Below are positions 1 to 64,000 of a stretch of 64,000 nt of DNA, in pieces; position 1 is the stretch's first letter, and the number at the start of each line of letters is the position of its first letter. Position numbers and translations under genes: made by a program. Under the pieces are notes generated by a model, which ran no database searches, was not told the origin of the DNA, and saw only the letters and a list, made by a program, of their open reading frames with translations. Location: assembly GCF_006442975.2 (NCBI RefSeq), contig NZ_CP083954.1, positions 2,797,501-2,861,500 on the forward strand. The letters run 5' to 3'. Source of the stretch: Mesorhizobium sp. B2-1-1. Its GTDB lineage: Bacteria; Pseudomonadota; Alphaproteobacteria; Rhizobiales; Rhizobiaceae.

Positions 1-307
1 TCGCGCTAAGTCAGCAAGACAAATCGAGAGGGATATCGGCTCCTGGCTCCTTATCGGCACATTCGCCGACGCCGCCAACTCTCCGACGCGTTTGCGCGGG
101 GAATCGGGTGTTGCCAGTATCCCGCCAACTCGGAGATCGGTCAGGCCTTGACGCTCGCCAGCACCGGACATACTTTCTATAAGCAAATTGCGTAGGGATC
201 GCGTTTGCAGCCCGATGACGTGAAACTCATTCTGGACGCCGACATCTCGGAGGACCCATGCCTCCTCTTTGATGTCGTCACGCCGGATGGCGTGCTTCAG
301 CTGAGAA
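1..307. other. Left-edge segment without a supportable gene
   Basis: All three forward frames are interrupted in this stretch. Short open runs exist, for example one reading LQPDDVKLILDADI and ending near 331, but none combines a start, a ribosome site and a family I recognise. It lies next to a truncated ORF and an IS remnant, so I read it as eroded accessory DNA. Part of a gene may lie to the left of the window. Confidence 0.4.
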
Positions 308-553
308 GTGGAAATGGGCAGCAACCATCTGGTCGTCCGTGACCTCCATATTGGGGGCGATGCCCAGGTCCAATGGGGTTGGTCCAACTTGCGCAGGCTC
401 GGTCGAGTGATCGCGGAGAAGCTTAATGTCGACTACATCGAACTTCATGGAGCGGTTCGGACAACGGGTGCGAACCCGGGACGTCGTCCGGGTGTCGTCA
501 GGCTCTCCCGTCCGGCTGAGCCTCAGCTTTCTGCACGGCGCGAATACTCCTGA
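308..553 (+). pseudogene. Possible C-terminal remnant of an unknown protein
   Basis: An 81-codon open frame whose middle (residues about 34-60) reads RVIAEKLNVDYIELHGAVR followed by TTGANPGRRPG. This looks like real protein and like the closing strand of a longer domain rather than an antisense shadow. Its last 126 bases overlap the next gene in another frame, an unusually long overlap. There is no convincing ribosome site, and the same frame is closed by a stop about 10 bases upstream. I infer the tail of a decayed gene. I cannot name the family. Confidence 0.25.
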
Positions 554-947
554 AGCTGCTCGGGTTCTCGTCAGGAGGCATCTGCCGCTGAGGACGGCCC
601 ATGCGGTCCTCACGGAGATGGTCGATCACGGCAAGGCGTTCGTGACCGTTCCTTGCGTCGACGACCTGCGAGCACTGAAGGACGAACTCTCGTCCGCAGG
701 AGTGATCGCGAAGGTTCATGCGCCGCGGCCGATAAGCGTTCGCGAAGTTCGGGATAGCACGAAGCTGTCCCAGGAGGCGTTCTCCGTGAGGTATGGCCTT
801 GATCTGGCAACGCTTCGAAACTGGGAGCAAGGCCGCTCGGAACCGGATGCAGCTGCGAATACTCTCCTTTGGACCATCGCCCGGAATCCGGAGGCAGTCG
901 AAAAATCGCTCGACATGGAGGACGAAGTGGCGGCGCCGTCTCCCTAG
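426..947 (+). CDS. Xre-family helix-turn-helix protein with N-terminal extension
   Basis: A 173-residue protein. Residues about 104-160 form a Cro/C1-type helix-turn-helix with LSQEAFSVRYG (114-124) and LRNWEQGRSEP (130-140), the hallmark of Xre/HigA-like DNA-binding proteins. Residues 30-100 form a small alpha/beta segment (a helix rich in AARVLVRRHLP, then a segment around FVTVPCVDDLRALKDEL) that commonly precedes this type of HTH in proteobacterial hypothetical proteins. It probably acts as a cytoplasmic repressor or antitoxin-like regulator. No toxin gene is recognisable next to it: upstream is only the short overlapping frame, downstream an IS remnant. The start at 426 has no strong ribosome site and may lie somewhat later. 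Confidence 0.7.
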   Translation: MSTTSNFMERFGQRVRTRDVVRVSSGSPVRLSLSFLHGANTPEAARVLVRRHLPLRTAHAVLTEMVDHGKAFVTVPCVDDLRALKDELSSAGVIAKVHAPRPISVREVRDSTKLSQEAFSVRYGLDLATLRNWEQGRSEPDAAANTLLWTIARNPEAVEKSLDMEDEVAAPSP

Positions 948-1445
948 TAGTCCAAACCATGGTTGCCGACCGTCTCGACCGCTCCGGCAATCCATATCTG
1001 GTTGGCTTTGCTGCTGCTGCCACCCATCTCCACCGCGTTCTCCTTGCGCCGATATGGGATGGCGGACTCGTCCACGTCGACAGTTCCGAAAAGCGGTGTC
1101 CGGTTCACCATTGCCCGCCGGAGCTTGCGGAGCACCAGCCGGCGGTTTTGTAGGAGACACCCGGCTCAGGTTGGAGCTGCAGCGCTGAAATGGAGTTGGA
1201 GTGCGGCGCCCTCAGATAGGAACCATTTGCGCAGCGGTGGGTGCCTGCCCTGCATGACGGTCCCAGCGATCATGGAGGCTGTTTCCAGCACCCAGGCCTG
1301 TCCCTTTGCCTGCGCATCCGAAGCCACGGCCGAGCCTCGAGGCGCCATGCTTTTCCGGAATCGCAGCATGGGCATGTGAAGCCGCCCGGCCAGCGCTTGT
1401 TGAACAGGTAGTCGGCGCTCCACGAACTCCTCGATCGACGGTGGG
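944..1445 (-). pseudogene. IS1595-type transposase remnant, frameshifted
   Basis: Read on the reverse strand, three consecutive pieces in different frames make a decayed IS1595/ISXO2-type transposase. The first (about 1440-1320) has a zinc-ribbon start, WPGGFTCPCCDSGKAWRLE. The second (about 1330-1230) reads IAGTVMQGRHPPLRKWFL, the segment that normally follows the ribbon. The third (1135-944) reads VDVDESAIPYRRK and later IWIAGAVE, resembling the start of the DDE catalytic core. The rest of the core and the C-terminus are missing, and several frameshifts separate the parts, so it cannot be functional. I saw no clear terminal inverted repeats. Confidence 0.65.
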
Positions 1446-1755
1446 TTGTCGTTCTTCCACCGGGAGAGCTAGTTCCGACACCCAATTTCCTGATGGGTGA
1501 ATTTCTGGCCAGTCGGCGCCCGATGGCCGAAGAATACAATTTTAAGCAAATGTTTCCGGATTGGTCTATTCTGTTACCTGGGGGCAGTTCAGGTGCAATA
1601 CAGCGGAAACACCCACGGAACACCTTGGCTTTAGGGTTGCCAGTGCACTTCGATGGCGCAGCTGGCAGCTCTGCGATGTATAATTTTAGCTAGGCGTAAA
1701 CTTTGGCATGTTCGTTGCACCTTACCCCTTGAGGGGGCCACAGGGGTTGGAACCG
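1446..1755. other. Intergenic stretch, nothing identified
   Basis: About 310 bases between the IS remnant and the next small gene, slightly richer in A and T than the surroundings. Short open frames on both strands lack ribosome sites and family resemblance. A run of C and G near 1725-1745 (cttgagggggcc) is the only local oddity. Confidence 0.4.
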
Positions 1756-1947
1756 ATGTATCGAAATGACACAGAACTGTTCGCGCGGGCGAGCGCGCGG
1801 GGCATTACGATCTATCAACGCTCGAAAACGGTGTGGATCGCGGCCGGAAGCTACCGGGACCGCGACTATGCGGTGAAGGGGCGGACACCCGCCCTTGCGC
1901 TCGCCTTGTGGAAGGAGGCCACCAGATACAGCGGGTCGGGACTTTAG
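1756..1947 (+). CDS. Small hypothetical protein, 63 aa
   Basis: A 63-residue basic protein starting MYRNDTELFARASARG and containing ITIYQRSKTVWIAAGSYRDR. The alternation of hydrophobic and charged residues suggests a small beta/alpha fold. It has no signal peptide or membrane segment. An in-frame ATG at 1708 would add 16 residues (MFVAPYPLRGPQGLEP) that look non-coding, so I prefer 1756, where a purine-rich GGTTGGAA lies just upstream. I do not recognise the family, and function is unknown. It is isolated, with accessory DNA on both sides. Confidence 0.45.
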   Translation: MYRNDTELFARASARGITIYQRSKTVWIAAGSYRDRDYAVKGRTPALALALWKEATRYSGSGL

Positions 1948-1986
1948 AGCCTGTCCTTGCCGTCTGGATGAAGCCTCAAAGGCGAT

Positions 1987-2175
1987 CTAGACGCCCGCTA
2001 CGCGACAGAACATCTGCAAAGCCGTCAGGGCGCGGGCCTCGGTCGGCTCTTCGCCTCCTGCCTGTGAATCCGCCGGCGCCGTCACCGCTCCAACGGATTT
2101 GTACCGGGAAGCGAACGGCCTTTCTTCTGCCGTGCGGTTGTCGTTTGCAGCGACGACAATCGCGGATTTTTTCAT
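1987..2175 (-). CDS. Small AANDN-motif hypothetical protein, 62 aa
   Basis: A 62-residue protein beginning MKKSAIVVAANDNRTAEERP and continuing through an Ala/Gly/Glu-rich middle to ALTALQMFCRVAGV. Short proteins with a VVAANDN-type start are frequent orphan genes in rhizobial genomes. The ATG at 2175 is preceded on the reverse strand by AAGGTG at a normal distance, which supports real translation. No membrane segment or enzyme motif is visible. Function unknown. Confidence 0.5.
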   Translation of the reverse strand: MKKSAIVVAANDNRTAEERPFASRYKSVGAVTAPADSQAGGEEPTEARALTALQMFCRVAGV

Positions 2176-2387
2176 CGGAAATCACACCTTGTGGAAGCGC
2201 TGCGACATTGACGCTCCCATAGCGCAAGCCACCGCAGTGCGCGGGTGTTAACACGGCAGCCAGTCCGGGAGCAAGCCGGCATTGCTGCTTGTTCAGGAAG
2301 TGCGTGCCCGAGGACGGAAAACCGACCGCTGAATTGTCTCTCGCCTGGCCGAGCGATCGTGACCAAACTTCTCAAGGAAGAACCTGA

Positions 2388-2546
2388 ATGACCGTGGCGC
2401 CGTGGCCGCACGGGCCAGCGCTTATCCCCTCCGAACCCATCGCCAAGCCGCCAACCAACCCGAATTCCAAGCCTTGCTTTCGCGAGGCTTTTTTTATGGA
2501 GCAAGCCTCATGGCCCGACCCGCAACTGCCGCCGTTCGCCTGCTGA
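2388..2546 (+). CDS. Possible 52-aa ORF ahead of the tail protein
   Basis: An ATG at 2388 with AAGGAAG seven bases upstream opens a 52-codon frame, proline-rich (PHGPALIPSEPIAKPPTNPN) and ending in PDPQLPPFAC. It runs through the hairpin at 2469-2495 and overlaps the first 37 bases of the tail gene in another frame. The good ribosome site argues for translation. The overlap with a terminator-like hairpin argues against it. No family recognised. Confidence 0.25.
   Translation: MTVAPWPHGPALIPSEPIAKPPTNPNSKPCFREAFFMEQASWPDPQLPPFAC
2469..2495 (+). terminator. Rho-independent terminator-like hairpin
   Basis: AAGCCTTGC and GCGAGGCTT pair over 9 positions (one G-T wobble) around a TTTC loop, and seven T residues overlap and follow the 3' arm. 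It ends 15 bases before the tail-protein start, so it would insulate that gene from upstream transcription unless its promoter lies in or after the hairpin. Confidence 0.6.
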
Positions 2547-5083
2547 CGGGCGAGCGCGAACCCGTGCGCCTGGCGACGACGGCAAACCTGGAGACGGTCA
2601 TCGTCGACGGCGTTGCCTGGATCCTCGGCCTGAAGACGATCGACGGGGTTTTGACCGCCGTCGGCGACCGGGTATTGGTCAAGAACCAGTCGGACGCCCG
2701 GCTGAACGGCATCTATACGGCGAGCGAGGGCTACTGGTACCGCGCGGCCGACGCCCGCACCGCGCGCACGATGCAGAAGGGAACGACCGTTCACGTGCAG
2801 GAGGGGGTTGTTTCGGGTGGCTTGGTCTACGCTTTCCAGACCCTCAATCCTGTGATCGGCACGAGCGACATCGTGATCTCCTACTATCTGTCGGATGATC
2901 CGCTCGGGGATATCGGCGGAGCGCTGGCGGCAGTCATCCACATCGCGGAACTCGCGCGCGACCTGGCCCAGCAATACGCCGCCGACGCCGCGCAGGTTTC
3001 GGGCGTCAACGTGCCGATCTACGCTTCCGTGGCGACGGCATCGGGCTCGACGATCGCTGCCGGCGTCAAGAGCATCAGGACCCAGTTCTACGCCCCGGTC
3101 TTCACGACCCCGGCAACCCTGGTGGGCGGCGCCAACTATGCCCGCATGTCGCGCGCGGCGATCACCGCCGGCGGCTACCCGGCGCTGGCCTATTTCCGCT
3201 CCGCCGACCGTTTCATGCCGGACGGGACGACCGATGCGGTCAATGGCGGGTTTTGGGTGTTGAATGAAAGCGTCGCCACCGCCACGATGTTTGGCGCCCG
3301 TGAAGGGCTTGCCGACAACGCGCTTGCGTTAAACGCGCTCGGCTCCTATTGCCGGATTACCAAGGCCGTGCTCGTCCTGCCTGCCGTAGCAACATACTAC
3401 GCGGTTGGCTCTTCTATCGACTGGCGCGACATCAGCGAGATCAATGGCAAGGGGGCGCTGATACGCGGTGCTTTCGACGGCCTTTCGGCGGTCCGCATCG
3501 GTGGGACCGGAACGAATGTTTTGCGCGGCGCAAAGATCTGGTTGGAAGTCCAGAATACACCAGACAAATCTGTTGTCGCCAACACGCGAGGCATTCACTT
3601 CGGCGGCATGGCCGAGAGCAAGCTCTGGCTTGCTGCCCGTGGTTACGACGAAGGGCTCTATTTCGACGGCCTGACGGCAAATACAAATTGGGTAAGCAAC
3701 GAATTCAACATCATCACTCTCTACAACAACGGCTCCCATGTGCATTGCGATCTGGCTGGCGCGAGCTATTTCGTAAACAACCAGTTCCGCGGTGGAACCT
3801 GGTACATCGGCACCAACCAGAAGGCGGCGGGTCGCGGGACCTTCAAGCTGACTCTCGCCGGGACCGCTGCCGTTGAAGAGGTGTTGATCGACAGCCCCCA
3901 AATCGGCATTGATGGTGGCTCGGCCGGCGTTAGCCATGCAGCTTTCATCTACGCCGCGCTAGGCAGCACCAGCAACCTGACCACCGTGTTTTTCAAGAAT
4001 GCGCGCATCGAAACTTACAGCGCCTTCACCAACACACTTGCTCTCGTCAACGTGCCATCCGCGACTGGCTTCGCCTCCTTCAACATTGATCTTTTGAGCG
4101 CGTCAGGCATCGATGACGCGAACATCCTTTCGCCTGATCTGAAGCGCCTGTTTGTCTCGCTGCGAGATATGTCGAATAGGCCGACTGGAGGGGCCAACTT
4201 GGTGAGGCGCTTTCAGGGCGAGCGGTTCTTTCCGGTGCAGGCCGAGGGCCGCATCACGGTACCCGGCGTCGTTTTGTACGACAGCGCGACCGGCGGTTAT
4301 ACAGCTCCATCGCCCTTCCTGACCAACGGTGTCACGGCGCGCACGTCGCGGGCCAACGGCGACGGCCAACTTGTGGTGTCAAGCTCGGGCCAGGCTGTCG
4401 GCCACATCTACAAAAAAGCCAACACCACACAGCACGCGTTCCTCAACTTCCTTAACGGTTCGCGCGCCATTACCGTCATCTGTTTCGACGCCTCTGGCAC
4501 CGTGTTGTCAGGCAATGCCCCGTACTATGCAAAAGGTAGCAACGGCCAGTCAATCGCTCGAACCGGTGCATCGGTTTATGAATTTTCGACCAACTGGCTG
4601 TGGATACACCCATCTGTTGCCTCATTCTTCGTTGGGGCGTCCGGATGGATTGGCGCAACGATCATTGAAAGTATCGATTTTGAACAAGGCTTCGCCGCGC
4701 CCATACTGCGATTGCGTGATCAAGAGACCGACATCAGCCGGCTTTGCTATAGCTTCCTTATGGAAAGCTATCTTCCCGTTGGAGCGACCATCGAGCGGGC
4801 ACAATTTGGTGGATATCGAAATACATTCCTACTGAAGACCACCGTCTCCACCGCCGCCATTTCCGGTGCCACCACGATTGGCTTAGCAAGCGTCGCGGGA
4901 ATCACGGCTGGCGACCGTATTGGAATCGAACTTGACACTGTGATTACCGGAGCAGAGCTCCAATGGCACCACACAACTGTGAACGGCGCACCTTCGGCTA
5001 ACACGGTGACACTGACCAATGCCTTGCCGGCAGCAGCCGCTGCCGGCCGCGCGGTCAGGCTCAATCGCTGGGTGGTGCGCTAG
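2510..5083 (+). CDS. Phage tail fibre/tail spike-like protein
   Basis: An 857-residue protein. The first about 85 residues carry the short module found at the start of many phage tail fibres: LATTANL (21-27), TIDGV (43-47), GDRVLVK (52-58), NGIY (66-69) and WYRAADA (76-82). The rest is beta-rich and Gly/Asn/Ser/Thr-rich, with no catalytic signature I can fix, and resembles a parallel beta-helix spike. The C-terminus (TIGLASVAGITAGDRIGIEL) looks like a small capping domain. Start 2510 is chosen because GGAG at 2498-2501 is correctly spaced and the module begins directly after it. In a phage this protein would bind or cleave surface polysaccharide. Its only phage neighbours are the lysis genes from 6,274. 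Confidence 0.75.
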   Translation: MARPATAAVRLLTGEREPVRLATTANLETVIVDGVAWILGLKTIDGVLTAVGDRVLVKNQSDARLNGIYTASEGYWYRAADARTARTMQKGTTVHVQEGVVSGGLVYAFQTLNPVIGTSDIVISYYLSDDPLGDIGGALAAVIHIAELARDLAQQYAADAAQVSGVNVPIYASVATASGSTIAAGVKSIRTQFYAPVFTTPATLVGGANYARMSRAAITAGGYPALAYFRSADRFMPDGTTDAVNGGFWVLNESVATATMFGAREGLADNALALNALGSYCRITKAVLVLPAVATYYAVGSSIDWRDISEINGKGALIRGAFDGLSAVRIGGTGTNVLRGAKIWLEVQNTPDKSVVANTRGIHFGGMAESKLWLAARGYDEGLYFDGLTANTNWVSNEFNIITLYNNGSHVHCDLAGASYFVNNQFRGGTWYIGTNQKAAGRGTFKLTLAGTAAVEEVLIDSPQIGIDGGSAGVSHAAFIYAALGSTSNLTTVFFKNARIETYSAFTNTLALVNVPSATGFASFNIDLLSASGIDDANILSPDLKRLFVSLRDMSNRPTGGANLVRRFQGERFFPVQAEGRITVPGVVLYDSATGGYTAPSPFLTNGVTARTSRANGDGQLVVSSSGQAVGHIYKKANTTQHAFLNFLNGSRAITVICFDASGTVLSGNAPYYAKGSNGQSIARTGASVYEFSTNWLWIHPSVASFFVGASGWIGATIIESIDFEQGFAAPILRLRDQETDISRLCYSFLMESYLPVGATIERAQFGGYRNTFLLKTTVSTAAISGATTIGLASVAGITAGDRIGIELDTVITGAELQWHHTTVNGAPSANTVTLTNALPAAAAAGRAVRLNRWVVR

Positions 5084-5100
5084 TTCGGTTTCTTGCAGGA

Positions 5101-5224
5101 TCAGCAATGCTTCGTCGCCATCGGGAAGTACGGCACCTTCAGGTAGTCATCGGCCGCCATGGGGCGGGGTGTCGATGTTCCGGCGCATGCCGAGATAAAG
5201 CCTGCGGGCGATATTTCTGAGCAA
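5101..5224 (-). pseudogene. Possible small frameshifted gene
   Basis: On the reverse strand a TTG at 5224 follows GGAGG and opens 25 codons (LRNIARRLYLGMRRNIDTPP, then a stop at 5147). A second frame from an ATG at 5160 reads MAADDYLKVPYFPMATKHC and stops at 5101. The two pieces together look like one short protein of about 40 residues broken by a single frameshift near 5,160. It follows the methyltransferase gene by 38 bases on the same strand. Family unknown. Confidence 0.3.
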
Positions 5225-5262
5225 GGTCTCGCCTCCGATGGTTTATCCGGGCTGTCGTCTCG

Positions 5263-6090
5263 TCACCGCCTGATGCCCCAGGCATAGGTTCTTTGCTTGG
5301 ACGCGTTCAGACGGCGCACCTCGTACCGGCCCTGCCGCTCGATCTCGGCGACTGCTTCGACCACGCCATCGAAGGACCCTGGCGTGACGTCGTCGAATAC
5401 GACCATGTCGCCCTCGCGCTGAACGCCCGAAACGCAGCGATGCTCGGCCAGCACGTTCTTCCTGGTGTGCTGCGCGTCGATGAAGGCGAAGTGGATCCGG
5501 TTCACGCCGACCCTGGGCAATTGAAGGAGTGAATCGCCTTGCAGGAAAATGATCCGGTCGGCCAGCGGCTGCCAAGGCCGAAGCAGTTCGGCGCGCGACT
5601 TCCTGCCGTCATGGTCGTCGATGCAATTCCAGTAGAAGCGATGATGGTGCGGCAGGACGTCGAGCGTGACGACATGCCCGCAGGCGCCGGCATCGGCGAG
5701 TGCCTTGGCCATGCAGATCGCGGAGAAACCACGCGCGGTGCCGGTCTCGACGACGGTGGTGAACGGCCTTGGGCTGTCGGCCAGCTGGCGGCGAAGAAGA
5801 CTGTAGAGCACCCGCCCGTGCGGGTAGGCGAGCGCGCTGGTCTTGATGGTGATCTGGGTGTGGAGGGCCAGTTCGTCGAGCCAGTCGCGATCGACGGCAA
5901 AGCCGGTTTCGGCCTCGAGCCTGTCGATCTCAGCGAATGAGACGCGCCGGGTGGCTTCGAACAGCCTCAGATATTCCTTTTTCGAGGCACGCGGCGCCGA
6001 GCCCAGCGGGTCGACGTTCCAGCGGCGATCGATGGCGGCCGACAGCCTGTTGAAGGCCAGGCGCCGCGCGGCGCCAACAAAGTCTCTCAT
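5263..6090 (-). CDS. Class I SAM-dependent methyltransferase
   Basis: A 275-residue Rossmann-type methyltransferase of the Methyltransf_24-like group. The SAM-binding glycine loop is VVETGTARGFSA (113-124). The acidic end of the second strand is VVTLDVLP (140-147). A later motif, FIDAQHTR (203-210), has the Asp-His pattern of this group, and VVFDDV (230-235) is the following strand. No signal peptide or membrane segment. It probably methylates a sugar, O-antigen or small metabolite in the cytosol; the acceptor cannot be deduced. It is transcribed against the flanking phage-like genes, which suggests a cargo gene or a host gene separating two phage remnants. Confidence 0.75.
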   Translation of the reverse strand: MRDFVGAARRLAFNRLSAAIDRRWNVDPLGSAPRASKKEYLRLFEATRRVSFAEIDRLEAETGFAVDRDWLDELALHTQITIKTSALAYPHGRVLYSLLRRQLADSPRPFTTVVETGTARGFSAICMAKALADAGACGHVVTLDVLPHHHRFYWNCIDDHDGRKSRAELLRPWQPLADRIIFLQGDSLLQLPRVGVNRIHFAFIDAQHTRKNVLAEHRCVSGVQREGDMVVFDDVTPGSFDGVVEAVAEIERQGRYEVRRLNASKQRTYAWGIRR

Positions 6091-6273
6091 CCCAGACCTG
6101 TTCGTCCCAAAATTGTATTTTTTCTAACCATGCGCCGGCCGGCGCGCAAGGCGACCTCCGGTTTTGACGCACTGCAAGTAGGCACCGAGGCGCGCGCAAC
6201 GGCGACTATCCGCACCCCTGTGCTGCCGGCGATCACCCACTCACCCCATCCACCAGAAATCGAAAGGGATATC

Positions 6274-7011
6274 ATGGACCGCAATTTTACGCGGGCGCTT
6301 GCGCTCATCCTCAAATCCGAAGGCGGCTGGTCGGACAATCCGGCCGATCCGGGCGGCGCCACCATGAAGGGCGTCACTCTCGCCAATTTCCGCCGCTACG
6401 TGAAGGCGGATGCCGCCAAGGCGGATCTCAGGAAGATCAGCGATGCCCAACTCGCCACGGTGTACCGCCGCTTCTACTGGGATGCGGTGGCTGGCGCCGA
6501 GTTGCCCGATGGCGTGGACTACGCAGTGTTCGATTTTGCCGTGAACAGCGGGCCGGGCAGGGCGGCGAAATATCTTCAAGCAGTGGTCGGCGCCGCCCCG
6601 GACGGCCGCATCGGGCCCGAGACGCTCGCTGCCGTCAGTTCCAGACCGGCCGCCGTCGTCATCGACAATCTCTGCGATGCCCGCCTGGCTTTCCTGAAGC
6701 GGCTTCCGACCTGGTCGACTTTCGGCAAAGGCTGGTCGAGCCGGGTCGGATCCGTCCGCGCACAGGCGCTGCTGCTGACGGCTGTCGGGGCAGGCGAGGC
6801 ATCGGCCACGCGGCCAGATCCTGCACCGGCCGCTGCTGCGGCGGCGCCGGGCGGCGCTGCTGCCGTAGATGCCGTCGAACCGGTCGCGGCGGCGCCTGCC
6901 GGCGCCAACATCCCAGCTGCCACCAAGGCGGGCGGGATCATTGTCGCGTGCCTGCTCGTCGCCTACGCCGCCTGGCACCACATCGCCGCCGCCTTGCAAG
7001 GAATGTTCTGA
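6274..7011 (+). CDS. GH108 endolysin with C-terminal membrane anchor
   Basis: A 245-residue phage-type muramidase. The N-terminal glycoside hydrolase 108 domain has SEGGWSDNPADPGG (15-28), with Glu16 as the expected catalytic acid. The following peptidoglycan-binding domain contains FYWDAVAGAELPDGVDYA (67-84) and GRIGPETLAA (111-120). An Ala/Pro-rich linker (about 175-215) leads to one transmembrane helix at 219-240 (GGIIVACLLVAYAAWHHI). The tail anchor is unusual for soluble endolysins and suggests membrane-tethered export or control. Start 6274 has AAAGGGA upstream; the frame is open further upstream but reads as non-coding there. It opens a lysis cassette of tightly packed small genes. Confidence 0.85.
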   Translation: MDRNFTRALALILKSEGGWSDNPADPGGATMKGVTLANFRRYVKADAAKADLRKISDAQLATVYRRFYWDAVAGAELPDGVDYAVFDFAVNSGPGRAAKYLQAVVGAAPDGRIGPETLAAVSSRPAAVVIDNLCDARLAFLKRLPTWSTFGKGWSSRVGSVRAQALLLTAVGAGEASATRPDPAPAAAAAAPGGAAAVDAVEPVAAAPAGANIPAATKAGGIIVACLLVAYAAWHHIAAALQGMF

Positions 7012-7013
7012 TC

Positions 7014-7214
7014 ATGGCCACCACAACCCAGCCGACCATCCGCCCGACCAACAAACTGACGGCCGCGACCATCGCCGCCGCCGCCGTTTCGATTTCCGGC
7101 GTCTTCGTGCGCAATGTCTGGCCATCCTGGTACGATGCCGAGACATGGGCCACGCTGCTGCCGCTAGCCGTCTTTGCCGTCGGCTATCTCGTCAAGGACG
7201 CGCCAAACCAATGA
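7014..7214 (+). CDS. Small membrane protein, holin-like
   Basis: A 66-residue protein starting 2 bases after the endolysin stop. It has a hydrophobic segment at about 19-34 (AATIAAAAVSISGVF) and a second at about 47-60 (LLPLAVFAVGYLV), joined by a loop with NVWPSWYDAETW. Two membrane segments, small size and position right after an endolysin fit a class II holin or related lysis accessory protein. There is no sequence signature that proves it. It overlaps the next gene by ATGA, implying coupled translation. Confidence 0.6.
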   Translation: MATTTQPTIRPTNKLTAATIAAAAVSISGVFVRNVWPSWYDAETWATLLPLAVFAVGYLVKDAPNQ

Positions 7215-7450
7215 GCGCGCTCCTCTCCTTCCTGCTCAGCAATTCGACCGTTCTCGGCATCGGCGCGGCCATCGCCGCTGCGTTTGGCTGGGGTGTTCGC
7301 CAGCGGCTTGCCGGCGAGCGCGCCGAACGCAGCCGGCAGGCCGCGGCCGAGGCGGCGGCGCGGGACGTCGCCAACCAGGTTGACAACGATATCGGCGCGC
7401 TACCCGCCGCCACTGCCCGAAAGGAGCTCAGGTCATGGGCAAGGGATTGA
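7211..7450 (+). CDS. Putative i-spanin (Rz-like) protein
   Basis: A 79-residue protein with an N-terminal membrane helix (about 3-26, LLSFLLSNSTVLGIGAAIAA) followed by a charged, Ala/Glu/Arg-rich stretch (GERAERSRQAAAEAAARDV) that should form a periplasmic coiled coil. This is the layout of inner-membrane spanins. Its start overlaps the stop of the preceding gene, and its last 16 bases overlap the start of a lipoprotein gene, the arrangement expected for an Rz/Rz1 pair that bridges both membranes in the last lysis step. Confidence 0.65.
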   Translation: MSALLSFLLSNSTVLGIGAAIAAAFGWGVRQRLAGERAERSRQAAAEAAARDVANQVDNDIGALPAATARKELRSWARD

Positions 7451-7635
7451 TTGTCGCAGCGGCCGCAGCACTTGTCGCGGTAGCCGGCTGCACCACCGTC
7501 ACCGGCGGATTTTGCGCGGTCTCGAGCCCGCTGCGCTTGTCCGCATCCGCCGTCGCAGCACTGTCGGATGCGGAAGTCCGGACGCTGCTGGCGCACAACC
7601 GCAAGGGCGAGAAACTGTGCGGGTGGAAGCCATGA
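7435..7635 (+). CDS. Putative o-spanin (Rz1-like) lipoprotein
   Basis: A 66-residue lipoprotein. Residues 1-18 are a signal sequence ending in a lipobox VAGC with the lipidated Cys19. The mature part (CTTVTGGFCAVSSPLRLS and later LLAHNRKGEKLCGWKP) is short and contains two more cysteines. Small size, lipidation and an out-of-frame overlap with the preceding coiled-coil membrane protein identify it as the likely outer-membrane spanin partner. The NRKGEKLCGW ending is common in similar rhizobial phage lysis cassettes as I recall them; I could not search for it. Confidence 0.65.
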   Translation: MGKGLIVAAAAALVAVAGCTTVTGGFCAVSSPLRLSASAVAALSDAEVRTLLAHNRKGEKLCGWKP

Positions 7636-7736
7636 CGATCGTGTTGCCGCTCGATTCGGGCCCTGCTGCTCTGGGACCGCTCATCTTCGGTGCCGGATCG
7701 GTCATTCTGTTTCCTGATCGCGAGACAATGAAATGA
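7632..7736 (+). CDS. Tiny ORF in the lysis cassette, 34 aa
   Basis: An ATG overlapping the o-spanin stop (ATGA) opens a 34-codon frame reading MTIVLPLDSGPAALGPLIFG and ending FPDRETMK, which in turn overlaps the next start by ATGA. Its only argument is this perfect chain of stop-start overlaps and a hydrophobic middle. It may be a leader that couples translation across the cassette. No family known. Confidence 0.35.
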   Translation: MTIVLPLDSGPAALGPLIFGAGSVILFPDRETMK

Positions 7737-8047
7737 TGCATGATCTTTTCGACCTGCTCGGTATCAAGGTGCCGGTGGTGGTCGCCGGCCTTTCCGGCGG
7801 CATATTGCGCGCGCTGTCGCGCCACCGCTACAAACCGCGCGAGATGGTGGCCTCGCCGATCTGCGGCGCGCTAGCCGCCGCCTATCTGACGCTGCCCGGG
7901 GTCCAGTATTCCCGCGCCATGGGCCTGCCGATGGCCAATGACGACACCACGACCCTGGCGGCCGCATTCCTCATCGGCGTCTGCGCGATGTGGATATCGG
8001 ATATCGTATTCGAGGTCGTGGTGCGCAGGTTCAGGCCTGGGGAGTGA
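7733..8047 (+). CDS. Small membrane protein at the end of the lysis cassette
   Basis: A 104-residue protein with three hydrophobic stretches: residues about 9-26 (GIKVPVVVAGLSGGIL), 39-56 (VASPICGALAAAYLTLPG) and 71-92 (TTTLAAAFLIGVCAMWISDI), ending in a basic tail. The size and topology match phage holins or anti-holins, making a second candidate besides the 66-residue protein. It begins MMH, and its ATG overlaps the preceding tiny ORF stop. There is no phage gene after it: msrA follows after 184 bases. Confidence 0.6.
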   Translation: MMHDLFDLLGIKVPVVVAGLSGGILRALSRHRYKPREMVASPICGALAAAYLTLPGVQYSRAMGLPMANDDTTTLAAAFLIGVCAMWISDIVFEVVVRRFRPGE

Positions 8048-8231
8048 CGCCGCGCGTCCGTGGTGATCGGCAGCAGGACGCGCCCGTCGACTGGACGAAG
8101 CCGACGACAATGCCCATCTATGGGAAATCCTGGAGCGGCTGTCATAGCGCCGGGCCTCCAGTTTTATCGTGCGCAATTCCGGACGGAAACGGCTACAACC
8201 TTTCCCCGGAGTTGCTTTGGGGAGATTTGAT

Positions 8232-8750
8232 ATGGCGACTTCAAGCGAACGCGCGGTGCTTGCCGGCGGCTGTTTCTGGGGCATGCAGGATCTGATCCGA
8301 CGCATCCCGGGCGTCCTGTCCACGCGCGTCGGCTACAGCGGCGGCGACGTGCCTGATGCCACCTACCGAAACCACGGCACCCATGCCGAAGCCATCGAGA
8401 TCAATTTCGATCCCGCCAAGCTGAGCTACCGTACGCTGCTGGAGTTCTTCTTCCAGATTCATGATCCGACGACACGCAACCGCCAGGGCAACGATGTGGG
8501 GATGAGCTACCGTTCGGCGATCTACTACACCAGCGATGAGCAGAAGCGCGTCGCCGAAGACACCATCGCCGACGTCGACGCCTCGGGCCTGTGGCCCGGC
8601 AAGGTGGTCACCGAGGTGGTTCCGGCCGGCGCGTTCTGGGAAGCCGAACCCGAGCATCAGGACTATCTGCAGAAATACCCGAACGGCTACACCTGTCATT
8701 TCGTCAGGCCGGGCTGGAAGCTGCCGGTTCGCGAAAAGGCTGTTTCGTAG
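8232..8750 (+). CDS. msrA: Peptide-methionine (S)-S-oxide reductase
   Basis: A 172-residue MsrA that reduces methionine-S-sulfoxide in proteins. The catalytic loop GCFWG holds Cys14. Other family blocks are RVGYSGG (35-41), HAEAIEI near residue 53, [10 protein letters not shown], and the QYL-type C-terminal block ([16 protein letters not shown]). There is no signal peptide, so it acts in the cytosol. The start is chosen at 8232, after GGGGAGATTTGAT; the 21 codons upstream in frame are not family-like. It stands alone, with no msrB next to it. Confidence 0.93.
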
Positions 8751-8888
8751 ACGCCCCCGAACCGAGACGAAGGCCGATGGCGGTTTACGTCTCAGGCGCC
8801 TGCCTGTTCGGCGAGGGTGAAACATAAAGAGACGGAAACGCCACGGAACAGGCGCCCCGTGGCATTCTCCAGCAGTTTCGGCGAATGG

Positions 8889-9206
8889 CTACTTGCCGCA
8901 ATGCTTGTCATTGACGGTCGGCGAAGCGGTGCCCGGAGCGGTGTGGCTGGCATCCGGCTGAGCACCTTGTGGGCTGGCCGGACAGTTCCGGTCCGCGTTC
9001 GAATTCATGCCGTCGGGCATGACGGTCGTGCTGCCGGTCGTGCCAGGATCCACCGTGTTCGGCGATGCCGGCGTGTTCGGGTCGACCGTGACCGACTGGC
9101 CGCTGCCGGGCCCATTATTGGCGCCGTTTCCGCCAGCACTTTGCGCCATCGCCGAAGTCGCGAGACCAATGGTAAGAGCCGAAGCTGCGAGGATTTTCAT
9201 GAGCAT
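8889..9206 (-). CDS. Secreted low-complexity small protein
   Basis: A 105-residue protein with a clear Sec signal (MLMKILAASALTIGLATSA, cleavage near AMA|QS). The mature part is Gly/Asn/Pro/Ser/Thr-rich (SAGGNGANNGPGSGQSVTV, then repeated PNT and DPGTT), with two cysteines near the end (NCPASP and KHCGK). GGAG seven bases before the ATG at 9206 fixes the start. It is probably a disordered periplasmic or exported protein. No family or function recognised. Confidence 0.6.
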   Translation of the reverse strand: MLMKILAASALTIGLATSAMAQSAGGNGANNGPGSGQSVTVDPNTPASPNTVDPGTTGSTTVMPDGMNSNADRNCPASPQGAQPDASHTAPGTASPTVNDKHCGK

Positions 9207-9429
9207 GGTTTGTCTCCATTTCTGTGAAGTCTTCGCTCGTTTCCACGAAGTTCGTCGCGTTTGCGACTATAGGGACAACCACTCGTCGTGGCTAAGGTTC
9301 CGGACAAATTTCCCTCAAGACCGGGCCCGACGGAACCGCCCATAAATCAGGCCTGGCGCAATGCATTTCCGGCGATGGTCCTGAAAAAACAGCTTTCATA
9401 GCCGCCCGATTGGTGCTTTAACGCGTCCA

Positions 9430-9522
9430 TCCACAGGGGTGCTCCGTACGGTCGGGGCTGAGACGGGGGCGGCAAGCCCACAGACCCTAGAAGCTGATCT
9501 GGGTAATACCAGCGGAGCGAGG
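9430..9522 (+). promoter_or_regulatory. TPP (THI-box) riboswitch
   Basis: The conserved thi-box parts are present in order: CAGGGGTGCTCCGT (P1/P2 entry), GGGGCTGAGA with the CTGAGA core at 9458-9463, AGACCCTAGAAGCTGATC, and CTGGGTAATACCAGCGGAGC (9498-9517) closing the aptamer. GCTCCG at the start pairs with CGGAGC at the end to make P1. The switch ends about 7 bases before the ykoF ATG, so the ribosome site GCGAGG directly abuts the 3' strand of P1. TPP binding is expected to hide it and repress translation of the uptake operon. Confidence 0.9.
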
Positions 9523-9528
9523 CGGGCG

Positions 9529-10137
9529 ATGTTTTCAGGCGCACAGATTTCCCTATATCCCATGTCCGGCGATTTTGTCGGCGTCATCCTTGGCGCGCTC
9601 GGGGCACTGGACCCCTATCGTGATCGACTGCGGATCGAGACCGACGATATCTCGACCTTGCTTGTCGGGCCGCCCGAGGTGCTGTTTCCTGCCATGCGCG
9701 ACCTGTTCGTGGCGGCAGCGCGCAGCGGCAAGCATTGCGTGCTTTCGGCCGCCATCTCGCGCGGCTGCCCGGGCGAGCCGGACGATCCGATCTGCCGCTC
9801 CGACGCGTTTGGCGGACCTGCCGGGCCGCTCGGCCCGCGCAAGGAAGCGGCTATCGCCGCCGTGCGCGGCGTGGCCGTCACCGGCCAGCCGGCGGCGGCG
9901 CAGTTCTCGCTTTACGTCATGGGCACCGACGACCACATGGACGAGATCTATGGCTGCATCGACTTCCTGAAGCAGTCGGGCGTATATGAGCGCTCCAAGC
10001 ATTTCTGCACAAAGTTGCGCGGCGACGCAGGCGCCATTTTTACCGCACTCAACGAGGCCTTTTGCCGCTTCGGGCCGGGTGCCGGTCACGTAACGCTCGA
10101 CGTCACCGTCTCGGCCAACAGCCCCACCGCCGTCTGA
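9529..10137 (+). CDS. ykoF: YkoF-family thiamine/HMP-binding protein
   Basis: A 202-residue protein of the YkoF family, with two tandem ACT-like ferredoxin folds. The halves start FSGAQISLYPMSGDFVGVIL (2-21) and AAAQFSLYVMGTDDHMDEIY (about 123-142), so the internal repeat is visible. Characterised YkoF binds thiamine or its hydroxymethylpyrimidine part in the cytosol and is encoded with thiamine-type ABC transporters. It is the first gene after the TPP riboswitch and precedes thiX-thiZ-thiY, which fits a role in receiving the imported pyrimidine. The start at 9529 is chosen because the riboswitch occupies the upstream in-frame codons. Confidence 0.88.
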   Translation: MFSGAQISLYPMSGDFVGVILGALGALDPYRDRLRIETDDISTLLVGPPEVLFPAMRDLFVAAARSGKHCVLSAAISRGCPGEPDDPICRSDAFGGPAGPLGPRKEAAIAAVRGVAVTGQPAAAQFSLYVMGTDDHMDEIYGCIDFLKQSGVYERSKHFCTKLRGDAGAIFTALNEAFCRFGPGAGHVTLDVTVSANSPTAV

Positions 10138-10172
10138 CGGCGCGCCCCGCGCCATCCGCTCCGGGTACCTGC

Positions 10173-10991
10173 GTGTCCTCCCCGTCCGCCCCTTCGCGTC
10201 CGATCGTGGACCTCATCGCCAGAACCGCTCCGGCGATGCTTTCGGTGGGGCTGCTGCTAGCCGCGTGGGAACTCTATGCGCGCTTTGGTGGCATCAAGCC
10301 GACAATCCTCCCGGCGCCATCGCGCGTCTTCGCTCAGGCAATGCTCAACCGGCACGCGCTGGCCGATAACGCCGTGCCAACCCTCCGTGCCACGCTCGCA
10401 GGCTTTGCCTGTTCGCTCGGCGGTGCCTTTGCGATGTCGATATTGATCGACTTCTCCCAGCCATTGCGGCGCGCCCTTTTTCCGGTCTTCGTGGTCAGCC
10501 AGACCTTGCCGCTGGTGGCGATTGCACCGCTGGTGGTGCTGTGGTTCGGCTTTGGGCTGATGCCCAAGATCATGCTGGTGGCGCTGGTCACCTTCTTTCC
10601 GATGTTGGTGGCTTTGGCCGAAGGATATGAGGCGACGGAGGCTGAGATCGGCCAAATGCTGCGCGCCATGGGGGCAGGGCGCTGGCGTGTCTTCGTCCTG
10701 GCGCGGCTGCCCTCGGCGCTGCCCTACTTCTTCGCCGGTGTCAGGATCTCGATCACCTATGCTGTCGTGGGCGCCATCTTCGCCGAATATGCGGGCGCGG
10801 CGAAGGGCCTCGGCATCTACATGCTCAACGCCAAGAACAACTTCCGCCCGGACCTGGTGCTGGCCGCCGTCGCCGTCAGCGCCGTGCTGACGCTCGTCCT
10901 GTTCGGGCTGACGATGCTGGTCCAGCGCCTTGCCATGCCATGGGAACGGACCGCCGGCGGGCGGGCCGCAGGAAAGGGGCCGTGGCGATGA
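10173..10991 (+). CDS. thiX: Thiamine-precursor ABC transporter permease
   Basis: A 272-residue integral membrane protein with about six helices, for example MLSVGLLLAAWELYARFGG near the start. The cytoplasmic EAA loop is around EAEIGQMLRAMGAGRWRVFV, which docks the ATPase. It belongs to the nitrate/sulfonate/taurine/HMP permease group. I use the GTG at 10173 because upstream codons read as non-coding; its ribosome site is weak and an internal start is possible. Its stop overlaps the start of the ATPase by ATGA. Riboswitch and operon context point to hydroxymethylpyrimidine import (ThiXYZ). Confidence 0.85.
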   Translation: MSSPSAPSRPIVDLIARTAPAMLSVGLLLAAWELYARFGGIKPTILPAPSRVFAQAMLNRHALADNAVPTLRATLAGFACSLGGAFAMSILIDFSQPLRRALFPVFVVSQTLPLVAIAPLVVLWFGFGLMPKIMLVALVTFFPMLVALAEGYEATEAEIGQMLRAMGAGRWRVFVLARLPSALPYFFAGVRISITYAVVGAIFAEYAGAAKGLGIYMLNAKNNFRPDLVLAAVAVSAVLTLVLFGLTMLVQRLAMPWERTAGGRAAGKGPWR

Positions 10992-11755
10992 ACCGGCTCG
11001 AACTGCGACATGTGCGCAAGGCCTTCGAAGGACTCGACGTGCTTGCCGACATTTCGCTCAGCGTCGGCGCCGGCGAATTCGTCTCCATTCTGGGCCCCTC
11101 CGGCGCCGGCAAGTCGACGCTGTTCCAGCTTCTGACCGGCGCGCTTCACGGCGAGGGCGAGATATTCTTCGACGGCAAGCCGCTCGATGACCACGGCCGG
11201 CATTTCGCTTTCATGCCGCAGCGCGACGCGTTGATGCCTTGGCGGCGCATTCTTGACAACGCCACGCTCGGGCTTGAGGTGCAAGGTGTCAGGCGCAAGG
11301 CTGCCCGCGCTCGCGTTGCTCCGCTGTTCGAGGAATTCGGACTTGCCGGTTTCGAACGGCATTTTCCGGCGCAGCTTTCCGGCGGCATGCGCCAGCGCGC
11401 GGCCTTGCTGCGCACCGTGGTGCAGGAACGCGATATGCTGCTGCTCGACGAGCCGTTCGGCGCACTCGATGCGCTGACCCGCGCCGCCATGCAACGCTGG
11501 TTGGAACAGATGTGGCGGCGCCACTGCTGGACGGCGCTGCTGATCACCCACGACGTGCGCGAAGCTGTGTTCCTGTCCGACCGCATCTATGTGCTTTCGG
11601 CGCGGCCGGCGCGCGTCGTCGCTGAGATCACCGTGCCGCTGCCGCGTCCACGCGAACTGGCCGGCGGCGCTGCACGGCAGGCCGGCACCCTCGAAGCCGA
11701 GATCCTCGACATCCTCCTCAACCCGAGCCACCAGAAGGACACGGACCATGACTGA
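10988..11755 (+). CDS. thiZ: Thiamine-precursor ABC transporter ATP-binding protein
   Basis: A 255-residue ABC ATPase. Walker A is GPSGAGKST (36-44), the Q loop is FMPQRDALMPW (75-85), the signature is LSGGMRQ (130-136), Walker B is LLLDEPFGALD (151-161) and the switch histidine lies in LLITHDVREA. It powers the ThiX permease from the cytoplasmic face. It overlaps the permease by 4 bases and the binding-protein gene by 8 bases, so the operon is translationally coupled. The SsuB/TauB-like subgroup alone would not show the substrate; the TPP riboswitch does. Confidence 0.9.
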   Translation: MNRLELRHVRKAFEGLDVLADISLSVGAGEFVSILGPSGAGKSTLFQLLTGALHGEGEIFFDGKPLDDHGRHFAFMPQRDALMPWRRILDNATLGLEVQGVRRKAARARVAPLFEEFGLAGFERHFPAQLSGGMRQRAALLRTVVQERDMLLLDEPFGALDALTRAAMQRWLEQMWRRHCWTALLITHDVREAVFLSDRIYVLSARPARVVAEITVPLPRPRELAGGAARQAGTLEAEILDILLNPSHQKDTDHD

Positions 11756-12770
11756 CCTGACGCGCCGGCAAGCCTTGCTGCTCACTGCCGCTGCCGGCCT
11801 TCCCCTTGTAGCCCGGCCAGGCCGATCTCTTGCCCAGGCGGCCGCCCGGAAAGTAACGGTGGCGCTGGACTGGACGGTCAACACCAACCATATCGGCCTG
11901 TTCGTCGCTCGCGACAAAGGGTTTTACAGCGAGGCCGGCCTCGAGGTCGACATCCTGCCCTACAGCGATACCGGTGCAGGCACGCTGGTTGCCAACCGCG
12001 TTGCCGATTTCGGCATCAACGGCTCCATCGGCCTCTTCACCCAGAAAACCGCCGGCGCCGATCTCAAGGCGGTCTATGCCGTGGTGCAGTCCGAAACCGG
12101 ACGGCTGGTGTTCAATGCAGCGCGTGACGAGATCAAAACCCCCAGGGATCTTGACGGCCTGACCTATGGCGGTTTCGGCAGTGCCTGGGAAAACGCGCTG
12201 ATCTCGACCATCATCCGTCACGATGGCGGTAAGGGGGCTTTCGAAACGGTGACGCTCGGCACGTCCGCCTATGAGGCGCTGGCCAACGGTTCGGTCGACT
12301 TCACGTTGGAGGTCTCGACCTGGGAAGGCGTCGAGGCAGAACTGAAAGGCGTCAAACAGCGAAGCTTCGTCTATGCCGACTACGGCGTGCCCGACGAGCA
12401 CACCACGCTGATCTCCTCTAGCGATGCGTATCTGCGTGCAAATCCGGAATTGGCGTCGGGCTTCATACGGGCAACGCGGCGCGGCTACCAGTTCACCGTC
12501 GATCATCCCGAAGAAGCGGCCACACTGCTGATCGCCGCCAACAAGGACGCCCTGACCAATCCGGCATTGATCCACGCCTCGCTGAAGACGCTGATCGACG
12601 GGCACTATCTGCGCCGGCGAAACGGCGCCATAGGCAGCATGGACCCGGCCAAGATGGAAGCGATCGGTTCCTATCTCTTCGCCGCCGGCATCCTCCGGAA
12701 CGGGGACGGCGAGCCCGTTGCCCGGCAACCGGATTTTGGCAACTATTTCAGTAACTTCTATTTGGGGTAG
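11748..12770 (+). CDS. thiY: HMP/thiamine-precursor-binding protein, NMT1/THI5-like
   Basis: A 340-residue periplasmic binding protein of the NMT1/THI5-like family. The N-terminus has a twin-arginine-like signal, TRRQALLLTAAAGLPLVA, with cleavage near SLAQA. The mature start, KVTVALDWTVNTNHIGLFVA (35-54), is the family's characteristic first strand and pyrimidine-binding segment. It should deliver a hydroxymethylpyrimidine compound (in characterised ThiY, formylaminopyrimidine) to ThiX-ThiZ. It is the last gene of the riboswitch-controlled operon. I see no strong terminator after it before the convergent TPR gene. Confidence 0.88.
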   Translation: MTDLTRRQALLLTAAAGLPLVARPGRSLAQAAARKVTVALDWTVNTNHIGLFVARDKGFYSEAGLEVDILPYSDTGAGTLVANRVADFGINGSIGLFTQKTAGADLKAVYAVVQSETGRLVFNAARDEIKTPRDLDGLTYGGFGSAWENALISTIIRHDGGKGAFETVTLGTSAYEALANGSVDFTLEVSTWEGVEAELKGVKQRSFVYADYGVPDEHTTLISSSDAYLRANPELASGFIRATRRGYQFTVDHPEEAATLLIAANKDALTNPALIHASLKTLIDGHYLRRRNGAIGSMDPAKMEAIGSYLFAAGILRNGDGEPVARQPDFGNYFSNFYLG

Positions 12771-12828
12771 GGATCAAACCGCATCGGGCGCCAGCGCTGC
12801 TCAAGCTGATTGCCTTTCGTCAGCCTCG

Positions 12829-12912
12829 TCAGAGCTGCGCCCAAGGCAAAACCTTTACCGCAATAAAGCACAGAGCGGCGACTGCCATTACGCCCAAACC
12901 ACTCCAACGCAA
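12829..12912 (-). CDS. Possible 27-aa single-span membrane peptide
   Basis: On the reverse strand a TTG at 12912 follows GGGAGG at a suitable distance. It opens 27 codons ending GVMAVAALCFIAVKVLPWAQL, one hydrophobic helix with a Lys/Trp border. It begins 27 bases after the TPR gene stop on the same strand. The ribosome site and the helix favour a real small protein, but the length is too short to be sure. Confidence 0.28.
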   Translation of the reverse strand: MRWSGLGVMAVAALCFIAVKVLPWAQL

Positions 12913-12938
12913 AATCCGCGCCCTCCCGAAAAGCCCGT

Positions 12939-15341
12939 CTAATCTACCCCAAGGCTCAGTGCCTTCTTGCGATCGGCCTGAGCACGCTTGCGGTTGCCCT
13001 TGGCTTCCCACGCCCGGCTCCGCGCCTCGTAGGCGGTTGCGAAATCCGGCTTAAGCCTTATCGCCTGGCTGAAATCCGCGATGGCCCCTTCATAGTCCGC
13101 TCTGCTGGTTCGGAGCACGCCTCGACCGAAATAGCCAAAGGGGTTCTTGTGATCGAGGCTGATGGCCTTTTCGAAATCGTGCAGCGCGGCGACGTCCTCG
13201 TGCCCTCCCATCCATAGGAGGCCTCGATCGGCATAGACCCTTGCGTCCGCGGGGTTGAGATTGATGGCCTTTTCGAAGTCGGCAAACGCCCCGTCGTAGT
13301 TTTCCTGGAAACTGAGGTTCTGGCCGCGACTGTAGTAGGTCTCGGCTATATTCGGATTGATCGCGATCGCCTGCGTGTAATCGGCAACAGCATGAGCATA
13401 ATCGTTCTTGGCCTCCCAAGCCATGGCCCGGGCCAGATAGGCGTCATGAAATGCCGGGACCAGTGCGATCGCCTTGCCATACAGGGCTATGGCGCCGTCA
13501 TAGTCATTTTTCTCATGCAGCCTCCGACCCTTGGCGAAAAGCGCCTTGGCGGCCGAATCAGTATCGCTCGGTGCGGCCGAACCGGCGGCTGAACTGGCGG
13601 TGGCCGCCGCCGAGCTGACGGCGCCGAGCGTGGCGGCCGCCATATCGCCCTGTCCCTTCGCAGCCACAGCCGCCTTGCGGGCGACCGCGTAATCGCGATT
13701 GTCGGGATCGAGCTTGATCGCCTGGCCGAAGTCGGCGATTGCCTCGTCATAGTCCTTCCTGTCAGCACGCGCCATGCCGCGCCCGTAATGGCTGGCGTCG
13801 TCTTTCGGATCGATCTCGATGGCTACCGAATAGGCGGCAATCGCGCGCCCCGCGTCGCCCTTGGCGTGCCAGGCCATGCCCATGCAGAAGTAGGCGTCGC
13901 GCGCTTTTGGATCGAGTGTTGAAGCCCGGCTGCAATCGGCAAGAGCGCCTTCGGCATCGCCTGACGTGATCTTGGCGAGGCCCCGGCGAGAATGAGCCGC
14001 AGCAAAATTGGGGGCGAGCTGGATGACCGTGTCGTAATCGGCGATCGCTTGCTCGTAAACGCGTTTGGCGGCCTGGGCCTTGCCGCGGCCGTAATAGGCG
14101 AACCGGTTGTTCGGATCGAGCGCAATCGCTTTGTTGTAGGCGCCGATCGCCTGATCGTACTTGCCCATGTCCAGGAAGGCATCGCCGCCAAGGATCGCTT
14201 CGAGGGCGCGGGGATCGGTCGCCTCCAGAACCCTTGCGGCCAGCGTGTCTTGGGTGGCAGTGATATCCGGAACGACGGCTCGCTGCTTTTGCTGTTGGGT
14301 GTCCGGCAACGGTGCCGGCTTGCTTTGGTCGGCGGCAAGCTGAGCGCCGCAGCTTCCTGCCCGCGTCGGATCAAGCTCGATGGCGCGCAGGCAATCCGCC
14401 GCCGCTCCGGCGCTGTCTCCCTTGAGTGTCCTTGCGCGGCTGCGCCCGAGATAGGCGTCCACATTGTCGGGATCGAGGCTGATCGCCTTGTCGAAATCGA
14501 GAAGCGCGCCCTCGAGGCCATACTTCGACAGCCGCATCCGCGCACGCTCGATCAAGGTCTTTGCGGCTGCGCGATTGCTGGTCGTATCCTTGGCGGCGGA
14601 TAAGTCCTCGCCGGGCGCCTGTTCAGCATCGTCATCGGTGACAGTGGGATCGAACTCACTCTCGGCGGCGCGGGCGATACCGCGTTTGACATTGGCCAAT
14701 ATGTTGTTGGGATCGATACGGACCGCCTCGTCATACTCGGCCAGGGCCTGTTTCGGGTCGCCCATCCTGTCCCAGGCGATGCCCAGGCCCGCATGCGCCT
14801 TGCCATTCTGAGGGTCCGCCTCGATTGCCTGTTGGAAATCGATGATGGCCGCGTCGGTCTTGCCCTTGTGCAGGAAGGCGAGGCCACGGTTGCTGTAGGC
14901 ATCGCTGGAGGACGGCTCCAGGCTGATGGCGATGTTGAAGTCCGCGATCGCACGGTCGTCGTCTCCATTGCTGAACCAGTCGGCGCCGCGGTTGAGATAC
15001 GCGGAAGCGTCGTTCGGATCGAGCGCGATCGCCTCGCTGTAGTCGGCGATCGATCGGTCGTATTGCTTCTGGTCGCCGAGAGCGACGCCCCTTTGGAAAT
15101 AGGCTGTGGCGCGGCTGCGCGCTGGCTCTGCGGCGTCCTCCGCAATCGCGGAGCAGGCAACAATGCGCTTGTCCGACTCGATGTCCTCGCCGAAGCAGGT
15201 TGCATAATCCTTCTCGGCTGCGAGCGCAGGCGTGTTCCGGGCGAGAGCGGCGCCAAGCCCGGCTGAGGGCCACCGGTCGGGCGCAAGGCTTGTCAGCGCG
15301 ATCGCGGCGGCGAGGAGCCCCGCATCCTTCCACCTCATCAT
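12939..15341 (-). CDS. Secreted protein with about sixteen TPR repeats
   Basis: An 800-residue protein. The N-terminus is a signal peptide or anchor (WKDAGLLAAAIALTSLAP), followed by a short Cys-containing segment (YATCFGEDIESDKRIVACSA), typical of periplasmic TPR proteins. I count about sixteen 34-residue TPR units in two blocks (about 75-215 and 265-790) of the form YxxRGxA...YDxAIADYxxAIxLDPN. A low-complexity linker lies near 330-350 and an Ala/Ser-rich one near 565-585. TPR superhelices bind partner proteins; no catalytic domain is present. The partner is unknown because the gene is alone, convergent with thiY. Confidence 0.85.
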   Translation of the reverse strand: MMRWKDAGLLAAAIALTSLAPDRWPSAGLGAALARNTPALAAEKDYATCFGEDIESDKRIVACSAIAEDAAEPARSRATAYFQRGVALGDQKQYDRSIADYSEAIALDPNDASAYLNRGADWFSNGDDDRAIADFNIAISLEPSSSDAYSNRGLAFLHKGKTDAAIIDFQQAIEADPQNGKAHAGLGIAWDRMGDPKQALAEYDEAVRIDPNNILANVKRGIARAAESEFDPTVTDDDAEQAPGEDLSAAKDTTSNRAAAKTLIERARMRLSKYGLEGALLDFDKAISLDPDNVDAYLGRSRARTLKGDSAGAAADCLRAIELDPTRAGSCGAQLAADQSKPAPLPDTQQQKQRAVVPDITATQDTLAARVLEATDPRALEAILGGDAFLDMGKYDQAIGAYNKAIALDPNNRFAYYGRGKAQAAKRVYEQAIADYDTVIQLAPNFAAAHSRRGLAKITSGDAEGALADCSRASTLDPKARDAYFCMGMAWHAKGDAGRAIAAYSVAIEIDPKDDASHYGRGMARADRKDYDEAIADFGQAIKLDPDNRDYAVARKAAVAAKGQGDMAAATLGAVSSAAATASSAAGSAAPSDTDSAAKALFAKGRRLHEKNDYDGAIALYGKAIALVPAFHDAYLARAMAWEAKNDYAHAVADYTQAIAINPNIAETYYSRGQNLSFQENYDGAFADFEKAINLNPADARVYADRGLLWMGGHEDVAALHDFEKAISLDHKNPFGYFGRGVLRTSRADYEGAIADFSQAIRLKPDFATAYEARSRAWEAKGNRKRAQADRKKALSLGVD

Positions 15342-15764
15342 ATCGCTGGTCCCCCCAAAACTTTAATCCGCCTTGGCAGCTAGGTTCCCTACTGTTCCTT
15401 ATTTGTTCCAGAAATGCAAGCATGAATTGCAAATCCGCTCTCACAGATCTGACGATGCAAGATCGAGATAAGTCGAAGTGGATCCGATCTTGACGCTCAA
15501 CCGCCTGTTTTTGCTGTCGGCTTTATCCTTCTACAATCTCGCCGTTTACGCCGTAGTCACGTTCCTTCAGCTTTATCGTATCCTGCGCGTCGGCCGGTCG
15601 GAAAGCCCCGCCATTGCGGCAGGACTGCTGCACGAATTGCGCCGTCGCCTTCTCGACGTCATGCATTAGGTGGAACGCGAACGCGTTCAAAGCGTTGTCT
15701 GTGAGCAACATTCTCAACCCAGAAGTGCCGAACCGGCGCGCAAGTGCCTGCGGGAGTGGAAGCC
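15342..15764. other. Intergenic region between the TPR and DUF3309 genes
   Basis: It contains two mutually antisense short frames, 15478-15669 forward and 15523-15717 reverse (63 and 64 codons). The forward one has a hydrophobic start and the reverse one reads plausibly near its end (LKERDYGVNGEI), but neither has a clear ribosome site or family, so I call neither. The promoter of the reverse TPR gene must lie within the first 100 bases. Confidence 0.4.
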
Positions 15765-15929
15765 ATGAGTCTTGGAACCATCCTTATCATCATCCTTATC
15801 CTCGCCCTGCTCGGCGGCTTCAGTGGCCTCGGCGGCGGTCCGTTCTACGGAACCGGTTATTATGGTGGCGGCGGGCTGGGGCTTGTGTTGCTGATCGTCA
15901 TTATTCTGGTCGTGCTCGGACGCATCTAA
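15765..15929 (+). CDS. DUF3309 family small membrane protein
   Basis: A 54-residue protein made almost entirely of two hydrophobic segments: residues 4-18 (GTILIIILILALLGG) and 38-53 (GLGLVLLIVIILVVLG). They are joined by a glycine/tyrosine loop (GGGPFYGTGYYGGGG). This is the DUF3309 pattern: short alphaproteobacterial and betaproteobacterial membrane proteins of unknown function, often with the closing LVLLIVIILVVLGRI. GGGAGTGGAAGCC precedes the ATG. No operon partner. Confidence 0.8.
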   Translation: MSLGTILIIILILALLGGFSGLGGGPFYGTGYYGGGGLGLVLLIVIILVVLGRI

Positions 15930-15971
15930 AGCGCGTCGTGCACGTCGTTCTCACAAGGCGAGAGCCGCTTT

Positions 15972-16007
15972 TGGGCGACATGCATTGTTTGGGCGACATG
16001 CATTGGT
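15972..16007. repeat. Two tandem 18-bp direct repeats
   Basis: TGGGCGACATGCATTG occurs at 15972 and again at 15990, an 18-base period with two differences in the trailing bases. It is non-coding and lies 43 bases after the DUF3309 stop. It may be a simple slippage duplication. Confidence 0.6.
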
Positions 16008-16059
16008 CGCTGATCGCGATCCCGTGACCAATGTCGATGCCGGTGCGCACCGGATCGTG

Positions 16060-16207
16060 ATGCGGGCAAACAGGCTTGTGATCGGGCCTCTGGCGAAACT
16101 CCCGTAAGGGGATTTCGGTCCACACCCCGCGTGGAAAGCAAGAGGAGAGGTCCCACCCCTTGTCCTCCTCCAAGGCCCGCCCCGGTTCCCGGAGCGGGCT
16201 TTCGTTC
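16060..16207 (+). ncRNA. Candidate small RNA ending in a GC-rich terminator
   Basis: This stretch of a 479-base gene-free region carries stacked structure. ACTCCCGTAAGGGGATTT forms a small hairpin near 16098. A single-stranded-looking pyrimidine run, CTTGTCCTCCTCC (16159-16171), resembles the anti-Shine-Dalgarno loops of several alphaproteobacterial sRNAs. The final stem pairs GCCCGCCCCGG (16175-16185) with CCGGAGCGGGC (16189-16199), one mismatch, followed by TTTCGTTCTTC. No ORF fits. The promoter is not clear and the class is not identified, so this is a candidate only. Confidence 0.3.
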
Positions 16208-16380
16208 TTCTGCCGGTAGGGTCACCGCAGCAGGATCGCGACACGGTGCGACGCGTCCAGCACTGGGGAAATTCCTTCTTCGTTGCCGCCTGCGGCCGGC
16301 GGATCGTCGAAAGCAGTGCATCGGGGCACATGACCCGTCCCATTGACAAAGCCGCTATACGAGGAGAGATTAAACAGGAC

Positions 16381-16403
16381 TAGACAGGTTCATTATACAG
16401 GTA
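16381..16403 (+). promoter_or_regulatory. Candidate GntR operator
   Basis: TAGACAGGTTCATTATACAGGTAC lies immediately before the regulator's start codon and contains two ACAGGT units 15 bases apart in an AT-rich context that could also hold the -10 region (ATTATA). Regulators of the HutC group usually bind such short repeats at their own promoter. This is autoregulation by inference only. Confidence 0.3.
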
Positions 16404-16408
16404 CGAAT

Positions 16409-17134
16409 ATGAAGCGGAGCGCGATCAAACTGTCTCCCGGCACGGGCAAGCCCGAGCAGATCGCCACCGTTCTGGAATACGAGATCCGCTCCGGCGTGCT
16501 GGGTTTCGGCGACCGTCTGCAAAGCGAAAACGAACTCGTGCAGCGTTTCTCCGTCAGCCGCAACACGGTGCGCAAAGGCTTGGAGGAACTTTCCAGCCGC
16601 GGATTGATCACCACAAAGGTCGGTATCGGCTCCTTCGTCACCTTTGACGGCAAGCCGGTCGATGATGCGATCGGCTGGTCGCGCGCGCTGGCCAATGCCG
16701 GCGCCAACGCCGAAACGCGGACGCTGCGGCTGGAGGTGATCGAAGACCACGACCTTGCCGTGCTGTTAGGCGTCGAAAGTCCGCTCTTCATCGCCGTCGA
16801 CCGGGTCCGCACCAATGCCAGCGACGGCCATGCCATCTCCATCGAACGCAGCCGCCTGCCGCTGTCGCCAGAGCTGGAGGACGTGCCTCTGCGGGGCTTG
16901 CGCGAAGGCTCGCTGCACCAGACGCTACGCGAAGCGGGGCTTGTACCCGACCATGGCGAGGAGTGGGTCGACATCGAGATGTTGAACGCCCATGACGCCG
17001 CTATCCTCGGGTGCCCGCAAGGCACACCCTTCCTGCGCGGCCGTCGCCTGACGCGTGCGGCCGATGAGCGGCCGGTCGAATATGTCACCAGCCTGCTCAA
17101 TCCCGCCCATTTCGCGCTGCATATGAGGTTCTGA
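16409..17134 (+). CDS. GntR/HutC-family transcriptional regulator
   Basis: A 241-residue regulator. Residues about 10-75 are the winged helix-turn-helix (PEQIATVLEYEIRSGVLGFG, then SENELVQRFSVSRNTVRKGL). The rest, from about 90 to the end, is a UTRA-type ligand domain (AVDRVRTNASDGHAISIERS, and the ending VEYVTSLLNPAHFALHMRF), which binds a small metabolite. The ATG at 16409 is preferred over the in-frame 16343 because the extra 22 codons overlap the putative operator. It precedes the ADP-ribosylglycohydrolase gene by 3 bases, so it very likely senses that pathway's substrate or product. Confidence 0.88.
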   Translation: MKRSAIKLSPGTGKPEQIATVLEYEIRSGVLGFGDRLQSENELVQRFSVSRNTVRKGLEELSSRGLITTKVGIGSFVTFDGKPVDDAIGWSRALANAGANAETRTLRLEVIEDHDLAVLLGVESPLFIAVDRVRTNASDGHAISIERSRLPLSPELEDVPLRGLREGSLHQTLREAGLVPDHGEEWVDIEMLNAHDAAILGCPQGTPFLRGRRLTRAADERPVEYVTSLLNPAHFALHMRF

Positions 17135-17137
17135 GCG

Positions 17138-18190
17138 ATGCCGGAGAACGAGCTTGAGATGGACCGCGCCATGGGTGCGCTCGTCGGCGGGGCGCTGGGC
17201 GACGCGCTCGGCATGCCGACGCAGCTTCTGTCGCCTCAGCGCATCGCCGAACTCTACGGCCATGTCGAGGATTTCGTCTCGCCCTTTGCCGATCATCCGG
17301 TGTCGAAAGGGCTGCCGGCCGGGACTATCACCGACGATACCGAGCAGGCGCTGCTGCTCGGCCGCATCCTGGTTGCCTCAGGCGACCGCTTCGACCATGC
17401 GCGCTGGGTCAACGCGCTGCTCGACTGGGAGCGCGAGGTCAAGGCGCGCGGCAGCTACGACCTTTTGGGACCGTCGACCAAGCGCGCCATCGACGCCATC
17501 AACAAGGGCGTGCCAGCCGAGGAGGCTGGGCGCGGCGGCGACACCAATGGCGCGGCCATGCGCATCGCGCCGCTCGGCATCATGATGCAGCCGGAGCCGC
17601 TGGATGCGCTCGTCGACAAGGTGGCCGAAACCTGCCGGGCGACACACAACACCTCGATCGCCATTGCCTCCGCCGCGGCGGTCGCGGCCGCCGTCAGCCG
17701 CGGCATCGCCGGCGGCGACTGGCGCGCCGCGTCCGACAGCGCCGTCGCGGCGGCGAGGCGGGGGGCGACACACGGCCACTGGGTGACCGGCGGCGACATC
17801 GCCGCGCGCGTCGCCTGGGCGCAGGATCTGATCCGCGGCAAGGCGCCACGAGACGCGGTCCGGCTGATCACCGATCTGGTCGGCACCGGCGTTGCCAGCC
17901 AGGAGTCCGTTCCGGCCGCTTTTGCTGTGCTGGAGGTCGCCGGCGGCGATGCTTGGCAAGCGGCGGTCATCAGCGCCAATCTCGGCGGCGACACCGACAC
18001 GATCGGCGCCATCGCCGCAGGCATGGCCGGCGCCTGCACCGGCCTTTCACGATTGCCGCAGGACCGCATCGCCCGCCTCAAAGGCTTTGACATGGCGGGC
18101 GTTCGTGCGCTCGCCGCCGATCTCGTCGCGGCGCGGACCTCGCACAGTCGCCTGGAGCAGGCCGGCCCCGGCAAGGACGCGGCGGCATGA
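17138..18190 (+). CDS. ADP-ribosylglycohydrolase family protein
   Basis: A 350-residue protein of the ADP-ribosylglycohydrolase (ARH/DraG) fold. The Mg-binding motifs are present: GALGDALG (18-25), TITDDTE (63-69), GRGGDTNGAAM near 131-141, and the C-terminal GGDTDTIG (283-290) with Asp286 and Asp288. Known members cut N-glycosidic or O-linked ADP-ribose bonds on proteins, and other members may act on small N-glycosides. The neighbourhood (sugar kinase and solute importer) favours a small imported substrate over protein de-ADP-ribosylation. It overlaps the kinase gene by ATGA. Confidence 0.85.
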   Translation: MPENELEMDRAMGALVGGALGDALGMPTQLLSPQRIAELYGHVEDFVSPFADHPVSKGLPAGTITDDTEQALLLGRILVASGDRFDHARWVNALLDWEREVKARGSYDLLGPSTKRAIDAINKGVPAEEAGRGGDTNGAAMRIAPLGIMMQPEPLDALVDKVAETCRATHNTSIAIASAAAVAAAVSRGIAGGDWRAASDSAVAAARRGATHGHWVTGGDIAARVAWAQDLIRGKAPRDAVRLITDLVGTGVASQESVPAAFAVLEVAGGDAWQAAVISANLGGDTDTIGAIAAGMAGACTGLSRLPQDRIARLKGFDMAGVRALAADLVAARTSHSRLEQAGPGKDAAA

Positions 18191-19170
18191 GCGCGCGTCT
18201 CGTCCATATCGGCAGCGCGGTGGTCGACTATGTCTACCGTATCGATGCCTTGCCGGCGCCGGGCACGGAGAAGACGGCTTCGAGCTATGCGCAGGTCGCC
18301 GGTGGCGGTTTCAACATGATGGTCGCGGCAATCCGCACCGGGATGAAGGTGGTATTCGCAGGCCAACTCGGCAGCGGACCCAATGGCGACTTCCTGCGCG
18401 CCGCCTTCGCCGTCGAAGATATCAACATTCTGACGCAGCCTTCGCCTCTGATGGATAGCGGCAACTGCGTCGCCATGATCTCCAGCGATGCCGAACGCAC
18501 CTTCGTGTCGTGGCCGGGGGCGGAGAGCGTGCTCAGCCTCGACATGATGGCTCCGGTGCTGGTCTCGACCGAGGATTGGGTGTTCACGTCAGGCTATACG
18601 CTGAGCTATCCCGGCAGCCGCGACGCGCTCACCGACTGGATCGAGACGCTGCCGGCGGACATTCCACTTGTCTTCGACCCGACGCCGGTCGTTTCGGACA
18701 TTTCGCGCGCCACCCTGTCGCGGGTGCTCGCCCGCACGACCTGGCTGAGCTGCAATACGACGGAAGCCGCCGACATTGCCGGCCCGGGCGATGCCGACGC
18801 CCTTGCGGCGCGATTGCTTGCCGATCATTGTCCCAAGGCCGACGGCGTCGTCATCCGCTGCGGCGCCAGGGGCTGCCATATCCGACTGGCGGACGGTTCC
18901 GCCGGGACCATTCCCGGTTTCAAGGTGGCGGCGGTCGATACCAACGGCGCCGGCGACACTCATATTGGCGCCTTCGTAAGTGCGCTCGCGCGCGGCATGC
19001 TGCCTTTCGAGGCGGCGCGCTACGCCAATGCGGCGGCGGCCATTTCGGTCACTCGCCATGGCGGTTCATCCGCGCCCACAGACGCGGAGATCCGGACTTT
19101 CCTGAGCCATGCCGACGGTGGCTCGACCGGCGCGCGAGGCCAGAACCGGAAGGCCCATCAGACAGCCTGA
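18187..19170 (+). CDS. PfkB-family carbohydrate/nucleoside kinase
   Basis: A 327-residue ribokinase-like kinase. The N-terminal GGGFNMMVAAIRTGMKVVFAG (39-59) is the first PfkB signature region. The second signature, DTNGAGDTHIGAF (251-263), includes the catalytic base Asp257. It phosphorylates a sugar or nucleoside-like alcohol using ATP in the cytosol; the substrate group cannot be decided between ribose-, 2-keto-sugar- and nucleoside-type kinases. Translation is coupled to the upstream glycohydrolase, suggesting that the sugar released by the hydrolase is trapped as its phosphate. The C-terminal tail after about 305 is extended and polar. Confidence 0.87.
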   Translation: MSARLVHIGSAVVDYVYRIDALPAPGTEKTASSYAQVAGGGFNMMVAAIRTGMKVVFAGQLGSGPNGDFLRAAFAVEDINILTQPSPLMDSGNCVAMISSDAERTFVSWPGAESVLSLDMMAPVLVSTEDWVFTSGYTLSYPGSRDALTDWIETLPADIPLVFDPTPVVSDISRATLSRVLARTTWLSCNTTEAADIAGPGDADALAARLLADHCPKADGVVIRCGARGCHIRLADGSAGTIPGFKVAAVDTNGAGDTHIGAFVSALARGMLPFEAARYANAAAAISVTRHGGSSAPTDAEIRTFLSHADGGSTGARGQNRKAHQTA

Positions 19171-19210
19171 TTAAGCCCGGGAAGCGGGCAAACAAAAGAG
19201 AGGAACGAAC

Positions 19211-20272
19211 ATGCGCATGCCTGACTTTACTGCCCTGCTGACGGCGACGGCCGTCTTCACCTCCGCACTTACTTTTGCCGCCAAGGCCGATGAAGTGCAC
19301 GTGCTCAACTGGAAGGGCTACGGCGCCGACGAGCCATGGGCGATCGCCGCCTTCGAGAAGGCGACCGGCCATAAGGTGGTCAACGACTTCTTCAATTCCG
19401 AACAGGAAATGCTGACCAAGATCCGCACCAATCCCGGCCTCTATGACGTCGTCATGATCAACGCCGCCTTCAACGACCAGGCGATGGCTGAAAAGCTGAT
19501 CCAGCCGATCGACACCTCCAAGCTGCCCAACTATGCCGATATCAGCAAGGACAAGGCGAACTCGCCGATGCTCGACCATGACGGCAAGGTCTATGGCGTG
19601 CCGTGGGTGTGGGGCCTGACCGCCCTTGCCATCAACGAAAAGTCCTTCGACAAGCCGCCGACGTCGATCGCCGAAATGTGGAATCCCGCCCACAAGGGCC
19701 GCGTCGTCATCCGCGACGACGCCGTCGAGGCGGTGCAGTTCGGCGCCATCGCGACGGGCCAGAACATCAACGACATCAAGGATATGGACGCGGTCAAGAC
19801 GAAGCTCACCTCGCTGATGCCGCAGATCAAGACCTTCTGGAGCTCGGAGAACGACTGGAACCAGATGGTGGCTTCCAACCAGATCGACATCGGCACCTAT
19901 TGGAGCGGTTCGGCCGACCGCGCCAAGACGCATTTCAAGCTGCCGGTCTCGCTCGTGATCCCGCAGGAAGGCGCCGTCGCCTGGCTGGACGCCTTCTCCA
20001 TCCCGGTCGGCTCCAAGAATGTCGCGGGCGCCGAAGCCTTCATCAATTACATGATCGATCCGAAATTCTATGTCGAATGGGTCACCAAGGTCGGTGCACC
20101 GGTGTCGGCCAACACCAAGGCGGTGGAAGCGTTGCCCGAGGATTCGTTCAACCGCAAGGTGATGGGTGATCCCACAGTCGCCAAGCGCATCCAGTTCCAG
20201 GCTCCGATCACCGATGCGCAGCGCGAAGCTTATCTTACGCTCTGGCAGCAGCTCAAGGTCGACGTGAAGTAA
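19211..20272 (+). CDS. Polyamine-type ABC substrate-binding protein
   Basis: A 353-residue periplasmic protein of the PotD/PotF group. A Sec signal covers residues 1-26 (TALLTATAVFTSALTFAAKA). The mature start DEVHVLNWKGYGADEPWAI has the NW...Y pattern of PotD-type proteins, and KVYGVPWVWGLTALAINEK (about 119-137) lines the binding cleft. PotD-like proteins bind polyamines but also many other compounds, and here the operon has a glycohydrolase and a kinase, so the ligand need not be a polyamine. GAGAGGAACGAAC precedes the ATG. Confidence 0.85.
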   Translation: MRMPDFTALLTATAVFTSALTFAAKADEVHVLNWKGYGADEPWAIAAFEKATGHKVVNDFFNSEQEMLTKIRTNPGLYDVVMINAAFNDQAMAEKLIQPIDTSKLPNYADISKDKANSPMLDHDGKVYGVPWVWGLTALAINEKSFDKPPTSIAEMWNPAHKGRVVIRDDAVEAVQFGAIATGQNINDIKDMDAVKTKLTSLMPQIKTFWSSENDWNQMVASNQIDIGTYWSGSADRAKTHFKLPVSLVIPQEGAVAWLDAFSIPVGSKNVAGAEAFINYMIDPKFYVEWVTKVGAPVSANTKAVEALPEDSFNRKVMGDPTVAKRIQFQAPITDAQREAYLTLWQQLKVDVK

Positions 20273-20337
20273 AACCCGCGCCAGGGCCAGCCGGCGTTCG
20301 CGCCGGTTGGTCCTTCCAATCCGGGGAGGAGGATAGC

Positions 20338-21207
20338 ATGGCAGCAGAGGGTGCGGTCGCAGTGCGCGGCGGGCTGAGGTCGGCACTGCCGCTGCTGGCG
20401 CCCGCCTATCTCTGGCTGACGGTGGCGATCTTCCTGCCGTTGTCGGCCATGGTGTTCTTCTCGTTCATGACCGACCTGCCGCTGACGGGAAAGCCGTGGG
20501 CGTTCACGCTTGGCAACTACGCCGCCTTCTTCTCGCAGAACCTTTACCTGACGCTGCTGCTCGCCTCGCTGCGCCTCGGCCTCGAGGTGACCTTGTGGTG
20601 CATCGTCATCGGCTATCCCGCGGCTTATGTACTGGCCAAGGTGCTGAAGGGGCGCAGCCGCGAGGCGATCTTCCTGCTCGTCATCCTGCCGTTCTGGTCG
20701 AACGGGCTGGTGCGCATCTTCTCCTGGGCGATGGTTCTGCGCGAAGGTGGCATTCTCGACACCGCGCTCAACGCTGTGCTGCCGTTCAAGATCAACATCG
20801 ACCTCATGTATTCCTATCCGGCGATCATCATCGGACTGGTGCACTCCTATGTGCCCTACATGGTGCTGACCTGTTATCTCACTTTGCAGGCGATCGACGA
20901 TTCATTGCTCGAGGCCGGACGCTCGCTCGGCGCCTCGCGGCTGCAGGTGCTGAAGCGGGTCATCATCCCGCTGTCGATGCCGGGCCTGGTGGCGGGCGCG
21001 GCCCTCATATTCGTGCCCGTCGTCGGCTCCTTCATGGAGCCGCGGATCCTCGGCGGCCGCAGCGGCACCTTTTACGGCACGGTGATCGAGGACCAGTTCG
21101 TCGCCGTGTTCAACTGGCCGCTGGGGGCCGCACTCTCCTTCATTCTGCTGGCCGTCGTGCTGATCATTCTGGCGCTGGCCGCACCGGTGCTGCGGAGGGT
21201 GGCGTGA
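20338..21207 (+). CDS. Polyamine-type ABC permease, PotB-like
   Basis: A 289-residue inner-membrane permease with six predicted helices. The first is LLAPAYLWLTVAIFLPLSAM and the last is ALSFILLAVVLIILALAAPVL. The EAA loop (LLEAGRSLGASRLQVLKRVI, about 193-212) contacts the ATPase. GGGGAGGAGGATAGC upstream gives a strong start at 20338. It would pair with the PotC-like permease that starts on its own stop codon (TGATG). Same importer as the preceding binding protein. Confidence 0.88.
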   Translation: MAAEGAVAVRGGLRSALPLLAPAYLWLTVAIFLPLSAMVFFSFMTDLPLTGKPWAFTLGNYAAFFSQNLYLTLLLASLRLGLEVTLWCIVIGYPAAYVLAKVLKGRSREAIFLLVILPFWSNGLVRIFSWAMVLREGGILDTALNAVLPFKINIDLMYSYPAIIIGLVHSYVPYMVLTCYLTLQAIDDSLLEAGRSLGASRLQVLKRVIIPLSMPGLVAGAALIFVPVVGSFMEPRILGGRSGTFYGTVIEDQFVAVFNWPLGAALSFILLAVVLIILALAAPVLRRVA

Positions 21208-21995
21208 TGGCGACGACGCGTATCCTGGAGTGGCTCGGCCGCTTCTATATCGCGGTGCTGCTCGCCTTCCTGTATTTGCCCATCATTATCATGGCGCTGA
21301 TGTCGTTCAACGTCTCGCCATTCTACCAGCTGCCGTTCGAGTGGACGACGGAATGGTACGCCTCGCTGTGGCAGAACGACCAGCTCATCGCCGCCACCTG
21401 GAACAGCATCGAGATCGCCGTCATCACCACGGTCATCTCGACCGTGCTCGGCTCGGCGGCGTCCCTGGCGCTCTACCGCAATGAATTCCGCGGCAAGAAA
21501 TTCCTGCAGGCGCTGTTGTTCCCACCGATCGCCATTCCCTGGCTGATCACCGGCACGGCGATGCTGATCTTCTTCTTCGGCATCGGCATTGGACGCGGCC
21601 TGTTCGCCATCCTGCTCGGCCATGTCGCGCTGGCGCTGCCCTATGTCATCGTCGTCGTCTCGGCCCGGCTGCAAACCTTCGCGCCGGAGTTGGAAGAGGC
21701 GGCACGCTCGCTCGGGGCCAATCAGTGGCAGGTGACGAACCGGGTTACGCTGCCGTGGATCATGCCGGGTGTGATCGCGGGCGGCTTGTTTGCGTTCGCC
21801 GTGTCGTTCGATCAGTTCGTGGTGTCCTACTTCCTGGCGACGCCGGGGCAGACGACGCTGCCGGTCGAGATCTACGCCGCGATCCGCAAGGGTTTCACGC
21901 CCGAGATCAACGCGGTCTCCACCATCATAATCGTGGTGTCAATGGCGCTGATGCTGCTCACAGCGCGCTTCTTCAAATTCGGCGGAGAGAAATAA
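21207..21995 (+). CDS. Polyamine-type ABC permease, PotC-like
   Basis: A 262-residue permease with about six helices (FYIAVLLAFLYLPIIIMALM at the start, STIIIVVSMALMLLTARFF at the end) and the EAA loop ELEEAARSLGANQWQVTNRV. Its ATG overlaps the PotB-like stop by one base, and its TAA overlaps the ATPase ATG by one base. The second permease half completes the heterodimeric channel usual for this transporter group. Confidence 0.88.
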   Translation: MATTRILEWLGRFYIAVLLAFLYLPIIIMALMSFNVSPFYQLPFEWTTEWYASLWQNDQLIAATWNSIEIAVITTVISTVLGSAASLALYRNEFRGKKFLQALLFPPIAIPWLITGTAMLIFFFGIGIGRGLFAILLGHVALALPYVIVVVSARLQTFAPELEEAARSLGANQWQVTNRVTLPWIMPGVIAGGLFAFAVSFDQFVVSYFLATPGQTTLPVEIYAAIRKGFTPEINAVSTIIIVVSMALMLLTARFFKFGGEK

Positions 21996-23059
21996 TGGCG
22001 GGCGTCCAGGTATCAAACGTCTCGCGCAGCTTCGGCGCGCACAAGGCGTTGGACGACGTCTCGATCGATTTCGTAGATGGCGGCTTCTACGCGCTGCTTG
22101 GGCCATCAGGCAGCGGCAAGACCACGCTGCTCAGGCAAATCGCCGGCTTCGATTTTCCCGACAGCGGCCGCATCGCCATCGGCGGCGAGAGCGTCGAGCG
22201 GGTACCGGTCGAGAAGCGGCGCATCGGCATGGTGTTCCAGAACTACGCGCTGTTCCCCAATATGAGCGTCGCCGACAATGTCGCCTTCGGCCTGTCGGTG
22301 CGCGGCGAGGCCAAGGCGGTGATTGCCACCGAGGTGCAACGCGCGCTCGACCTCGTTCAGCTCGGCTCGCTCGGCGGTCGCAAGCCGCATCAGCTCTCCG
22401 GCGGCCAGCGCCAGCGGGTCGCGCTGGCGCGCGCCATCGTCACCAAGCCACGCGTGCTTTTGCTCGACGAGCCGCTCGGCGCGCTCGACAAGGCGCTGCG
22501 CGTCGACATGCAAATCGAGCTCAAGCGCATCCAGCGCGAGATCGGCATCACAACCATTTTCGTCACCCACGACCAGGAAGAGGCGCTGACGATGAGCGAC
22601 CGCATCGGTATCTTGCGCGATGGCCGGCTGGTGCAGGAAGGGCCGCCGGAGGAGATCTACGACAGGCCGAAAAGCGAATTCGCCGCCATCTTCCTCGGGG
22701 ATGCCAACATCTTTCGCGGCGATACCACCGGCAACGGCATCCGCTTGGCGGACGGCACGACGATCGCCGCCGGGGCCGGCGCCAGGCTTGCCGCCGGCGC
22801 AAAGGCAAGCTGCGCCGTGCGTCCGGAGCGTATTCGGATTGCCCTGGATGCCGGAACTTCGGGCGGCGATGCCAACATACTGAAGGGCCAGGTTTGCAAA
22901 CGCATCTTCGCCGGCAACAACAGCACCTACTTTGTCGAGCGTGCCGGCCAGACGCTGAAGGTCATCGTCCAGAACACCGGCGCTGACAGGCTGGCGGAAG
23001 GTCAGCATGTCGTACTACGCTGGTCCCCGCAGAGCACGGTGTTGATCCCTGCGGGGTAG
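21995..23059 (+). CDS. Polyamine-type ABC ATPase, PotA-like
   Basis: A 354-residue ATPase. Walker A is GPSGSGKTT (about 36-44), the Q loop is VFQNYALFPNMSVADN, the signature is LSGGQRQRVALARA, Walker B is VLLLDEPLGALDK and the switch region is FVTHDQEEALTMSDR. Residues from about 240 are the TOBE-type C-terminal domain found in PotA and MalK, which couples or regulates transport. It is the last transporter gene of the operon; the AcnX genes follow after 58 bases on the same strand. Confidence 0.9.
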   Translation: MAGVQVSNVSRSFGAHKALDDVSIDFVDGGFYALLGPSGSGKTTLLRQIAGFDFPDSGRIAIGGESVERVPVEKRRIGMVFQNYALFPNMSVADNVAFGLSVRGEAKAVIATEVQRALDLVQLGSLGGRKPHQLSGGQRQRVALARAIVTKPRVLLLDEPLGALDKALRVDMQIELKRIQREIGITTIFVTHDQEEALTMSDRIGILRDGRLVQEGPPEEIYDRPKSEFAAIFLGDANIFRGDTTGNGIRLADGTTIAAGAGARLAAGAKASCAVRPERIRIALDAGTSGGDANILKGQVCKRIFAGNNSTYFVERAGQTLKVIVQNTGADRLAEGQHVVLRWSPQSTVLIPAG

Positions 23060-23117
23060 TTCACTGAACTGCTGGCGTTCCTTCGCGCCATAAGATCGAG
23101 TAGGGGCCAGAGCGGCA

Positions 23118-24368
23118 ATGACGTTGGAATTGACTGCCGAGGACCAATCCATGCTCGACGGCGAGCAAGGGCCGTCGGCGGCCGCGGCCATGAAGATCCT
23201 CGTCGCCTTTTCCAAAGCCGTCGGAGCGGACAGCCTCCTCGACATTGCCGGCGCCCATATCGATGGCTGCCTCTACCATGGCACGGCAGGGCTCGATTTC
23301 GTCGAACGGCTGGTCGAGGGCGGCGGCCGCGTGCAGGTGCCGACGACGCTCAATGTCGGCTCATTCGATCTCATCCATCCCGGCATGGTGAAGATGCCCG
23401 CGGCGGAGGAAGCGCCGGCGCGGCGGCTGATGAAGGCGCATATCGAGCTCGGCTGCCAGGCGACCTTCACCTGCGCGCCCTACCAGACGCGGTTCCGGCC
23501 AGATTTCGGGCAGCAGATCGCCTGGGGCGAATCCAACGCCATCGTGTTTGCAAATTCGGTGATCGGCGCGCGCACCAACCGCTATGGCGATTTCATCGAC
23601 CTGTGCTGCGCCATGACGGGCCGCGCGCCGGCCTGGGGCCTGCATCTGAGCGAGAACCGGCGCGGCCGCATCCTGTTCGAGCTGGACTTTGCTGAGCCAG
23701 AGCCGAGCGACGCCCTGTTCGTCGGCGTCGGACTGATCATCGGGCAACCCAGCGGCGATCGCGTTCCGGTTGTCACAGGTCTGCCACGGCCGCGCGACGA
23801 GGACCAGCTGAAGGCGCTGGGCGCGGCAGCAGCGACTACCGGCGCCGTGGCGCTGTTCCATGCGGTCGGCATCACGCCCGAAGCGGGAACGCTCGACGAG
23901 GCGTTCCATGGTCAAGCGCCGGAAGAGACGATCCGCATCACGCGCGCCGATATCGATCATGCACTGGCCAAGCTGTCGCGCGTACCCGACGGGGCGCCGC
24001 TGGCGGCCGTGTCGCTGGGCACTCCGCATTTCTCGCATGCGGAATGGATGCGCCTGCTGCCCTTGCTGCGTGCCATCGCGCCGGGCAGGGGCATCCCGAT
24101 CTATGTCAACACCGGTCGCGCGACGCTGACGCGATTGCAGGAGGAGGGCGCGCTTGATGGCACACAGGCGTTCGGCCTGATCCCCGTCGCCGACACCTGC
24201 ACCTATGTCACTGCGATTCGGGAACGGCTCGACGGCGTGGTGATGACCAATTCCGGCAAATGGGCGCATTACGCTCCGGGCAATATCGGCGTGACGGTTG
24301 CGTTCGCGGATATGGCGGATTGCATCCGCTCCGCCGCGGTGGGGCATGTCGTGCGGGGCGCGTCATGA
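23118..24368 (+). CDS. AcnX-type dehydratase, large (catalytic) subunit
   Basis: A 416-residue protein of the aconitase X / DUF521 family. MTLELTAEDQSMLDGEQGPS and the block IDGCLYHGTAGLDFVERL (48-65) are typical of the start of AcnX large subunits. CAPYQTRFRPDFGQQIAWGE (114-133) contains the active-site region, and later Cys residues in LCCAM and ADTCTY could hold the metal centre. Characterised AcnX proteins are cis-3-hydroxy-L-proline dehydratases in bacteria and mevalonate 5-phosphate dehydratase in archaea. The small subunit follows with a 4-base overlap, so this is the two-gene form. Confidence 0.85.
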   Translation: MTLELTAEDQSMLDGEQGPSAAAAMKILVAFSKAVGADSLLDIAGAHIDGCLYHGTAGLDFVERLVEGGGRVQVPTTLNVGSFDLIHPGMVKMPAAEEAPARRLMKAHIELGCQATFTCAPYQTRFRPDFGQQIAWGESNAIVFANSVIGARTNRYGDFIDLCCAMTGRAPAWGLHLSENRRGRILFELDFAEPEPSDALFVGVGLIIGQPSGDRVPVVTGLPRPRDEDQLKALGAAAATTGAVALFHAVGITPEAGTLDEAFHGQAPEETIRITRADIDHALAKLSRVPDGAPLAAVSLGTPHFSHAEWMRLLPLLRAIAPGRGIPIYVNTGRATLTRLQEEGALDGTQAFGLIPVADTCTYVTAIRERLDGVVMTNSGKWAHYAPGNIGVTVAFADMADCIRSAAVGHVVRGAS

Positions 24369-24811
24369 CCGCGCCGGTGGAACCGGGCGTCGTCCAGCGA
24401 TCCGGCACCTTCCAACTGGCCGGGAGTGCCGAGGGTCGGGCGTTGGTATTCTCGCAACCGCTGAGCTTCTGGGGCGGCGTTGATGCCACGACAGGCGACA
24501 TAACGGATCACTCGCATCCTGGCCTCGGCCAGAACGTCGCCGGGAAAATCCTGATCATGCCGAGCGGGCGCGGCTCCTCGTCCTCATCCTCGGTGCTGGC
24601 CGAGGCAATCCGCAGGGGCACGGCGCCGGCCGGCATCCTCCTGGAACGGCCTGACCCGATCCTGGCAGTGGGCGCCATCGTCGCGGAATTTCTCTACGGG
24701 ATCAGCATGCCGCTGGTGGTCTGCGAGATTGACGGCATTGTTTCCGGCGAGCGGATCGCGATCGATGTCGGCGGGGACAGGGCAATTGTCCGCAAGGAAA
24801 CCGTTTCCTGA
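24365..24811 (+). CDS. AcnX-type dehydratase, small (swivelling) subunit
   Basis: A 148-residue DUF126-type protein. It has GGVDATTGDITDHSHPGLGQ (37-56) and the serine-rich phosphate or carboxylate-binding loop PSGRGSSSSS (66-75), which match the swivelling domain of aconitase-like enzymes. It associates with the large subunit to form the active dehydratase. Start at 24365 overlaps the large-subunit stop (ATGA). Whether it belongs functionally to the upstream importer operon or is a separate hydroxyproline-type function is open. No proline racemase or reductase gene is nearby. Confidence 0.85.
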   Translation: MTAPVEPGVVQRSGTFQLAGSAEGRALVFSQPLSFWGGVDATTGDITDHSHPGLGQNVAGKILIMPSGRGSSSSSSVLAEAIRRGTAPAGILLERPDPILAVGAIVAEFLYGISMPLVVCEIDGIVSGERIAIDVGGDRAIVRKETVS

Positions 24812-24963
24812 CCAAGCTCGACGCGGACGACGAAGGCAGTTGGCGCTTCGCTCCCCGCCAAATCTCATTTCTTTCAAAACGGCCTTCCGTTCGAACAAAC
24901 TTTTCGCCCGGCCCGAAACATTGGCAGGATATTCCAAGCGGCGCGGTTGACCGGAGGCGGGTT

Positions 24964-24995
24964 GTCTAGCCTATAATTCTACTAAATTCATAGAC
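24964..24995 (+). promoter_or_regulatory. AT-rich imperfect palindrome before the redox/ABC operon
   Basis: GTCTA (24964) and TAGAC (24991) face each other around an AT-rich core, CCTATAATTCTACTAAATTCA, in otherwise GC-rich DNA, 63 bases before the thioredoxin-like gene. The core includes a -10-like TATAAT (24972-24977). I read it as the operon promoter with a possible activator or repressor site; the regulator is unknown. Confidence 0.4.
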
Positions 24996-25057
24996 TAACT
25001 TCGTCCGGCGCTGCACGGCATGGTCCGTCTGAGCGGCAGCAAGAAGGGAGCGCATCG

Positions 25058-25654
25058 ATGCCGAAGACAGAATCCAACTCGATCGAGCTTGGCACCAAAG
25101 CGGCCGATTTCCTGCTGCCCGACGCACAAGGCGTGCTGCACCGGCTCGGCGATTTCGATGCAAAGCCCGCCTTGCTCGTCGCCTTCATCTCCAACCGCTG
25201 CCCTTTCGTCGTGCTGATCCGCGAGCAGCTTGCCGCTTTCGCCAGGGAATATGCGGGCAAGGGGCTGCAAGTGGTGGCCATCAATGCCAACGACCATGAG
25301 GCGCATCCCGAAGAGACGCTGGCCCGCATCGGCGAGGAAGTGGAGAAATTCGGCTATTCCTTCCCCTATCTCAAGGATGCCTTGCAGCAGACGGCGAAAG
25401 CCTATGGCGCGGCCTGTACACCCGACTTCTTCCTGTTCGGCGCCGACCGGCGGCTTGCCTATCATGGCCAGTTCGACGATGCGCGGCCGGGCAATGGCAA
25501 GGCGGTGACGGGTAACGACCTGCGCGCGGCGGTCGACGCGGTGCTGGAGGGCGGCAGGCCCGCCGCCGGCCAGGTGCCGTCGATCGGCTGCAACATCAAA
25601 TGGAGCGCCGGCAATGAGCCGGCGTGGTTCTCGGGCGCTGCGCGCGCTGCTTAG
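25058..25654 (+). CDS. Thioredoxin-like (AhpC/TSA-type redoxin) protein
   Basis: A 198-residue thioredoxin-fold protein. The redox site is SNRCPFV with Cys48, a single-Cys variant rather than CxxC. The cis-Pro region is ACTPDFFLF with a second Cys, and a third Cys lies in PSIGCNIKW near the end, a pattern of cytosolic redoxins annotated as thioredoxin family proteins. No signal peptide. It lies 28 bases upstream of the flavoprotein gene, so it may supply or receive electrons for that enzyme; peroxiredoxin activity is also possible. Confidence 0.82.
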   Translation: MPKTESNSIELGTKAADFLLPDAQGVLHRLGDFDAKPALLVAFISNRCPFVVLIREQLAAFAREYAGKGLQVVAINANDHEAHPEETLARIGEEVEKFGYSFPYLKDALQQTAKAYGAACTPDFFLFGADRRLAYHGQFDDARPGNGKAVTGNDLRAAVDAVLEGGRPAAGQVPSIGCNIKWSAGNEPAWFSGAARAA

Positions 25655-25681
25655 CGCCTCGCACTCCTTCGCAGAGCATCC

Positions 25682-27307
25682 ATGTCCATGCCTCAAAAAT
25701 CCGCGTCCGACAGGCTGCAACTCCAGACCGACGTGCTCGTGCTGGGCGGAGGCCCGTCCGCAGCCTGGGCGGCGGTCGCCGCTGCCGAAAGCGGCGCGCA
25801 GGTGGTGCTGGCCGACAAGGGCTATCTCGGCACCAGCGGCGCCACCGCGCCGTCCAATACGGGTACCTGGTGCGTACCGCCGGGCGACAACAGGCATGCG
25901 GTGGTCGAGCGACGCTGGCAGCGCACCGGCGAGCTTGCGGACCAGCGCTGGATGCTGCGCTGCGTAGACACGGCCTATCGCAACCTGCTCAGGCTTTCCG
26001 AGTGGGGCTATCCGTTCCCGAGCGAGGATGACGGCCGGCTCTACATCGCCAATCTGCGCGGGCCCGACTACATGCGCTTCATGCGCCGCCGTGTGCTTCT
26101 GGCTGGCGTTACCGTGCTCGACCATCATCCGGCGCTGGAACTCCTGTCGGATGGCGATGCCGTCGTAGGCGCGGCCGGTATCGGCCGGCAGGCCGGCCAG
26201 GACTGGCGCGTCGACGCCAACGCAGTGGTGCTGGCGACCGGCGGCTGCGCTTTCCGTGAGCGCATCCTCGGCGGGACTGGACTGACCGGCGACGGCTATC
26301 TGATGGCGGCGGAGGCCGGCGCCAGCCTGTCGGGCATGGAGTTTACCGGCAAATACACGTTGGCGCCCTTTGGATCTTCGCTGAACAAGGGGCTGCCGTT
26401 CCGCTGGGCCTCGTTCCATCGCGAGGATGGATCGCCGATCCTGGGCCCTGCCGGTGAGCCGCTGCGCAACGGCATCGGCGACCGCGAGGACGAGGTGGCG
26501 CGCGCATTGATCGGGGGACCGGTCTATGCGCGCCTCGATCAAGCGGAACCAGCGCTGCAAGGCTGGTTGCGCCAAGGGCAGCCGAACTGCTTCGTGCCTT
26601 ATGACCGCGCCGGTGTCGATCCATTCACCGAGCTGTTCCGCATCACCCTTCGCGCCGAAGGCACGGTGCGCGGCACCGGCGGCATCGACATCGTCTCCGA
26701 CGACTGCGCCACCGGCGTGTCCGGCCTCTATGTCGCAGGCGACGCCGCCAGCCGCGAGATCATGACCGGAGCGGTATCGGGCGGCGGCGCCGTCAACTCC
26801 TCCTGGGCGCTGGCCAGCGGCTGGTGGGCGGGCAAGGGCGCCTCAGCCCATGCAAGGCGTCGCGGCGGCAAGGCATTCCGCGGCACCGCGGAACCGCTCG
26901 GCCAGGCCGGCCTGCGCCCGGCGGCAGCGGCGCGCGCCGACATCGCGGCAGCCGAGGTCATCGAGGCTGTGCGCAACGAGGTGACGCCGCTCGACAAAAA
27001 TTTCTTCCGCAACGGCGAGAGCTTGGAGAAAAGCCGGGGGCGGCTGGAGAGTGTCTGGCGCGACGTGCGCGACCATCTGCGGGGCGAAGGGGTGGACCGG
27101 GTCCGCGCGCGCGAGGCGGCGTCGATCGCCGCCGCGGGGCGCTGGTCGGTGGCGGCCGCGCTGCATCGGACAGAAAGCCGCGGCATGCATCGGCGCACCG
27201 ATCTGCAGGGCAAGAACCCGGCCCTCGCGCATCGGCTGGTCATCACCGGCGTCGACGACTTCCGCATTGCCGGGGCGCCGGAGCGCCTGGCGGAGCTGGC
27301 GTCATGA
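25682..27307 (+). CDS. AprA/fumarate-reductase-like FAD oxidoreductase
   Basis: A 541-residue flavoprotein of the fumarate reductase / succinate dehydrogenase / adenylylsulfate reductase superfamily. The FAD dinucleotide fold is LGGGPSAAWAAVAAAESG (21-38), and GTSGATAPSNTG (50-61) follows where Apr and Sdh proteins bind the flavin. A second FAD block, GVSGLYVAGDAA (about 345-356), is followed by a helical C-terminal domain (about 420-520). It overlaps a two-cluster ferredoxin gene, the subunit layout of AprA with AprB. Length is shorter than true dissimilatory AprA, so I call it AprA-like with unknown substrate. Confidence 0.8.
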   Translation: MSMPQKSASDRLQLQTDVLVLGGGPSAAWAAVAAAESGAQVVLADKGYLGTSGATAPSNTGTWCVPPGDNRHAVVERRWQRTGELADQRWMLRCVDTAYRNLLRLSEWGYPFPSEDDGRLYIANLRGPDYMRFMRRRVLLAGVTVLDHHPALELLSDGDAVVGAAGIGRQAGQDWRVDANAVVLATGGCAFRERILGGTGLTGDGYLMAAEAGASLSGMEFTGKYTLAPFGSSLNKGLPFRWASFHREDGSPILGPAGEPLRNGIGDREDEVARALIGGPVYARLDQAEPALQGWLRQGQPNCFVPYDRAGVDPFTELFRITLRAEGTVRGTGGIDIVSDDCATGVSGLYVAGDAASREIMTGAVSGGGAVNSSWALASGWWAGKGASAHARRRGGKAFRGTAEPLGQAGLRPAAAARADIAAAEVIEAVRNEVTPLDKNFFRNGESLEKSRGRLESVWRDVRDHLRGEGVDRVRAREAASIAAAGRWSVAAALHRTESRGMHRRTDLQGKNPALAHRLVITGVDDFRIAGAPERLAELAS

Positions 27308-27630
27308 TCGAGATCGTCTCGGCCGCGCGCTGCGTCGAATGCGACATCTGCGTCAAGGTGTGCCCGACCAATGTGTTCGACGCTACCAAGGACGGCGCGC
27401 CTGTGATCGCCCGTCAGGACGACTGCCAGACCTGCTTTCTCTGTGAAATCTACTGCCCGACCGACGCGCTTTACGTGGCCGAGTTCGCCGAGGGGCCGAC
27501 CGGCATCACGGAAGCGCAGGTCGAGGCACGTCAACTGTTCGGCGGCTACGCCCGCGCGCTCGGCTGGAAGCGCGGCAAGGCCGGCGGCTCTGAATTCGAC
27601 CCGACGCACCGCATCCGCGTGGCGCAATAG
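27304..27630 (+). CDS. Two-cluster 4Fe-4S ferredoxin, AprB-like subunit
   Basis: A 108-residue ferredoxin. CVECDICVKVCP supplies Cys10, 13, 16 and 20, and CQTCFLCEIYCP supplies Cys41, 44, 47 and 51, so two [4Fe-4S] clusters are expected. The C-terminal 45 residues form an extension (ITEAQVEARQLFGGYARAL), as in AprB-type electron-transfer subunits. Its ATG overlaps the flavoprotein stop, so the two proteins should be made in equal amounts and form a complex in the cytosol. No ferredoxin reductase is encoded next to it. Confidence 0.88.
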   Translation: MIEIVSAARCVECDICVKVCPTNVFDATKDGAPVIARQDDCQTCFLCEIYCPTDALYVAEFAEGPTGITEAQVEARQLFGGYARALGWKRGKAGGSEFDPTHRIRVAQ

Positions 27631-27643
27631 GAAGCGACAGGAC

Positions 27644-28480
27644 ATGGACCGCATCGTCGTCAGCGATATCAAGAAGACCTTTCTGCTCAAGCCGGGGCAG
27701 TTCGTCACCGTCGACGGCGAGGAGACCGACCGCGTCACCGTGCTCGACGGCGTCGATCTTTCGATCCGCAAAGGCGAGTTCATCACTTTGGTCGGCCCGA
27801 GCGGCTCGGGCAAATCTGTGCTGCTCGACATCATCGGCGGGCTGACGCAGGCGAGCGGCGGCGATGTCCAGCTCGACGGCCGGCGCATCACCAGGCCGGA
27901 TCCTAAGACCGGCTATGTCTTCCAACAATATGCGCTGTTTCCCTGGCGCACGGCGCTGGCCAACATCGAATACGCGCTGGAGGTGCGTGGCGTCGCCAAG
28001 GCCGAGCGCACGGTGACGGCGCGCCATTTGTTATCGTTGTTCGGTCTTGCCGGTTTTGAGGACCGTTTCCCCAACCAGCTCTCCGGGGGCATGCAGCAGC
28101 GCGTGGCGATCGCCCGCGCCTTGGCGAGCAACCCGGAAGTGCTTTTGATGGATGAACCCTTCGCCGCACTCGACCAGCAGACGCGCGAGCTCCTGCAGGG
28201 CGAGTTGCTGCGGATCTGGGGCAAGATCAAGACAACAGTGATCTTCGTTACCCATTCGATCGACGAGGCAATCTTCCTCGCTGACCGCGTGGTGGTGATG
28301 ACGGCGCGGCCGGGCGCGGTGAAGGAGATCATAGACATCGACCTGCCACGGCCGCGCGACGGGGACATCCGCGCCAGCGCCGGATTCAACGGATATCGCG
28401 GCCGCGTCTGGGACGCGCTGCGCGATGAGGTCAACAAGGCGCAAAAGGACTGGACGCTGTCGCCAGCCTTCAGTCATTGA
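27644..28480 (+). CDS. Nitrate/sulfonate/taurine-type ABC ATPase
   Basis: A 278-residue ATPase. Walker A is GPSGSGKS (about 50-57), the Q loop is VFQQYALFPWRTALAN, the signature is LSGGMQQRVAIARA, Walker B is VLLMDEPFAALDQ and the switch is FVTHSIDEA. The SsuB/TauB-like ending VMTARPGAVKEIIDIDLPRP is typical. An insert in the N-terminal lobe (KPGQFVTVDGEETDR) is slightly longer than usual. It begins 13 bases after the ferredoxin gene, in the same operon. Confidence 0.9.
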   Translation: MDRIVVSDIKKTFLLKPGQFVTVDGEETDRVTVLDGVDLSIRKGEFITLVGPSGSGKSVLLDIIGGLTQASGGDVQLDGRRITRPDPKTGYVFQQYALFPWRTALANIEYALEVRGVAKAERTVTARHLLSLFGLAGFEDRFPNQLSGGMQQRVAIARALASNPEVLLMDEPFAALDQQTRELLQGELLRIWGKIKTTVIFVTHSIDEAIFLADRVVVMTARPGAVKEIIDIDLPRPRDGDIRASAGFNGYRGRVWDALRDEVNKAQKDWTLSPAFSH

Positions 28481-28492
28481 GGAGGTAGAGCC

Positions 28493-29392
28493 ATGGCTTA
28501 TCTTACCGAAAAGTTCGGCCCTGCCGGCGCTCTTCATCTGTTTGCCGGCGCCGGCGAGACGGCGGCCGCCGCAAGAGTCCCGGCCATCACCGCCCACAGT
28601 GCCAAGGTCCGGCGCAAAGGGACGAGCCACGGGACTTTCCTTTACGGCTTGCCGCTGCTCGGCCTGTTCTTTCTCGTGTGGGAAATCGCGCCACGGCTCG
28701 GCTGGTTGAACCGCATCTTCTTTCCGCCGCTGAGCGAGGTGCTGGTCGCTTGGTGGAACCTGCTCGCCTCGGGCGTTCTGGTCGAACATATCGGCATCAG
28801 CCTGCAGCGCGCTGTGATCGGCTTCGCTCTCGGCGTGGTGGTGGCCATTCCGCTCGGCCTGCTGATGGGGCGCTACTCGCTGTTCGAGAAGGTCTCTGAC
28901 CTGCTTGTGCAGACGCTGCGCAACACCTCGCAATTCGCGCTGCTTCCGGTGTTCATCCTTTTGCTCGGCATCGGCGAGGAATCGAAGGTGGCGATCACCT
29001 TCTACTCCTCGGTCTTCTTTCTGCTGGTCAACACGATCAGCGGCGTCAAGTCGGTCGATCCGCTGCTGATCAAGGCGGCGCGCTCGATGGGTACGTCCGA
29101 CTTCGACCTGTTCCGGAAGGTTATCCTGCCGGCCAGCATCCCCTCTGTTGTCGCCGGCGCAAGGCTGGCGGTGAAGTCGTCGCTGTTCGCGGTGATCGGC
29201 GCCGAGATGCTGGCGGCCAAATCCGGCCTCGGTTTCCTTATTCAGAACTCGCAGTTGATGATGGAAACGGCGGACATGTATGCCGGCATCCTGACGCTGA
29301 CCGTCATCGGGCTCACCGTCAACTATTTGCTCGTCTGGTTCGAGCGCTGGGCGACCGCCTGGAAAGGCCAGTCCGAGTCCTCGCTCATCTGA
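28493..29392 (+). CDS. Nitrate/sulfonate/taurine-type ABC permease
   Basis: A 299-residue permease of the SsuC/TauC type. After an unusual polar Ala-rich N-terminal extension of about 40 residues come six helices (first GLPLLGLFFLVWEIAPRLG) and the EAA loop LLIKAARSMGTSDFDLFRKV. GAGGAGGTAGAGCC precedes the ATG. It forms the channel for the preceding ATPase and the following binding protein. The extension before the first helix is longer than usual and could mean the true start is further in. Confidence 0.88.
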   Translation: MAYLTEKFGPAGALHLFAGAGETAAAARVPAITAHSAKVRRKGTSHGTFLYGLPLLGLFFLVWEIAPRLGWLNRIFFPPLSEVLVAWWNLLASGVLVEHIGISLQRAVIGFALGVVVAIPLGLLMGRYSLFEKVSDLLVQTLRNTSQFALLPVFILLLGIGEESKVAITFYSSVFFLLVNTISGVKSVDPLLIKAARSMGTSDFDLFRKVILPASIPSVVAGARLAVKSSLFAVIGAEMLAAKSGLGFLIQNSQLMMETADMYAGILTLTVIGLTVNYLLVWFERWATAWKGQSESSLI

Positions 29393-29428
29393 GCCGTTCA
29401 CTCATTCCAATCAGCAAGGATGTTCCTC

Positions 29429-30448
29429 ATGTCCAACATTGCATTCGACGGATTTCGCCGGCTGTTCCTGAAGGGCGCCATTGCCGTCGTCATCGGCCTT
29501 GGCGGCATGCCCGCCTTCGCGCAGGACAAGCCCGAATTCATCCGCATCGGCAGCACCGCGCCGGGGCACCTCAAATTCGTCCTCGCACAGAAGGACGGCT
29601 GGTGGGAAAAGGAGTTCGCCAAGGACGGCATCAAGGTCGAACTTGTCACCTTCAATGGCGGCTCCGAGGCGACGACGGCGCTTGCGACAGGCGCCATCGA
29701 ATTCACCTATACCGGCAACAATCCCGCGTTGCGCGTCGCCGCCTCCGGCGCCGATGTCAAGCTGATTGGCCTGTCGAGCTATGTGCGGTCGGGCGGCTCG
29801 TATATCGTGGTCAAATCCGACTCTCCACTGAAGACGCTGCAGGACCTCAAAGGCAAGAAGGTCGCCTATCTCACCGGTACGGTGCGGCACTCGAATTTCA
29901 GCAAGGCGCTGAACAGCGTCGGCCTGACGACCGGTGATGTCGAGGGATTGAACCTGCCTTTCGAGGCATCCGGCCCGGCACTGCTGCGCGGCGACATCGA
30001 CGCCCTCGTCGAAACGGATTCGACCGCGGCCAAGCTGGTCGACACCGGCGAGGCACGGGTGCTCTTCGACACCAGCACCCATCCGGAATGGAACGTGCCG
30101 AACGTTATTTCGGTCAACGGTGCCTTCGCGGCGAAATATCCCGACCTGGTCAAGCGGCTGCTGAAGGTCGACATCGAGATTTCGCGCTGGGCCGATGCCC
30201 ATCCCGACGAGACGATCAAGACATTCGTCGAGGCGACCAAGTCGTCGGAGAAATCGGTGCGCAAGACCTATGCCGACGGCGTCTTTCACCAGGATCCGAG
30301 GCTGCCCGACGATGCGATCGAGGCGCTCAAGGGCGAAGAGAAATTCATGGCCGGTGCCGGGCTTTTGAAGGGCTCGATCGACTACGGCAAATGGATCGAC
30401 AAGAGCTTTGTCGACGCGGCCGGCGCGGAAGTCGCGGCCGTCCAGTAG
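29429..30448 (+). CDS. Sulfonate-type ABC substrate-binding protein
   Basis: A 339-residue SsuA/NMT1-like periplasmic protein. A signal peptide (LKGAIAVVIGLGGMPAFAQ) ends near residue 32. FIRIGSTAPGHLKFVLAQKD is the characteristic first strand, and AIEFTYTGNNPALRVAASG (about 88-106) lines the cleft. I choose ATG 29429 over 29420 because AAGGA at 29415-29420 is properly spaced for it. Members bind alkanesulfonates, taurine, aryl sulfate esters or other small anions. With an AprA/B-like redox pair in the operon, an organosulfur ligand is the best inference. Confidence 0.85.
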   Translation: MSNIAFDGFRRLFLKGAIAVVIGLGGMPAFAQDKPEFIRIGSTAPGHLKFVLAQKDGWWEKEFAKDGIKVELVTFNGGSEATTALATGAIEFTYTGNNPALRVAASGADVKLIGLSSYVRSGGSYIVVKSDSPLKTLQDLKGKKVAYLTGTVRHSNFSKALNSVGLTTGDVEGLNLPFEASGPALLRGDIDALVETDSTAAKLVDTGEARVLFDTSTHPEWNVPNVISVNGAFAAKYPDLVKRLLKVDIEISRWADAHPDETIKTFVEATKSSEKSVRKTYADGVFHQDPRLPDDAIEALKGEEKFMAGAGLLKGSIDYGKWIDKSFVDAAGAEVAAVQ

Positions 30449-30499
30449 CGGGCGTGCTGAACGGGCAGGGGTTCCGGCGCCGCTCCATTTCAGAGAGTG

Positions 30500-31528
30500 T
30501 CAGATCTCTGGGATGTTCTCCTTGAAGATCACCTGGAGCCTCGGCTGGTGCAATTCGTAAGGCAGTCTCCGGACCGCATGGGTCAAGGTGTTGAGCGCTT
30601 CGCGCGCTTCGACGCGCGGGTTCTGGTCGATGACCGCGTCGAGCGTGCCGTCGAGCAGAAGCTCCTTGGTGCCTTCGGTTACCTCATGGCCGAGGAAAAC
30701 CATCGAGATCGCACGGCCGCGCTCCTTGAGCGCGCGGGCAATGCCGGTGTTGCCCGCGCCGACATTGTAGATCGCGGCCAGGTCGGGGTGCCGCTCCAGA
30801 AGGGCTGATGCCTCCGAATAGGCCTTTTCGCGGTCGTCAAGCATCTCGCGCATTTCGACGATCTCCAGATTGGGCGATTCCTCGGCCAATATGTGCCGGA
30901 ATCCCATCTCGCGTTCCTCATGGCCGCGATAGGAGAGCGAGCCGGCGAACAGCGCCACCTTGCCAGGACGTTCCGAGCCCATGAAACGGTTGAGCAGGTA
31001 GCCGGCCAGCCGCCCGGCGGCGCGGTTGTCGATGCCGATATACGCGACCCTTGGCACATGCAGGATGTCGGAGGCGATTGTCACCACCTTGACGTCGTTG
31101 GCCGACAGCGAGCGGATGGCCTCGCGCACCGTTGGATGGTCGAGCGCGATGACCCCAACGCCCTGCGTCTGGCCGCGCAGATCCTGCAAAAGGCGTGCGA
31201 GCCGGTCGGGATTGAAACCCTCAATGGTGGTGATATGGACATCGAGATCCGGCCGCGCCAAGGCTTGGGCTTCGATGTGGCGATGCAGCATCTTGATGAA
31301 GGAATTGGTGCCGGCCGGCAGCGCGAAGTCGAGCCGGATGACATCGCCGGACAAGGGCTTGAGAGGTGCCCCGTTCGCGCCTTCGGCGATGTAGCCAAGA
31401 CGCTGCGCCATTTCGAGCACGATTTCGCGCGTGCGCGCCCGCACCCCCGGACGGTTGTTGAGAACACGGTCGACGGTGGCGGCGGAAACGCCGGCTTCCC
31501 GGGCTATGTCAGTCAGGGTGGAACGCAC
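30500..31528 (-). CDS. LacI-family transcriptional regulator
   Basis: A 342-residue repressor. Residues 3-50 are the LacI helix-turn-helix (TLTDIAREAGVSAATVDRVL, then the hinge helix around GYIAEGANG). The rest is a periplasmic-binding-protein-like sensor (IRLDFALPAGTNSFIKMLH at its start). The ATVDRVLN variant marks the subgroup that often controls inositol- or ribose-type transport genes. The start is a GTG at 31528 with GAGGAG upstream. It is divergent from the moc-like operon across a 459-base region with inverted repeats, so it is the likely repressor of that operon. Confidence 0.87.
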   Translation of the reverse strand: MRSTLTDIAREAGVSAATVDRVLNNRPGVRARTREIVLEMAQRLGYIAEGANGAPLKPLSGDVIRLDFALPAGTNSFIKMLHRHIEAQALARPDLDVHITTIEGFNPDRLARLLQDLRGQTQGVGVIALDHPTVREAIRSLSANDVKVVTIASDILHVPRVAYIGIDNRAAGRLAGYLLNRFMGSERPGKVALFAGSLSYRGHEEREMGFRHILAEESPNLEIVEMREMLDDREKAYSEASALLERHPDLAAIYNVGAGNTGIARALKERGRAISMVFLGHEVTEGTKELLLDGTLDAVIDQNPRVEAREALNTLTHAVRRLPYELHQPRLQVIFKENIPEI

Positions 31529-31612
31529 CGTCTTTCATCTCCTCAATGCATCAGGATCACGCAATGCCGACCGCCGGCCGGGTGGCGACTGCTCTTCGCC
31601 ATCCGCGATTCT

Positions 31613-31836
31613 GATGGGAAATGATGTATCCGGCCTTGGCCGATGCGCAAGCCGCCGGGCTAAATCAGATCGCCCGGCAGGATCGCATCGCCGTGGGAAG
31701 ATAGATTTCCCATCAAATCGAGGCATCAGGAGCGGTGTATGGATTCCGGTATGACGCATTCCTTCGCCTTTCTGCTAGATTGTGAGGTGTTTTGATTATT
31801 CATGATGTTGACAGCCTTCCGTGACTGCCGTCAATA
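31613..31836 (+). promoter_or_regulatory. Divergent control region with inverted repeats and promoter
   Basis: GATGGGAAAT (31613-31622) and its reverse complement ATTTCCCATC (31705-31714) lie about 80 bases apart, a possible pair of LacI-type operators able to loop. Further on, TTGACA (31808-31813) and TCAATA (31831-31836), with a 17-base spacer, form a sigma-70-like promoter for the rightward operon. Which site the LacI protein binds is not proven. The remaining bases from 31529 to 31987 contain no gene. Confidence 0.4.
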
Positions 31837-31987
31837 TCCCTCATGGGCTCGTGGAGGAAACATTGGCCCCGAGGGAGGGAATTCCAATGCCTGATCCGAT
31901 CCGCATGCCGCGGCTCCGGTTGCCAGCATCTGGAGGCGCGTTGGCGAGATGACGACGGCCGCGAAGACAGAATTCTGGGAGGAAGAC

Positions 31988-33085
31988 ATGGCAGGCAAAG
32001 GCTTCGAGCCGGACGTGAAGGTTCGCACCAGCGAATTCAAGATCGGCTGCGTCGGCGCCGGCATGATCATGGCTGAATGCCATCTCGCGGCCTATAAGGA
32101 AGCAGGCTTTCCTGTCGTGGCGATCGCTTCGCGTACAAGGGCGAATGCGCAGAAGGTCGCCATGCGCTGGGGCATTCCGACCGTCCACGACACGCCGGAA
32201 CGACTGATCGAGGATCCGCAAGTCGAGATCATCGACCTGGCTTTCCCGCCGGACCAGCAGCCGGCGCTGATCCGCCACGCGCTGAAGCAGAAGCACATCA
32301 AGGCGATCCTGGCGCAGAAGCCGCTGGCGCTGTCGGTCGAGGAAGCGGTGAAGCTGCGCGACGAGGCGGCGAAGGCGGGCAAGATCCTCTCGGTCAACCA
32401 GAACATGCGCTACGACCAGTCGATGCGCGTGCTGAAGCAGATCATCGACAGCGGCGCGCTCGGCGACGTCGTCTTCGCGCAGATCGACATGCATGCGATC
32501 CCGCACTGGCAAGGCTTCCTCGAGGAGTACGACCGGCTGACGCTTGCCAACATGAGCGTGCATCATCTCGACGTGCTGCGTTTCCTGTTCGGCGATCCCG
32601 ATGAGATCACCACGCTGACGCGCAAGGATCCGCGCACGACTTTCGAACACACCGACGGCATCACCGTCTCGACGCTGCGCTTCCCGTCCGGCGTGCTCGC
32701 CGTGTCGCTGGAGGATGTCTGGTCCGGTCCGCGGCAAGAAGGCTACAAGGACGACCAGCACATCAACTGGCGCGTCGACGGCACCAAGGGCGTCGCCAAG
32801 GGCACGATCGGCTGGCCGACCGGTGCGGCCTCGACGCTCACCTATGCCTCGGCCGAGACAACGGATGGCGAGTGGGTCAGCCCAAGCTGGGACACGATGT
32901 GGTTCCCGCATGCTTTCATCGGCGTGATGGAACAACTCCAGCACGCCGTGAAGACAGGCACGCCACCGGCGCTTTCCGTCGCCGACAACGTCAAGACCAT
33001 GGCGCTGGTAGAGGCGGGCTATCGCTCGATCGCTTCGGGCCGCACGGTCAAGCTTTCCGAAATCTCGACAAACCCGATCAATTGA
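31988..33085 (+). CDS. Gfo/Idh/MocA-family oxidoreductase, MocA-like
   Basis: A 365-residue NAD(P)-dependent dehydrogenase. The Rossmann motif is GCVGAGMIMAECHLAAYKEA (about 20-39), and AILAQKPLALSVEEAVKL carries the QKP variant of the EKP motif that positions the catalytic Lys. The C-terminal beta-sheet domain follows (NMSVHHLDVLRFLFGDPDEI). GGGAGGAAGAC before the ATG at 31988 makes this start better than 31949. The family oxidises sugars and inositols; MocA of rhizobia is needed for rhizopine (3-O-methyl-scyllo-inosamine) breakdown. It is the first gene of the operon that also has MocC-, MocB-, MocD- and MocE-like genes. Confidence 0.85.
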   Translation: MAGKGFEPDVKVRTSEFKIGCVGAGMIMAECHLAAYKEAGFPVVAIASRTRANAQKVAMRWGIPTVHDTPERLIEDPQVEIIDLAFPPDQQPALIRHALKQKHIKAILAQKPLALSVEEAVKLRDEAAKAGKILSVNQNMRYDQSMRVLKQIIDSGALGDVVFAQIDMHAIPHWQGFLEEYDRLTLANMSVHHLDVLRFLFGDPDEITTLTRKDPRTTFEHTDGITVSTLRFPSGVLAVSLEDVWSGPRQEGYKDDQHINWRVDGTKGVAKGTIGWPTGAASTLTYASAETTDGEWVSPSWDTMWFPHAFIGVMEQLQHAVKTGTPPALSVADNVKTMALVEAGYRSIASGRTVKLSEISTNPIN

Positions 33086-33127
33086 AATCACTGGTAACTG
33101 AATCGCTTACAGGGAGGAATTCACACC

Positions 33128-34042
33128 ATGATGCAGGCAGGTATTTTCACGGGCTATTTCCCGTACGGCCTCGAAGAGACGGCGAAGAAGATCCGCGGGC
33201 TCGGTTTCAACACGGTGCAGCTCGACCTGCATTTCAGGGATATCGACCTGTCCGCCGGGCAGATCACCAAGGACAAGGCCAAGACCGTGCGCGATGTCTT
33301 CCGCGACCACAACCTGCCGGTCTGCTGCGTGTCGGGCTACACCAACATCATCCATCCCGACAAGGCAGAGCGCGACAAGCGCGTCGGCTACCTCAAGGAG
33401 ATCATCCGCAACGCCCGCCATTTCGGCTCGCCCTACGTGATCTCGGAAACCGGCACCTACAACACCGAATCCGACTGGGTGCACCACCCCAAGAACAAGA
33501 CCGAGGAGGGGTTCGAGGAATGCCGCAAGGTGATATCAGATCTTGCCCAGACGGCCTATGACCATGGCGCGGTCTTCCTGCTCGAAACCTATGTCAACAA
33601 CGTCGTCGGCTCGGTCGAGGAGACGGTCAAGATGTTCGCGCAGGTCGATCACCCGGGCCTTGGCCTGCTGATGGACCCGACCAACTATTTCGAGACGCAC
33701 AACATCGACCGGATGGACCAGATCCTGAACCAGGTGTTCGACACGTTGACGGACAAGATCAGGATAGCGCATGCCAAGGACGTCAAGCGCTCGGGCAGCG
33801 ACAAGTCGGAAAAGCACGCCGACATCGGCGATGAGGATGCCATGGAAAGCCACACCTTCCGCGGCGTCGGCGAGATCGAACTGCCGGCGCCCGGCCTCGG
33901 CTCGCTCAACTACGACCTTTATCTTCAGCGGCTTGCCGAGAAGCACCCGAACATTCCGGTCATCATCGAGCACCTGTCGGAAGACGACGTGCCGCGCGCC
34001 AAGACATTCCTCGACGGGAAGTTCCGCGCCAACGGCCTGTGA
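33128..34042 (+). CDS. Xylose isomerase-like sugar isomerase/epimerase, MocC-like
   Basis: A 304-residue TIM-barrel protein of the AP-endonuclease-2/xylose-isomerase-like group. FTGYFPYGLEETAKKIRGLG leads strand one, and YVISETGTYN (about 101-110) and FLLETYVNN (about 142-150) carry the metal-binding Glu residues. MDPTNYFE and HAKDVKRSG supply further ligands, and a final Glu lies in VIIEHLSEDD. These enzymes isomerise or dehydrate sugars and inositol derivatives; MocC of the rhizopine pathway belongs to this fold. A clear ribosome site (GGGAGGAAT) precedes 33128. Confidence 0.83.
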   Translation: MMQAGIFTGYFPYGLEETAKKIRGLGFNTVQLDLHFRDIDLSAGQITKDKAKTVRDVFRDHNLPVCCVSGYTNIIHPDKAERDKRVGYLKEIIRNARHFGSPYVISETGTYNTESDWVHHPKNKTEEGFEECRKVISDLAQTAYDHGAVFLLETYVNNVVGSVEETVKMFAQVDHPGLGLLMDPTNYFETHNIDRMDQILNQVFDTLTDKIRIAHAKDVKRSGSDKSEKHADIGDEDAMESHTFRGVGEIELPAPGLGSLNYDLYLQRLAEKHPNIPVIIEHLSEDDVPRAKTFLDGKFRANGL

Positions 34043-34097
34043 CGGCCGGCCGCGCCGCCTGTGCATGGCGGCACGGCTCCAAACAAGGAGGAAAGCA

Positions 34098-35042
34098 ATG
34101 TTGAAATTTGCATTGAAATTGGCGGCCGCCGCGACTGTGCTTGCCGGCATCGCGTTCGGGTCGGCCGCGCAGGCACAGGACGGCCAGAAGACCTTTTATC
34201 TACTGTCGCATGGCGGCCCGTCGGATGCGTTCTGGATCGACTGGAACGCCGGCGCCACAAAGGCCTGCGACCAGCTCAAGGTGACCTGCAAGATCTCCTT
34301 CAGCGGCGGCGACATGGCGGCGCAGAAGGAAGCCTTCAATTCCGCGCTTGCCGCCAAGCCCGATGGCATCGCCACCACCTCGGCGCAGCCTGGCCTGTGG
34401 ACCGAGGAGGTCAAGGCGGCGAAGGCCGCCGGCATCCCGATCGTGTTCTTCAACACCGACGATCCGGCGACGGGGCGGCAGGCCTATGTCGGCGCCGACC
34501 TGAAGGAGGCCGGCACGATCTGGGCAAAGTATCTTGTCGACCACAAAATGGTGAAGCAGGGTGACAAGGTCTTTCTGCCGGTCGAAGTCCCCGGCGCAAG
34601 CTACCAGCAGCTCGAGACCGAAGGCATCGCCAGCGTCTTCGATCCGCTCGGCATCAAATATGACGTGGTCGATTGCGGCACCGATCCGGCCGGCATCATC
34701 GCCAAGATGACCGACTATATGGTTGCCAACAATCCGCCGGCGATCATCGCGCTCGGCGATTCCGTGGCGGCCAGCGTCAAGCGGGTCTTCGACGGCGCCG
34801 GCGTGCCGGCAGGCAAAATCCCGGTCGTCGGCTGGGGCAATTCGAAGGAGACGGCGCAAGCCGTCCAGGACGGTTTCGTCAACGCTGCGGCCTGGCAGTA
34901 CCCATCGGCGCAGGGCTTCATGCCGGTAGCACTGCTCGGGCTTGCCGCCTCGGGCGAGCCAATCGGCTACGACATCCACACTTTCGGTCTCTACGACGCG
35001 TCGAGCGTCGAGCCGATCCTCAAACTCTACGACAAGAAGTGA
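34098..35042 (+). CDS. Ribose-type ABC substrate-binding protein, MocB-like
   Basis: A 314-residue periplasmic protein of the sugar-binding PBP1 type. A signal peptide covers residues 1-26 (LAAAATVLAGIAFGSAAQA). TFYLLSHGGPSDAFWIDWNA starts the fold with the SHG-type ligand loop, and ALGDSVAASVKRVFDGAG and GWGNSKETAQAV complete it. AAGGAGGAAAGCA precedes the ATG. MocB, the rhizopine-binding protein, is of this type, and context makes an inositol or inosamine-like ligand likely; ribose-type sugars cannot be excluded. Confidence 0.85.
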   Translation: MLKFALKLAAAATVLAGIAFGSAAQAQDGQKTFYLLSHGGPSDAFWIDWNAGATKACDQLKVTCKISFSGGDMAAQKEAFNSALAAKPDGIATTSAQPGLWTEEVKAAKAAGIPIVFFNTDDPATGRQAYVGADLKEAGTIWAKYLVDHKMVKQGDKVFLPVEVPGASYQQLETEGIASVFDPLGIKYDVVDCGTDPAGIIAKMTDYMVANNPPAIIALGDSVAASVKRVFDGAGVPAGKIPVVGWGNSKETAQAVQDGFVNAAAWQYPSAQGFMPVALLGLAASGEPIGYDIHTFGLYDASSVEPILKLYDKK

Positions 35043-35050
35043 AAATGGAC

Positions 35051-35072
35051 GCCCGCCGCGCCGGCGGCGGGC
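35051..35072 (+). promoter_or_regulatory. Intercistronic GC hairpin
   Basis: GCCCGCCGC (35051-35059) and GCGGCGGGC (35064-35072) form a perfect 9-bp stem with a 4-base loop, 8 bases after the binding-protein stop, without a following T run. Such hairpins between a binding-protein gene and its permease gene usually stabilise the upstream mRNA and reduce downstream expression. Confidence 0.6.
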
Positions 35073-35085
35073 GCCTGCAAACAGC

Positions 35086-36105
35086 ATGGTTCAGAACGTC
35101 ATGGCAGTCACCGCGGAAGAGGGCGCAGCAAGCGCCAGGAGCAGGTCGAGGCTGATGCGCTCGCCGCAATTTTCCTCGTTCATCATCCTCGTCGTCCTTC
35201 TCGTGGTATTCGCGATCGCGGACGGCAATTTCCTGTCGCCGCTCAACATCTCCAACATGATGGCGTTCCTGCCCGAGCTCGGCATCATCGCGCTCGGCAT
35301 GACGCTGCTTCTGACGGCCGGCGAGTTCGACCTGTCGGTCGGTGCCGTATTCGGCCTGGCGCCAGTGGTCGTGATGCTTCTGGTGCAGAACGGCGGGGTG
35401 GATATCGGCGTCGCCCTTCTGGCTGGACTTTTACTGTGCATCGCGATCGGGGCGATCAATGGGGTGATCGTCACCAAGATCGGCATCTCGTCATTCCTGG
35501 TGACCCTGTCCATGCTGCTGATCGTGCGTGGCGCGGCCCTCTACATCACGCAGGGTTTCCCGCTGAAGTCGTGGGACCAGCCTGGCTTCTTCGTGACGCT
35601 GCTTGCCGGCAGCTTCAATATCGGCTCGTTCCGCTTCTACACCTCGCTGTGGTGGTTCGTCGGCCTGTCGCTGCTGGCAATCTACGTCCTGCGCTATGCC
35701 AAGCTCGGCAACTGGATCAGCGCCATCGGTTCCAACCGCAACGCGGCAGTGGCCCGCGGCGTGCCGGCGGACGCCGTCAAGATATGGCTGTTCATCGCCA
35801 CCTCGGTGCTGGCCGGGCTTGCCGGCATGATCAGCGCCTTTCGTATTTCGGCCGCTTCGCCGGTGGCCGGCACAGGCTATGAGCTCGAAGTGATCGCCAT
35901 GGTGGTGGTTGGCGGCACGGCGCTGACCGGCGGACGCGGCACCATCCTGGGCACCATCGTCGGCGCGCTGATGCTGCGCGCCATCCGTAACGGCATCGTG
36001 CTCGTCGGCGTGCCCGGCCTCGCCTACAACATCTTCGTCGGCGTGATCATCCTCGCCATGCTCATCCTGCATGCTTTGCTGCAGAAAAACGCGGCAAGGA
36101 GCTGA
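35086..36105 (+). CDS. Ribose-type ABC permease
   Basis: A 339-residue BPD_transp_2 permease with eight to ten helices. LLLTAGEFDLSVGAVFGLAP has the family's DLSVG motif, and VVVGGTALTGGRGTILGTIV the GG...GRGT motif near the end. I keep the ATG at 35086, although the ATG at 35101 (MAVTAEEG) is equally possible. It belongs with the binding protein before it and the ATPase 2 bases after it. It may function as a homodimer because only one permease gene is present. Confidence 0.88.
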   Translation: MVQNVMAVTAEEGAASARSRSRLMRSPQFSSFIILVVLLVVFAIADGNFLSPLNISNMMAFLPELGIIALGMTLLLTAGEFDLSVGAVFGLAPVVVMLLVQNGGVDIGVALLAGLLLCIAIGAINGVIVTKIGISSFLVTLSMLLIVRGAALYITQGFPLKSWDQPGFFVTLLAGSFNIGSFRFYTSLWWFVGLSLLAIYVLRYAKLGNWISAIGSNRNAAVARGVPADAVKIWLFIATSVLAGLAGMISAFRISAASPVAGTGYELEVIAMVVVGGTALTGGRGTILGTIVGALMLRAIRNGIVLVGVPGLAYNIFVGVIILAMLILHALLQKNAARS

Positions 36106-36107
36106 CT

Positions 36108-36884
36108 ATGATGCAAGAAGTGCTTCGGCTGCAGAACCTGCAAAAATCCTTCGGCAGCGTGCGCGCGCTGAAGAATGCCTCGCTGACGCTGAGAGAAGGC
36201 GAGATAGTGGCCCTGCTCGGCGACAATGGCGCCGGCAAATCGACGCTGATCAAGGCGATCTCCGGCGTCTTCCCGGTCGATCGCGGTGACATCTATGTGC
36301 GCGGGCAGAAGGTTTCGATCCGCTCGACGCGCGACGCGATGGATCTCGGCATCGAGACCATCCACCAGGATACGTCGCTGGCGCCGGATCTCAGTATCGC
36401 GCGCAACCTCTTCCTCGGCCGCGAACCGGTCAATTTCAAATGGTTGGGCGTGTTTGCGCCGCTCGATCTCGCCAAGCTGCGCGATGCTGCCTCCTCCCTG
36501 CTGAAGCGCGTCGGCATCTCGAAGAAACTCGACGCCGACGCGCTGGTCTCAACGCTGTCGGGCGGCGAGCGCCAGTCGATCGCCATTTCGCGGGCCATGC
36601 AGTTCGCCGCCAAGGTGATCATCCTCGACGAGCCGACCAACAATCTCGGCGTCGAGGAAACCCATGGCGTGCTGCGCTTCGTCAAGGAGATGCGTCAGGC
36701 CGGCCATTCGGTGCTGCTCATCACCCACAACATCCATCACGTGTTCGAGGTTGCCGACCGCATCATCGTCATGCGCCGCGGCGAGATCGTTGCCGAGCAG
36801 ACGGTCGCCGATACCGATCTGCTGACCGTGGAAAGCATCATCACCGGCGCCGACCTGTCGGCTCTGATGAAGAGGGCGCAGTGA
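36108..36884 (+). CDS. Ribose-type ABC ATPase, single nucleotide-binding domain
   Basis: A 258-residue ATPase with one domain, as in FrcA rather than the duplicated RbsA. Walker A is GDNGAGKST (about 38-46), the Q loop is IHQDTSLAPDLSIARN, the signature is LSGGERQSIAISRA and Walker B is VIILDEPTNNLGV. The Asn-Asn in the D-loop region is slightly unusual. The switch is LLITHNIHHVFE. It powers the preceding permease. Position, spacing and strand show one operon from 31,988. Confidence 0.88.
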   Translation: MMQEVLRLQNLQKSFGSVRALKNASLTLREGEIVALLGDNGAGKSTLIKAISGVFPVDRGDIYVRGQKVSIRSTRDAMDLGIETIHQDTSLAPDLSIARNLFLGREPVNFKWLGVFAPLDLAKLRDAASSLLKRVGISKKLDADALVSTLSGGERQSIAISRAMQFAAKVIILDEPTNNLGVEETHGVLRFVKEMRQAGHSVLLITHNIHHVFEVADRIIVMRRGEIVAEQTVADTDLLTVESIITGADLSALMKRAQ

Positions 36885-36888
36885 CGGC

Positions 36889-38070
36889 ATGGTAGAGCTT
36901 TATGGCAAGACGCTCTCGCGCCGGCAGGTCTCGGAACGCTCCGGCATGCTGTCGCAGTTCGCCGGCGTGCGGCTGATGACGCTCGGCGACGGGGTGGAGC
37001 GCGGTGTCCGCATGCTGGAGTTCCGCACCGGCTCCGGCCTGCGCTTCACCGCACTCGTCGACCGCGCGCTCGACATCGCCGATTGCGACTTCAAGGGCCA
37101 GGCGATCGGCTGGCACTCGCCGGGCGGTTTTCGCAACCCCGGTCTTCACGACTATGAGGGGGAAGGGGGGCTGGCCTGGGCGCGCTCCTTTTCCGGTTTG
37201 CTGGTCACCTGCGGCCTCGACCATATACTGGGTCGGGAAGAGGTGCCGGCCGAGAACTACAACTATCCCGGCAAGAAGACCGTGATCCATTCGCTGCATG
37301 GCCGTGTCGGCACCATCCCGGCGCGGCTGACCGGCTACGGTGAGGCGTGGGACGGCGACCGCTGCGTGCTGTGGGCCGAAGGCATCGTCCAGCAATCGGC
37401 GGTATTCGGCGAGGATCTGCATCTGATCCGGCGGATCGAGGCGGATGTCGGCGGCAACGAGATCCGGCTGTCCGACCGCGTCGTGAACCATGGCTTCAAT
37501 CGCACGCCGCATATGTATTTCTACCATGTGAATGTCAGTCATCCCCTGCTTGACGAGGGCTCACGCTACCTCGCGCCAATCCGCGACGTGGTGTGGGCCG
37601 GCCATGCCGGCGAGCGCTATGAGGCGCAGAAGGTCGGCTACCGCACCGTGCCGGAACCGCGAATGGGGTTCAGCGAACAGGTCTGGCAGCATGAAATGGA
37701 CGCCGATGGAAAGGGCGAGGTACCAGTGGCGGTGGTCAACGACCGGCTCGGCCTCGGCTTCGAAATGGTGACGCGGAAAGACCAGCTGCCTTGCGCCTAT
37801 CAATGGCAGAATTTCCAGGCCGGACACTATGCGCTGGGCATCGAGCCATCGACGCATCATGTGCTCGGCGATCTCGCCGCGCGCGAACGCGGCGAAATGA
37901 TCTGGCTGGAGCATGACGAAGGCCGCGCCTACGATGCCGTGTTCCGGGTCCTGGACGGCAGGGAAGCGATCGCCGGCGCCGAAGCCAGGATTGCGGCGAT
38001 CGCCCGCCAGCCCGAACAGGATTATCCTCGGCCTTCCGGCAATTTCCGGAGACTGGCGGGCCCGGCATGA
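36889..38070 (+). CDS. DUF4432 / aldose-1-epimerase-like protein
   Basis: A 393-residue protein of the DUF4432 family with a galactose-mutarotase-like beta-sandwich. LTLGDGVERGVRMLEFRTGS and TALVDRALDIADCDFKGQAI (about 55-74) are typical, and SLHGRVGTIPARLTGYG has the central His. HMYFYHVNVSHPLL (about 204-217) contains the second His pair. It probably interconverts anomers or epimers of the imported sugar or inosose in the cytosol. It starts 4 bases after the ATPase stop. It is not part of the moc genes I recall and is an addition of this locus. Confidence 0.8.
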   Translation: MVELYGKTLSRRQVSERSGMLSQFAGVRLMTLGDGVERGVRMLEFRTGSGLRFTALVDRALDIADCDFKGQAIGWHSPGGFRNPGLHDYEGEGGLAWARSFSGLLVTCGLDHILGREEVPAENYNYPGKKTVIHSLHGRVGTIPARLTGYGEAWDGDRCVLWAEGIVQQSAVFGEDLHLIRRIEADVGGNEIRLSDRVVNHGFNRTPHMYFYHVNVSHPLLDEGSRYLAPIRDVVWAGHAGERYEAQKVGYRTVPEPRMGFSEQVWQHEMDADGKGEVPVAVVNDRLGLGFEMVTRKDQLPCAYQWQNFQAGHYALGIEPSTHHVLGDLAARERGEMIWLEHDEGRAYDAVFRVLDGREAIAGAEARIAAIARQPEQDYPRPSGNFRRLAGPA

Positions 38071-38146
38071 GCGCGACATGTATTCAAAGCAAGCCCTCCG
38101 GCCGGCGGACCGGATTGCGAGCGGTGCGAGAAGTTTGGAGGCCCGT

Positions 38147-39238
38147 GTGAAGACGATGGCAAAAAAGCGGGATTACAGCCTGGTCGGTGAAAGCACCAGG
38201 GCCGCGATCGAGACCGGCCTGGCCTCCGCCGAATGGTACCACACCGATGTCCCCCGCAAGGTGATGAAGGAGCTGATGCAGCGTTCCGACGGGCCGGCGA
38301 TCCGCGACACCATCATCTGGATTGTTGCGATCCTGGCCTCGGCCGCCGGCATCATATGGTTCTGGGGCTCATGGTGGGTGGTGCCGTTCCTATTCATCTA
38401 CGGCGTGCTCTACGGCTCGTCTAGCGACTCGCGCTGGCACGAATGCGGCCATGGCACGGCCTTCCGCACGCGCTGGATGAACGATGTCGTGTACCACATC
38501 GCCTCCTTCATGCTGATGCGCAATCCAGTGCAGTGGCGCTGGAGCCATGCCCGCCACCACACCGACACCATCATCGTCGGCCGCGATGCCGAGATCGCCG
38601 TCATGCGGCCGCCGGACCTGTTGAAGGCGGCGCTGGCCTTCACCGGCATTCTCGATTTCCGCTATTCGCTGCCGACGCTCGTGCGCCAGGCTTTCGGCAA
38701 GCTGTCCGACGAGGAAAAGAGCTATGTTCCGGAAATGGAATGGGCAAAGGCCGTGACGGCCGCGCGGTGGCATGTTGCCGTGTACATTGCGACGATCGCT
38801 GTCGCGGTCGTCCTCAGGTCATGGATACCGGTGGTGCTGATTGGTTTGCCGCGCCTCTACGGCACCTGGCACATGGTGACCACCGGCCTGCTGCAGCATA
38901 TCGGGCTGGCCGACAATGTCGTCGACCACCGGCTCAACACGCGCACCGTCTACATGAACCCGATCAGCCGGTTCATCTACTGGAACATGAACTATCATGT
39001 GGAGCACCACATGTTCCCGATGGTGCCCTATCATGCGCTGCCCAGGCTGCATGAGCTGATCAAGCACGACCTGCCCGTGCCGAACCCGTCGATGTGGCAT
39101 GCCTATCGCGAGGTCTGGCCGGTCCTGCTCAGGCAGCTGAAATACGAGGACTACTACCTCAAGCGCGAGCTGCCGCCGACGGCCAGGCCCTATCGCGGCG
39201 AATTCCATGAGTTCGACATGTCGGCGGCGGCTGAATAA
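38147..39238 (+). CDS. Fatty acid desaturase-fold membrane oxygenase, MocD-like
   Basis: A 363-residue integral membrane di-iron oxygenase. All three histidine boxes are present: HECGH (98-102), HARHH (134-138) and HVEHH (284-288). Two or more membrane helices lie at 55-92 (TIIWIVAILASAAGIIWFWG), with another pair near 208-235. GGAG at 38137 favours the GTG at 38147; the ATG at 38156 is an alternative. In rhizopine catabolism MocD is an alkane-hydroxylase/desaturase-type oxygenase that, with ferredoxin MocE, removes the O-methyl group. The Rieske gene 28 bases downstream supports that assignment. Confidence 0.82.
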   Translation: MKTMAKKRDYSLVGESTRAAIETGLASAEWYHTDVPRKVMKELMQRSDGPAIRDTIIWIVAILASAAGIIWFWGSWWVVPFLFIYGVLYGSSSDSRWHECGHGTAFRTRWMNDVVYHIASFMLMRNPVQWRWSHARHHTDTIIVGRDAEIAVMRPPDLLKAALAFTGILDFRYSLPTLVRQAFGKLSDEEKSYVPEMEWAKAVTAARWHVAVYIATIAVAVVLRSWIPVVLIGLPRLYGTWHMVTTGLLQHIGLADNVVDHRLNTRTVYMNPISRFIYWNMNYHVEHHMFPMVPYHALPRLHELIKHDLPVPNPSMWHAYREVWPVLLRQLKYEDYYLKRELPPTARPYRGEFHEFDMSAAAE

Positions 39239-39266
39239 GGATCGCGAATGGTTGCGGGAGACAGAG

Positions 39267-39578
39267 ATGGTCGATTGGATTGAAGCGTGTGCGGTGGACG
39301 ATGTCGAGGAAGAGGATGTCATCCGCTTCGACCACGGTGGCCGAACCTTCGCGATCTATCGCTCCCCGGACAATGAATTCTTCGCCACCGACGGTTTCTG
39401 CACGCATGAGAAGGCACATCTCGCCGACGGGCTGGTGATGGACGACATCATCGAATGTCCCAAGCACAATGGCCGCTTCAACTATAAGACCGGCCAGGCC
39501 AAGGGCGCGCCGGTCTGCGTCAATCTTGCGACCTATCCGGTGAAGATCGAAGCTGGGAAGGTGATGATCGAGATCTAA
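39267..39578 (+). CDS. Rieske 2Fe-2S ferredoxin, MocE-like
   Basis: A 103-residue soluble Rieske protein. Cys45-X-His47 (CTH) and Cys64-X2-His67 (CPKH) hold the [2Fe-2S] cluster in the usual C-x-H...C-x2-H form; KHNGRFNYKTGQAKGAP closes the cluster loop. GGGAGACAGAG precedes the ATG at 39267. It is the electron donor expected for the desaturase-type oxygenase just upstream, as MocE is for MocD. No reductase (MocF) is encoded in the operon, so a housekeeping ferredoxin reductase must serve. Confidence 0.88.
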   Translation: MVDWIEACAVDDVEEEDVIRFDHGGRTFAIYRSPDNEFFATDGFCTHEKAHLADGLVMDDIIECPKHNGRFNYKTGQAKGAPVCVNLATYPVKIEAGKVMIEI

Positions 39579-39627
39579 AGCGCGGCACACCGATCCGGCA
39601 CCGCGGCAAGCAAAAGAGGAACGTTTA

Positions 39628-40428
39628 ATGAGCCGAAAGAGACCGACCGTCGCCGACCTGCGCGCCATGAAAGGCAAGCGTCAGCTGACCATGCTGCGCG
39701 TGCTGACCCTGGACGAGGCGGAAGCTGCCGAGCGGGCAGGGGTCGATATCGTCTCCGTGCCGCCGGAACTCGTGCTCAACCCGCAATACCGCGATGCGGC
39801 ACCGAGCCTGTTCACCATGCCGGGAGACAATTTCTACGAAATCGGCATATCGGATGATTTCCTGCGTTGGGCTTTCCGGCTCTACAAGGCCGGCGCCGAC
39901 GCGGTCTATTGCAGCGCGGGCTACGCCACCATCAAACGCATGGCGGACGATGCCATCCCCGTCATCGGCCATGTCGGCCTCATTCCATCCCGCGCGACAT
40001 GGACCGGCGGCTTCAAGGCGGTCGGCAAGACCGCCGACACCGCCATGCAGGTGTTCGAAGCGGTGAAACAGCTCGAGGCCGCCGGCGCGATCGGCGCCGA
40101 AATCGAAGTGGTGCCGGTCGAGGTCGCCAAGGCGATCTCCGAGCGTACCTCGCTGATCATGCTGTCGATGGGCGCGGGCACCGGTTGCGACGCGCAATAT
40201 CTGTTCGCCGAAGATATCCTCGGGCAGAATCGGGGCCACATGCCACGACACTCCAAGGTCTATCGCAACTTCGCCGCTGAATATGATCGGTTGCAGGCGG
40301 AGCGGGTGGCCGCATTCTCCGAATATGTCGCCGACGTCAACAGCGGCGTCTATCCCGAGGACAGGCATGTGGTGCACATGGACCCGGCCGAGCTACGTCT
40401 GTTCCTCGACAAGGTCGGCCGGGGCTAA
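39628..40428 (+). CDS. PanB-family hydroxymethyltransferase homologue
   Basis: A 266-residue TIM-barrel protein of the ketopantoate hydroxymethyltransferase family. TVADLRAMKGKRQLTMLRVL has the start of PanB proteins (K-phi-T-x-L-T), but the usual DS[LM]G metal loop is replaced by DIVSVPPEL. IPVIGHVGLIPSRATWTGGF (about 110-129) retains the HxGxxP block of PanB, and EVVPVEVAKAISERTSLIML the Glu and later motifs. True PanB uses methylene-THF to hydroxymethylate ketoisovalerate. The divergence and operon position suggest a related one-carbon or aldol step in this pathway, possibly handling the methyl carbon released by the MocD-like enzyme. Confidence 0.75.
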   Translation: MSRKRPTVADLRAMKGKRQLTMLRVLTLDEAEAAERAGVDIVSVPPELVLNPQYRDAAPSLFTMPGDNFYEIGISDDFLRWAFRLYKAGADAVYCSAGYATIKRMADDAIPVIGHVGLIPSRATWTGGFKAVGKTADTAMQVFEAVKQLEAAGAIGAEIEVVPVEVAKAISERTSLIMLSMGAGTGCDAQYLFAEDILGQNRGHMPRHSKVYRNFAAEYDRLQAERVAAFSEYVADVNSGVYPEDRHVVHMDPAELRLFLDKVGRG

Positions 40429-40830
40429 GATCGGCTGCCAATTCCCATCGACAAGCGCGGCATGAAGCGCTTCGGCTTCGATGCCGAGCGGCCGATCCTC
40501 CTTCAGCGCCGGCACCAGCGCGCGTGTCGCCTTATGGATAGCGGCCATGCGCGGCGCCAGCGTCTGCCCGTCGCGCAGGTCGACGGCCTGGGCGGCCGCC
40601 ATCAGTTCGAAGGCGATCAACCGGCGCCACAGTGCGATCATGGCGGCGCATTTCGAAACGGCCAGCGGCGTCTGCGTGGCATGGTCCTCGACGCCCTCGG
40701 AGACGGGCAGGAAATCGAGCATCACCGGATTGGCTTTGTGGCGGATGGCGGCCAGGATCGATGTTACCGCCTTCTGCAGCGGCACGAAGCCGGCCGATGC
40801 GCCGCCGACCGGCGACAGGTATTTCGGACC
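40393..40830 (-). pseudogene. Aromatic amino-acid lyase (HutH-like) C-terminal fragment
   Basis: On the reverse strand, about 145 codons read as the C-terminal third of a histidine/aromatic amino-acid ammonia-lyase family protein: YLSPVGGASAGFVPLQKAV, DFLPVSEGVEDHATQTPLAV, then ELMAAAQAVDLRDG. The MIO-forming Ala-Ser-Gly region and the whole N-terminal two thirds are absent. Upstream it runs directly into an ornithine-cyclodeaminase fragment, so a deletion fused two genes. Its 3' end overlaps the PanB-like gene by 36 bases on the other strand. No activity is expected. Confidence 0.7.
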
Positions 40831-41090
40831 GCGCTCATCGTGCCATAGGGCACGACCAGCGTGCCACGCTTGATCCACTCGGTCTTCAGCAGCGGCTGCG
40901 GTTCCGGCAGCCGCGAGGCCTCGACGACGATGTCGGCGCCTCGACGCAACTTTGCCAGTCGGCCACAGCCTTGACCGGGTTGCCGAGATCGGTGGAGAGC
41001 CTGGCGGCAAAGCCGTCGCGGCTTTTCCGGCCGGCGCGAATGGACACGGATCTGGACGTCGCCGGCCAAATGCTGTTCAAAGCGGTCCGT
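40828..41090 (-). pseudogene. Ornithine cyclodeaminase/mu-crystallin fragment
   Basis: The reverse strand reads QHLAGDVQIRVHSRRPE in one frame, then DGFAARLSTDLGNPVKAVAD in another, then ADIVVEASRLPEPQPLLK and RGTLVVPYGTMSAV back in the first. This is the NAD-binding middle of an ornithine cyclodeaminase-family enzyme with at least two frameshifts. The N-terminal part is missing where the MFS gene begins at 41092, and the C-terminal part is replaced by the lyase fragment at about 40830. Clearly a dead gene. Confidence 0.7.
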
Positions 41091-41091
41091 C

Positions 41092-42627
41092 ATGACTGCC
41101 ATCCCCGAGACTGAAGTTTTAGCCGACCCAGCCAGCAATTCGCGGCGTGTGGCGCTGATCGTCGCCATTGCCTTCTTCATGCAGCTCTTGGATTCGACGA
41201 TCATCTCGACGTCGCTGCCGCAGATGGGTGCCTCCTTCGGCGTGCCGGCGGTGGCGATGAGCATCGGCATCACCATCTATATGCTGACCATGGCTGTGTT
41301 CGTGCCCCTGTCGGGCTGGCTCGCCGACCGGTTCGGCGCGCGCAACATCTTCCTGGTGGCGATCGCACTGTTCACGCTGGCTTCGCTCGCCTGCGGCTTC
41401 TCCGAGAATCTCACCGAGTTCGTCGCGGCGCGCGCCGCGCAAGGGCTGGGCAGCGCATTGATGACGCCGGTCGGCCGCATCCTGGTGCTGCGCAACGCGT
41501 CAAAATCGGAACTGCTCAACGCAACCGCGCTCATCACCTGGCCGGCGCTGTTCGCGCCTGTCGTTGGTCCGGTGCTTGGCGGTTTCATCACCACCTATCT
41601 CTCCTGGCACTGGAATTTCTTCATCAACATCCCGCTTGGGCTGATCGGGCTGGCGCTGGTCGCCCGCTTCATCCCCGGTGACCGTGAAGCCGATCCCAAG
41701 CCACTCGACTGGCCGGGTTTCTTCCTGACATCGGCGGGACTTGCTTGCCTTCTCTGCGGCCTCGAGCGTATCGCGCATCCCGACGACGGCGTGCTGCCGA
41801 CGGTGCTGCTGGTCGCGGCAGGGATCGTCATCGGCTGGTTGGCGGTGCGGCATCTCCGGCGCGCGCCCCATCCGCTGCTCGACCTGTCCTCGTTCAAGGT
41901 GCTGACCTTCGCCATCTCGACGCTTGCGGCCGGCACCATATTCCGCGTCGCGATCAACGCCACGCCGTTCCTGCTGCCGCTTTTGTTCCAGGTCGGCTTT
42001 GGCATGAGCCCGGTCGATGCCGGCATGATGATCCTGGCCTATTTCCTCGGCAATCTCGGGATGAAGACGGTGACGACGCCGATGCTGCGCCACTTCGGCT
42101 TTCGTTCGGTGATGGTCGTCAACGGCGTCATTGCGTCCGCATCGATCATGGCCTGCGCGGCGATCTCGCCGCAGACGCCGCAGGCGCTCGTGGTGGGGCT
42201 GATGCTGATCGCCGGCCTGTCGCGTTCCATGCAGTTCACGGCGCTGAACACGCTGGCCTTCGCCGATGTCGCCGCGGCGCAGCGCAGCTCGGCGGCGACG
42301 CTGTCCTCGATGCTGCAGCAGGTGGCAATGCTGTTCGGTGTGGCGATAGCTGCGGCGATCCTCAACCTGTCGCAGATCGCCAGGGCCCAGCCGGCGCTGG
42401 ACCTCGTCGATTTTCGAGTCACCTTCCTGGTGATCGGCGTCATCGGGCTGGTGGCGTCGTTCCGTTTCCTGGTGTTGCCGAGGACCGCCGGCGCCGAGGT
42501 TTCCGGCCACATGGCCGGGAACCGAAAATTGAATTTTCCCATCCACCGCAGGGTTAAATTCCATCTTCGCCTTGCGCCTTGGTGTCGTGCTTGCGCAAGA
42601 CGCAGGGATGGCGCAAACAATTGCTAA
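41092..42627 (+). CDS. MFS multidrug exporter, DHA2 (14-TM) type
   Basis: A 511-residue transporter with about fourteen helices. LDSTIISTSLPQMGASFGVP (about 24-43) is motif D-like in helix 1, GWLADRFGARNIFLVAIAL (about 74-92) is motif A after helix 2, and ARAAQGLGSALMTPVGRIL and PVVGPVLGGFITTYLSWHWN (motif C) place it among EmrB/QacA-like drug/H+ antiporters. The last about 35 residues (from NRKLNFPIH) are basic and not family-like, perhaps read-through after a frameshift. Its start lies exactly where the dead cyclodeaminase begins on the other strand, so it may have arrived with the rearrangement. Confidence 0.82.
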   Translation: MTAIPETEVLADPASNSRRVALIVAIAFFMQLLDSTIISTSLPQMGASFGVPAVAMSIGITIYMLTMAVFVPLSGWLADRFGARNIFLVAIALFTLASLACGFSENLTEFVAARAAQGLGSALMTPVGRILVLRNASKSELLNATALITWPALFAPVVGPVLGGFITTYLSWHWNFFINIPLGLIGLALVARFIPGDREADPKPLDWPGFFLTSAGLACLLCGLERIAHPDDGVLPTVLLVAAGIVIGWLAVRHLRRAPHPLLDLSSFKVLTFAISTLAAGTIFRVAINATPFLLPLLFQVGFGMSPVDAGMMILAYFLGNLGMKTVTTPMLRHFGFRSVMVVNGVIASASIMACAAISPQTPQALVVGLMLIAGLSRSMQFTALNTLAFADVAAAQRSSAATLSSMLQQVAMLFGVAIAAAILNLSQIARAQPALDLVDFRVTFLVIGVIGLVASFRFLVLPRTAGAEVSGHMAGNRKLNFPIHRRVKFHLRLAPWCRACARRRDGANNC

Positions 42628-42797
42628 AAGTGCTGAAGTTTCCAGGCATTGCGCCAGCATCAGCAATCAATGCGTCCACATCGCGAGTCTCGTCGGCAGT
42701 CCGTGTTTTGAACGCGGATTCATTTGACGAACCGACGTTGAGCCGATTAGCTTTCTTCCCAGGGGCGGCAGCGCTGCCGCCGGGGTGAAGACAGACA

Positions 42798-43784
42798 ATG
42801 AACGCGATCGGTCGGCCGAGTTTCAAGAGCCTGAACCAGGAAGGTATTGTCTTTGCCATAGCGGTGATGCTGTTCATTGCCGCGGCCATAGGCCTGCCGG
42901 GCTTCATCGCTCCGAACAATCTCGTTGCCATCGTTCGTTCGGTCTCGGTACTGGGCATATTGGCATTGGGCATGGCGGTCGTCATCATTGGCCGTGGCAT
43001 CGACCTCTCGGCGGTGGCGATCATGGCGATGTCGGTCGCCTGGTATCTGCAGTTGATGAATTCAGGAACGCCTGACGGGCTCGCCTTCGCCTATGTGCTG
43101 GCCGGCGTGCTCGCCATCGGCCTGCTCAACGGCTTTCTCGTCGCTTACGCCGACGTGCCGGCGATCTTCGTGACGCTTGCCACCGGCTCCTTCGTCTTCG
43201 GCTATGTGCGCTCGCAACTGATCACGCAGGATGCGGTTCCGGTGCCGCAGGGCCATTGGGTGGAACTGCTTGGCGGCCTGCGCTTCCTCGACATTCCCAT
43301 CGAGGTGTTCGTCTTCGCTGCACTGGCTTTCCTGTTCTTCCTGTTCCTGCGCTACACCAAATGGGGCCGCTACATCTATTTCGCCGGTGATAATCCGGTC
43401 GCCGCGCGCAACATCGGTATCCCAGTGCGGCCGATGCTGGTCCTGCGCTATGTGCTTTCCGCCCTCGTCGCGCTGATCGCCGGCCTGCTGACGGCGGCCA
43501 GCCTGCATTCGATCAACACCCGCGTCGTCAACTCGACGCTGCTCTACGACATCGTGCTGGTGGCGGTGATCGGCGGCATCGGGCTTTCGGGCGGACGAGG
43601 CGGGGTGCGAAACGTGCTGGTCGGAGCGGCGCTGATCGGCATCCTGCTCAATGCGATGACCATCATCGACATTCCGCTGCTCTACCAAAACCTGATCAAG
43701 GCGGCGATCCTGCTCGGTGCCATCATCGTCGACGGCATCATCAATCCGCGTGACGAACAGACCGCGCAGCAGGGCGACATCTAG
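42798..43784 (+). CDS. Ribose-type ABC permease
   Basis: A 328-residue BPD_transp_2 permease with about nine helices. IIGRGIDLSAVAIMAMSVAW has the DLS motif of helix 3 (Ala replaces the usual Val-Gly part), and VAVIGGIGLSGGRGGVRNVL is the late GRG block. It opens a forward gene set: binding protein, fused permease, propeller protein and ATPase. A second permease domain is found in the fusion gene at 45,158, so the channel is probably a heterodimer. Confidence 0.87.
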   Translation: MNAIGRPSFKSLNQEGIVFAIAVMLFIAAAIGLPGFIAPNNLVAIVRSVSVLGILALGMAVVIIGRGIDLSAVAIMAMSVAWYLQLMNSGTPDGLAFAYVLAGVLAIGLLNGFLVAYADVPAIFVTLATGSFVFGYVRSQLITQDAVPVPQGHWVELLGGLRFLDIPIEVFVFAALAFLFFLFLRYTKWGRYIYFAGDNPVAARNIGIPVRPMLVLRYVLSALVALIAGLLTAASLHSINTRVVNSTLLYDIVLVAVIGGIGLSGGRGGVRNVLVGAALIGILLNAMTIIDIPLLYQNLIKAAILLGAIIVDGIINPRDEQTAQQGDI

Positions 43785-43829
43785 AGCATGATCCCGAAAA
43801 GTGGGAACTTTTCGGAAAAGATCATGCTC
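43783..43829. repeat. 47-bp intergenic palindrome (REP-like)
   Basis: GAGCATGATC near the left end and GATCATGCTC at the right end are complementary, and the inside pairs CCGAAAAGT with ACTTTTCGG, so the whole element folds on itself. It starts at the permease stop codon and precedes the binding-protein gene by 74 bases. This sequence type is a common dispersed palindrome in Rhizobiales genomes. Confidence 0.8.
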
Positions 43830-43902
43830 AAACAGGAAGACTAAACCAAAGCGGACGGTTGGGGCCGGCCGTAAATAACAACGACCAACCAGAGGATGTG
43901 AC

Positions 43903-44928
43903 ATGAAACTGATCAAAACATTGATGGCCGCCGCGACGGCGCTTGCGGTCACCGCGTTCGTGGCGCCGAGCTTCGCTGCCGACGATCCGGGCCCCGCTGC
44001 CTATGCGCAGGCACTCAAGGGCAAACGCGTCATGCTGGTGCCGCTGGCGATGGGCTTCGACCTGGCGCAGGGCTGGGCGCACTATCTGAAGACCGAAGTC
44101 GAGGCCTGGGGCGGCACGTTCGAGACGCGCGATCCGAACTGGGTCGTCGATGCCGGCGCGCAGGCGATCACCGATGCCATCTCCTCCGACACCAGGCCTG
44201 ACGTGCTGATCATCCACGCGCCCGACCTCAATTCCTACTCCAAGCTGATGAAGAAGGCGCAGGCAGCCGGCACCTACGTGATCCTGGTCGACAATCCCGC
44301 CAATTTCCCGGCCGATGCCTTTGTCGGCAGCGATTGGGACCGGCTCGGCCAACTCGAGGCGGAAGCCGCGATCAAGGGCTGCGGCGAGAACTCGTCCAAA
44401 AAGATCGGCCTTGTGCAGGGCGATCAAGCGAACTCCTCCAGCCTTTATCAGTACGCCGGCATCATGAAGGTACTGGAAAAGCATCCCGAGTTTCAGGTCG
44501 TGGCCAAGCCCGACTCCAACTGGGATGCGACCACCTCGCGCAATGTCACGACGACGATGCTGCAGCAGAACCCCGACATCTGCTCGATCATCGACTTCTG
44601 GGATGGTGATGCTACTGGCGCGTCGGCCGCGATCCGTGATGCCAAGCTCGAGGGCAAGGTTTTCCTGGTCACCACCGGAGGCGGCGAAAAGGCGGCCGAC
44701 TGCGACAAGCTGCAGGACGGCACTTATGGCGCGGTTGTCATGACCGACCTTGCCCGGCAGTCGGGGGACATGAACGCCATCATAAAGTTCCTGCTGCAGA
44801 GCGGCCAGCCGGCCGGCACGTCGCACACCTACATCTACACGCTGGAGAAGGCGACGACCAAGGCCGACCTCAAGCCCGACAGCTGCTGGGACCTGAAGGC
44901 GCTGCAAGCGGAAGCTGCGGCGAAGTAG
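43903..44928 (+). CDS. Ribose-type ABC substrate-binding protein
   Basis: A 341-residue periplasmic sugar-binding protein. The signal peptide spans 1-26 (LMAAATALAVTAFVAPSFAA). KGKRVMLVPLAMGFDLAQGW begins the fold; IIHAPDLNSYSKLMKKAQAA and VIDFWDGDATGA-like segments (SIIDFWDGDATGASAAI) shape the ligand cleft. Cys residues in KGCGENSS, PDICSII and AADCDKL may form a disulfide. GAGGATGTGAC precedes the ATG. It feeds the flanking permeases; the ligand is unknown, and the lactonase-type partners suggest a sugar or sugar acid. Confidence 0.85.
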   Translation: MKLIKTLMAAATALAVTAFVAPSFAADDPGPAAYAQALKGKRVMLVPLAMGFDLAQGWAHYLKTEVEAWGGTFETRDPNWVVDAGAQAITDAISSDTRPDVLIIHAPDLNSYSKLMKKAQAAGTYVILVDNPANFPADAFVGSDWDRLGQLEAEAAIKGCGENSSKKIGLVQGDQANSSSLYQYAGIMKVLEKHPEFQVVAKPDSNWDATTSRNVTTTMLQQNPDICSIIDFWDGDATGASAAIRDAKLEGKVFLVTTGGGEKAADCDKLQDGTYGAVVMTDLARQSGDMNAIIKFLLQSGQPAGTSHTYIYTLEKATTKADLKPDSCWDLKALQAEAAAK

Positions 44929-44993
44929 GTCGCGAGTTTACGCCTGATATCAACATGGCGGCCGGGTTGTACGTGGACAATCTCCAACCTCGG

Positions 44994-45085
44994 CGCTGCC
45001 CCTCACCTTACCCTCTCTTCGTGAAAACGGGGAGAGGGGGCGTCTTCACGGGGAGAAGGTGCCGGCAGGCGGATGAGGGGCAGCG
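44994..45085. repeat. 92-bp repeat with 12-bp terminal inverted repeats
   Basis: CGCTGCCCCTCA at 44994 and TGAGGGGCAGCG at 45074-45085 are exact reverse complements. An inner pair, CCCTCTC and GAGAGGG, makes a second hairpin around TTCGTGAAAACGGG. This is the typical look of small palindromic intergenic elements of rhizobia. It separates the binding-protein gene from the fused permease gene and may lower downstream expression. Confidence 0.7.
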
Positions 45086-45157
45086 GCGAAGTTGAGAATT
45101 GCTCCGGAGCGATTACCCGGCCACCTTTTTCTCTTCTCTCGCAATAGCAGTGACCTG

Positions 45158-47281
45158 ATGTCCTTTCGCGAACGCCTCCAGGCCTGGCGCTACAATCTCG
45201 TGCCCGACCATCTGGTCGGCGAGATACTGACCAAGCGCTGGACCGACAATGCCATTCCCTTCCTGGCACTGGTGGCAACACTCGGCGTGTTCGGTTCAAT
45301 CATTCCGGGCTTCTTCAAACTGACCTCGCTGCAGGAATCGACCCGCCAGCTCGGTGAATTCTCGATGGTCGTCACCGGCATGACGGTGGTGATGCTTGGC
45401 GGCGGCATCGACCTGTCGGTCGGCTCGATCTTTGCGCTGTCCTGCTTTTCGGCCGTCTATGTCTTCTTCATCCTCGAACAGTCGATCTGGCTGGCGCTGG
45501 CCGCTTCGCTTGCCGCCGGCCTCGTCTTCGGCGCCGTCAACGGCTATCTCGTCGGATACCTCAGGCTGCGCGCCTTCCTCACCACGCTGGTGACCTTCAT
45601 TTTCGGGCGGGCGCTGTTCGACATCCTGGTCACCACCTATGCCGCCGATGTGCAGCTGTCCCAAGCCACCTCCGATGTGCTCGACTTCATCGGCGACGGC
45701 ACCTTCTGGGGCCTGTCGGTCTCGGTGTGGTTGGCCATTATCCTCGCCATCGTCACTCATATCGCGCTGACGCGCTCGCGGCCCGGCTGGCATGTGCTGG
45801 CGGTTGGCGGCTCCCGGCGCTCTGCCCACAATGCCGGCATCCGTGTGCGCCGCACCGTGTTCATGACTTATGTCTTCTCAGGCTTCTGCGCCTCGATCGG
45901 CGGCTTCCTCATAGCTTGCCGGCTGAGCGGAGCAGGGCCGGGCACCGGCCTCAACCTTGAGATCATGGCGCTGACCGCGGCGGTGGTCGGCGGCGTCAGC
46001 CTCGGCGGCGGGCGCGGCTCGGTGATCAAGGGGCTGATGGGCGCCATCATCGTGCTCAGCATGACCAACGGTCTGATCAGGCTGGGCTACGGCACCGGCA
46101 CCAACCAGATGGTGCTGGGCATGATGCTGGCGGTGGCGGTGACGATCGACATCCGCTGGCTGAAGAACCGCCACAAGGTGCTGAACGAGGTCTATGTCGC
46201 GCCGGTCTATCTCAGGATGGGCGAGACGCAGTCGGCGGCGCCCGGCTCCGGCACATCATACGAACTCGACGACAGGCTGTCGGGCGCCGACCATATCGGG
46301 CTCGGCGAACTGGAGGGACCGGAAGATGTCATCCTCGACCGTGACGACCACCTCTATTGCGGCACGCGCCATGGCGAGATCGTCCGCTTCTTCGCACCGG
46401 ACTATGTGAAGTCGGAAGTGTTCGCTCATATCGGCGGCTTTCCGCTCGGCCTTGCCTTCGACAAATCAGGCAATCTGATCAGTTGTGTCGGCGCCATGGG
46501 GCTCTATTCCGTCTCGCCCGATCGTGAGGTCAAACGCCTGTCGGCCGAAACGTCGCGCTCCTGGACATCGGTCGTCGACGACGCACGGCTGCGCGATCCC
46601 AACGACTGCGACATAGCACCGGACGGCCGCATCTATTTCACCGACTCGACCAAGCGCTACGACGCGCATGACTGGGCGCTGGATTCGATCGAGAACCGCG
46701 CCACCGGCCGCCTGCTGGTCTATGATCCGAAGGACGGATCGACCAGGACGCTGCTCGACGGCTACCGCTACACCAACGGCGTGTGCATGGCGCATGATGG
46801 CAAGTCGCTGTTCTTCGCCGAGAGCTGGGCCTGCCGTGTGCATCGCTACTGGCTGGAAGGGCCGAAGGCCGGCACCGCCGAATGCGTCATCCGGGACATG
46901 CCGGGCTACCCCGACAACATCAACCGCGCTTCCGACGGCAATTACTGGATGGCGTGGCTCGGCATGCGCACCCCGAGCTTCGACCTGTCGCTGCGCCATC
47001 CCGACATGCGCAAGCGCATGACACGCCGGCTGCCGCAGGACGAATGGCTGTTCCCCAACATCAACACCGGGGGCGTGGTGAAATTCACGGAGGAGGGCGA
47101 CATCGTCGAAGCGATGGGCGACCTCTCGGGCGGCGCGCATCCGATGGTCACCTCGATGCGCGAGCACAAGGGTTTTCTGTTCGTCGGCGGCATCCTCAAC
47201 AACCGCATCGGCCGCTACAAGATCTCGGGTGCCGATCCGAACTGGACCAGCCCGGCTTCCTATTGGGGAGCAAAGCGATGA
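45158..47281 (+). CDS. ABC permease fused to SMP-30/gluconolactonase-like domain
   Basis: A 707-residue two-domain protein. Residues about 30-335 are a complete ribose-type permease: GGGIDLSVGSIFALSCFSAV (81-100), VGGSRRSAHNAGIRVRRTVF (216-235) and VVGGVSLGGGRGSVIKGLM (277-295). After a short linker, residues about 385-700 are an SMP-30/strictosidine-synthase-like six-bladed propeller: GPEDVILDRDDHLYCGT with Glu389, LRDPNDCDIAPDGRIYFTDS, YTNGVCMAHDGKSLFFAES and NINRASDGNYWMAWLG. The propeller follows the last helix, so it should hang on the cytoplasmic side and could hydrolyse a lactone as it enters. There is no frameshift or stop between the domains. Confidence 0.85.
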   Translation: MSFRERLQAWRYNLVPDHLVGEILTKRWTDNAIPFLALVATLGVFGSIIPGFFKLTSLQESTRQLGEFSMVVTGMTVVMLGGGIDLSVGSIFALSCFSAVYVFFILEQSIWLALAASLAAGLVFGAVNGYLVGYLRLRAFLTTLVTFIFGRALFDILVTTYAADVQLSQATSDVLDFIGDGTFWGLSVSVWLAIILAIVTHIALTRSRPGWHVLAVGGSRRSAHNAGIRVRRTVFMTYVFSGFCASIGGFLIACRLSGAGPGTGLNLEIMALTAAVVGGVSLGGGRGSVIKGLMGAIIVLSMTNGLIRLGYGTGTNQMVLGMMLAVAVTIDIRWLKNRHKVLNEVYVAPVYLRMGETQSAAPGSGTSYELDDRLSGADHIGLGELEGPEDVILDRDDHLYCGTRHGEIVRFFAPDYVKSEVFAHIGGFPLGLAFDKSGNLISCVGAMGLYSVSPDREVKRLSAETSRSWTSVVDDARLRDPNDCDIAPDGRIYFTDSTKRYDAHDWALDSIENRATGRLLVYDPKDGSTRTLLDGYRYTNGVCMAHDGKSLFFAESWACRVHRYWLEGPKAGTAECVIRDMPGYPDNINRASDGNYWMAWLGMRTPSFDLSLRHPDMRKRMTRRLPQDEWLFPNINTGGVVKFTEEGDIVEAMGDLSGGAHPMVTSMREHKGFLFVGGILNNRIGRYKISGADPNWTSPASYWGAKR

Positions 47282-48327
47282 TCCTCGATCCCATCCTGGA
47301 TTTATTTCGCGGCAAGGCGGTGACGATCCCGCCGCTGGATGGCGCTTTCCGACCCAACACGCAGCTTGACGATGCGCCGGCGTTTGCCGAACTGACCGAA
47401 CCGGACAATCTGCTGATCTCTGGCGACAAGCTGCTCGTTTCCAGCGGCAACGCAGTCTATTCGATTGCCGCCGGAACCGCGCCCAAGCTGGTCGAGACCT
47501 TTTCGTCCACCATTTCCGCGCTGGCGCTCTCGCCATCGGGCGAGCTGACGGTCGGATTGGAGAGCGGCAAGCTGCTGGTCGGCGGCAGGGATGTTTCGCT
47601 ACCGGCCGGTGTCAGCTGCATCAACGCGCTCGCCTATGCCGATGACGGCGCTCTGTGGCTGGCCAATGGTTCGGCCGAATTCGCACCATCACAATGGACG
47701 GCCGACCTGATGAAGAAAGGCGCGTCCGGATCGCTTTGGAAGCAGGATGCGGCAGGCGGGACCTTCCGCAAGGTGGCCGGCGCCATCGCCTTTCCCTATG
47801 GGCTCCATCCCGTCGGCGGGGATGTGCTGGTCAGCGAGAGCTGGCGCCATCAGCTCATCCGCTTCGATGCGGCAAGCGCCAGCCGCTCGACGGTATTGAC
47901 CCATCTGCCCGGCTATCCCGCGCGGCTGTCGCCGGCAGCCGATGGCGGCGCGTGGCTGACCCTGTTTGCGCCGCGCAACCGGCTGATCGAATTCGTGCTG
48001 CAGGAGACGCATTACCGTCAGGACATGATCGAGCAGGTGCCGCCGGCCTATTGGATCGCACCGGCTCTGGCCTCAAGCCGCAGCTTCCTCGAACCGCTGC
48101 AATGCGGCGGCATCCGCACGATGGGCATCCACAAGCCCTGGTCGCCGAGCCGCTCCTACGGTCTGGTGGTCAGGCTCGACCAGAAGATGCAGCCTCGGTT
48201 CAGCCTGCACAGCCGCGCCAACGGCATACGTCACGGCATTTGCAGCGTGGTTGAAAAAGATGGCGAACTGTTCGTCGCCTCGAAGGGCGGCGACTGCGTG
48301 TTGGCTGTCGATGCCGGGGGGTTTTGA
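47278..48327 (+). CDS. SMP-30/strictosidine synthase-like propeller protein
   Basis: A 349-residue propeller protein without signal peptide. Repeated blades read ISALALSPSGELTVGLESGK, INALAYADDGALWLANGSAE, FPYGLHPVGGDVLVSESWRH and GYPARLSPAADGGAWLTLFA, matching the second-blade and third-blade motifs of strictosidine synthase/SMP-30 proteins. It is weaker at the N-terminus than the fused domain before it. It probably acts as a sugar lactonase or related hydrolase in the cytosol. ATGA overlaps link it to the fused permease upstream and, through TGATG, to the ATPase downstream, so all three are co-translated. Confidence 0.78.
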   Translation: MILDPILDLFRGKAVTIPPLDGAFRPNTQLDDAPAFAELTEPDNLLISGDKLLVSSGNAVYSIAAGTAPKLVETFSSTISALALSPSGELTVGLESGKLLVGGRDVSLPAGVSCINALAYADDGALWLANGSAEFAPSQWTADLMKKGASGSLWKQDAAGGTFRKVAGAIAFPYGLHPVGGDVLVSESWRHQLIRFDAASASRSTVLTHLPGYPARLSPAADGGAWLTLFAPRNRLIEFVLQETHYRQDMIEQVPPAYWIAPALASSRSFLEPLQCGGIRTMGIHKPWSPSRSYGLVVRLDQKMQPRFSLHSRANGIRHGICSVVEKDGELFVASKGGDCVLAVDAGGF

Positions 48328-49823
48328 TGGAACCAATCGTGCGCCTGGAGAATGTCACCAAAAATTATCGCGGCGTGCCCGCGGTCAAGAATGTCAGCTT
48401 CGAATTGCGCAAGGGCGAGATCCACGCGCTGCTCGGCGAAAACGGCGCCGGCAAGTCGACGCTGACCAAGATCATCGCCGGAGTGGTCGACGCCAGTTCG
48501 GGCAAGATGTTCCACAAGGGACGCGAGATCGCTTACGCCTCGCCGCATGCGGCGCTCGAGGCGGGCATCGCAATGGTGTTCCAGGAGACCAGCCTGGTGC
48601 CGTCGATGACGGTGGCGCAGAACCTCTATCTCGGCACCGAGAAATTCCTCAACCGGCTGCGCGGCACCTACATTTCGGCGCAGCAGTTCCTGCAGTCGCT
48701 GAATTTTCCGGTCGACCCGAACGCCATGGTGGCGACGCTTGGCGCGGCCAAGCGCCAGATGGTCGAGATCGCGCGCGCCGTGCACCACAATGCCGAGATC
48801 ATTATCTTCGACGAGCCGACCGCGACGTTGACGCCGGAGGAGAAGCGGCACTTCTTCGCGCTGATTCGGCGGCTCAAGGCGCGCGGCGTCTCCATCGTCT
48901 TCATCAGCCATGCGTTGGAGGAGGCGCTGCTGATTGCCGACCGCATCACCATCCTGCGCGATGGCGAGTTGGTCATCACCGACGACACGTCGGCCTTCGA
49001 TCGCGACCGGATCGTTGCCGCCATGGTCGGGCGCACGCTATCGGGGCAGATCTATCGCCAGCGCGACGAGGCCAAGCTGCGCAAGGCGGGCAAGAAAGTT
49101 CTGTCGGTGCAGGACATCTCAATGAGCAATGTCGTGCGCAACAATTCGTTCTCGATCTTCGAAGGCCAGATCACCGGCGTCTTCGGGCTGATCGGCTCCG
49201 GCCGTACCGAGACGTTCAAAATCGTGTCCGGCATCTACAAACGCGATTTCCTGCGCGGCGGGGCGATCGAACTGGACGACAGGCCGGTGCGCTATCTCGT
49301 GCCGAGCGAAGCGGTGGCCGACGGCATCGTCTACGTCACGGAGGATCGCAAGAGCGAAGGCATTTTCGAGACGATGGGCATTGCCGAGAACCTGTTCGGC
49401 GGGCTGCTGGCGGCCGGCCGCGAAAAAGGCTGGGTGATCAATCAGCAGGAGATGCGCGCGCTCTCGGCCGAATGGACCAAGACGCTGAACATCAGGGCGA
49501 TCAACGACAATGCGCGCGTGGTCGAGCTTTCCGGCGGCAACCAGCAGAAGGTGGTGATCGGCAAGGGGCTGGTGCAGAAGCCGCGCGTGGTCATCTTCGA
49601 CGAGCCGACGCGCGGCGTCGATGTCGGCGCCATCGCCGAGATCCACCAGATCATCAACCGGCTGGCCGACGAGGGTCTGGCCGTCGTCGTCATCTCGTCC
49701 TACCTGCCGGAGATCATGAACCTGTCCGACCGGATCCTGGTCTGCCGCCAAGGCCGCATCGTCGAAGAGTTTTCGCCGGCGGAGGCGACGGAGGAGAAGA
49801 TTATGTATGCGGCGGTGCATTAG
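48327..49823 (+). CDS. Ribose-type ABC ATPase with two nucleotide-binding domains
   Basis: A 498-residue RbsA/MglA-type ATPase. The first domain has GENGAGKST (37-45), VFQETSLVPSMTVAQNLYLG and IIIFDEPTATLTPEE; its signature is the degenerate LGAAKRQMVEIARA. The second has the degenerate Walker A GLIGSGRTETFK, VTEDRKSEGIFETMGIAEN, the good signature LSGGNQQKVVIGKGL and VVIFDEPTRGVDVGA. This split of competence is normal for the family. I start at ATG 48327, inside the preceding stop. It ends at the edge of a 146-bp palindromic repeat that may act as its terminator. Confidence 0.9.
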   Translation: MEPIVRLENVTKNYRGVPAVKNVSFELRKGEIHALLGENGAGKSTLTKIIAGVVDASSGKMFHKGREIAYASPHAALEAGIAMVFQETSLVPSMTVAQNLYLGTEKFLNRLRGTYISAQQFLQSLNFPVDPNAMVATLGAAKRQMVEIARAVHHNAEIIIFDEPTATLTPEEKRHFFALIRRLKARGVSIVFISHALEEALLIADRITILRDGELVITDDTSAFDRDRIVAAMVGRTLSGQIYRQRDEAKLRKAGKKVLSVQDISMSNVVRNNSFSIFEGQITGVFGLIGSGRTETFKIVSGIYKRDFLRGGAIELDDRPVRYLVPSEAVADGIVYVTEDRKSEGIFETMGIAENLFGGLLAAGREKGWVINQQEMRALSAEWTKTLNIRAINDNARVVELSGGNQQKVVIGKGLVQKPRVVIFDEPTRGVDVGAIAEIHQIINRLADEGLAVVVISSYLPEIMNLSDRILVCRQGRIVEEFSPAEATEEKIMYAAVH

Positions 49824-49968
49824 AGGGTGTGTCGGTATTCAGGTGAGGCCGGCCTGCAAACGCCGGCTTCCTGCGCTCCCGGTGCTCACGTACTTCAAGT
49901 ACGCTCCGCTCCGGTTCTCGGAACCCGTCGTTTTCGACTCGGCCTGACCTGAATCTCGACACACCCTC
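49823..49968. repeat. 146-bp palindromic element with long terminal inverted repeats
   Basis: The ends GAGGGTGTGTCG...ATTCAGGT and ACCTGAAT...CGACACACCCTC are complementary, continuing inward with AGGCCG and CGGCCT, about 28 paired bases with few mismatches. The middle contains CACGTACTTCAAGTACG, a small hairpin of its own. The element starts at the last base of the ATPase stop codon. Size and structure are those of a rhizobial intergenic mosaic or MITE-like element; no ORF is inside. Confidence 0.8.
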
Positions 49969-50081
49969 GCGGTGCTGTTTGCGTCGCAAAAGGCGAATAG
50001 GCGAATGAAGTGAATGGATTGGCGGCGGCTGTTCAGCGTCCGATTCAAACGTCCGGCATTGAAAAAACGAAAGGAAACACC

Positions 50082-50489
50082 ATGGCCACCACCAGACTCC
50101 TGAGCGATGCCGAGGTGGAGAAAATCCCGGCCTTAAAGGCGGTGTTCGACGACATCCGCGCGACGCGCAAATCCGATTTCGTCAATAATTTCTGGCGCGG
50201 GCTGGCCAATGATCCTGCGGCGCTGAAGCGTATCTGGGAACAGCTCAAGGCGGTGATGGTTGCAGACAGTGCGATCGATCCGTTGACCAAGGAGATGATC
50301 TACATCGCGGTGTCGACCGCCAATGGCTGCTCCTATTGCGTCCATTCGCACACCGCGGCGGCGCGCGCCAAGGGCATGACAGACGCACAGCATGGCGAAC
50401 TGGTGTCGATCATCGGGTTGGCGGGACAGACCAACCATCTGGTGACGGCAATGCAGATCCCGGTCGATCCACAGTTCGAGGTGAAGTGA
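50082..50489 (+). CDS. AhpD-like / carboxymuconolactone decarboxylase family protein
   Basis: A 135-residue all-helical protein of the AhpD/CMD family. The redox motif EMIYIAVSTANGCSYCVHSH (71-90) has Cys83 and Cys86 in CxxC form and His90, as in AhpD-type alkylhydroperoxidases. GAAAGGAAACACC precedes the ATG. It could remove peroxides or act on an organic intermediate. It stands alone on the forward strand, converging with the molybdenum-hydroxylase operon, and may be a redox helper for it. Confidence 0.85.
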   Translation: MATTRLLSDAEVEKIPALKAVFDDIRATRKSDFVNNFWRGLANDPAALKRIWEQLKAVMVADSAIDPLTKEMIYIAVSTANGCSYCVHSHTAAARAKGMTDAQHGELVSIIGLAGQTNHLVTAMQIPVDPQFEVK

Positions 50490-50500
50490 GGAAAAACGCG

Positions 50501-51388
50501 CTACACCGGCCTGTAAACCTTCTCCGCCGCGTTCCAGAAAATGTCGGCTTCCGCCGCCGTGCCATGCTTCTCCACCGCATCGCGGTGCGCCTTGATCAGT
50601 TCGGCGTGGCCGGTCCAGAGCTTCTCGATCGGGAAGTTCGAGCCGAACATCAGATGGTCGCTGCCAAGAATATCGATCGCATTGTCGATGATGTAGGCGA
50701 TCAGCGCCGGGTCGTTGCGGTGAACGAAGGTGCCGAGGCCAGACAGCTTGGCGTAGAGATTGGGCGCCGCCGACAGCGTGCGCAGGCCGGCCTTCCAGGC
50801 TTCGGTGGTTTCCGGTTCCATGCCGGTCAGCATGCCGGCGTGGGTCAGGATGAAATTCGTCTCCGGGTTTTCGCCGACCAGCGTCAGCCCGTCCTTCATC
50901 TGGGCGGGGAAGAGCTGCAGGTCGAAGGACAGGCCGTAATCCTTCAGCCGCGCGACGTTGGCGCGGACCTTGGGGTCGATCACCTGGTCGGCCGAGGCGG
51001 CGAAGCGGAAGGCCGGGGTCTCGTGCCAGTGCAGTTGCATGCGCACGCCGCGCAGCAGCCTGTATTTCATCAACCGGTCGATCTGCGGCCTGACATCGTC
51101 CACCGTCATGTCGGCATAGCCGACGATGGCGTGCGGCCAGCCGGTCTCGTCAGCGGTCTTCTGCAGGAAGGCGACCTCCTTCTCGAAATCCTCCTTGGCC
51201 CAATTGGTCTGGACATAAACGGCTTTTTCGACGCCCGAACCTTTTTGGTCGGCCAAAAATTCATCGATCGGATAGTCGCGGCGGATCGGTTCGTAAGGGC
51301 CGAAGATGCGCGGCACCATCGGGCCGACCAGCCATGGTTGGTCCTTCTGGCGCCAGATGTGGAAATGCGCGTCGATGGCTTTCTGCAT
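50501..51388 (-). CDS. Amidohydrolase 2-family hydrolase
   Basis: A 295-residue TIM-barrel metal hydrolase of the amidohydrolase-related (PDC lactonase-like) group. The metal motif DAHFHIW (6-12) supplies His8 and His10. Further features are VYVQTNWAKEDFEKEVAFL, a loop with LRGVRMQLHW, and the late HLMFGSNFPIEKLW, where the final Asp of many members appears as Ser-Asn. Family members hydrolyse lactones or decarboxylate. It is the last gene of the reverse operon: its ATG at 51388 overlaps the VWA stop (TGATG), so it should act on the product of the molybdenum hydroxylase. Confidence 0.8.
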   Translation of the reverse strand: MQKAIDAHFHIWRQKDQPWLVGPMVPRIFGPYEPIRRDYPIDEFLADQKGSGVEKAVYVQTNWAKEDFEKEVAFLQKTADETGWPHAIVGYADMTVDDVRPQIDRLMKYRLLRGVRMQLHWHETPAFRFAASADQVIDPKVRANVARLKDYGLSFDLQLFPAQMKDGLTLVGENPETNFILTHAGMLTGMEPETTEAWKAGLRTLSAAPNLYAKLSGLGTFVHRNDPALIAYIIDNAIDILGSDHLMFGSNFPIEKLWTGHAELIKAHRDAVEKHGTAAEADIFWNAAEKVYRPV

Positions 51389-52569
51389 CACGATACCCTT
51401 TTCCAGATGGTCGCGGCCGCCGGGGCGGGGCGTGCGAGCGACAGGATGAAATCGGTGAGGCCGGCCAGCGACGAGCCGTCGACCAGATCGTCGAGGTCGG
51501 GCAGGATGGCGCGCAGCGCCGCTGTCGCCGGCTGGAAGCGCGGATCGCCGGCCAGCGGGGTCGCCAGCGACAGCCGGAAGGCGCGGGCGCTAAGCCTGCG
51601 CATGGCAATCTCCAGTTCAGCATGGTCGCCGCGCTCCAGCGCGTCGGAGAGAATGACGACCGCGGCGCCGCGCGTGAACGACGAAAAGCGCGGCACCGAG
51701 AGGAATGCCAGCAGGGTCGGTCCCATGCGGGTGCCGCCATCCCAATCGTCGACCTGGGCCGCCGCGCGCGCCAGCGCCTGATCGCGGTCGCGGATGCGCA
51801 ATGCCGAGGTGATGCGGGTGAGCCGCGTGCCGAAGGTAAAGATCTCGGCGCGGTCCGCGCCCTGGACGGCGGCATGCGCCAGCTTGAGATAGTCGGCGGT
51901 GTGCAGCTTCATCGAGCCGGAGACATCGATCAAGAGCAGCAGTTTGCGCGGCACGGTCTGGCGGCGGCGCAGCAGCGGCGAGGGGACATCGCCATCTGCG
52001 CCGACGATTTCCCTGAGCGAGCGGCGCAGGTCGAGCTTGCCGCGCGAATGGGTACGCACAGTGCGGAAGGAACATCGGGCGGGCAGGGCCGATGACAGCT
52101 TTCGGCGAAACGCCGTCAGACTGTCGTCGTCGCGCTGGAAGTCGCGCGAGCTCAACTGCTCCAGGGCAGAAGACAACTCGCCGCCTTCCTGTTTCTGCTC
52201 GGCCTCGATCCGTTCGTCGTCGGCACCGCCATCATCCTTGATGCGCGTTTCCTCGTCTGCATCGCCTTCGATCACAGCTGACGCGTTGCCATAGAAATGG
52301 CTCTGGAAATGCGCTTCGAATTCGTCGCGGCGGTCAGGCGGCGGCGCTAGTGTGGCCAGGGCCGCCTCACGGATGTCCGCCATCGAGCGCGGCCCCAGCA
52401 GGGTCACGGCCTGCATGAAACGGGAGACTTGTTCCGGGGCAATAGCGAAGCCGTAGCGGCGCAGCAGGCGAGCGAAGCTGAGCAAGGGCGTTGCGGCGCG
52501 GGGGAGATGTCCGGCAGGACAGAGGGGGGCGCTGTCCCGCCCGCGTTGCTGAATGACGTCGCGGCTCAC
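51388..52569 (-). CDS. VWA-domain protein, CoxE-like
   Basis: A 393-residue protein. The N-terminal half is helical and acidic (DADEETRIKDDGGADDERIE). The C-terminal half from about 195 is a von Willebrand A domain with the MIDAS motif DVSGSMK in KLLLLIDVSGSMKLHTADYL, followed by DDWDGGTRMGPTLLAFL and VVILSDALERGD. CoxE-type VWA proteins work with a MoxR ATPase to insert or mature the metal centre of molybdenum hydroxylases. I use the GTG at 52569, which overlaps the MoxR stop (GTGA). The upstream extension to 52716 overlaps MoxR and is not family-like. Confidence 0.85.
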   Translation of the reverse strand: MSRDVIQQRGRDSAPLCPAGHLPRAATPLLSFARLLRRYGFAIAPEQVSRFMQAVTLLGPRSMADIREAALATLAPPPDRRDEFEAHFQSHFYGNASAVIEGDADEETRIKDDGGADDERIEAEQKQEGGELSSALEQLSSRDFQRDDDSLTAFRRKLSSALPARCSFRTVRTHSRGKLDLRRSLREIVGADGDVPSPLLRRRQTVPRKLLLLIDVSGSMKLHTADYLKLAHAAVQGADRAEIFTFGTRLTRITSALRIRDRDQALARAAAQVDDWDGGTRMGPTLLAFLSVPRFSSFTRGAAVVILSDALERGDHAELEIAMRRLSARAFRLSLATPLAGDPRFQPATAALRAILPDLDDLVDGSSLAGLTDFILSLARPAPAAATIWKRVS

Positions 52570-53447
52570 GCCAGCACCTCGTCGACGATCCGGCCGAGCT
52601 CGGGCGCGATGTAGGACAGATCCTCCTCGTCCTTGATCAGCACGCCGATGGCGCGGCGGAAGGCTTCCGGCCATGGACTGCCGCCTTTTTCGAGAATGGT
52701 CGCGGCATTGGCCCATTCGACCGCCTCGGCGATGCCGGGCGGTTTGGCGAGTGGACGCGCGCGGATGGTCTGCACGGCTGTGGCCACGGCGCGTGCCGTT
52801 GCCTCTGCGACATCGCCGGCGCGCAGCATGATGATGGCCGCCTCACGCTCGGCATCGGGATAGCCAATCCAGTGATAGACGCAACGCCGCCGGAGCGCTT
52901 CGGCGAGTTCGCGGGTGCGGTTGGAGGTCAGGATGACGATCGGCTGTGCGGTGGCGCGGATGGTGCCGCGCTCGGGAATGCTGATCTGGAAGTCGGAAAG
53001 AAACTCCAACAGCAGCGCCTCGAATTCGTGGTCGGAACGGTCGATCTCGTCGACCAGCAGGATGCGCTGCTCCGGCGCCTTCAGGACCTGCAGCAGCGGG
53101 CGGGCGATCAGAAAGCGGTCGTCGTAGATATCGACTTCTTGCTCGCCGGCATGGCGGATGGCGAGCAGCTGGCGCTGGTAGTTCCACTCATAGAGCGCAT
53201 GCGCGGCGTCTATGCCTTCATAGCATTGCAACCGCACCAGATCGCGGCCGAGCAGCCCGGCGATTGCCTTGGCCGCTTCCGTCTTGCCGACGCCCGGAGC
53301 GCCTTCGAGCAGCAGCGGCTTGCCCAGCCGGATCGCCAGGAAGATGGCCGTCGCCAGGCTTTCATCAGCCAGATAATGCGAGGCAGCGAGGCGCTCGGCG
53401 ACCGCTTCTGGCGAAGTCGCGACCGTTTCGGCGTTTACCTCGGGCAT
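52566..53447 (-). CDS. MoxR-family AAA+ ATPase, CoxD-like
   Basis: A 293-residue AAA+ protein. Walker A is GAPGVGKT (49-56), Walker B is ILLVDEIDRSDHEFEAL, sensor 1 is IVILTSNRTRELAEALRRR, and the arginine finger region follows with CVYHWIGYPDAERE. MoxR ATPases act as chaperones for cofactor insertion with VWA partners; CoxD does this for the CuSMoO2 site in CO dehydrogenase. The ATG at 53447 follows the catalytic-subunit gene by 8 bases. The copresence of CoxG-, CoxE- and CoxD-like genes makes the maturation role likely. Confidence 0.87.
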   Translation of the reverse strand: MPEVNAETVATSPEAVAERLAASHYLADESLATAIFLAIRLGKPLLLEGAPGVGKTEAAKAIAGLLGRDLVRLQCYEGIDAAHALYEWNYQRQLLAIRHAGEQEVDIYDDRFLIARPLLQVLKAPEQRILLVDEIDRSDHEFEALLLEFLSDFQISIPERGTIRATAQPIVILTSNRTRELAEALRRRCVYHWIGYPDAEREAAIIMLRAGDVAEATARAVATAVQTIRARPLAKPPGIAEAVEWANAATILEKGGSPWPEAFRRAIGVLIKDEEDLSYIAPELGRIVDEVLA

Positions 53448-53455
53448 GTCGGTCC

Positions 53456-54460
53456 TCAGGTCGTCGCTTGCGCCTTGAGCGCACGCAAAATGCGTTCCGG
53501 CGTGATCGGTAGCGTGTCGATGCGCACGCCGACAGCGTCGAAAACGGCATTGGCGACCGCCGGAATCTGTGGATTGGCGCACATTTCGCCGGGCCCCTTG
53601 GCGCCGTAAGGACCATCTGCCGAGGGCCGCTCCAGCACGATAATCTCGGTTTCGGCCAGGTCGCCGGGACCTGGCATCAGATACTGGTTGAAGTCGGTGC
53701 CGCCGTGGTCACGGTTAGGATAATAGGGCTCGGTCGTTTCGTAGAGCGCATGGCTGATGCCCATCCAGGAGCCGCCGACCAGCTGCTGCTCGACCATCTT
53801 GGGATTCAGCGCACGGCCGATCTCGAAGACGTTCTTCACCGTCAGCACCGTCACCTCGCCGGTCTCGTCATCGACCTCGACCTCGGCCACCGTGCAGGCA
53901 TGCGCGTAACAGGTCGACGGCTTCATCGCGCCGGTCTCCTTCTCCGGATAGGAGCGCGGGATGAGGAACATGCCGCGTCCCGAGATCGAGCGGCCGCGCT
54001 TGAAATGCGCCGACAGAGCGACGTCGAAGATCGAGATCGATTTCTGCGGCGCGCCCTTCACCAATATGTTGCCCTGACCGTCGGTCTCGAGGTCGGAGGC
54101 GTTGACCTCCAACTCCTCCGCGGCCACTTCCAGCATCACCTGGCGGGCTTCCCTCGCCGCCTGGATGACGGCGTTGCCGGCGCGGTGCGTGCCGCGCGAG
54201 GCGAAAGTGCCCATGCAGTGCGGGCCGGTGTCGGTATCGGCGGTGTCGACGACGACGCGGTCGGTCGGCACGCCAATTGTCTCGGCGCAGATCTGCGCCA
54301 TGATCTGCTTCATGCCCTGGCCGAGATCGACCGATGATAGGGTCACCATGAAATTGCCGGTTGGGGTCGAATGCACCAGCGCCTGGGTGGGATCGCCGCC
54401 AAGGTTCATGCCCGTGGGATAATTGATCGCGGCAACGCCGCGTCCGCGCCTGATCGCCAT
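53456..54460 (-). CDS. Molybdenum hydroxylase large subunit, C-terminal half
   Basis: A 334-residue protein corresponding to the second molybdopterin-binding domain of xanthine dehydrogenase/CoxL-type enzymes. VDLGQGMKQIMAQICAETIG (44-63) has the Q residue that contacts the cofactor. TDTGPHCMGTFASRGTHRAG follows, and GAKGPGE (286-292) carries the catalytic Glu292. It begins only 1 base after the stop of the N-terminal half. The complete set of motifs and a proper ATG indicate a deliberate two-chain large subunit rather than a broken gene; ribosome site GGGAG lies inside the upstream gene's last codons. Confidence 0.85.
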   Translation of the reverse strand: MAIRRGRGVAAINYPTGMNLGGDPTQALVHSTPTGNFMVTLSSVDLGQGMKQIMAQICAETIGVPTDRVVVDTADTDTGPHCMGTFASRGTHRAGNAVIQAAREARQVMLEVAAEELEVNASDLETDGQGNILVKGAPQKSISIFDVALSAHFKRGRSISGRGMFLIPRSYPEKETGAMKPSTCYAHACTVAEVEVDDETGEVTVLTVKNVFEIGRALNPKMVEQQLVGGSWMGISHALYETTEPYYPNRDHGGTDFNQYLMPGPGDLAETEIIVLERPSADGPYGAKGPGEMCANPQIPAVANAVFDAVGVRIDTLPITPERILRALKAQATT

Positions 54461-54461
54461 C

Positions 54462-55829
54462 TCAAGCTCCCTTCGCGTAGGAGGACATCGCCATGTACTT
54501 CTCGGCCACGGGCCAGTTGGCGGCGCGCGAAGCCTCCTGCATGCACTCTATGAGGGCCGCCCCTTCGGTCGGCTGGCGATGCGCCTTCATATCGCCGTCG
54601 CGATAGGCGTTGATGAAGCGGAATTCGAGCGGATCCATGCCGATCAGCCGCGCCAGCTTGTCCATCTGCACCTCCAGCGCGAAGTCACCGATGGTGACGC
54701 CGAAGCCGCGCATGGCGGAGGAGGGGGTGCGGTTGGTGTAGACGCAGTACGTGTCGATCCAGACATTGGGGATGGTGTAGGGGCCGGGATAGTGCCCCGC
54801 GCCCTTCTGGGCGCCATAGGGCGAATGGCGGGAGTAGGCGCCGGCGTCGGTGTAGCCGGTGACTTTGCGCGCGACGATGCGGCCGTCCTTCATCACGCCG
54901 TCCTTGATGACGACCTTTTCGGCCGCGCGAGGTGACGAGATCTGCATCTCCTCCTCGCGGCTGTAGGTAAAACAGACCGGTCGCCCTGTTAGCTTGGCGC
55001 CGAGGATCGCGATCGGTTCGACGATGACATCGACCTTGCCGCCAAAGCCGCCGCCGACCGTGCCGCCGACGAAATGCAGCTTGCTGCCCGGCATCTGCAA
55101 AATGATCGACGTGTTGTCGAGGGTGAAGAACATCGCCTGCGTGTTGGTATAGCAGGTGAAGCGGTCATTGCCCTCCGGTGCCACGATACAGCCGGTGGTC
55201 TCGGTCGGCGCATGCTCTATCGGCGAGGACTGGTAGCTTTGTTCGAGGACGTAGTCGGCCTCGGCAAACCCCGCCTCGACATCGCCGAAGCGCACCTTGC
55301 GGCACTCGCCGCTGTCATAGAGATAGTAGTTCTGGCCGTGATACTCGTTGACGAGGGGCGCGCCGGGCTTCAGCGCTTCCTCCATGTCGAAGACGGCCGG
55401 CAGCACCTCGTAGTCGACCTTGACCTTGGCCGCGGCTTCCTGGGCGGCGCGCTCCGTCTCGGCCAGCACCGCCACCACGGCCTCGCCCTTCCAGCGCACC
55501 TTGCCGTCGGCCAGAACCGCCTCGTCCTCCGGCCCGATCTGGATCAGGATCAGGATGGTGTAGACATTGTGCGGGACGTCCCTGGCGGTGAGAATTTTCA
55601 CCACGCCCGGATGTTTTTCCGCTTCGGACGTATCGATCGATCGGATGCGGGCATGATGGTGCGGGCTGCGCACCATCTTCAGATGCAGCATGCCGGGAAA
55701 GTTGCGGTCGGCGAAATAGGCGGTTTTGCCGGTGACATGGCCGGGCGAATCCGAGCGGGGCCTCGGCTGGCCGATCTCGTTGAGGTCATCCTTGCGGACG
55801 TCCGAAAAATAGCTTTTGCGCAGTTCCAT
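54462..55829 (-). CDS. Molybdenum hydroxylase large subunit, N-terminal half
   Basis: A 455-residue protein equal to the a/b hammerhead and first molybdopterin-binding domains of xanthine dehydrogenase family enzymes. GHVTGKTAYFADRNFPGMLH begins the hammerhead, HAPTETTGCIVAPEG and GGTVGGGFGGKVDVIVEPIA contain the cofactor loops, and SAMRGFGVTIGDFALEVQMD the substrate-proximal Arg region. The chain ends at KYMAMSSYAKGA where single-chain enzymes run on into the second half. The active-site loop has no Cys-containing VAYRCSFR motif, so it is not a true CO dehydrogenase. Substrate unknown. Confidence 0.87.
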   Translation of the reverse strand: MELRKSYFSDVRKDDLNEIGQPRPRSDSPGHVTGKTAYFADRNFPGMLHLKMVRSPHHHARIRSIDTSEAEKHPGVVKILTARDVPHNVYTILILIQIGPEDEAVLADGKVRWKGEAVVAVLAETERAAQEAAAKVKVDYEVLPAVFDMEEALKPGAPLVNEYHGQNYYLYDSGECRKVRFGDVEAGFAEADYVLEQSYQSSPIEHAPTETTGCIVAPEGNDRFTCYTNTQAMFFTLDNTSIILQMPGSKLHFVGGTVGGGFGGKVDVIVEPIAILGAKLTGRPVCFTYSREEEMQISSPRAAEKVVIKDGVMKDGRIVARKVTGYTDAGAYSRHSPYGAQKGAGHYPGPYTIPNVWIDTYCVYTNRTPSSAMRGFGVTIGDFALEVQMDKLARLIGMDPLEFRFINAYRDGDMKAHRQPTEGAALIECMQEASRAANWPVAEKYMAMSSYAKGA

Positions 55830-55839
55830 CTTGCTTCCC

Positions 55840-56322
55840 TCAGGCCGCGTTCTGCGAGTTGGCGCGAGCGGCGGTGAGCACCGCCTGGATGATAGGCTCG
55901 TAGCCTGTACAGCGGCATATGTTGCCCGACAGCGCTTCGACGACATCGTCGCGGCTGGGATCGGGCGTGTGGTCGAGCAACACCTTGGCCGCCATGAGCA
56001 TGCCCGGCGTGCAGAAGCCGCATTGGGTGGCGAAGGCGTCGAGAAAGGCGCGCTGCAGCGGATGCAGGACGCCGCCTTCGGCAAGACCCGATGTGGTGGT
56101 GATGGCAGCGCCGTTGCAGGTTTCGGCGAGCGTCAGACAGGACAGCCGGAGCTCACCGTCGACGATCACCGAGCAGGCGCCACAGGTGCCTTGATGGCAG
56201 CCGCCCTTCGGCGAAGTGTCGCCGATCTTGTCGCGCAAGGCGTTGAGCAGCGTGGTGCCGCTTTCGACGAATTCGGCCTTCTCAGAACCGTTGAGCGTGA
56301 ACTGGACGGGAACCTTTGCCAT
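55840..56322 (-). CDS. Molybdenum hydroxylase 2Fe-2S subunit
   Basis: A 160-residue iron-sulfur protein (CoxS/XdhC-like). The plant-ferredoxin cluster uses Cys42, 47, 50 and 62 (GCHQGTCGACSV, LSCLTL). The four-helix cluster uses Cys101, 104, 136 and 138 (QCGFCTPGM, NICRCTGYEP), the second cluster next to the molybdopterin. GAGGAAGA immediately before the ATG at 56322 sets the start. It passes electrons from the split catalytic subunit to the FAD subunit encoded just upstream. Confidence 0.92.
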   Translation of the reverse strand: MAKVPVQFTLNGSEKAEFVESGTTLLNALRDKIGDTSPKGGCHQGTCGACSVIVDGELRLSCLTLAETCNGAAITTTSGLAEGGVLHPLQRAFLDAFATQCGFCTPGMLMAAKVLLDHTPDPSRDDVVEALSGNICRCTGYEPIIQAVLTAARANSQNAA

Positions 56323-56374
56323 TCTTCCTCCTTGCGCGCCTGCCCCGCAGGGCAAGCGCGCGCCCCGAATGTGA

Positions 56375-57169
56375 CTAGCTGAGCAGCAGCCGACCGAGAT
56401 GAACCGGCAGCACTTGCGCGCGATACCAGGCGCTGGCGATCGGGTCGGTGATTGGTGCGGTGCCGTCGCCCGCGGCGGCCAGTGCCGAAGCGATGCCGTC
56501 CGCGTCCAGTGTCCTGCCGAGCAGCGCTTTTTCGGCTGTCTTGGCTCGCATCGGCCGGTCGGCCATACAACCGAGCGCGATGCGCGCCGAGGATATCGTG
56601 CCGTCGCCGGCTTGTTCCAGGATAGCGGCGATACTGAGCACCGAGACGCCCTTGGGCTTTACCCGCGAGACCTTCACGAATCGAAAGCTTCCCTGTGCCG
56701 GCCGCGTGAAGCTGACCGAGGTGACGATCGCGCGGCTCCCGCCCCGCTTGGCCAGAAACGCTTCCATCGGCATTTCGCCGTCATTGGTGCTCACCATGGC
56801 GTCCAGCGCCAGCAGGGCGACTGCGAAATCGCCATAGGGGCTTGGCGCAAACAGATTGCCGCCGACGGTCGCCATGTTGCGGATCGCCGGACCGCCAACC
56901 GCACGCGCGGCCTTGGCAAGCTGGCCGAGCTCGGGATGGCGGGCGATCGCCGCCATGGTCACCGAAGCGCCGATGCGGATCGTGCCGCCGGAGACCGTGA
57001 TGACCGACAAGGCCGGGTCGGTCGACCTGACAAGGCCGGAGACCGAAACGTCGCCCTCATTGGCGGCGCGCAAGACGAGCGTGCCACCGCCGAGATAGCG
57101 CGTGCCGGCGGCTTTCAGCGCCGCGCTGGCGTCTTTCACCGTTGCAAAACTCTGCAATGCCAGCGCCAC
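56375..57169 (-). CDS. Molybdenum hydroxylase FAD-binding subunit, CoxM-like
   Basis: A 264-residue FAD protein. The FAD/pyrophosphate motif is AAGTRYLGGGTLVLRAANEG, followed by IRIGASVTMAAIARHPEL and VGGPAIRNMATVGGNLFAPS, the two conserved PCMH-type blocks. The C-terminal CO-dehydrogenase flavoprotein domain includes SVLSIAAILEQAGDGTISSA. It is about 20-30 residues shorter than usual CoxM. It accepts electrons from the 2Fe-2S subunit and passes them to an external acceptor. It lies 10 bases after the SRPBCC gene. Confidence 0.9.
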   Translation of the reverse strand: MALALQSFATVKDASAALKAAGTRYLGGGTLVLRAANEGDVSVSGLVRSTDPALSVITVSGGTIRIGASVTMAAIARHPELGQLAKAARAVGGPAIRNMATVGGNLFAPSPYGDFAVALLALDAMVSTNDGEMPMEAFLAKRGGSRAIVTSVSFTRPAQGSFRFVKVSRVKPKGVSVLSIAAILEQAGDGTISSARIALGCMADRPMRAKTAEKALLGRTLDADGIASALAAAGDGTAPITDPIASAWYRAQVLPVHLGRLLLS

Positions 57170-57179
57170 GGCCCGCTCC

Positions 57180-57623
57180 TCAACCCTGGCCGGCGAAATG
57201 GCTCTTCAGGGCGTTGAAGCCGCCCTGGAAGACATTGGCGCCCATGCCCTCGGCCAGCTTGTCGGCTTCTTCGGGTGCTGCGTCGAAGCTGGCGGTCCAT
57301 TCGGCATAGGTGCGGTCGCCGTCGGTGACGCGCCGCAATTGCAGCGTAGCCCTGTGGTTGGTGAGCGGCTGCGGCGTTTCCAGGATCGAATAGCTGACGA
57401 GGAAATTCTCATCGGAGAAATCGAGCAGCTTTTCGCGCAGCCGCGCGCCGCTGGCCAGCTGGAAGTTGCGCACGCAGCCGATCGTGGTGGCGTCCTTGCC
57501 GTCCTCGATATGGCTTTCGACCATGCGCGGATGCCAATTCGGCAGTCCGTTGAAGTCGCGGATGCGCGCCCAGACCTTTTCGACCGGCGCGTCGATGACG
57601 GTGGAGATGGTGACATCAGCCAT
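57180..57623 (-). CDS. SRPBCC-family protein, CoxG/PYR-like
   Basis: A 147-residue START-like protein of the polyketide cyclase/dehydrase group. VTISTVIDAPVEKVWARIRD (4-23) and FNGLPNWHPRMVESHIEDGK (24-43) are the family's first strand and helix. WTASFDAAPEEADKLAEGMG and the long C-terminal helix close the cavity. GGGAAAGAGCAT precedes the ATG. Such proteins bind hydrophobic ligands; CoxG-like members accompany molybdenum hydroxylases and may help anchor the enzyme or bind the substrate. It is the first gene of this reverse operon. Confidence 0.82.
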   Translation of the reverse strand: MADVTISTVIDAPVEKVWARIRDFNGLPNWHPRMVESHIEDGKDATTIGCVRNFQLASGARLREKLLDFSDENFLVSYSILETPQPLTNHRATLQLRRVTDGDRTYAEWTASFDAAPEEADKLAEGMGANVFQGGFNALKSHFAGQG

Positions 57624-57740
57624 ATGCTCTTTCCCCTGCAAACGTTCTGCTTGGGACGGTAGGCCGATCGTGGTCGCGGTGCTTATCAATGCGTCTTGGG
57701 CACGTATCAATCAGTCTGAAAATAGCCGGTTTCCGGCCCG

Positions 57741-58568
57741 TCAGGACACTGCTCGCGCCGCTTCGCGATAGAGCGTCGGCGGCACGCCGACATGGTCGCG
57801 GAAGAAACGCGAGAAATTGCCCTGGGTGGTGAAGCCGAGATTGCAGGCGACCGATATCAGCGGCTCATGCGACCACTGGAGCTGGCGCACCGCTTCCTCC
57901 ATGCGCAGCGTGTTCCAGTAGACGTTGGGCGTCAAACTGGTCTGTTCTTTGAACAGGGCGAAGAAATGCGGCCGCGACAGGCCGACGCTGCGCGCCACGT
58001 CATCGAAGGAGATACGCTCGCAGACATTGGCTTTCATCAGCTGGATCGCCTTGCGGACGCGGAAATCCTGCATGGTGTTCACGCGGCCGCGCGGCTCCTG
58101 CGGAGCTGAAGCGTCGGCGGCATCCAGCACCGAATCGATGAAGCGCTCGATCTCGTAATTGGCGACATCGTCAATGCTCTCATTGTCGGTCAGATGATCG
58201 AGCAGGCCGGCAGCGGCCTGGTGCAGCCAGGGTTCGAGCGTGATTGCCGCCTGCGCGAAAAGCGGCGCGGACGATGGCAGGTCACGGCGCCGCCGTGCCC
58301 AATCCGCGTCGATGTAGAAGGCGAGGAACAGGCCCGGTGTGCCGTCCTGCGACAGCACATGGCTGTGCGGCTGCAACGAGTTGATGCCGGCAGCCGTGCC
58401 AGGCCCAAGCAGGACCGTCTCACGACCGATGGTCATCTCGCCGGCGGTGCCTTCCAGCCAGATGATGAGATGTGCCTCGACATGGGCATGCGTGACGAAG
58501 TCGCTTGCGACATTCAGGACAGAAACATGTCCGAACCGGCCCCAGTAGAGCCTGATCGCTTCCGTCAT
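57741..58568 (-). CDS. AraC-family transcriptional regulator
   Basis: A 275-residue regulator. Residues about 1-130 form a cupin-like sensor domain (HAHVEAHLIIWLEGTAGEMT). The AraC helix-turn-helix pair covers about 175-270: CERISFDDVARSVGLSRPHF and NLGFTTQGNFSRFFRDHVG, ending in the typical GVPPTLYR. The ATG at 58568 is chosen because the upstream frame is non-coding. It lies 117 bases upstream of the molybdenum-hydroxylase operon on the same strand and likely activates it in response to the substrate. Confidence 0.87.
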   Translation of the reverse strand: MTEAIRLYWGRFGHVSVLNVASDFVTHAHVEAHLIIWLEGTAGEMTIGRETVLLGPGTAAGINSLQPHSHVLSQDGTPGLFLAFYIDADWARRRRDLPSSAPLFAQAAITLEPWLHQAAAGLLDHLTDNESIDDVANYEIERFIDSVLDAADASAPQEPRGRVNTMQDFRVRKAIQLMKANVCERISFDDVARSVGLSRPHFFALFKEQTSLTPNVYWNTLRMEEAVRQLQWSHEPLISVACNLGFTTQGNFSRFFRDHVGVPPTLYREAARAVS

Positions 58569-58745
58569 GGGTATATCCTCCCGCAGGCGACTGGCCTCCC
58601 TTCGCCTGCTTGGGGATTGTGCGGCCGGTTTTCCGTATCCGTCAAGGCATAGCCGCACGGCCGGTATTCGCGGCAGGCCGCCTCAGCCGATTTTCAGACT
58701 GAACGATAGGACGGAAATGAACGGCGGTTCGGCGAAGACAGGCTT

Positions 58746-59744
58746 TTAATCGCTTCGCCTGAAGTTGCGGATGCGGTCGAACAGCACCGCCAGCAGGATG
58801 GCGCCGCCGATGAAGGTGCCCTGCCAAAAGGCGTTAATACCGAGCAGGCCGAGGCTGTTGCGGATCACCTCGATGAGGGCGGCACCCACGATGGCGCCAA
58901 AGGCGGTGCCGAAGCCGCCGGCGAGATTGGCGCCGCCGATGACGGTGGCGGCGATGACCTGCAGCTCCATGCCGTTGCCGAGATTGGTGGTGACGGCGCC
59001 CAGCCAGCCGGTCTGGATGATGCCGGCAATTCCCGCCGACAGCGCCGAGATCATGTAGACGGCGACCTTGATCTGGCGCACCGGAACGCCGGTCAGCGTC
59101 GCCGCATGCTCGTTGCCGCCAATGGCGAAGATATGCCGGCCGAACTTGGTCCAGCGCAGGATGAAGCCGGTGATCAGCGCCAAAAGGATCATGTAGAGCA
59201 CCGGATTGGCGATCCCGAACAGCCAGGCGCCGCCGCCCAGCGCCAGCAGCTTGTCGTGATCGGGCCCGAACTGGAAGACGACGGTGTTGTTGGAGGCGAC
59301 CATGGCGAGGCTGCGGGCGATCGACAGCATGCCGAGCGTCACCACGAAGGGCGGAAAGCCGAGATAGGCGATCAGAATGCCGTTGAAGCCGCCGATGACG
59401 AGTGCGGTGACGATCGAAGCCAGGATGCCGACTTCGATCGAAAACCCGGCATGCATGGTAACGGCCAGCACCATCGAGCACAGGCACAGCACCGAACCGA
59501 CCGAGAGGTCGATGCCGCCGGTGATGATGACGAAGGTCATGCCCAGCGCGACAATGGCGACGAAGGTGACGTTGCGGGTGATGTTGAAGAGGTTCTTCGG
59601 GGTGGCGAAGGCATCCGTGGCAAAGGACAGGAAGATACAGGCGAGGATGACGGCGATCACCACCCAGAACGTCTGGCTGGAGAGCAGCCGCGACAGAAAA
59701 CTGTGCTGTTTCTGCGCGATCGTCTGATCAAGGGTGACTGCCAT
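58746..59744 (-). CDS. Ribose-type ABC permease
   Basis: A 332-residue BPD_transp_2 permease with about ten helices. FVIITGGIDLSVGSVLCLCS (about 75-94) has the DLSVG motif, IGGNEHAATLTGVPVRQIKV the cytoplasmic loop, and ATVIGGANLAGGFGTAFGAI the GG motif (Gly-Phe-Gly in place of Gly-Arg-Gly). It follows its ATPase on the reverse strand by 60 bases. The partner binding protein is divergent at 61,004, sharing the control region with GntR-type operators. Confidence 0.88.
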   Translation of the reverse strand: MAVTLDQTIAQKQHSFLSRLLSSQTFWVVIAVILACIFLSFATDAFATPKNLFNITRNVTFVAIVALGMTFVIITGGIDLSVGSVLCLCSMVLAVTMHAGFSIEVGILASIVTALVIGGFNGILIAYLGFPPFVVTLGMLSIARSLAMVASNNTVVFQFGPDHDKLLALGGGAWLFGIANPVLYMILLALITGFILRWTKFGRHIFAIGGNEHAATLTGVPVRQIKVAVYMISALSAGIAGIIQTGWLGAVTTNLGNGMELQVIAATVIGGANLAGGFGTAFGAIVGAALIEVIRNSLGLLGINAFWQGTFIGGAILLAVLFDRIRNFRRSD

Positions 59745-59804
59745 TATCGACCTTTCCTGCCGGCAGCGAAACGCGCCAGCGCAATGAAATCCGGTTTGCC
59801 GCTC

Positions 59805-60566
59805 TCACGCCACCTGCTCGATGGCGCCGGTGATCAGCCCTGTCACTTCCTCGGGCGAACTCGAGGCGATCGCCTTGTCGGCGACTTTCCTGCCGCGCCG
59901 CATGACGATGACGCGGTCGGCGACGTCGAAAACGTCGGGCATGCGGTGGCTGATCAGCACCACGGCGATGCCCTGGTCGCGCAAATGGCGGATCAGGTTG
60001 AGGACTTCGGCGACCTGACGGACCGAAATCGCCGCCGTCGGCTCGTCCATCAGCACTATCTTGGCCTGCGACAGCATGGTGCGGGCGATCGCCACCGCCT
60101 GGCGCTGACCGCCGGACATCTGTTTGACGAGGTCGCGCGGGCGCGTCTCGGATTTGAGCTCGGCGAATATCTGGCCGGCGCGCTTGTACATGGCGGCATA
60201 GTCGAGGATACGGAAGGGCCCGACGCCGCGGCGCAGTTCGCGGCCGAGATAGACATTGGCCGCCGCCGTCAAATTATTGCACAGCGCCAGATCCTGGTGG
60301 ACGATCTCGATGCCGTGCTGGCGGGCCTCGACCGGCTTGTGCAGGATCAGATCCTTGCCGTCCATCTGCATGGTGCCGTGGCTCGGGCGGAAATTGCCGG
60401 CGATCATCTTGACCAGCGTCGACTTGCCGGCGCCGTTGTCACCCATCAGGCCGACGACCTGGCCGGGCTCGATCGACAGCGACACGTCGTTCACCGCCTG
60501 GATGGCGCCGAAATGCTTCGAGATGTTGGTGAGTTCGAGAACCGCCACCAGCCTTTTGCCTCCCAT
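59805..60566 (-). CDS. Ribose-type ABC ATPase, FrcA-like
   Basis: A 253-residue single-domain ATPase. Walker A is GDNGAGKST (about 42-50), the Q loop is IVHQDLALCNNLTAAANVYL, the signature is MSGGQRQAVAIARTML (Met replaces the usual Leu) and Walker B is IVLMDEPTAAISVRQ, with a conserved switch LISHRMPDVF. The ATG at 60566 is taken; a GTG a few codons later (VAVLEL) also fits. Single-domain layout as in the FrcBCA fructose system, but the ligand is not known. Confidence 0.86.
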   Translation of the reverse strand: MGGKRLVAVLELTNISKHFGAIQAVNDVSLSIEPGQVVGLMGDNGAGKSTLVKMIAGNFRPSHGTMQMDGKDLILHKPVEARQHGIEIVHQDLALCNNLTAAANVYLGRELRRGVGPFRILDYAAMYKRAGQIFAELKSETRPRDLVKQMSGGQRQAVAIARTMLSQAKIVLMDEPTAAISVRQVAEVLNLIRHLRDQGIAVVLISHRMPDVFDVADRVIVMRRGRKVADKAIASSSPEEVTGLITGAIEQVA

Positions 60567-60670
60567 GTCTGGCCGTCTGTCCCGGAAGGGGCGACGGCTT
60601 CGGTTCGCTACCCCAGCTCCTCCCGGAAGCAGCGACGCGGTCATTTACGCAAATGCCTGCATGGGCGTCA

Positions 60671-60750
60671 ATTGTCTGACGAATAAGATTTGGGCAATTG
60701 TCGGACGAATGAGATCCCGCCTTTCGGGAAAAATCCGTTTTGTAGGACAA
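60671..60750. promoter_or_regulatory. Tandem GntR/FadR-type operators in divergent promoter
   Basis: ATTGTCTGACGAAT (60671-60684) and ATTGTCGGACGAAT (60697-60710) are two near-identical copies of a palindromic site with half-sites TTGTC and GAC-AA, 26 bases apart. TTTGTAGGACAAA (60738-60750) is a related third copy. The pattern is that of FadR-subfamily GntR operators. The 437-base region 60567-61003 separates the ATPase/permease pair from the divergent binding protein and holds no gene. The regulator at 62,175 is the likely binder. Confidence 0.65.
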
Positions 60751-61003
60751 ATAGCAATTGACGTTGGCGGCAAGCCGTTATTAGTTGAGCGTCGGAGGAA
60801 GATATGCCGGCTTTGACGACGTTGTTTGGCGGCGCAACCGGTAGAGGATTATCGACCGTGCCGGCATCGTTGCCGGGCTGGTCGCATCTGAAAATACTTA
60901 TCGGCCTGGCCTGACGGCACGAGCGCTTGCTTCTGTCATCTCGCATTCGGCCGATCTGTGTGGCGGGCACGCCGTGTCCGTCTGTTTCCAAGGGAGGACT
61001 GAC

Positions 61004-61993
61004 ATGAGGAAAACAGTTTTGCTCGCCGCCGTCGCCGCCATGGCGTTGGGCGCCGGGCCGGCTTTGGCCAAGAAGCAGCTCGTCATCGTGGTGAAAGGTC
61101 TCGACAATCCGTTCTTCGAGGCGATCCACCAGGGCTGCGAGAAATGGAACAAGGAAAACGCCAGCTCGGAATATGAGTGCTTCTACACCGGTCCGGCGTC
61201 GACTTCCGACGAGGCCGGCGAGGCGCAGATCGTGCAGGATATGCTGAGCAAGCCGGACACGGTGGCGATGGCGATTTCGCCGTCCAACGCGCCGCTGATC
61301 GCGCAAACGATCAAAAGCGCCAACCCGTCGATCCCGATCATGACCGTCGATGCCGATCTTGCCAAGGAAGACGCAGCACTTCGCAAGACTTATCTCGGCA
61401 CCGACAACTATCTGATGGGCAAGAAGATCGGCGAATACATAAAGAAGGCCAAGCCGAAGGGCGGCACGATCTGCACCATCGAGGGCAATCCGGCGGCCGA
61501 CAACATCCTTCGCCGCGCGCAAGGCATGCGTGATGCGCTGTCGGGCAAGGAAGGACTTGCAGCCCTTGCCGGCGAAGGCGGCTGGACGGAAGTGGCGGGC
61601 TGTCCGGTGTTCACCAATGACGACGGCGCCAAGGGCGTGCAGGCGATGACCGACATCCTTGCCGCCAACCCCAAGCTCGATGCGTTCGGCATCATGGGCG
61701 GCTGGCCGCTGTTCGGCGCGCCGCAGCCCTATCGCGATCTGGTTGGACCGCTGAAGGACAAGCTGGCCAGCAACGACTTCGTCATCGGCGCCGCCGACAC
61801 GATCGGCGACGAGGTGGCGATCGCGCGGGATGGCCTTGTCACCGCGCTGGTCGGCCAGCGGCCGTTCGAGATGGGCTACAAGGCGCCGTCCGTGATGATC
61901 GACCTGGTCGAAGGCAAGAAGGTCGACGATCCGGTGTTCACCGGCCTCGACGAATGCACCAAGGATACGGTCGACACCTGCATCCAGAAGTAG
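61004..61993 (+). CDS. Ribose-type ABC substrate-binding protein
   Basis: A 329-residue periplasmic sugar-binding protein. The signal peptide covers 1-22 (VLLAAVAAMALGAGPALAKK). QLVIVVKGLDNPFFEAIHQG starts the fold with the NPFF motif of the ribose/fructose group, MTVDADLAKEDAALRKTYLG is the middle, and FGIMGGWPLFGAPQPYRDLV covers the hinge and ligand site. AAGGGAGGACTGAC precedes the ATG. It works with the divergent permease and ATPase. A GC-rich stem follows 11 bases after its stop. Confidence 0.88.
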   Translation: MRKTVLLAAVAAMALGAGPALAKKQLVIVVKGLDNPFFEAIHQGCEKWNKENASSEYECFYTGPASTSDEAGEAQIVQDMLSKPDTVAMAISPSNAPLIAQTIKSANPSIPIMTVDADLAKEDAALRKTYLGTDNYLMGKKIGEYIKKAKPKGGTICTIEGNPAADNILRRAQGMRDALSGKEGLAALAGEGGWTEVAGCPVFTNDDGAKGVQAMTDILAANPKLDAFGIMGGWPLFGAPQPYRDLVGPLKDKLASNDFVIGAADTIGDEVAIARDGLVTALVGQRPFEMGYKAPSVMIDLVEGKKVDDPVFTGLDECTKDTVDTCIQK

Positions 61994-62004
61994 GCGTCTC
62001 GATC

Positions 62005-62028
62005 GGGGCGCCCGTCAACGGGCGCCCC
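62005..62028 (+). terminator. Terminator-like GC hairpin
   Basis: GGGGCGCCCG (62005-62014) and CGGGCGCCCC (62019-62028) form a perfect 10-bp stem with a TCAA loop, 11 bases after the binding-protein stop. No U run follows, so it may serve more as an mRNA-stabilising end or attenuator than as a strong terminator. Confidence 0.5.
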
Positions 62029-62174
62029 GCCACCTCTGCTGACGAACAGGGACACGCATTTCAGGGGCAGCGGCTCCGGCTTTGGCGCGCCCGTGGTTCG
62101 AATTTTCGGCAATGGCATCGGCGCACCCGACAGTTCCTGACCGGAACAGGTACGGCCGACGCATTGGAACGTGG

Positions 62175-62957
62175 ATGCCGGACGAAAAGTCAAACAAGCG
62201 AGCCATTCGGACCAAGGCACAGGCCGGCCGCCGTCCGGCCGCCATGCGCCGGCCCGATGCGGCGCACTTTCCCGGTGCCAGCGTGCACGCCTCGCTGGCC
62301 AGCGAGATCGGGCTCAGGATCGTGCGCGGCGACTATCCGCCAGGTACCATCCTGCCCAACGAAGCCCAATGGTCGCGAACGTTCAACGTCAGCCGCTCGG
62401 CGGTGCGCGAGGCGATCAAGATGCTGATGGCCAAAAGCCTGCTCGCTTCGCGCCCCAAGATCGGCAGTTGGGTCGAACCGAAGGAGCGCTGGAACCTACT
62501 CGACCGCGACGTGCTCGCCTGGTACGCGACCGCGCCGGACCGTGAGGTGTTCCTGCGGACGGTACAGGAGTTCCGCCACATCATCGAGCCGGAAGCGAGC
62601 GCCTTTGCCGCGGTGCGGCGCAGCGACGAGCAGATGGCCGAGATCAGCCAGGCCTGCCGCGAGATGGGCGAGGCGGCAAGCCTTCAGGAGCGCATCCGGG
62701 CCGACACGCGCTTTCATCTTGCCATCCTGCGGGCCTCCGGCAACGATCTGCTGGTGCCGCTCGGCGTGCTCATCGAGTCGGCGCTCGACCATCTCTTCGT
62801 CTTCACGACTCAGCAAGTCGGCGACCAACGGCGGGCCCAGAGGCTGCACGAGGCGATCGAGAAGAATATTCGTTTGCAGCGCCCCTCAGCGGCGCGCAAC
62901 GCCGTGCACAAGCTACTCGCCGATACCGATGAAGGGATCGGAAGAGGGCGAGGGTGA
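62175..62957 (+). CDS. GntR-family (FadR/FCD) transcriptional regulator
   Basis: A 260-residue regulator. The winged helix (about 38-105) contains LASEIGLRIVRGDYPPGTIL and FNVSRSAVREAIKMLMAKSL. Residues about 115-250 are the all-helical FCD sensor domain, with the metal-binding Asp/His pattern in RADTRFHLAILRASGNDLLV. A basic N-terminal extension of about 30 residues is rich in Arg and Lys. The start at 62175 follows GGAACGTGG; an in-frame ATG at 62082 would lengthen it by 31 unfamiliar residues. It likely binds the tandem operators between the importer genes. Confidence 0.85.
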   Translation: MPDEKSNKRAIRTKAQAGRRPAAMRRPDAAHFPGASVHASLASEIGLRIVRGDYPPGTILPNEAQWSRTFNVSRSAVREAIKMLMAKSLLASRPKIGSWVEPKERWNLLDRDVLAWYATAPDREVFLRTVQEFRHIIEPEASAFAAVRRSDEQMAEISQACREMGEAASLQERIRADTRFHLAILRASGNDLLVPLGVLIESALDHLFVFTTQQVGDQRRAQRLHEAIEKNIRLQRPSAARNAVHKLLADTDEGIGRGRG

Positions 62958-63093
62958 TCGACGCTCGCGCTTGGTGATCACCTTTCTATGGACAATGCGT
63001 AGCCTTCTGCGGCCTTTCGCAGGCTCCCGGCGTTCGAAGCTCGAAAAGCCAAGCTATTGGCTTTTCATCCGGTGCGCGGACCGCTTCTCACCC

Positions 63094-64000
63094 TTAAATC
63101 GTCTGTTTCTTTCCATCTTTCATCGGCATCAGATCGACACCGTTGACCTTGCCGATATGGGTGGCCAGCATCGGCACGTACTGCTCGGCCGGTCCGGTGG
63201 CGTGTGCTCCGGCGAAAGCGTTCTTGGTGGCGTTGCCGAGGGGGTTGGCAATGCCGGCAGAGCCCGCCATCGATTCGAGGTAGGTCAAGTCCTTGAAGGC
63301 GTTGGCAATAGTGAATTTGTGGGCGTCGCGGTCGCCCTCCAACGTCCACCGCATGAAGGTCTGGTAGAAGCCGCAATCCATGCGGCCGTTGCGGATGACG
63401 CTGTCGAAGCGCTGCGGCGAGATGCCGACCTTCTCGGCCAAGGCCAATGCCTCGGAATAGATCGCCGCATAGCCCAGCGAGACGAAATTGTTGAGCAATT
63501 TCATGCGGTGGCCGTCGCCGGTGTCGCCGATATGGACGATACGGCCGGCCCAGGTTTCGATCACCGGTTTGACCCTGGCAAAGACGGCGTCGGGTGCGCC
63601 GACCATGGCGTCGAGCGTGCCTTCCCAAGCCTCCTTCGGCGTGCGGCTGAGCGGTGCATCGACATAGTTGACGCCGAGCGCCTTGAGTTCGGCGGCCAGC
63701 GCAACGGTCGAGACCGGGTCGGAGGTCGAGCAGTCGACGACGACCGAGCCTTTTCTCAATCCTTCCTTGAGACCGCCGGGGCCTCGAATGATGGCTTCGA
63801 CCTCACGCGAACCGGTGACGCAGATGAAGACGATCGTCGATGCCGCCGCCACGTCGCGGGAGGTCGCGGCTTCGTGGGCGCCGCGATTAGCCATATCCTC
63901 CGCCGGCTTGCGATTCTTGCGGCCGAGAAAGGTCAGGTGATAGCCTTTATCGACGATATTCTTGGCGATGCCATGACCCATCAGGCCAAGGCCGATGAAG
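63094..64000 (-). CDS. 3-hydroxyisobutyrate dehydrogenase-like enzyme, truncated by window
   Basis: At least 302 residues of a beta-hydroxyacid dehydrogenase family protein, cut by the right edge. The first visible codons read FIGLGLMGHGIAKNIVDKGY, the NAD(P)-binding loop, so only a few residues are missing. VDCSTSDPVSTVALAAEL and YVDAPLSRTPKEAWEGTLDA are family blocks (the Ser/Thr substrate loop varies). GDGHRMKLLNNFVSLGYAAI contains the catalytic Lys and adjacent Asn residues. Members oxidise 3-hydroxyisobutyrate, tartronate semialdehyde or sugar-acid-like substrates. It is probably the enzyme linked to the nearby sugar importer. Confidence 0.85.
   Translation of the reverse strand, partial: FIGLGLMGHGIAKNIVDKGYHLTFLGRKNRKPAEDMANRGAHEAATSRDVAAASTIVFICVTGSREVEAIIRGPGGLKEGLRKGSVVVDCSTSDPVSTVALAAELKALGVNYVDAPLSRTPKEAWEGTLDAMVGAPDAVFARVKPVIETWAGRIVHIGDTGDGHRMKLLNNFVSLGYAAIYSEALALAEKVGISPQRFDSVIRNGRMDCGFYQTFMRWTLEGDRDAHKFTIANAFKDLTYLESMAGSAGIANPLGNATKNAFAGAHATGPAEQYVPMLATHIGKVNGVDLMPMKDGKKQTI

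Follow-up and report, generated by a model that had tools for sequence, protein, structure and literature searches.

The window analyzed here, a 64,000-nucleotide stretch of the Mesorhizobium sp. B2-1-1 genome, carries an operon that, judged by gene content, is two joined modules, LacI-MocA-MocC-DUF4432 and MocD-(MocE)-PanBL, where PanBL denotes a PanB-like protein. By the same measure it is not a rhizopine operon. We consider it on balance probable that the operon serves the oxidative removal of a methyl group from a carbohydrate-like compound, with PanBL passing the one-carbon unit to tetrahydrofolate.

Operon layout and individual genes

An open reading frame scan and Pfam matches, together with conserved gene order, confirmed a string of nine tightly packed plus-strand genes running from a Gfo/Idh dehydrogenase to PanBL (Table 1). 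An earlier sequence-only reading of this DNA had placed within that string a full ABC transporter, which we found at 34098-36884, and a DUF4432 epimerase-like gene, which is indeed present and whose product is the sole match to its family in the genome. We searched the region 31529-31990 for a promoter and a LacI operator and obtained zero promoter matches and two short inverted repeats.

Table 1. Genes of the operon and its divergent regulator (positions in the window)
Gene product	Position	Strand	Family match or remark
LacI-type regulator	30500..31528	-	Pfam LacI + Peripla_BP_4; divergent from operon
MocA-like Gfo/Idh/MocA dehydrogenase	31988..33085	+	PF01408/PF02894; alternative upstream ATG 31949 possible
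MocC-like xylose-isomerase-type TIM barrel	33128..34042	+	PF01261
Sugar-type periplasmic binding protein	34098..35042	+	Peripla_BP_4
Ribose-type ABC permease	35086..36105	+	BPD_transp_2
ABC ATPase	36108..36884	+	
DUF4432, aldose-1-epimerase-like	36889..38070	+	PF14486, 308 bits
MocD-type oxygenase, three His boxes	38078..39238	+	PF00487
MocE-family Rieske ferredoxin	39267..39578	+	TIGR02377
PanB-like protein (PanBL)	39628..40428	+	Proposed one-carbon acceptor

The FA_desaturase domain of MocD scores 116.6 bits against a cut-off of 29.7, its histidine boxes reading HECGHG, HARHH, and HVEHH in the translation, and MocE lies above its curated cut-off (182.5 versus 136.15 bits). The MocA-like protein falls under every NCBIfam cut-off (the top model is IolG, 95.5 versus 355 bits), and the MocC-like protein, for which 32 of the 397 genomes surveyed from the order have an orthologue, reaches only 18.7 bits on TIGR04379 (cut-off, 290 bits). 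On these scores and the comparisons given below, the labels MocA-, MocB-, and MocC-type hold only at the superfamily level. Naming the substrate from solved relatives was abandoned: the weak match of MocA to 5uhw (96.9 bits) and that of the MocC-like protein to tagatose 3-epimerases (28 bits) are both too distant to identify a sugar. The DUF4432 protein has a relative in the PDB, 3ty1, entered as “Hypothetical aldose 1-epimerase.”

Two modules

We compared 80 named loci that carry the PanB-like gene, 77 of them named Mesorhizobium. The full nine-gene set is kept in 41; in most of the others this transporter is missing, whereas DUF4432 may be present or absent. The 41 full-set loci and the occurrence of the MocD-PanBL pair in other genera rule out a chance neighborhood. 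LacI was seen in just 1 of the 80 loci within the flank covered, and relatives of it (50 to 70% identity) occur in 16 of 20 related MocA-MocC loci of other genera.

Eleven of these 20 loci carry an SDR tail, mostly with a CoA transferase and a hydratase, in place of MocD-MocE-PanBL. Such operons of other Rhizobiales, with the order LacI-CUT1 transporter-Gfo/Idh-MocC-like-DUF4432-SDR-CoA transferase-hydratase, have LacI and the MocA-like, MocC-like, and DUF4432 proteins in common with the window operon, and in 10 of the 11 the MocC-like protein is 82 to 91% identical to that of the window. A CoA transferase and hydratase of this type are also found in Pseudosulfitobacter and in S. meliloti BL225C. 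The MocD-(MocE)-PanBL module, for its part, is found beside other sugar modules.

Comparison with rhizopine loci

The operon had been read as carrying a five-gene Moc set and thus as a possible variant pathway for the rhizopine 3-O-methyl-scyllo-inosamine. We compared it with three MocR-bearing rhizopine loci, those of R. leguminosarum A1 (pRLa11), S. meliloti KH35c (pSymA), and Phyllobacterium zundukense Tri-48, using the A1 locus as the reference for protein-by-protein blastp. Two of the five assignments stood: MocD is 67% identical to A1 MocD over 357 amino acids, and MocE is 75% identical to its A1 counterpart over 100 amino acids. PanBL is likewise 65% identical to the PanB-like protein of A1. 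The substrate of the rhizopine loci, 3-O-methyl-scyllo-inosamine, bears an O-methyl group. Since the MocD/MocE module is homologous to that of these loci, O-demethylation is the likely chemistry of the window operon as well.

The other three assignments did not stand. The MocC-like protein matches the IolE-type MocC of A1 (394.7 bits on TIGR04379) at 22% over 217 amino acids with an E value of 0.5, and the binding protein matches A1 MocB at 26% over 89 amino acids (E value, 5e-4), so that neither is an orthologue; the MocA-like protein, no orthologue either, is 28% identical to A1 MocA over 205 amino acids, and another Gfo/Idh protein of the A1 locus scores higher. For the binding protein, the NF052284 (“rhizopine SBP”) model was also tried, as a route to moc loci and as a test for MocB. 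Of the 394 genomes surveyed from the family, 7 had a protein above its cut-off, and the regions around six such loci and one under the cut-off (L112-L118) held no match to MocC, MocD, MocE, or PanBL of the window or to the MocD of the second moc-like locus (L017) described below. The model was also missing from the matches listed at 1e-15 for a binding protein encoded together with MocR, and it was therefore dropped as a MocB test in favor of direct comparison.

As the sequence-only reading had noted, a LacI-type regulator adjoins the operon in place of one of the MocR type, and the NF052281 model for MocR finds nothing above its cut-off in the whole genome (best score, 405 versus 650 bits; A1 MocR scores 751). 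Neither a MocF- nor a MocR-type protein was found among the 20 open reading frames scanned in and around the operon, which bears out the reported lack of MocF there. Compared with the rhizopine loci (mocR/mocBA/mocC/mocDEF), the window operon therefore has MocD, MocE, and the PanB-like protein in common but lacks MocR, MocF, MocB, an IolE-type MocC, and a close MocA, and it adds LacI, its own ribose-type transporter, and DUF4432. The PanB homologue had been counted among the additions. It is present but is no addition, as a PanB-like gene and purU directly follow mocDEF in all three MocR-bearing loci; in the window, no purU follows PanBL. That the operon is nonetheless a true variant that degrades 3-O-methyl-scyllo-inosamine is very improbable in our view: the 65 to 75% identity of MocD, MocE, and PanBL to proteins of a rhizopine locus speaks for it, but orthologues of MocA, MocB, MocC, MocF, and MocR are absent from the operon, and the MocA-MocC-DUF4432 core exists elsewhere without MocDE.

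A second moc-like locus in the genome

The closest MocF of the genome (C1:444052-445278; 81% identical to M. huakuii MocF) lies 2.4 Mb from the window operon, at another mocDE locus (L017, C1:444-453 kb) that lacks PanBL; the next candidates reach 43% and 36%. With MocF absent from the operon and the one close MocF so far away, the earlier suggestion that the pathway could be self-contained is doubtful.

That reading had also offered a related O-methyl inositol as substrate, and we think this unlikely for the window operon, in which MocDE would demethylate pinitol, ononitol, or a similar compound and MocA/MocC would begin inositol breakdown. In its favor, mocDEF-like genes of R. mesoamericanum are upregulated in root exudate in which pinitol is the most concentrated component, as parts of one report state (PMC5789663). 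In Marivivens, moreover, MocD-MocE-PanBL shares a stretch with iolG, iolC, and an ABC transporter. On the other hand, the binding protein is MocB-like (64 to 69% identical to MocB) at L017 and at two further loci (L271 and L273), whereas that of the window is not; the genome already has such a locus elsewhere, L017. A ring lacking an anomeric carbon would also not require an aldose-epimerase-like enzyme such as the DUF4432 protein. An O-methyl inositol as substrate is more in keeping with the second locus than with the window operon.

PanBL and its neighbors

PanBL carries the PanB fold but scores under the PanB cut-offs (TIGR00222, 103.4 versus 207.55 bits; NF001452, 123.9 versus 272 bits). 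A normal panB, whose product does exceed the cut-off, lies at another place in the genome, and we therefore rejected a plain role in pantothenate synthesis. His115 and Glu160 (H136 and E181 of 1m3u) are kept in all 30 relatives aligned, and the GHVGLIP and TWTGGF segments are conserved as well. We take Glu114, Asp45, and Asp84 (E. coli PanB numbering) to be the metal residues of ketopantoate hydroxymethyltransferase and Lys112 to be a substrate residue. In the phmmer alignment K112 and E114 correspond to Y94, invariant in the 30 relatives, and S96, and D84 corresponds to G66, with D67 adjoining; the Asp45 stretch lies outside this alignment and, by eye only, looks replaced. As aligned, PanBL lacks metal-site residues that PanB has, and this could also mean loss of catalysis of the PanB kind.

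A survey of the phylum found PanBL at 24 places in 18 of 398 genomes, near MocD, MocE, or an alternative oxygenase at 21; one (L269) has no oxygenase nearby. In an evenly drawn sample of 81 MocE loci, PanBL lies within 8 kb at 41 (within 3.5 kb and on the same strand at 39) and is more distant or absent at 40. This, and its absence from the genome's own second mocDEF locus, implies that MocD can work without PanBL. The oxygenase itself can be exchanged: a cluster of 12 MocE loci, 6 of them with PanBL, has another protein in the place of MocD (PF04116 FA_hydroxylase in the one representative scanned), and 10 of 84 loci keep MocD and PanBL while missing MocE. A gene for S-(hydroxymethyl)glutathione dehydrogenase (glutathione-dependent formaldehyde dehydrogenase) lies near 4 of the 40 PanBL-free and 0 of the 41 PanBL-bearing loci, both small numbers.

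One-carbon genes also occur beside PanBL. The order in M. huakuii is mocDEF-PanBL-purU-folD, and purU directly follows PanBL in 14 of the 80 named loci, all 14 of one genus. It lies near 2 of the 81 evenly drawn MocE loci, one of them without PanBL, and in Nitratireductor it stands behind mocDEF with PanBL absent. In S. meliloti RCAM1115 and R. johnstonii 3841, no purU is listed behind mocDEF-PanBL, and a close PurU is likewise missing from the window genome (best match, 29% over residues 83-260), so that formate release is not general.

The gene neighborhood supports a one-carbon role for PanBL, from which we infer the folate step. Two alternatives concern the chemistry of PanBL. In one, MocD would hydroxylate a methyl group on carbon and PanBL, as PanB in reverse, would remove the hydroxymethyl by a retro-aldol reaction to give methylene-tetrahydrofolate. 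This is PanB's own chemistry, agrees with the retained Glu, and accounts for purU and folD too, but the substrate of the rhizopine loci is O-methylated and the residues that hold the keto acid and the metal in PanB are replaced; we regard it as improbable. Still less credible is a PanBL without one-carbon transfer, acting on the sugar skeleton as a lyase or isomerase of the PEP-mutase/isocitrate-lyase superfamily, since PanBL tracks the oxygenase and not one sugar module: its companions are different Gfo/Idh, TIM-barrel, and transporter sets and, at L267, a betaine-type binding protein.

Proposed pathway and significance

In the oxidative demethylation that we favor, the ABC transporter would import a methylated carbohydrate-like compound, and MocD would hydroxylate its O-methyl carbon with electrons supplied through MocE and a reductase encoded elsewhere in the genome. 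PanBL would capture the unstable hydroxymethyl product, or formaldehyde, and pass it to tetrahydrofolate as 5,10-methylene-tetrahydrofolate, while MocA, the MocC-like protein, and DUF4432 would process the remaining sugar skeleton. In marine bacteria, a cytochrome P450 oxidatively O-demethylates 6-O-methyl-galactose. That system likewise combines ferredoxin-fed oxidative loss of a sugar O-methyl with formaldehyde disposal, but it uses a P450, whereas the window operon has an FA_desaturase-type oxygenase and a PanB-like protein.

More tentatively, PanBL may be a new folate enzyme, with the PanB fold but without the PanB metal site, that takes the hydroxymethyl from a MocD-type O-demethylase straight to tetrahydrofolate with no free formaldehyde. 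If so, rhizopine breakdown might have a component that has been overlooked, and PanBL might serve more generally as a partner of demethylases of this type acting on many methylated sugars.

Rhizopine genes have been used to engineer plant-to-bacterium signaling, and the catabolic units given in excerpts of that work are mocDEF, mocR, mocBA, and mocC, with the PanB-like gene and purU not included (PMC10107442). Term searches of PMC10107442 and PMC6668481 returned neither, and among the papers listed in our literature searches none links mocDEF with either purU or a PanB-like protein, although such a link may have been noticed earlier. The two genes behind mocDEF point to the route of the one-carbon unit in rhizopine breakdown. 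Proteins of the PanBL group are publicly labeled 3-methyl-2-oxobutanoate hydroxymethyltransferase; if our reading is true, these labels would be wrong and such genes would flag operons for methylated sugars.

Relation of the window operon to rhizopine loci

All of the genes that the sequence-only reading assigned to the operon are present, running head to tail with a divergent LacI gene upstream, and the genome that carries them is 6.18 Mb in size. When ten proteins of the region were scanned against NCBIfam, the Rieske ferredoxin MocE alone passed a family cut-off (TIGR02377, 182.5 of 136.15); DUF4432 had no match, and the other eight fell below family cut-offs.

Rhizopine (moc) loci were located through the oxygenase MocD on plasmids of R. 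leguminosarum A1 (pRLa11), P. zundukense Tri-48, and S. meliloti KH35c (pSymA, which is unannotated and in which the moc genes were placed by tblastn). The order in R. leguminosarum A1 is MocC, Gfo/Idh, ChbG, MocA, MocB, MocR, MocD, MocE, MocF, PanBL (a PanB-like protein), PurU, where MocR scores 751 (NF052281 cut-off 650) and MocC is of the IolE type (394.7 of 290). S. meliloti KH35c carries all of these genes, and P. zundukense those from ChbG to PurU within the stretch examined; their MocR proteins are 86-87% identical to that of R. leguminosarum A1. PanBL, previously taken for an addition to the classical moc set, is found in all three moc loci and is no feature separating them from the window operon.

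Window MocD (67%), MocE (75%), and PanBL (65%) are close to the R. leguminosarum A1 proteins, whereas MocA (28% over 205 amino acids), the periplasmic binding protein (26% over 89 amino acids; E 5e-4), and MocC (E 0.5) are far from them, so that the proposed likeness to Rhizobium Moc proteins stands for MocD and MocE and falls for MocA, the MocB-type binding protein, and MocC. In the window genome the best score against the MocR model is 405, short of the 650 required, so no gene passes it, in keeping with the suggestion that a LacI protein takes the place of the MocR-type regulator. In a MocD tree of 65 rows, in which branch supports are rough because the bootstrap was unsettled, the window groups with 11 further rows in a starred set of 12; all 11 bear PanBL, and none comes from a moc locus. 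Because of the distant MocA, binding protein, and MocC, the unmatched MocR model, and this placement apart from moc rows, we concluded that the window operon is not the rhizopine operon it had been read as.

The same genome has a second moc-like locus, L017, with genes for MocD, MocE, and a MocF-type reductase on one arm and, divergently oriented, LacI, binding protein (64.5% identical to MocB), permease, ATPase, Gfo/Idh, and SDR genes on the other; there is no PanBL at this locus. No other protein of the genome is as close to MocF as the reductase of L017 (81%; runners-up 43% and 36%), which may stand in for the MocF missing from the window operon. LacI/FixV homologues are reported to adjoin mocDEF in M. 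loti and other rhizobia (PMC3538637), and in R. mesoamericanum root exudate rich in pinitol is reported to induce mocDEF-like genes and a mocB-like ABC operon (PMC5789663). On the basis of this literature, the O-methyl inositol reading fits L017 better than the window operon.

In loci picked by NF052284 (“rhizopine binding protein”; L112-L118), no homologue of window MocC, MocD, MocE, or PanBL was found, and NF052284 does not appear among the models listed at 1e-15 as matching the binding protein of L272, a locus with MocR. The name may be misassigned.

Conservation and flanks of the operon

The nearest named relatives of the PanBL gene are from Mesorhizobium, as are 77 of the 80 PanBL loci kept from 197 confirmed in a genome scan, a few of which end at contig ends. 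The set MocA-MocC-binding protein-permease-ATPase-DUF4432-MocD-MocE-PanBL is complete in 41 of the 80 (with purU behind it in 10 of these), and 17 have only MocA-MocC-MocD-MocE-PanBL; further loci have DUF4432 but not the window-type transporter, and in some of these a CUT1-type binding protein lies upstream. From these gene sets, MocA, MocC-like, MocD, and PanBL are the constant part, and the transporter and DUF4432 are variable. MocE was absent at 10 of the 84 loci with both MocD and PanBL (100 loci examined).

Past PanBL, the window holds a remnant of an aromatic amino acid lyase gene (PF00221, last quarter only) and what looks by eye like the remnant of an ornithine-cyclodeaminase-like gene; L036 has intact copies of the two after PanBL. 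Another window cluster, separated from the operon by an aconitase X gene, a gene for an FAD enzyme, and an NMT1-type ABC set, encodes an ADP-ribosylglycohydrolase, a binding protein, and a TOBE-type ABC ATPase. A cluster with matching Pfam families and gene order, which also has a PfkB kinase, directly adjoins MocA in L036. In L020, a full-set Mesorhizobium locus, two ABC ATPases (MalK-type by eye) adjoin MocA, so the operon may have two transporters in some strains; the matching position in the window holds LacI and the NMT1-type ABC set.

Coordinates of features in the window and in compared loci (C1, contig)
Feature	Location	Coordinates	Strand
Operon	Window	31949 or 31988 to 40428	+
Lyase and cyclodeaminase-like remnants	Window	40393-41090	-
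Intact counterparts of both remnants	L036	10823-12319 and 12316-13371	
ADP-ribosylglycohydrolase cluster	Window	17138-23059	
Two ABC ATPases	L020	161-2326	
Binding protein of MocR-bearing locus	L272	6288-7214	
Second moc-like locus	L017	C1:438-455 kb	

Association of PanBL with the oxygenase

A TIGR02377 search of 397 genomes found matches at 83 places, spread over 55 of them, and the 81 outside the window genome were analysed. At 39 of the 81, PanBL lay on the same strand no more than 3.5 kb away, and at 41 it lay within 8 kb. An alternative protein family, whose single scanned representative was PF04116 (FA_hydroxylase), stood beside MocE at 12 loci; PanBL was present at 6 of the 12. A phylum-wide PanBL search (E up to 1e-50) of 398 genomes matched 18 of them at 24 places, all within the window's class, and an oxygenase or MocE was close at 21. 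At the other three, MocE was ~7.4 kb away (L266), the locus stopped at a contig end (L264), or neither was found (L269). In the MocD tree, PanBL presence switches at least seven times on starred branches, and it still does so with rhizopine rows scored as PanBL-bearing, so the oxygenase-PanBL link is not a single inherited block.

MocD-MocE-MocF-PanBL of L267 (G784:C1) adjoins an OpuAC-type (betaine family) binding protein, a hint that the module possibly also serves N-methyl substrates. In L264 (G434:C72), a mannonate dehydratase gene (UxuA) lies no more than 1.4 kb behind the contig-end PanBL; a methylated glucuronate as the substrate at that locus would be consistent with this.

One-carbon genes and the proposed mechanism

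The analysis establishes gene content, conservation, module swapping, residue changes, and neighbours. PanB transfers a hydroxymethyl group between methylene-THF and a keto acid, and O-methyl groups, once hydroxylated, collapse to formaldehyde; PanBL, beside MocD, would catalyse capture of the one-carbon unit. FolD converts methylene-THF to formyl-THF, and PurU converts formyl-THF to formate.

Among the 80 named loci, purU follows PanBL in 14, all Mesorhizobium; it also does so in the three moc loci and in M. huakuii, where folD comes next. Nitratireductor has purU after mocDEF without PanBL, L212 (G574:C2) has the string purU, Gfo/Idh, MocE, TIM barrel, MocF without PanBL, and purU is not annotated behind mocDEF-PanBL in S. 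meliloti RCAM1115 or R. johnstonii 3841. In the evenly drawn sample of 81 MocE loci, purU was near 2, just one of which has PanBL, and S-(hydroxymethyl)glutathione dehydrogenase was near 4, all among the 40 without PanBL (TIGR02818 over cut-off in all 3 scanned). A formaldehyde-making oxygenase with interchangeable one-carbon sinks would look like this, small as the numbers are. However, the window genome has no close PurU, which counts against interchangeable sinks; the one-carbon unit would therefore enter biosynthesis or other routes there.

A probable sugar core with alternative tails

Of 397 genomes from the order, 32 carry MocC-like orthologues, at 34 places in all, and in 9 of the 32, the window genome included, they sit at MocE loci. 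In 20 regions around the remaining orthologues (three genomes being left out), 4 have MocD-PanBL without MocE, 11 combine DUF4432 with an SDR (CoA transferase and enoyl-CoA-hydratase-like genes being added in 10), and 5 have neither tail. None of the 20 has both tails, although L312 (MocD-PanBL) has a distant SDR at 31%, and LacI relatives (50-70% identity) lie near the core in 16, whichever the tail. LacI-MocA-MocC-DUF4432 therefore resembles a core for handling sugars to which one of two tails can be joined. On Variovorax plasmid CP063167 (L120), the MocA-MocC-DUF4432 core stands behind a different Rieske protein, a reductase-domain protein, and a glutathione S-transferase, which may be another way of providing an oxygenase. 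The presence of DUF4432 in the window operon suggests that the substrate is not an inositol but a compound having an anomeric carbon.
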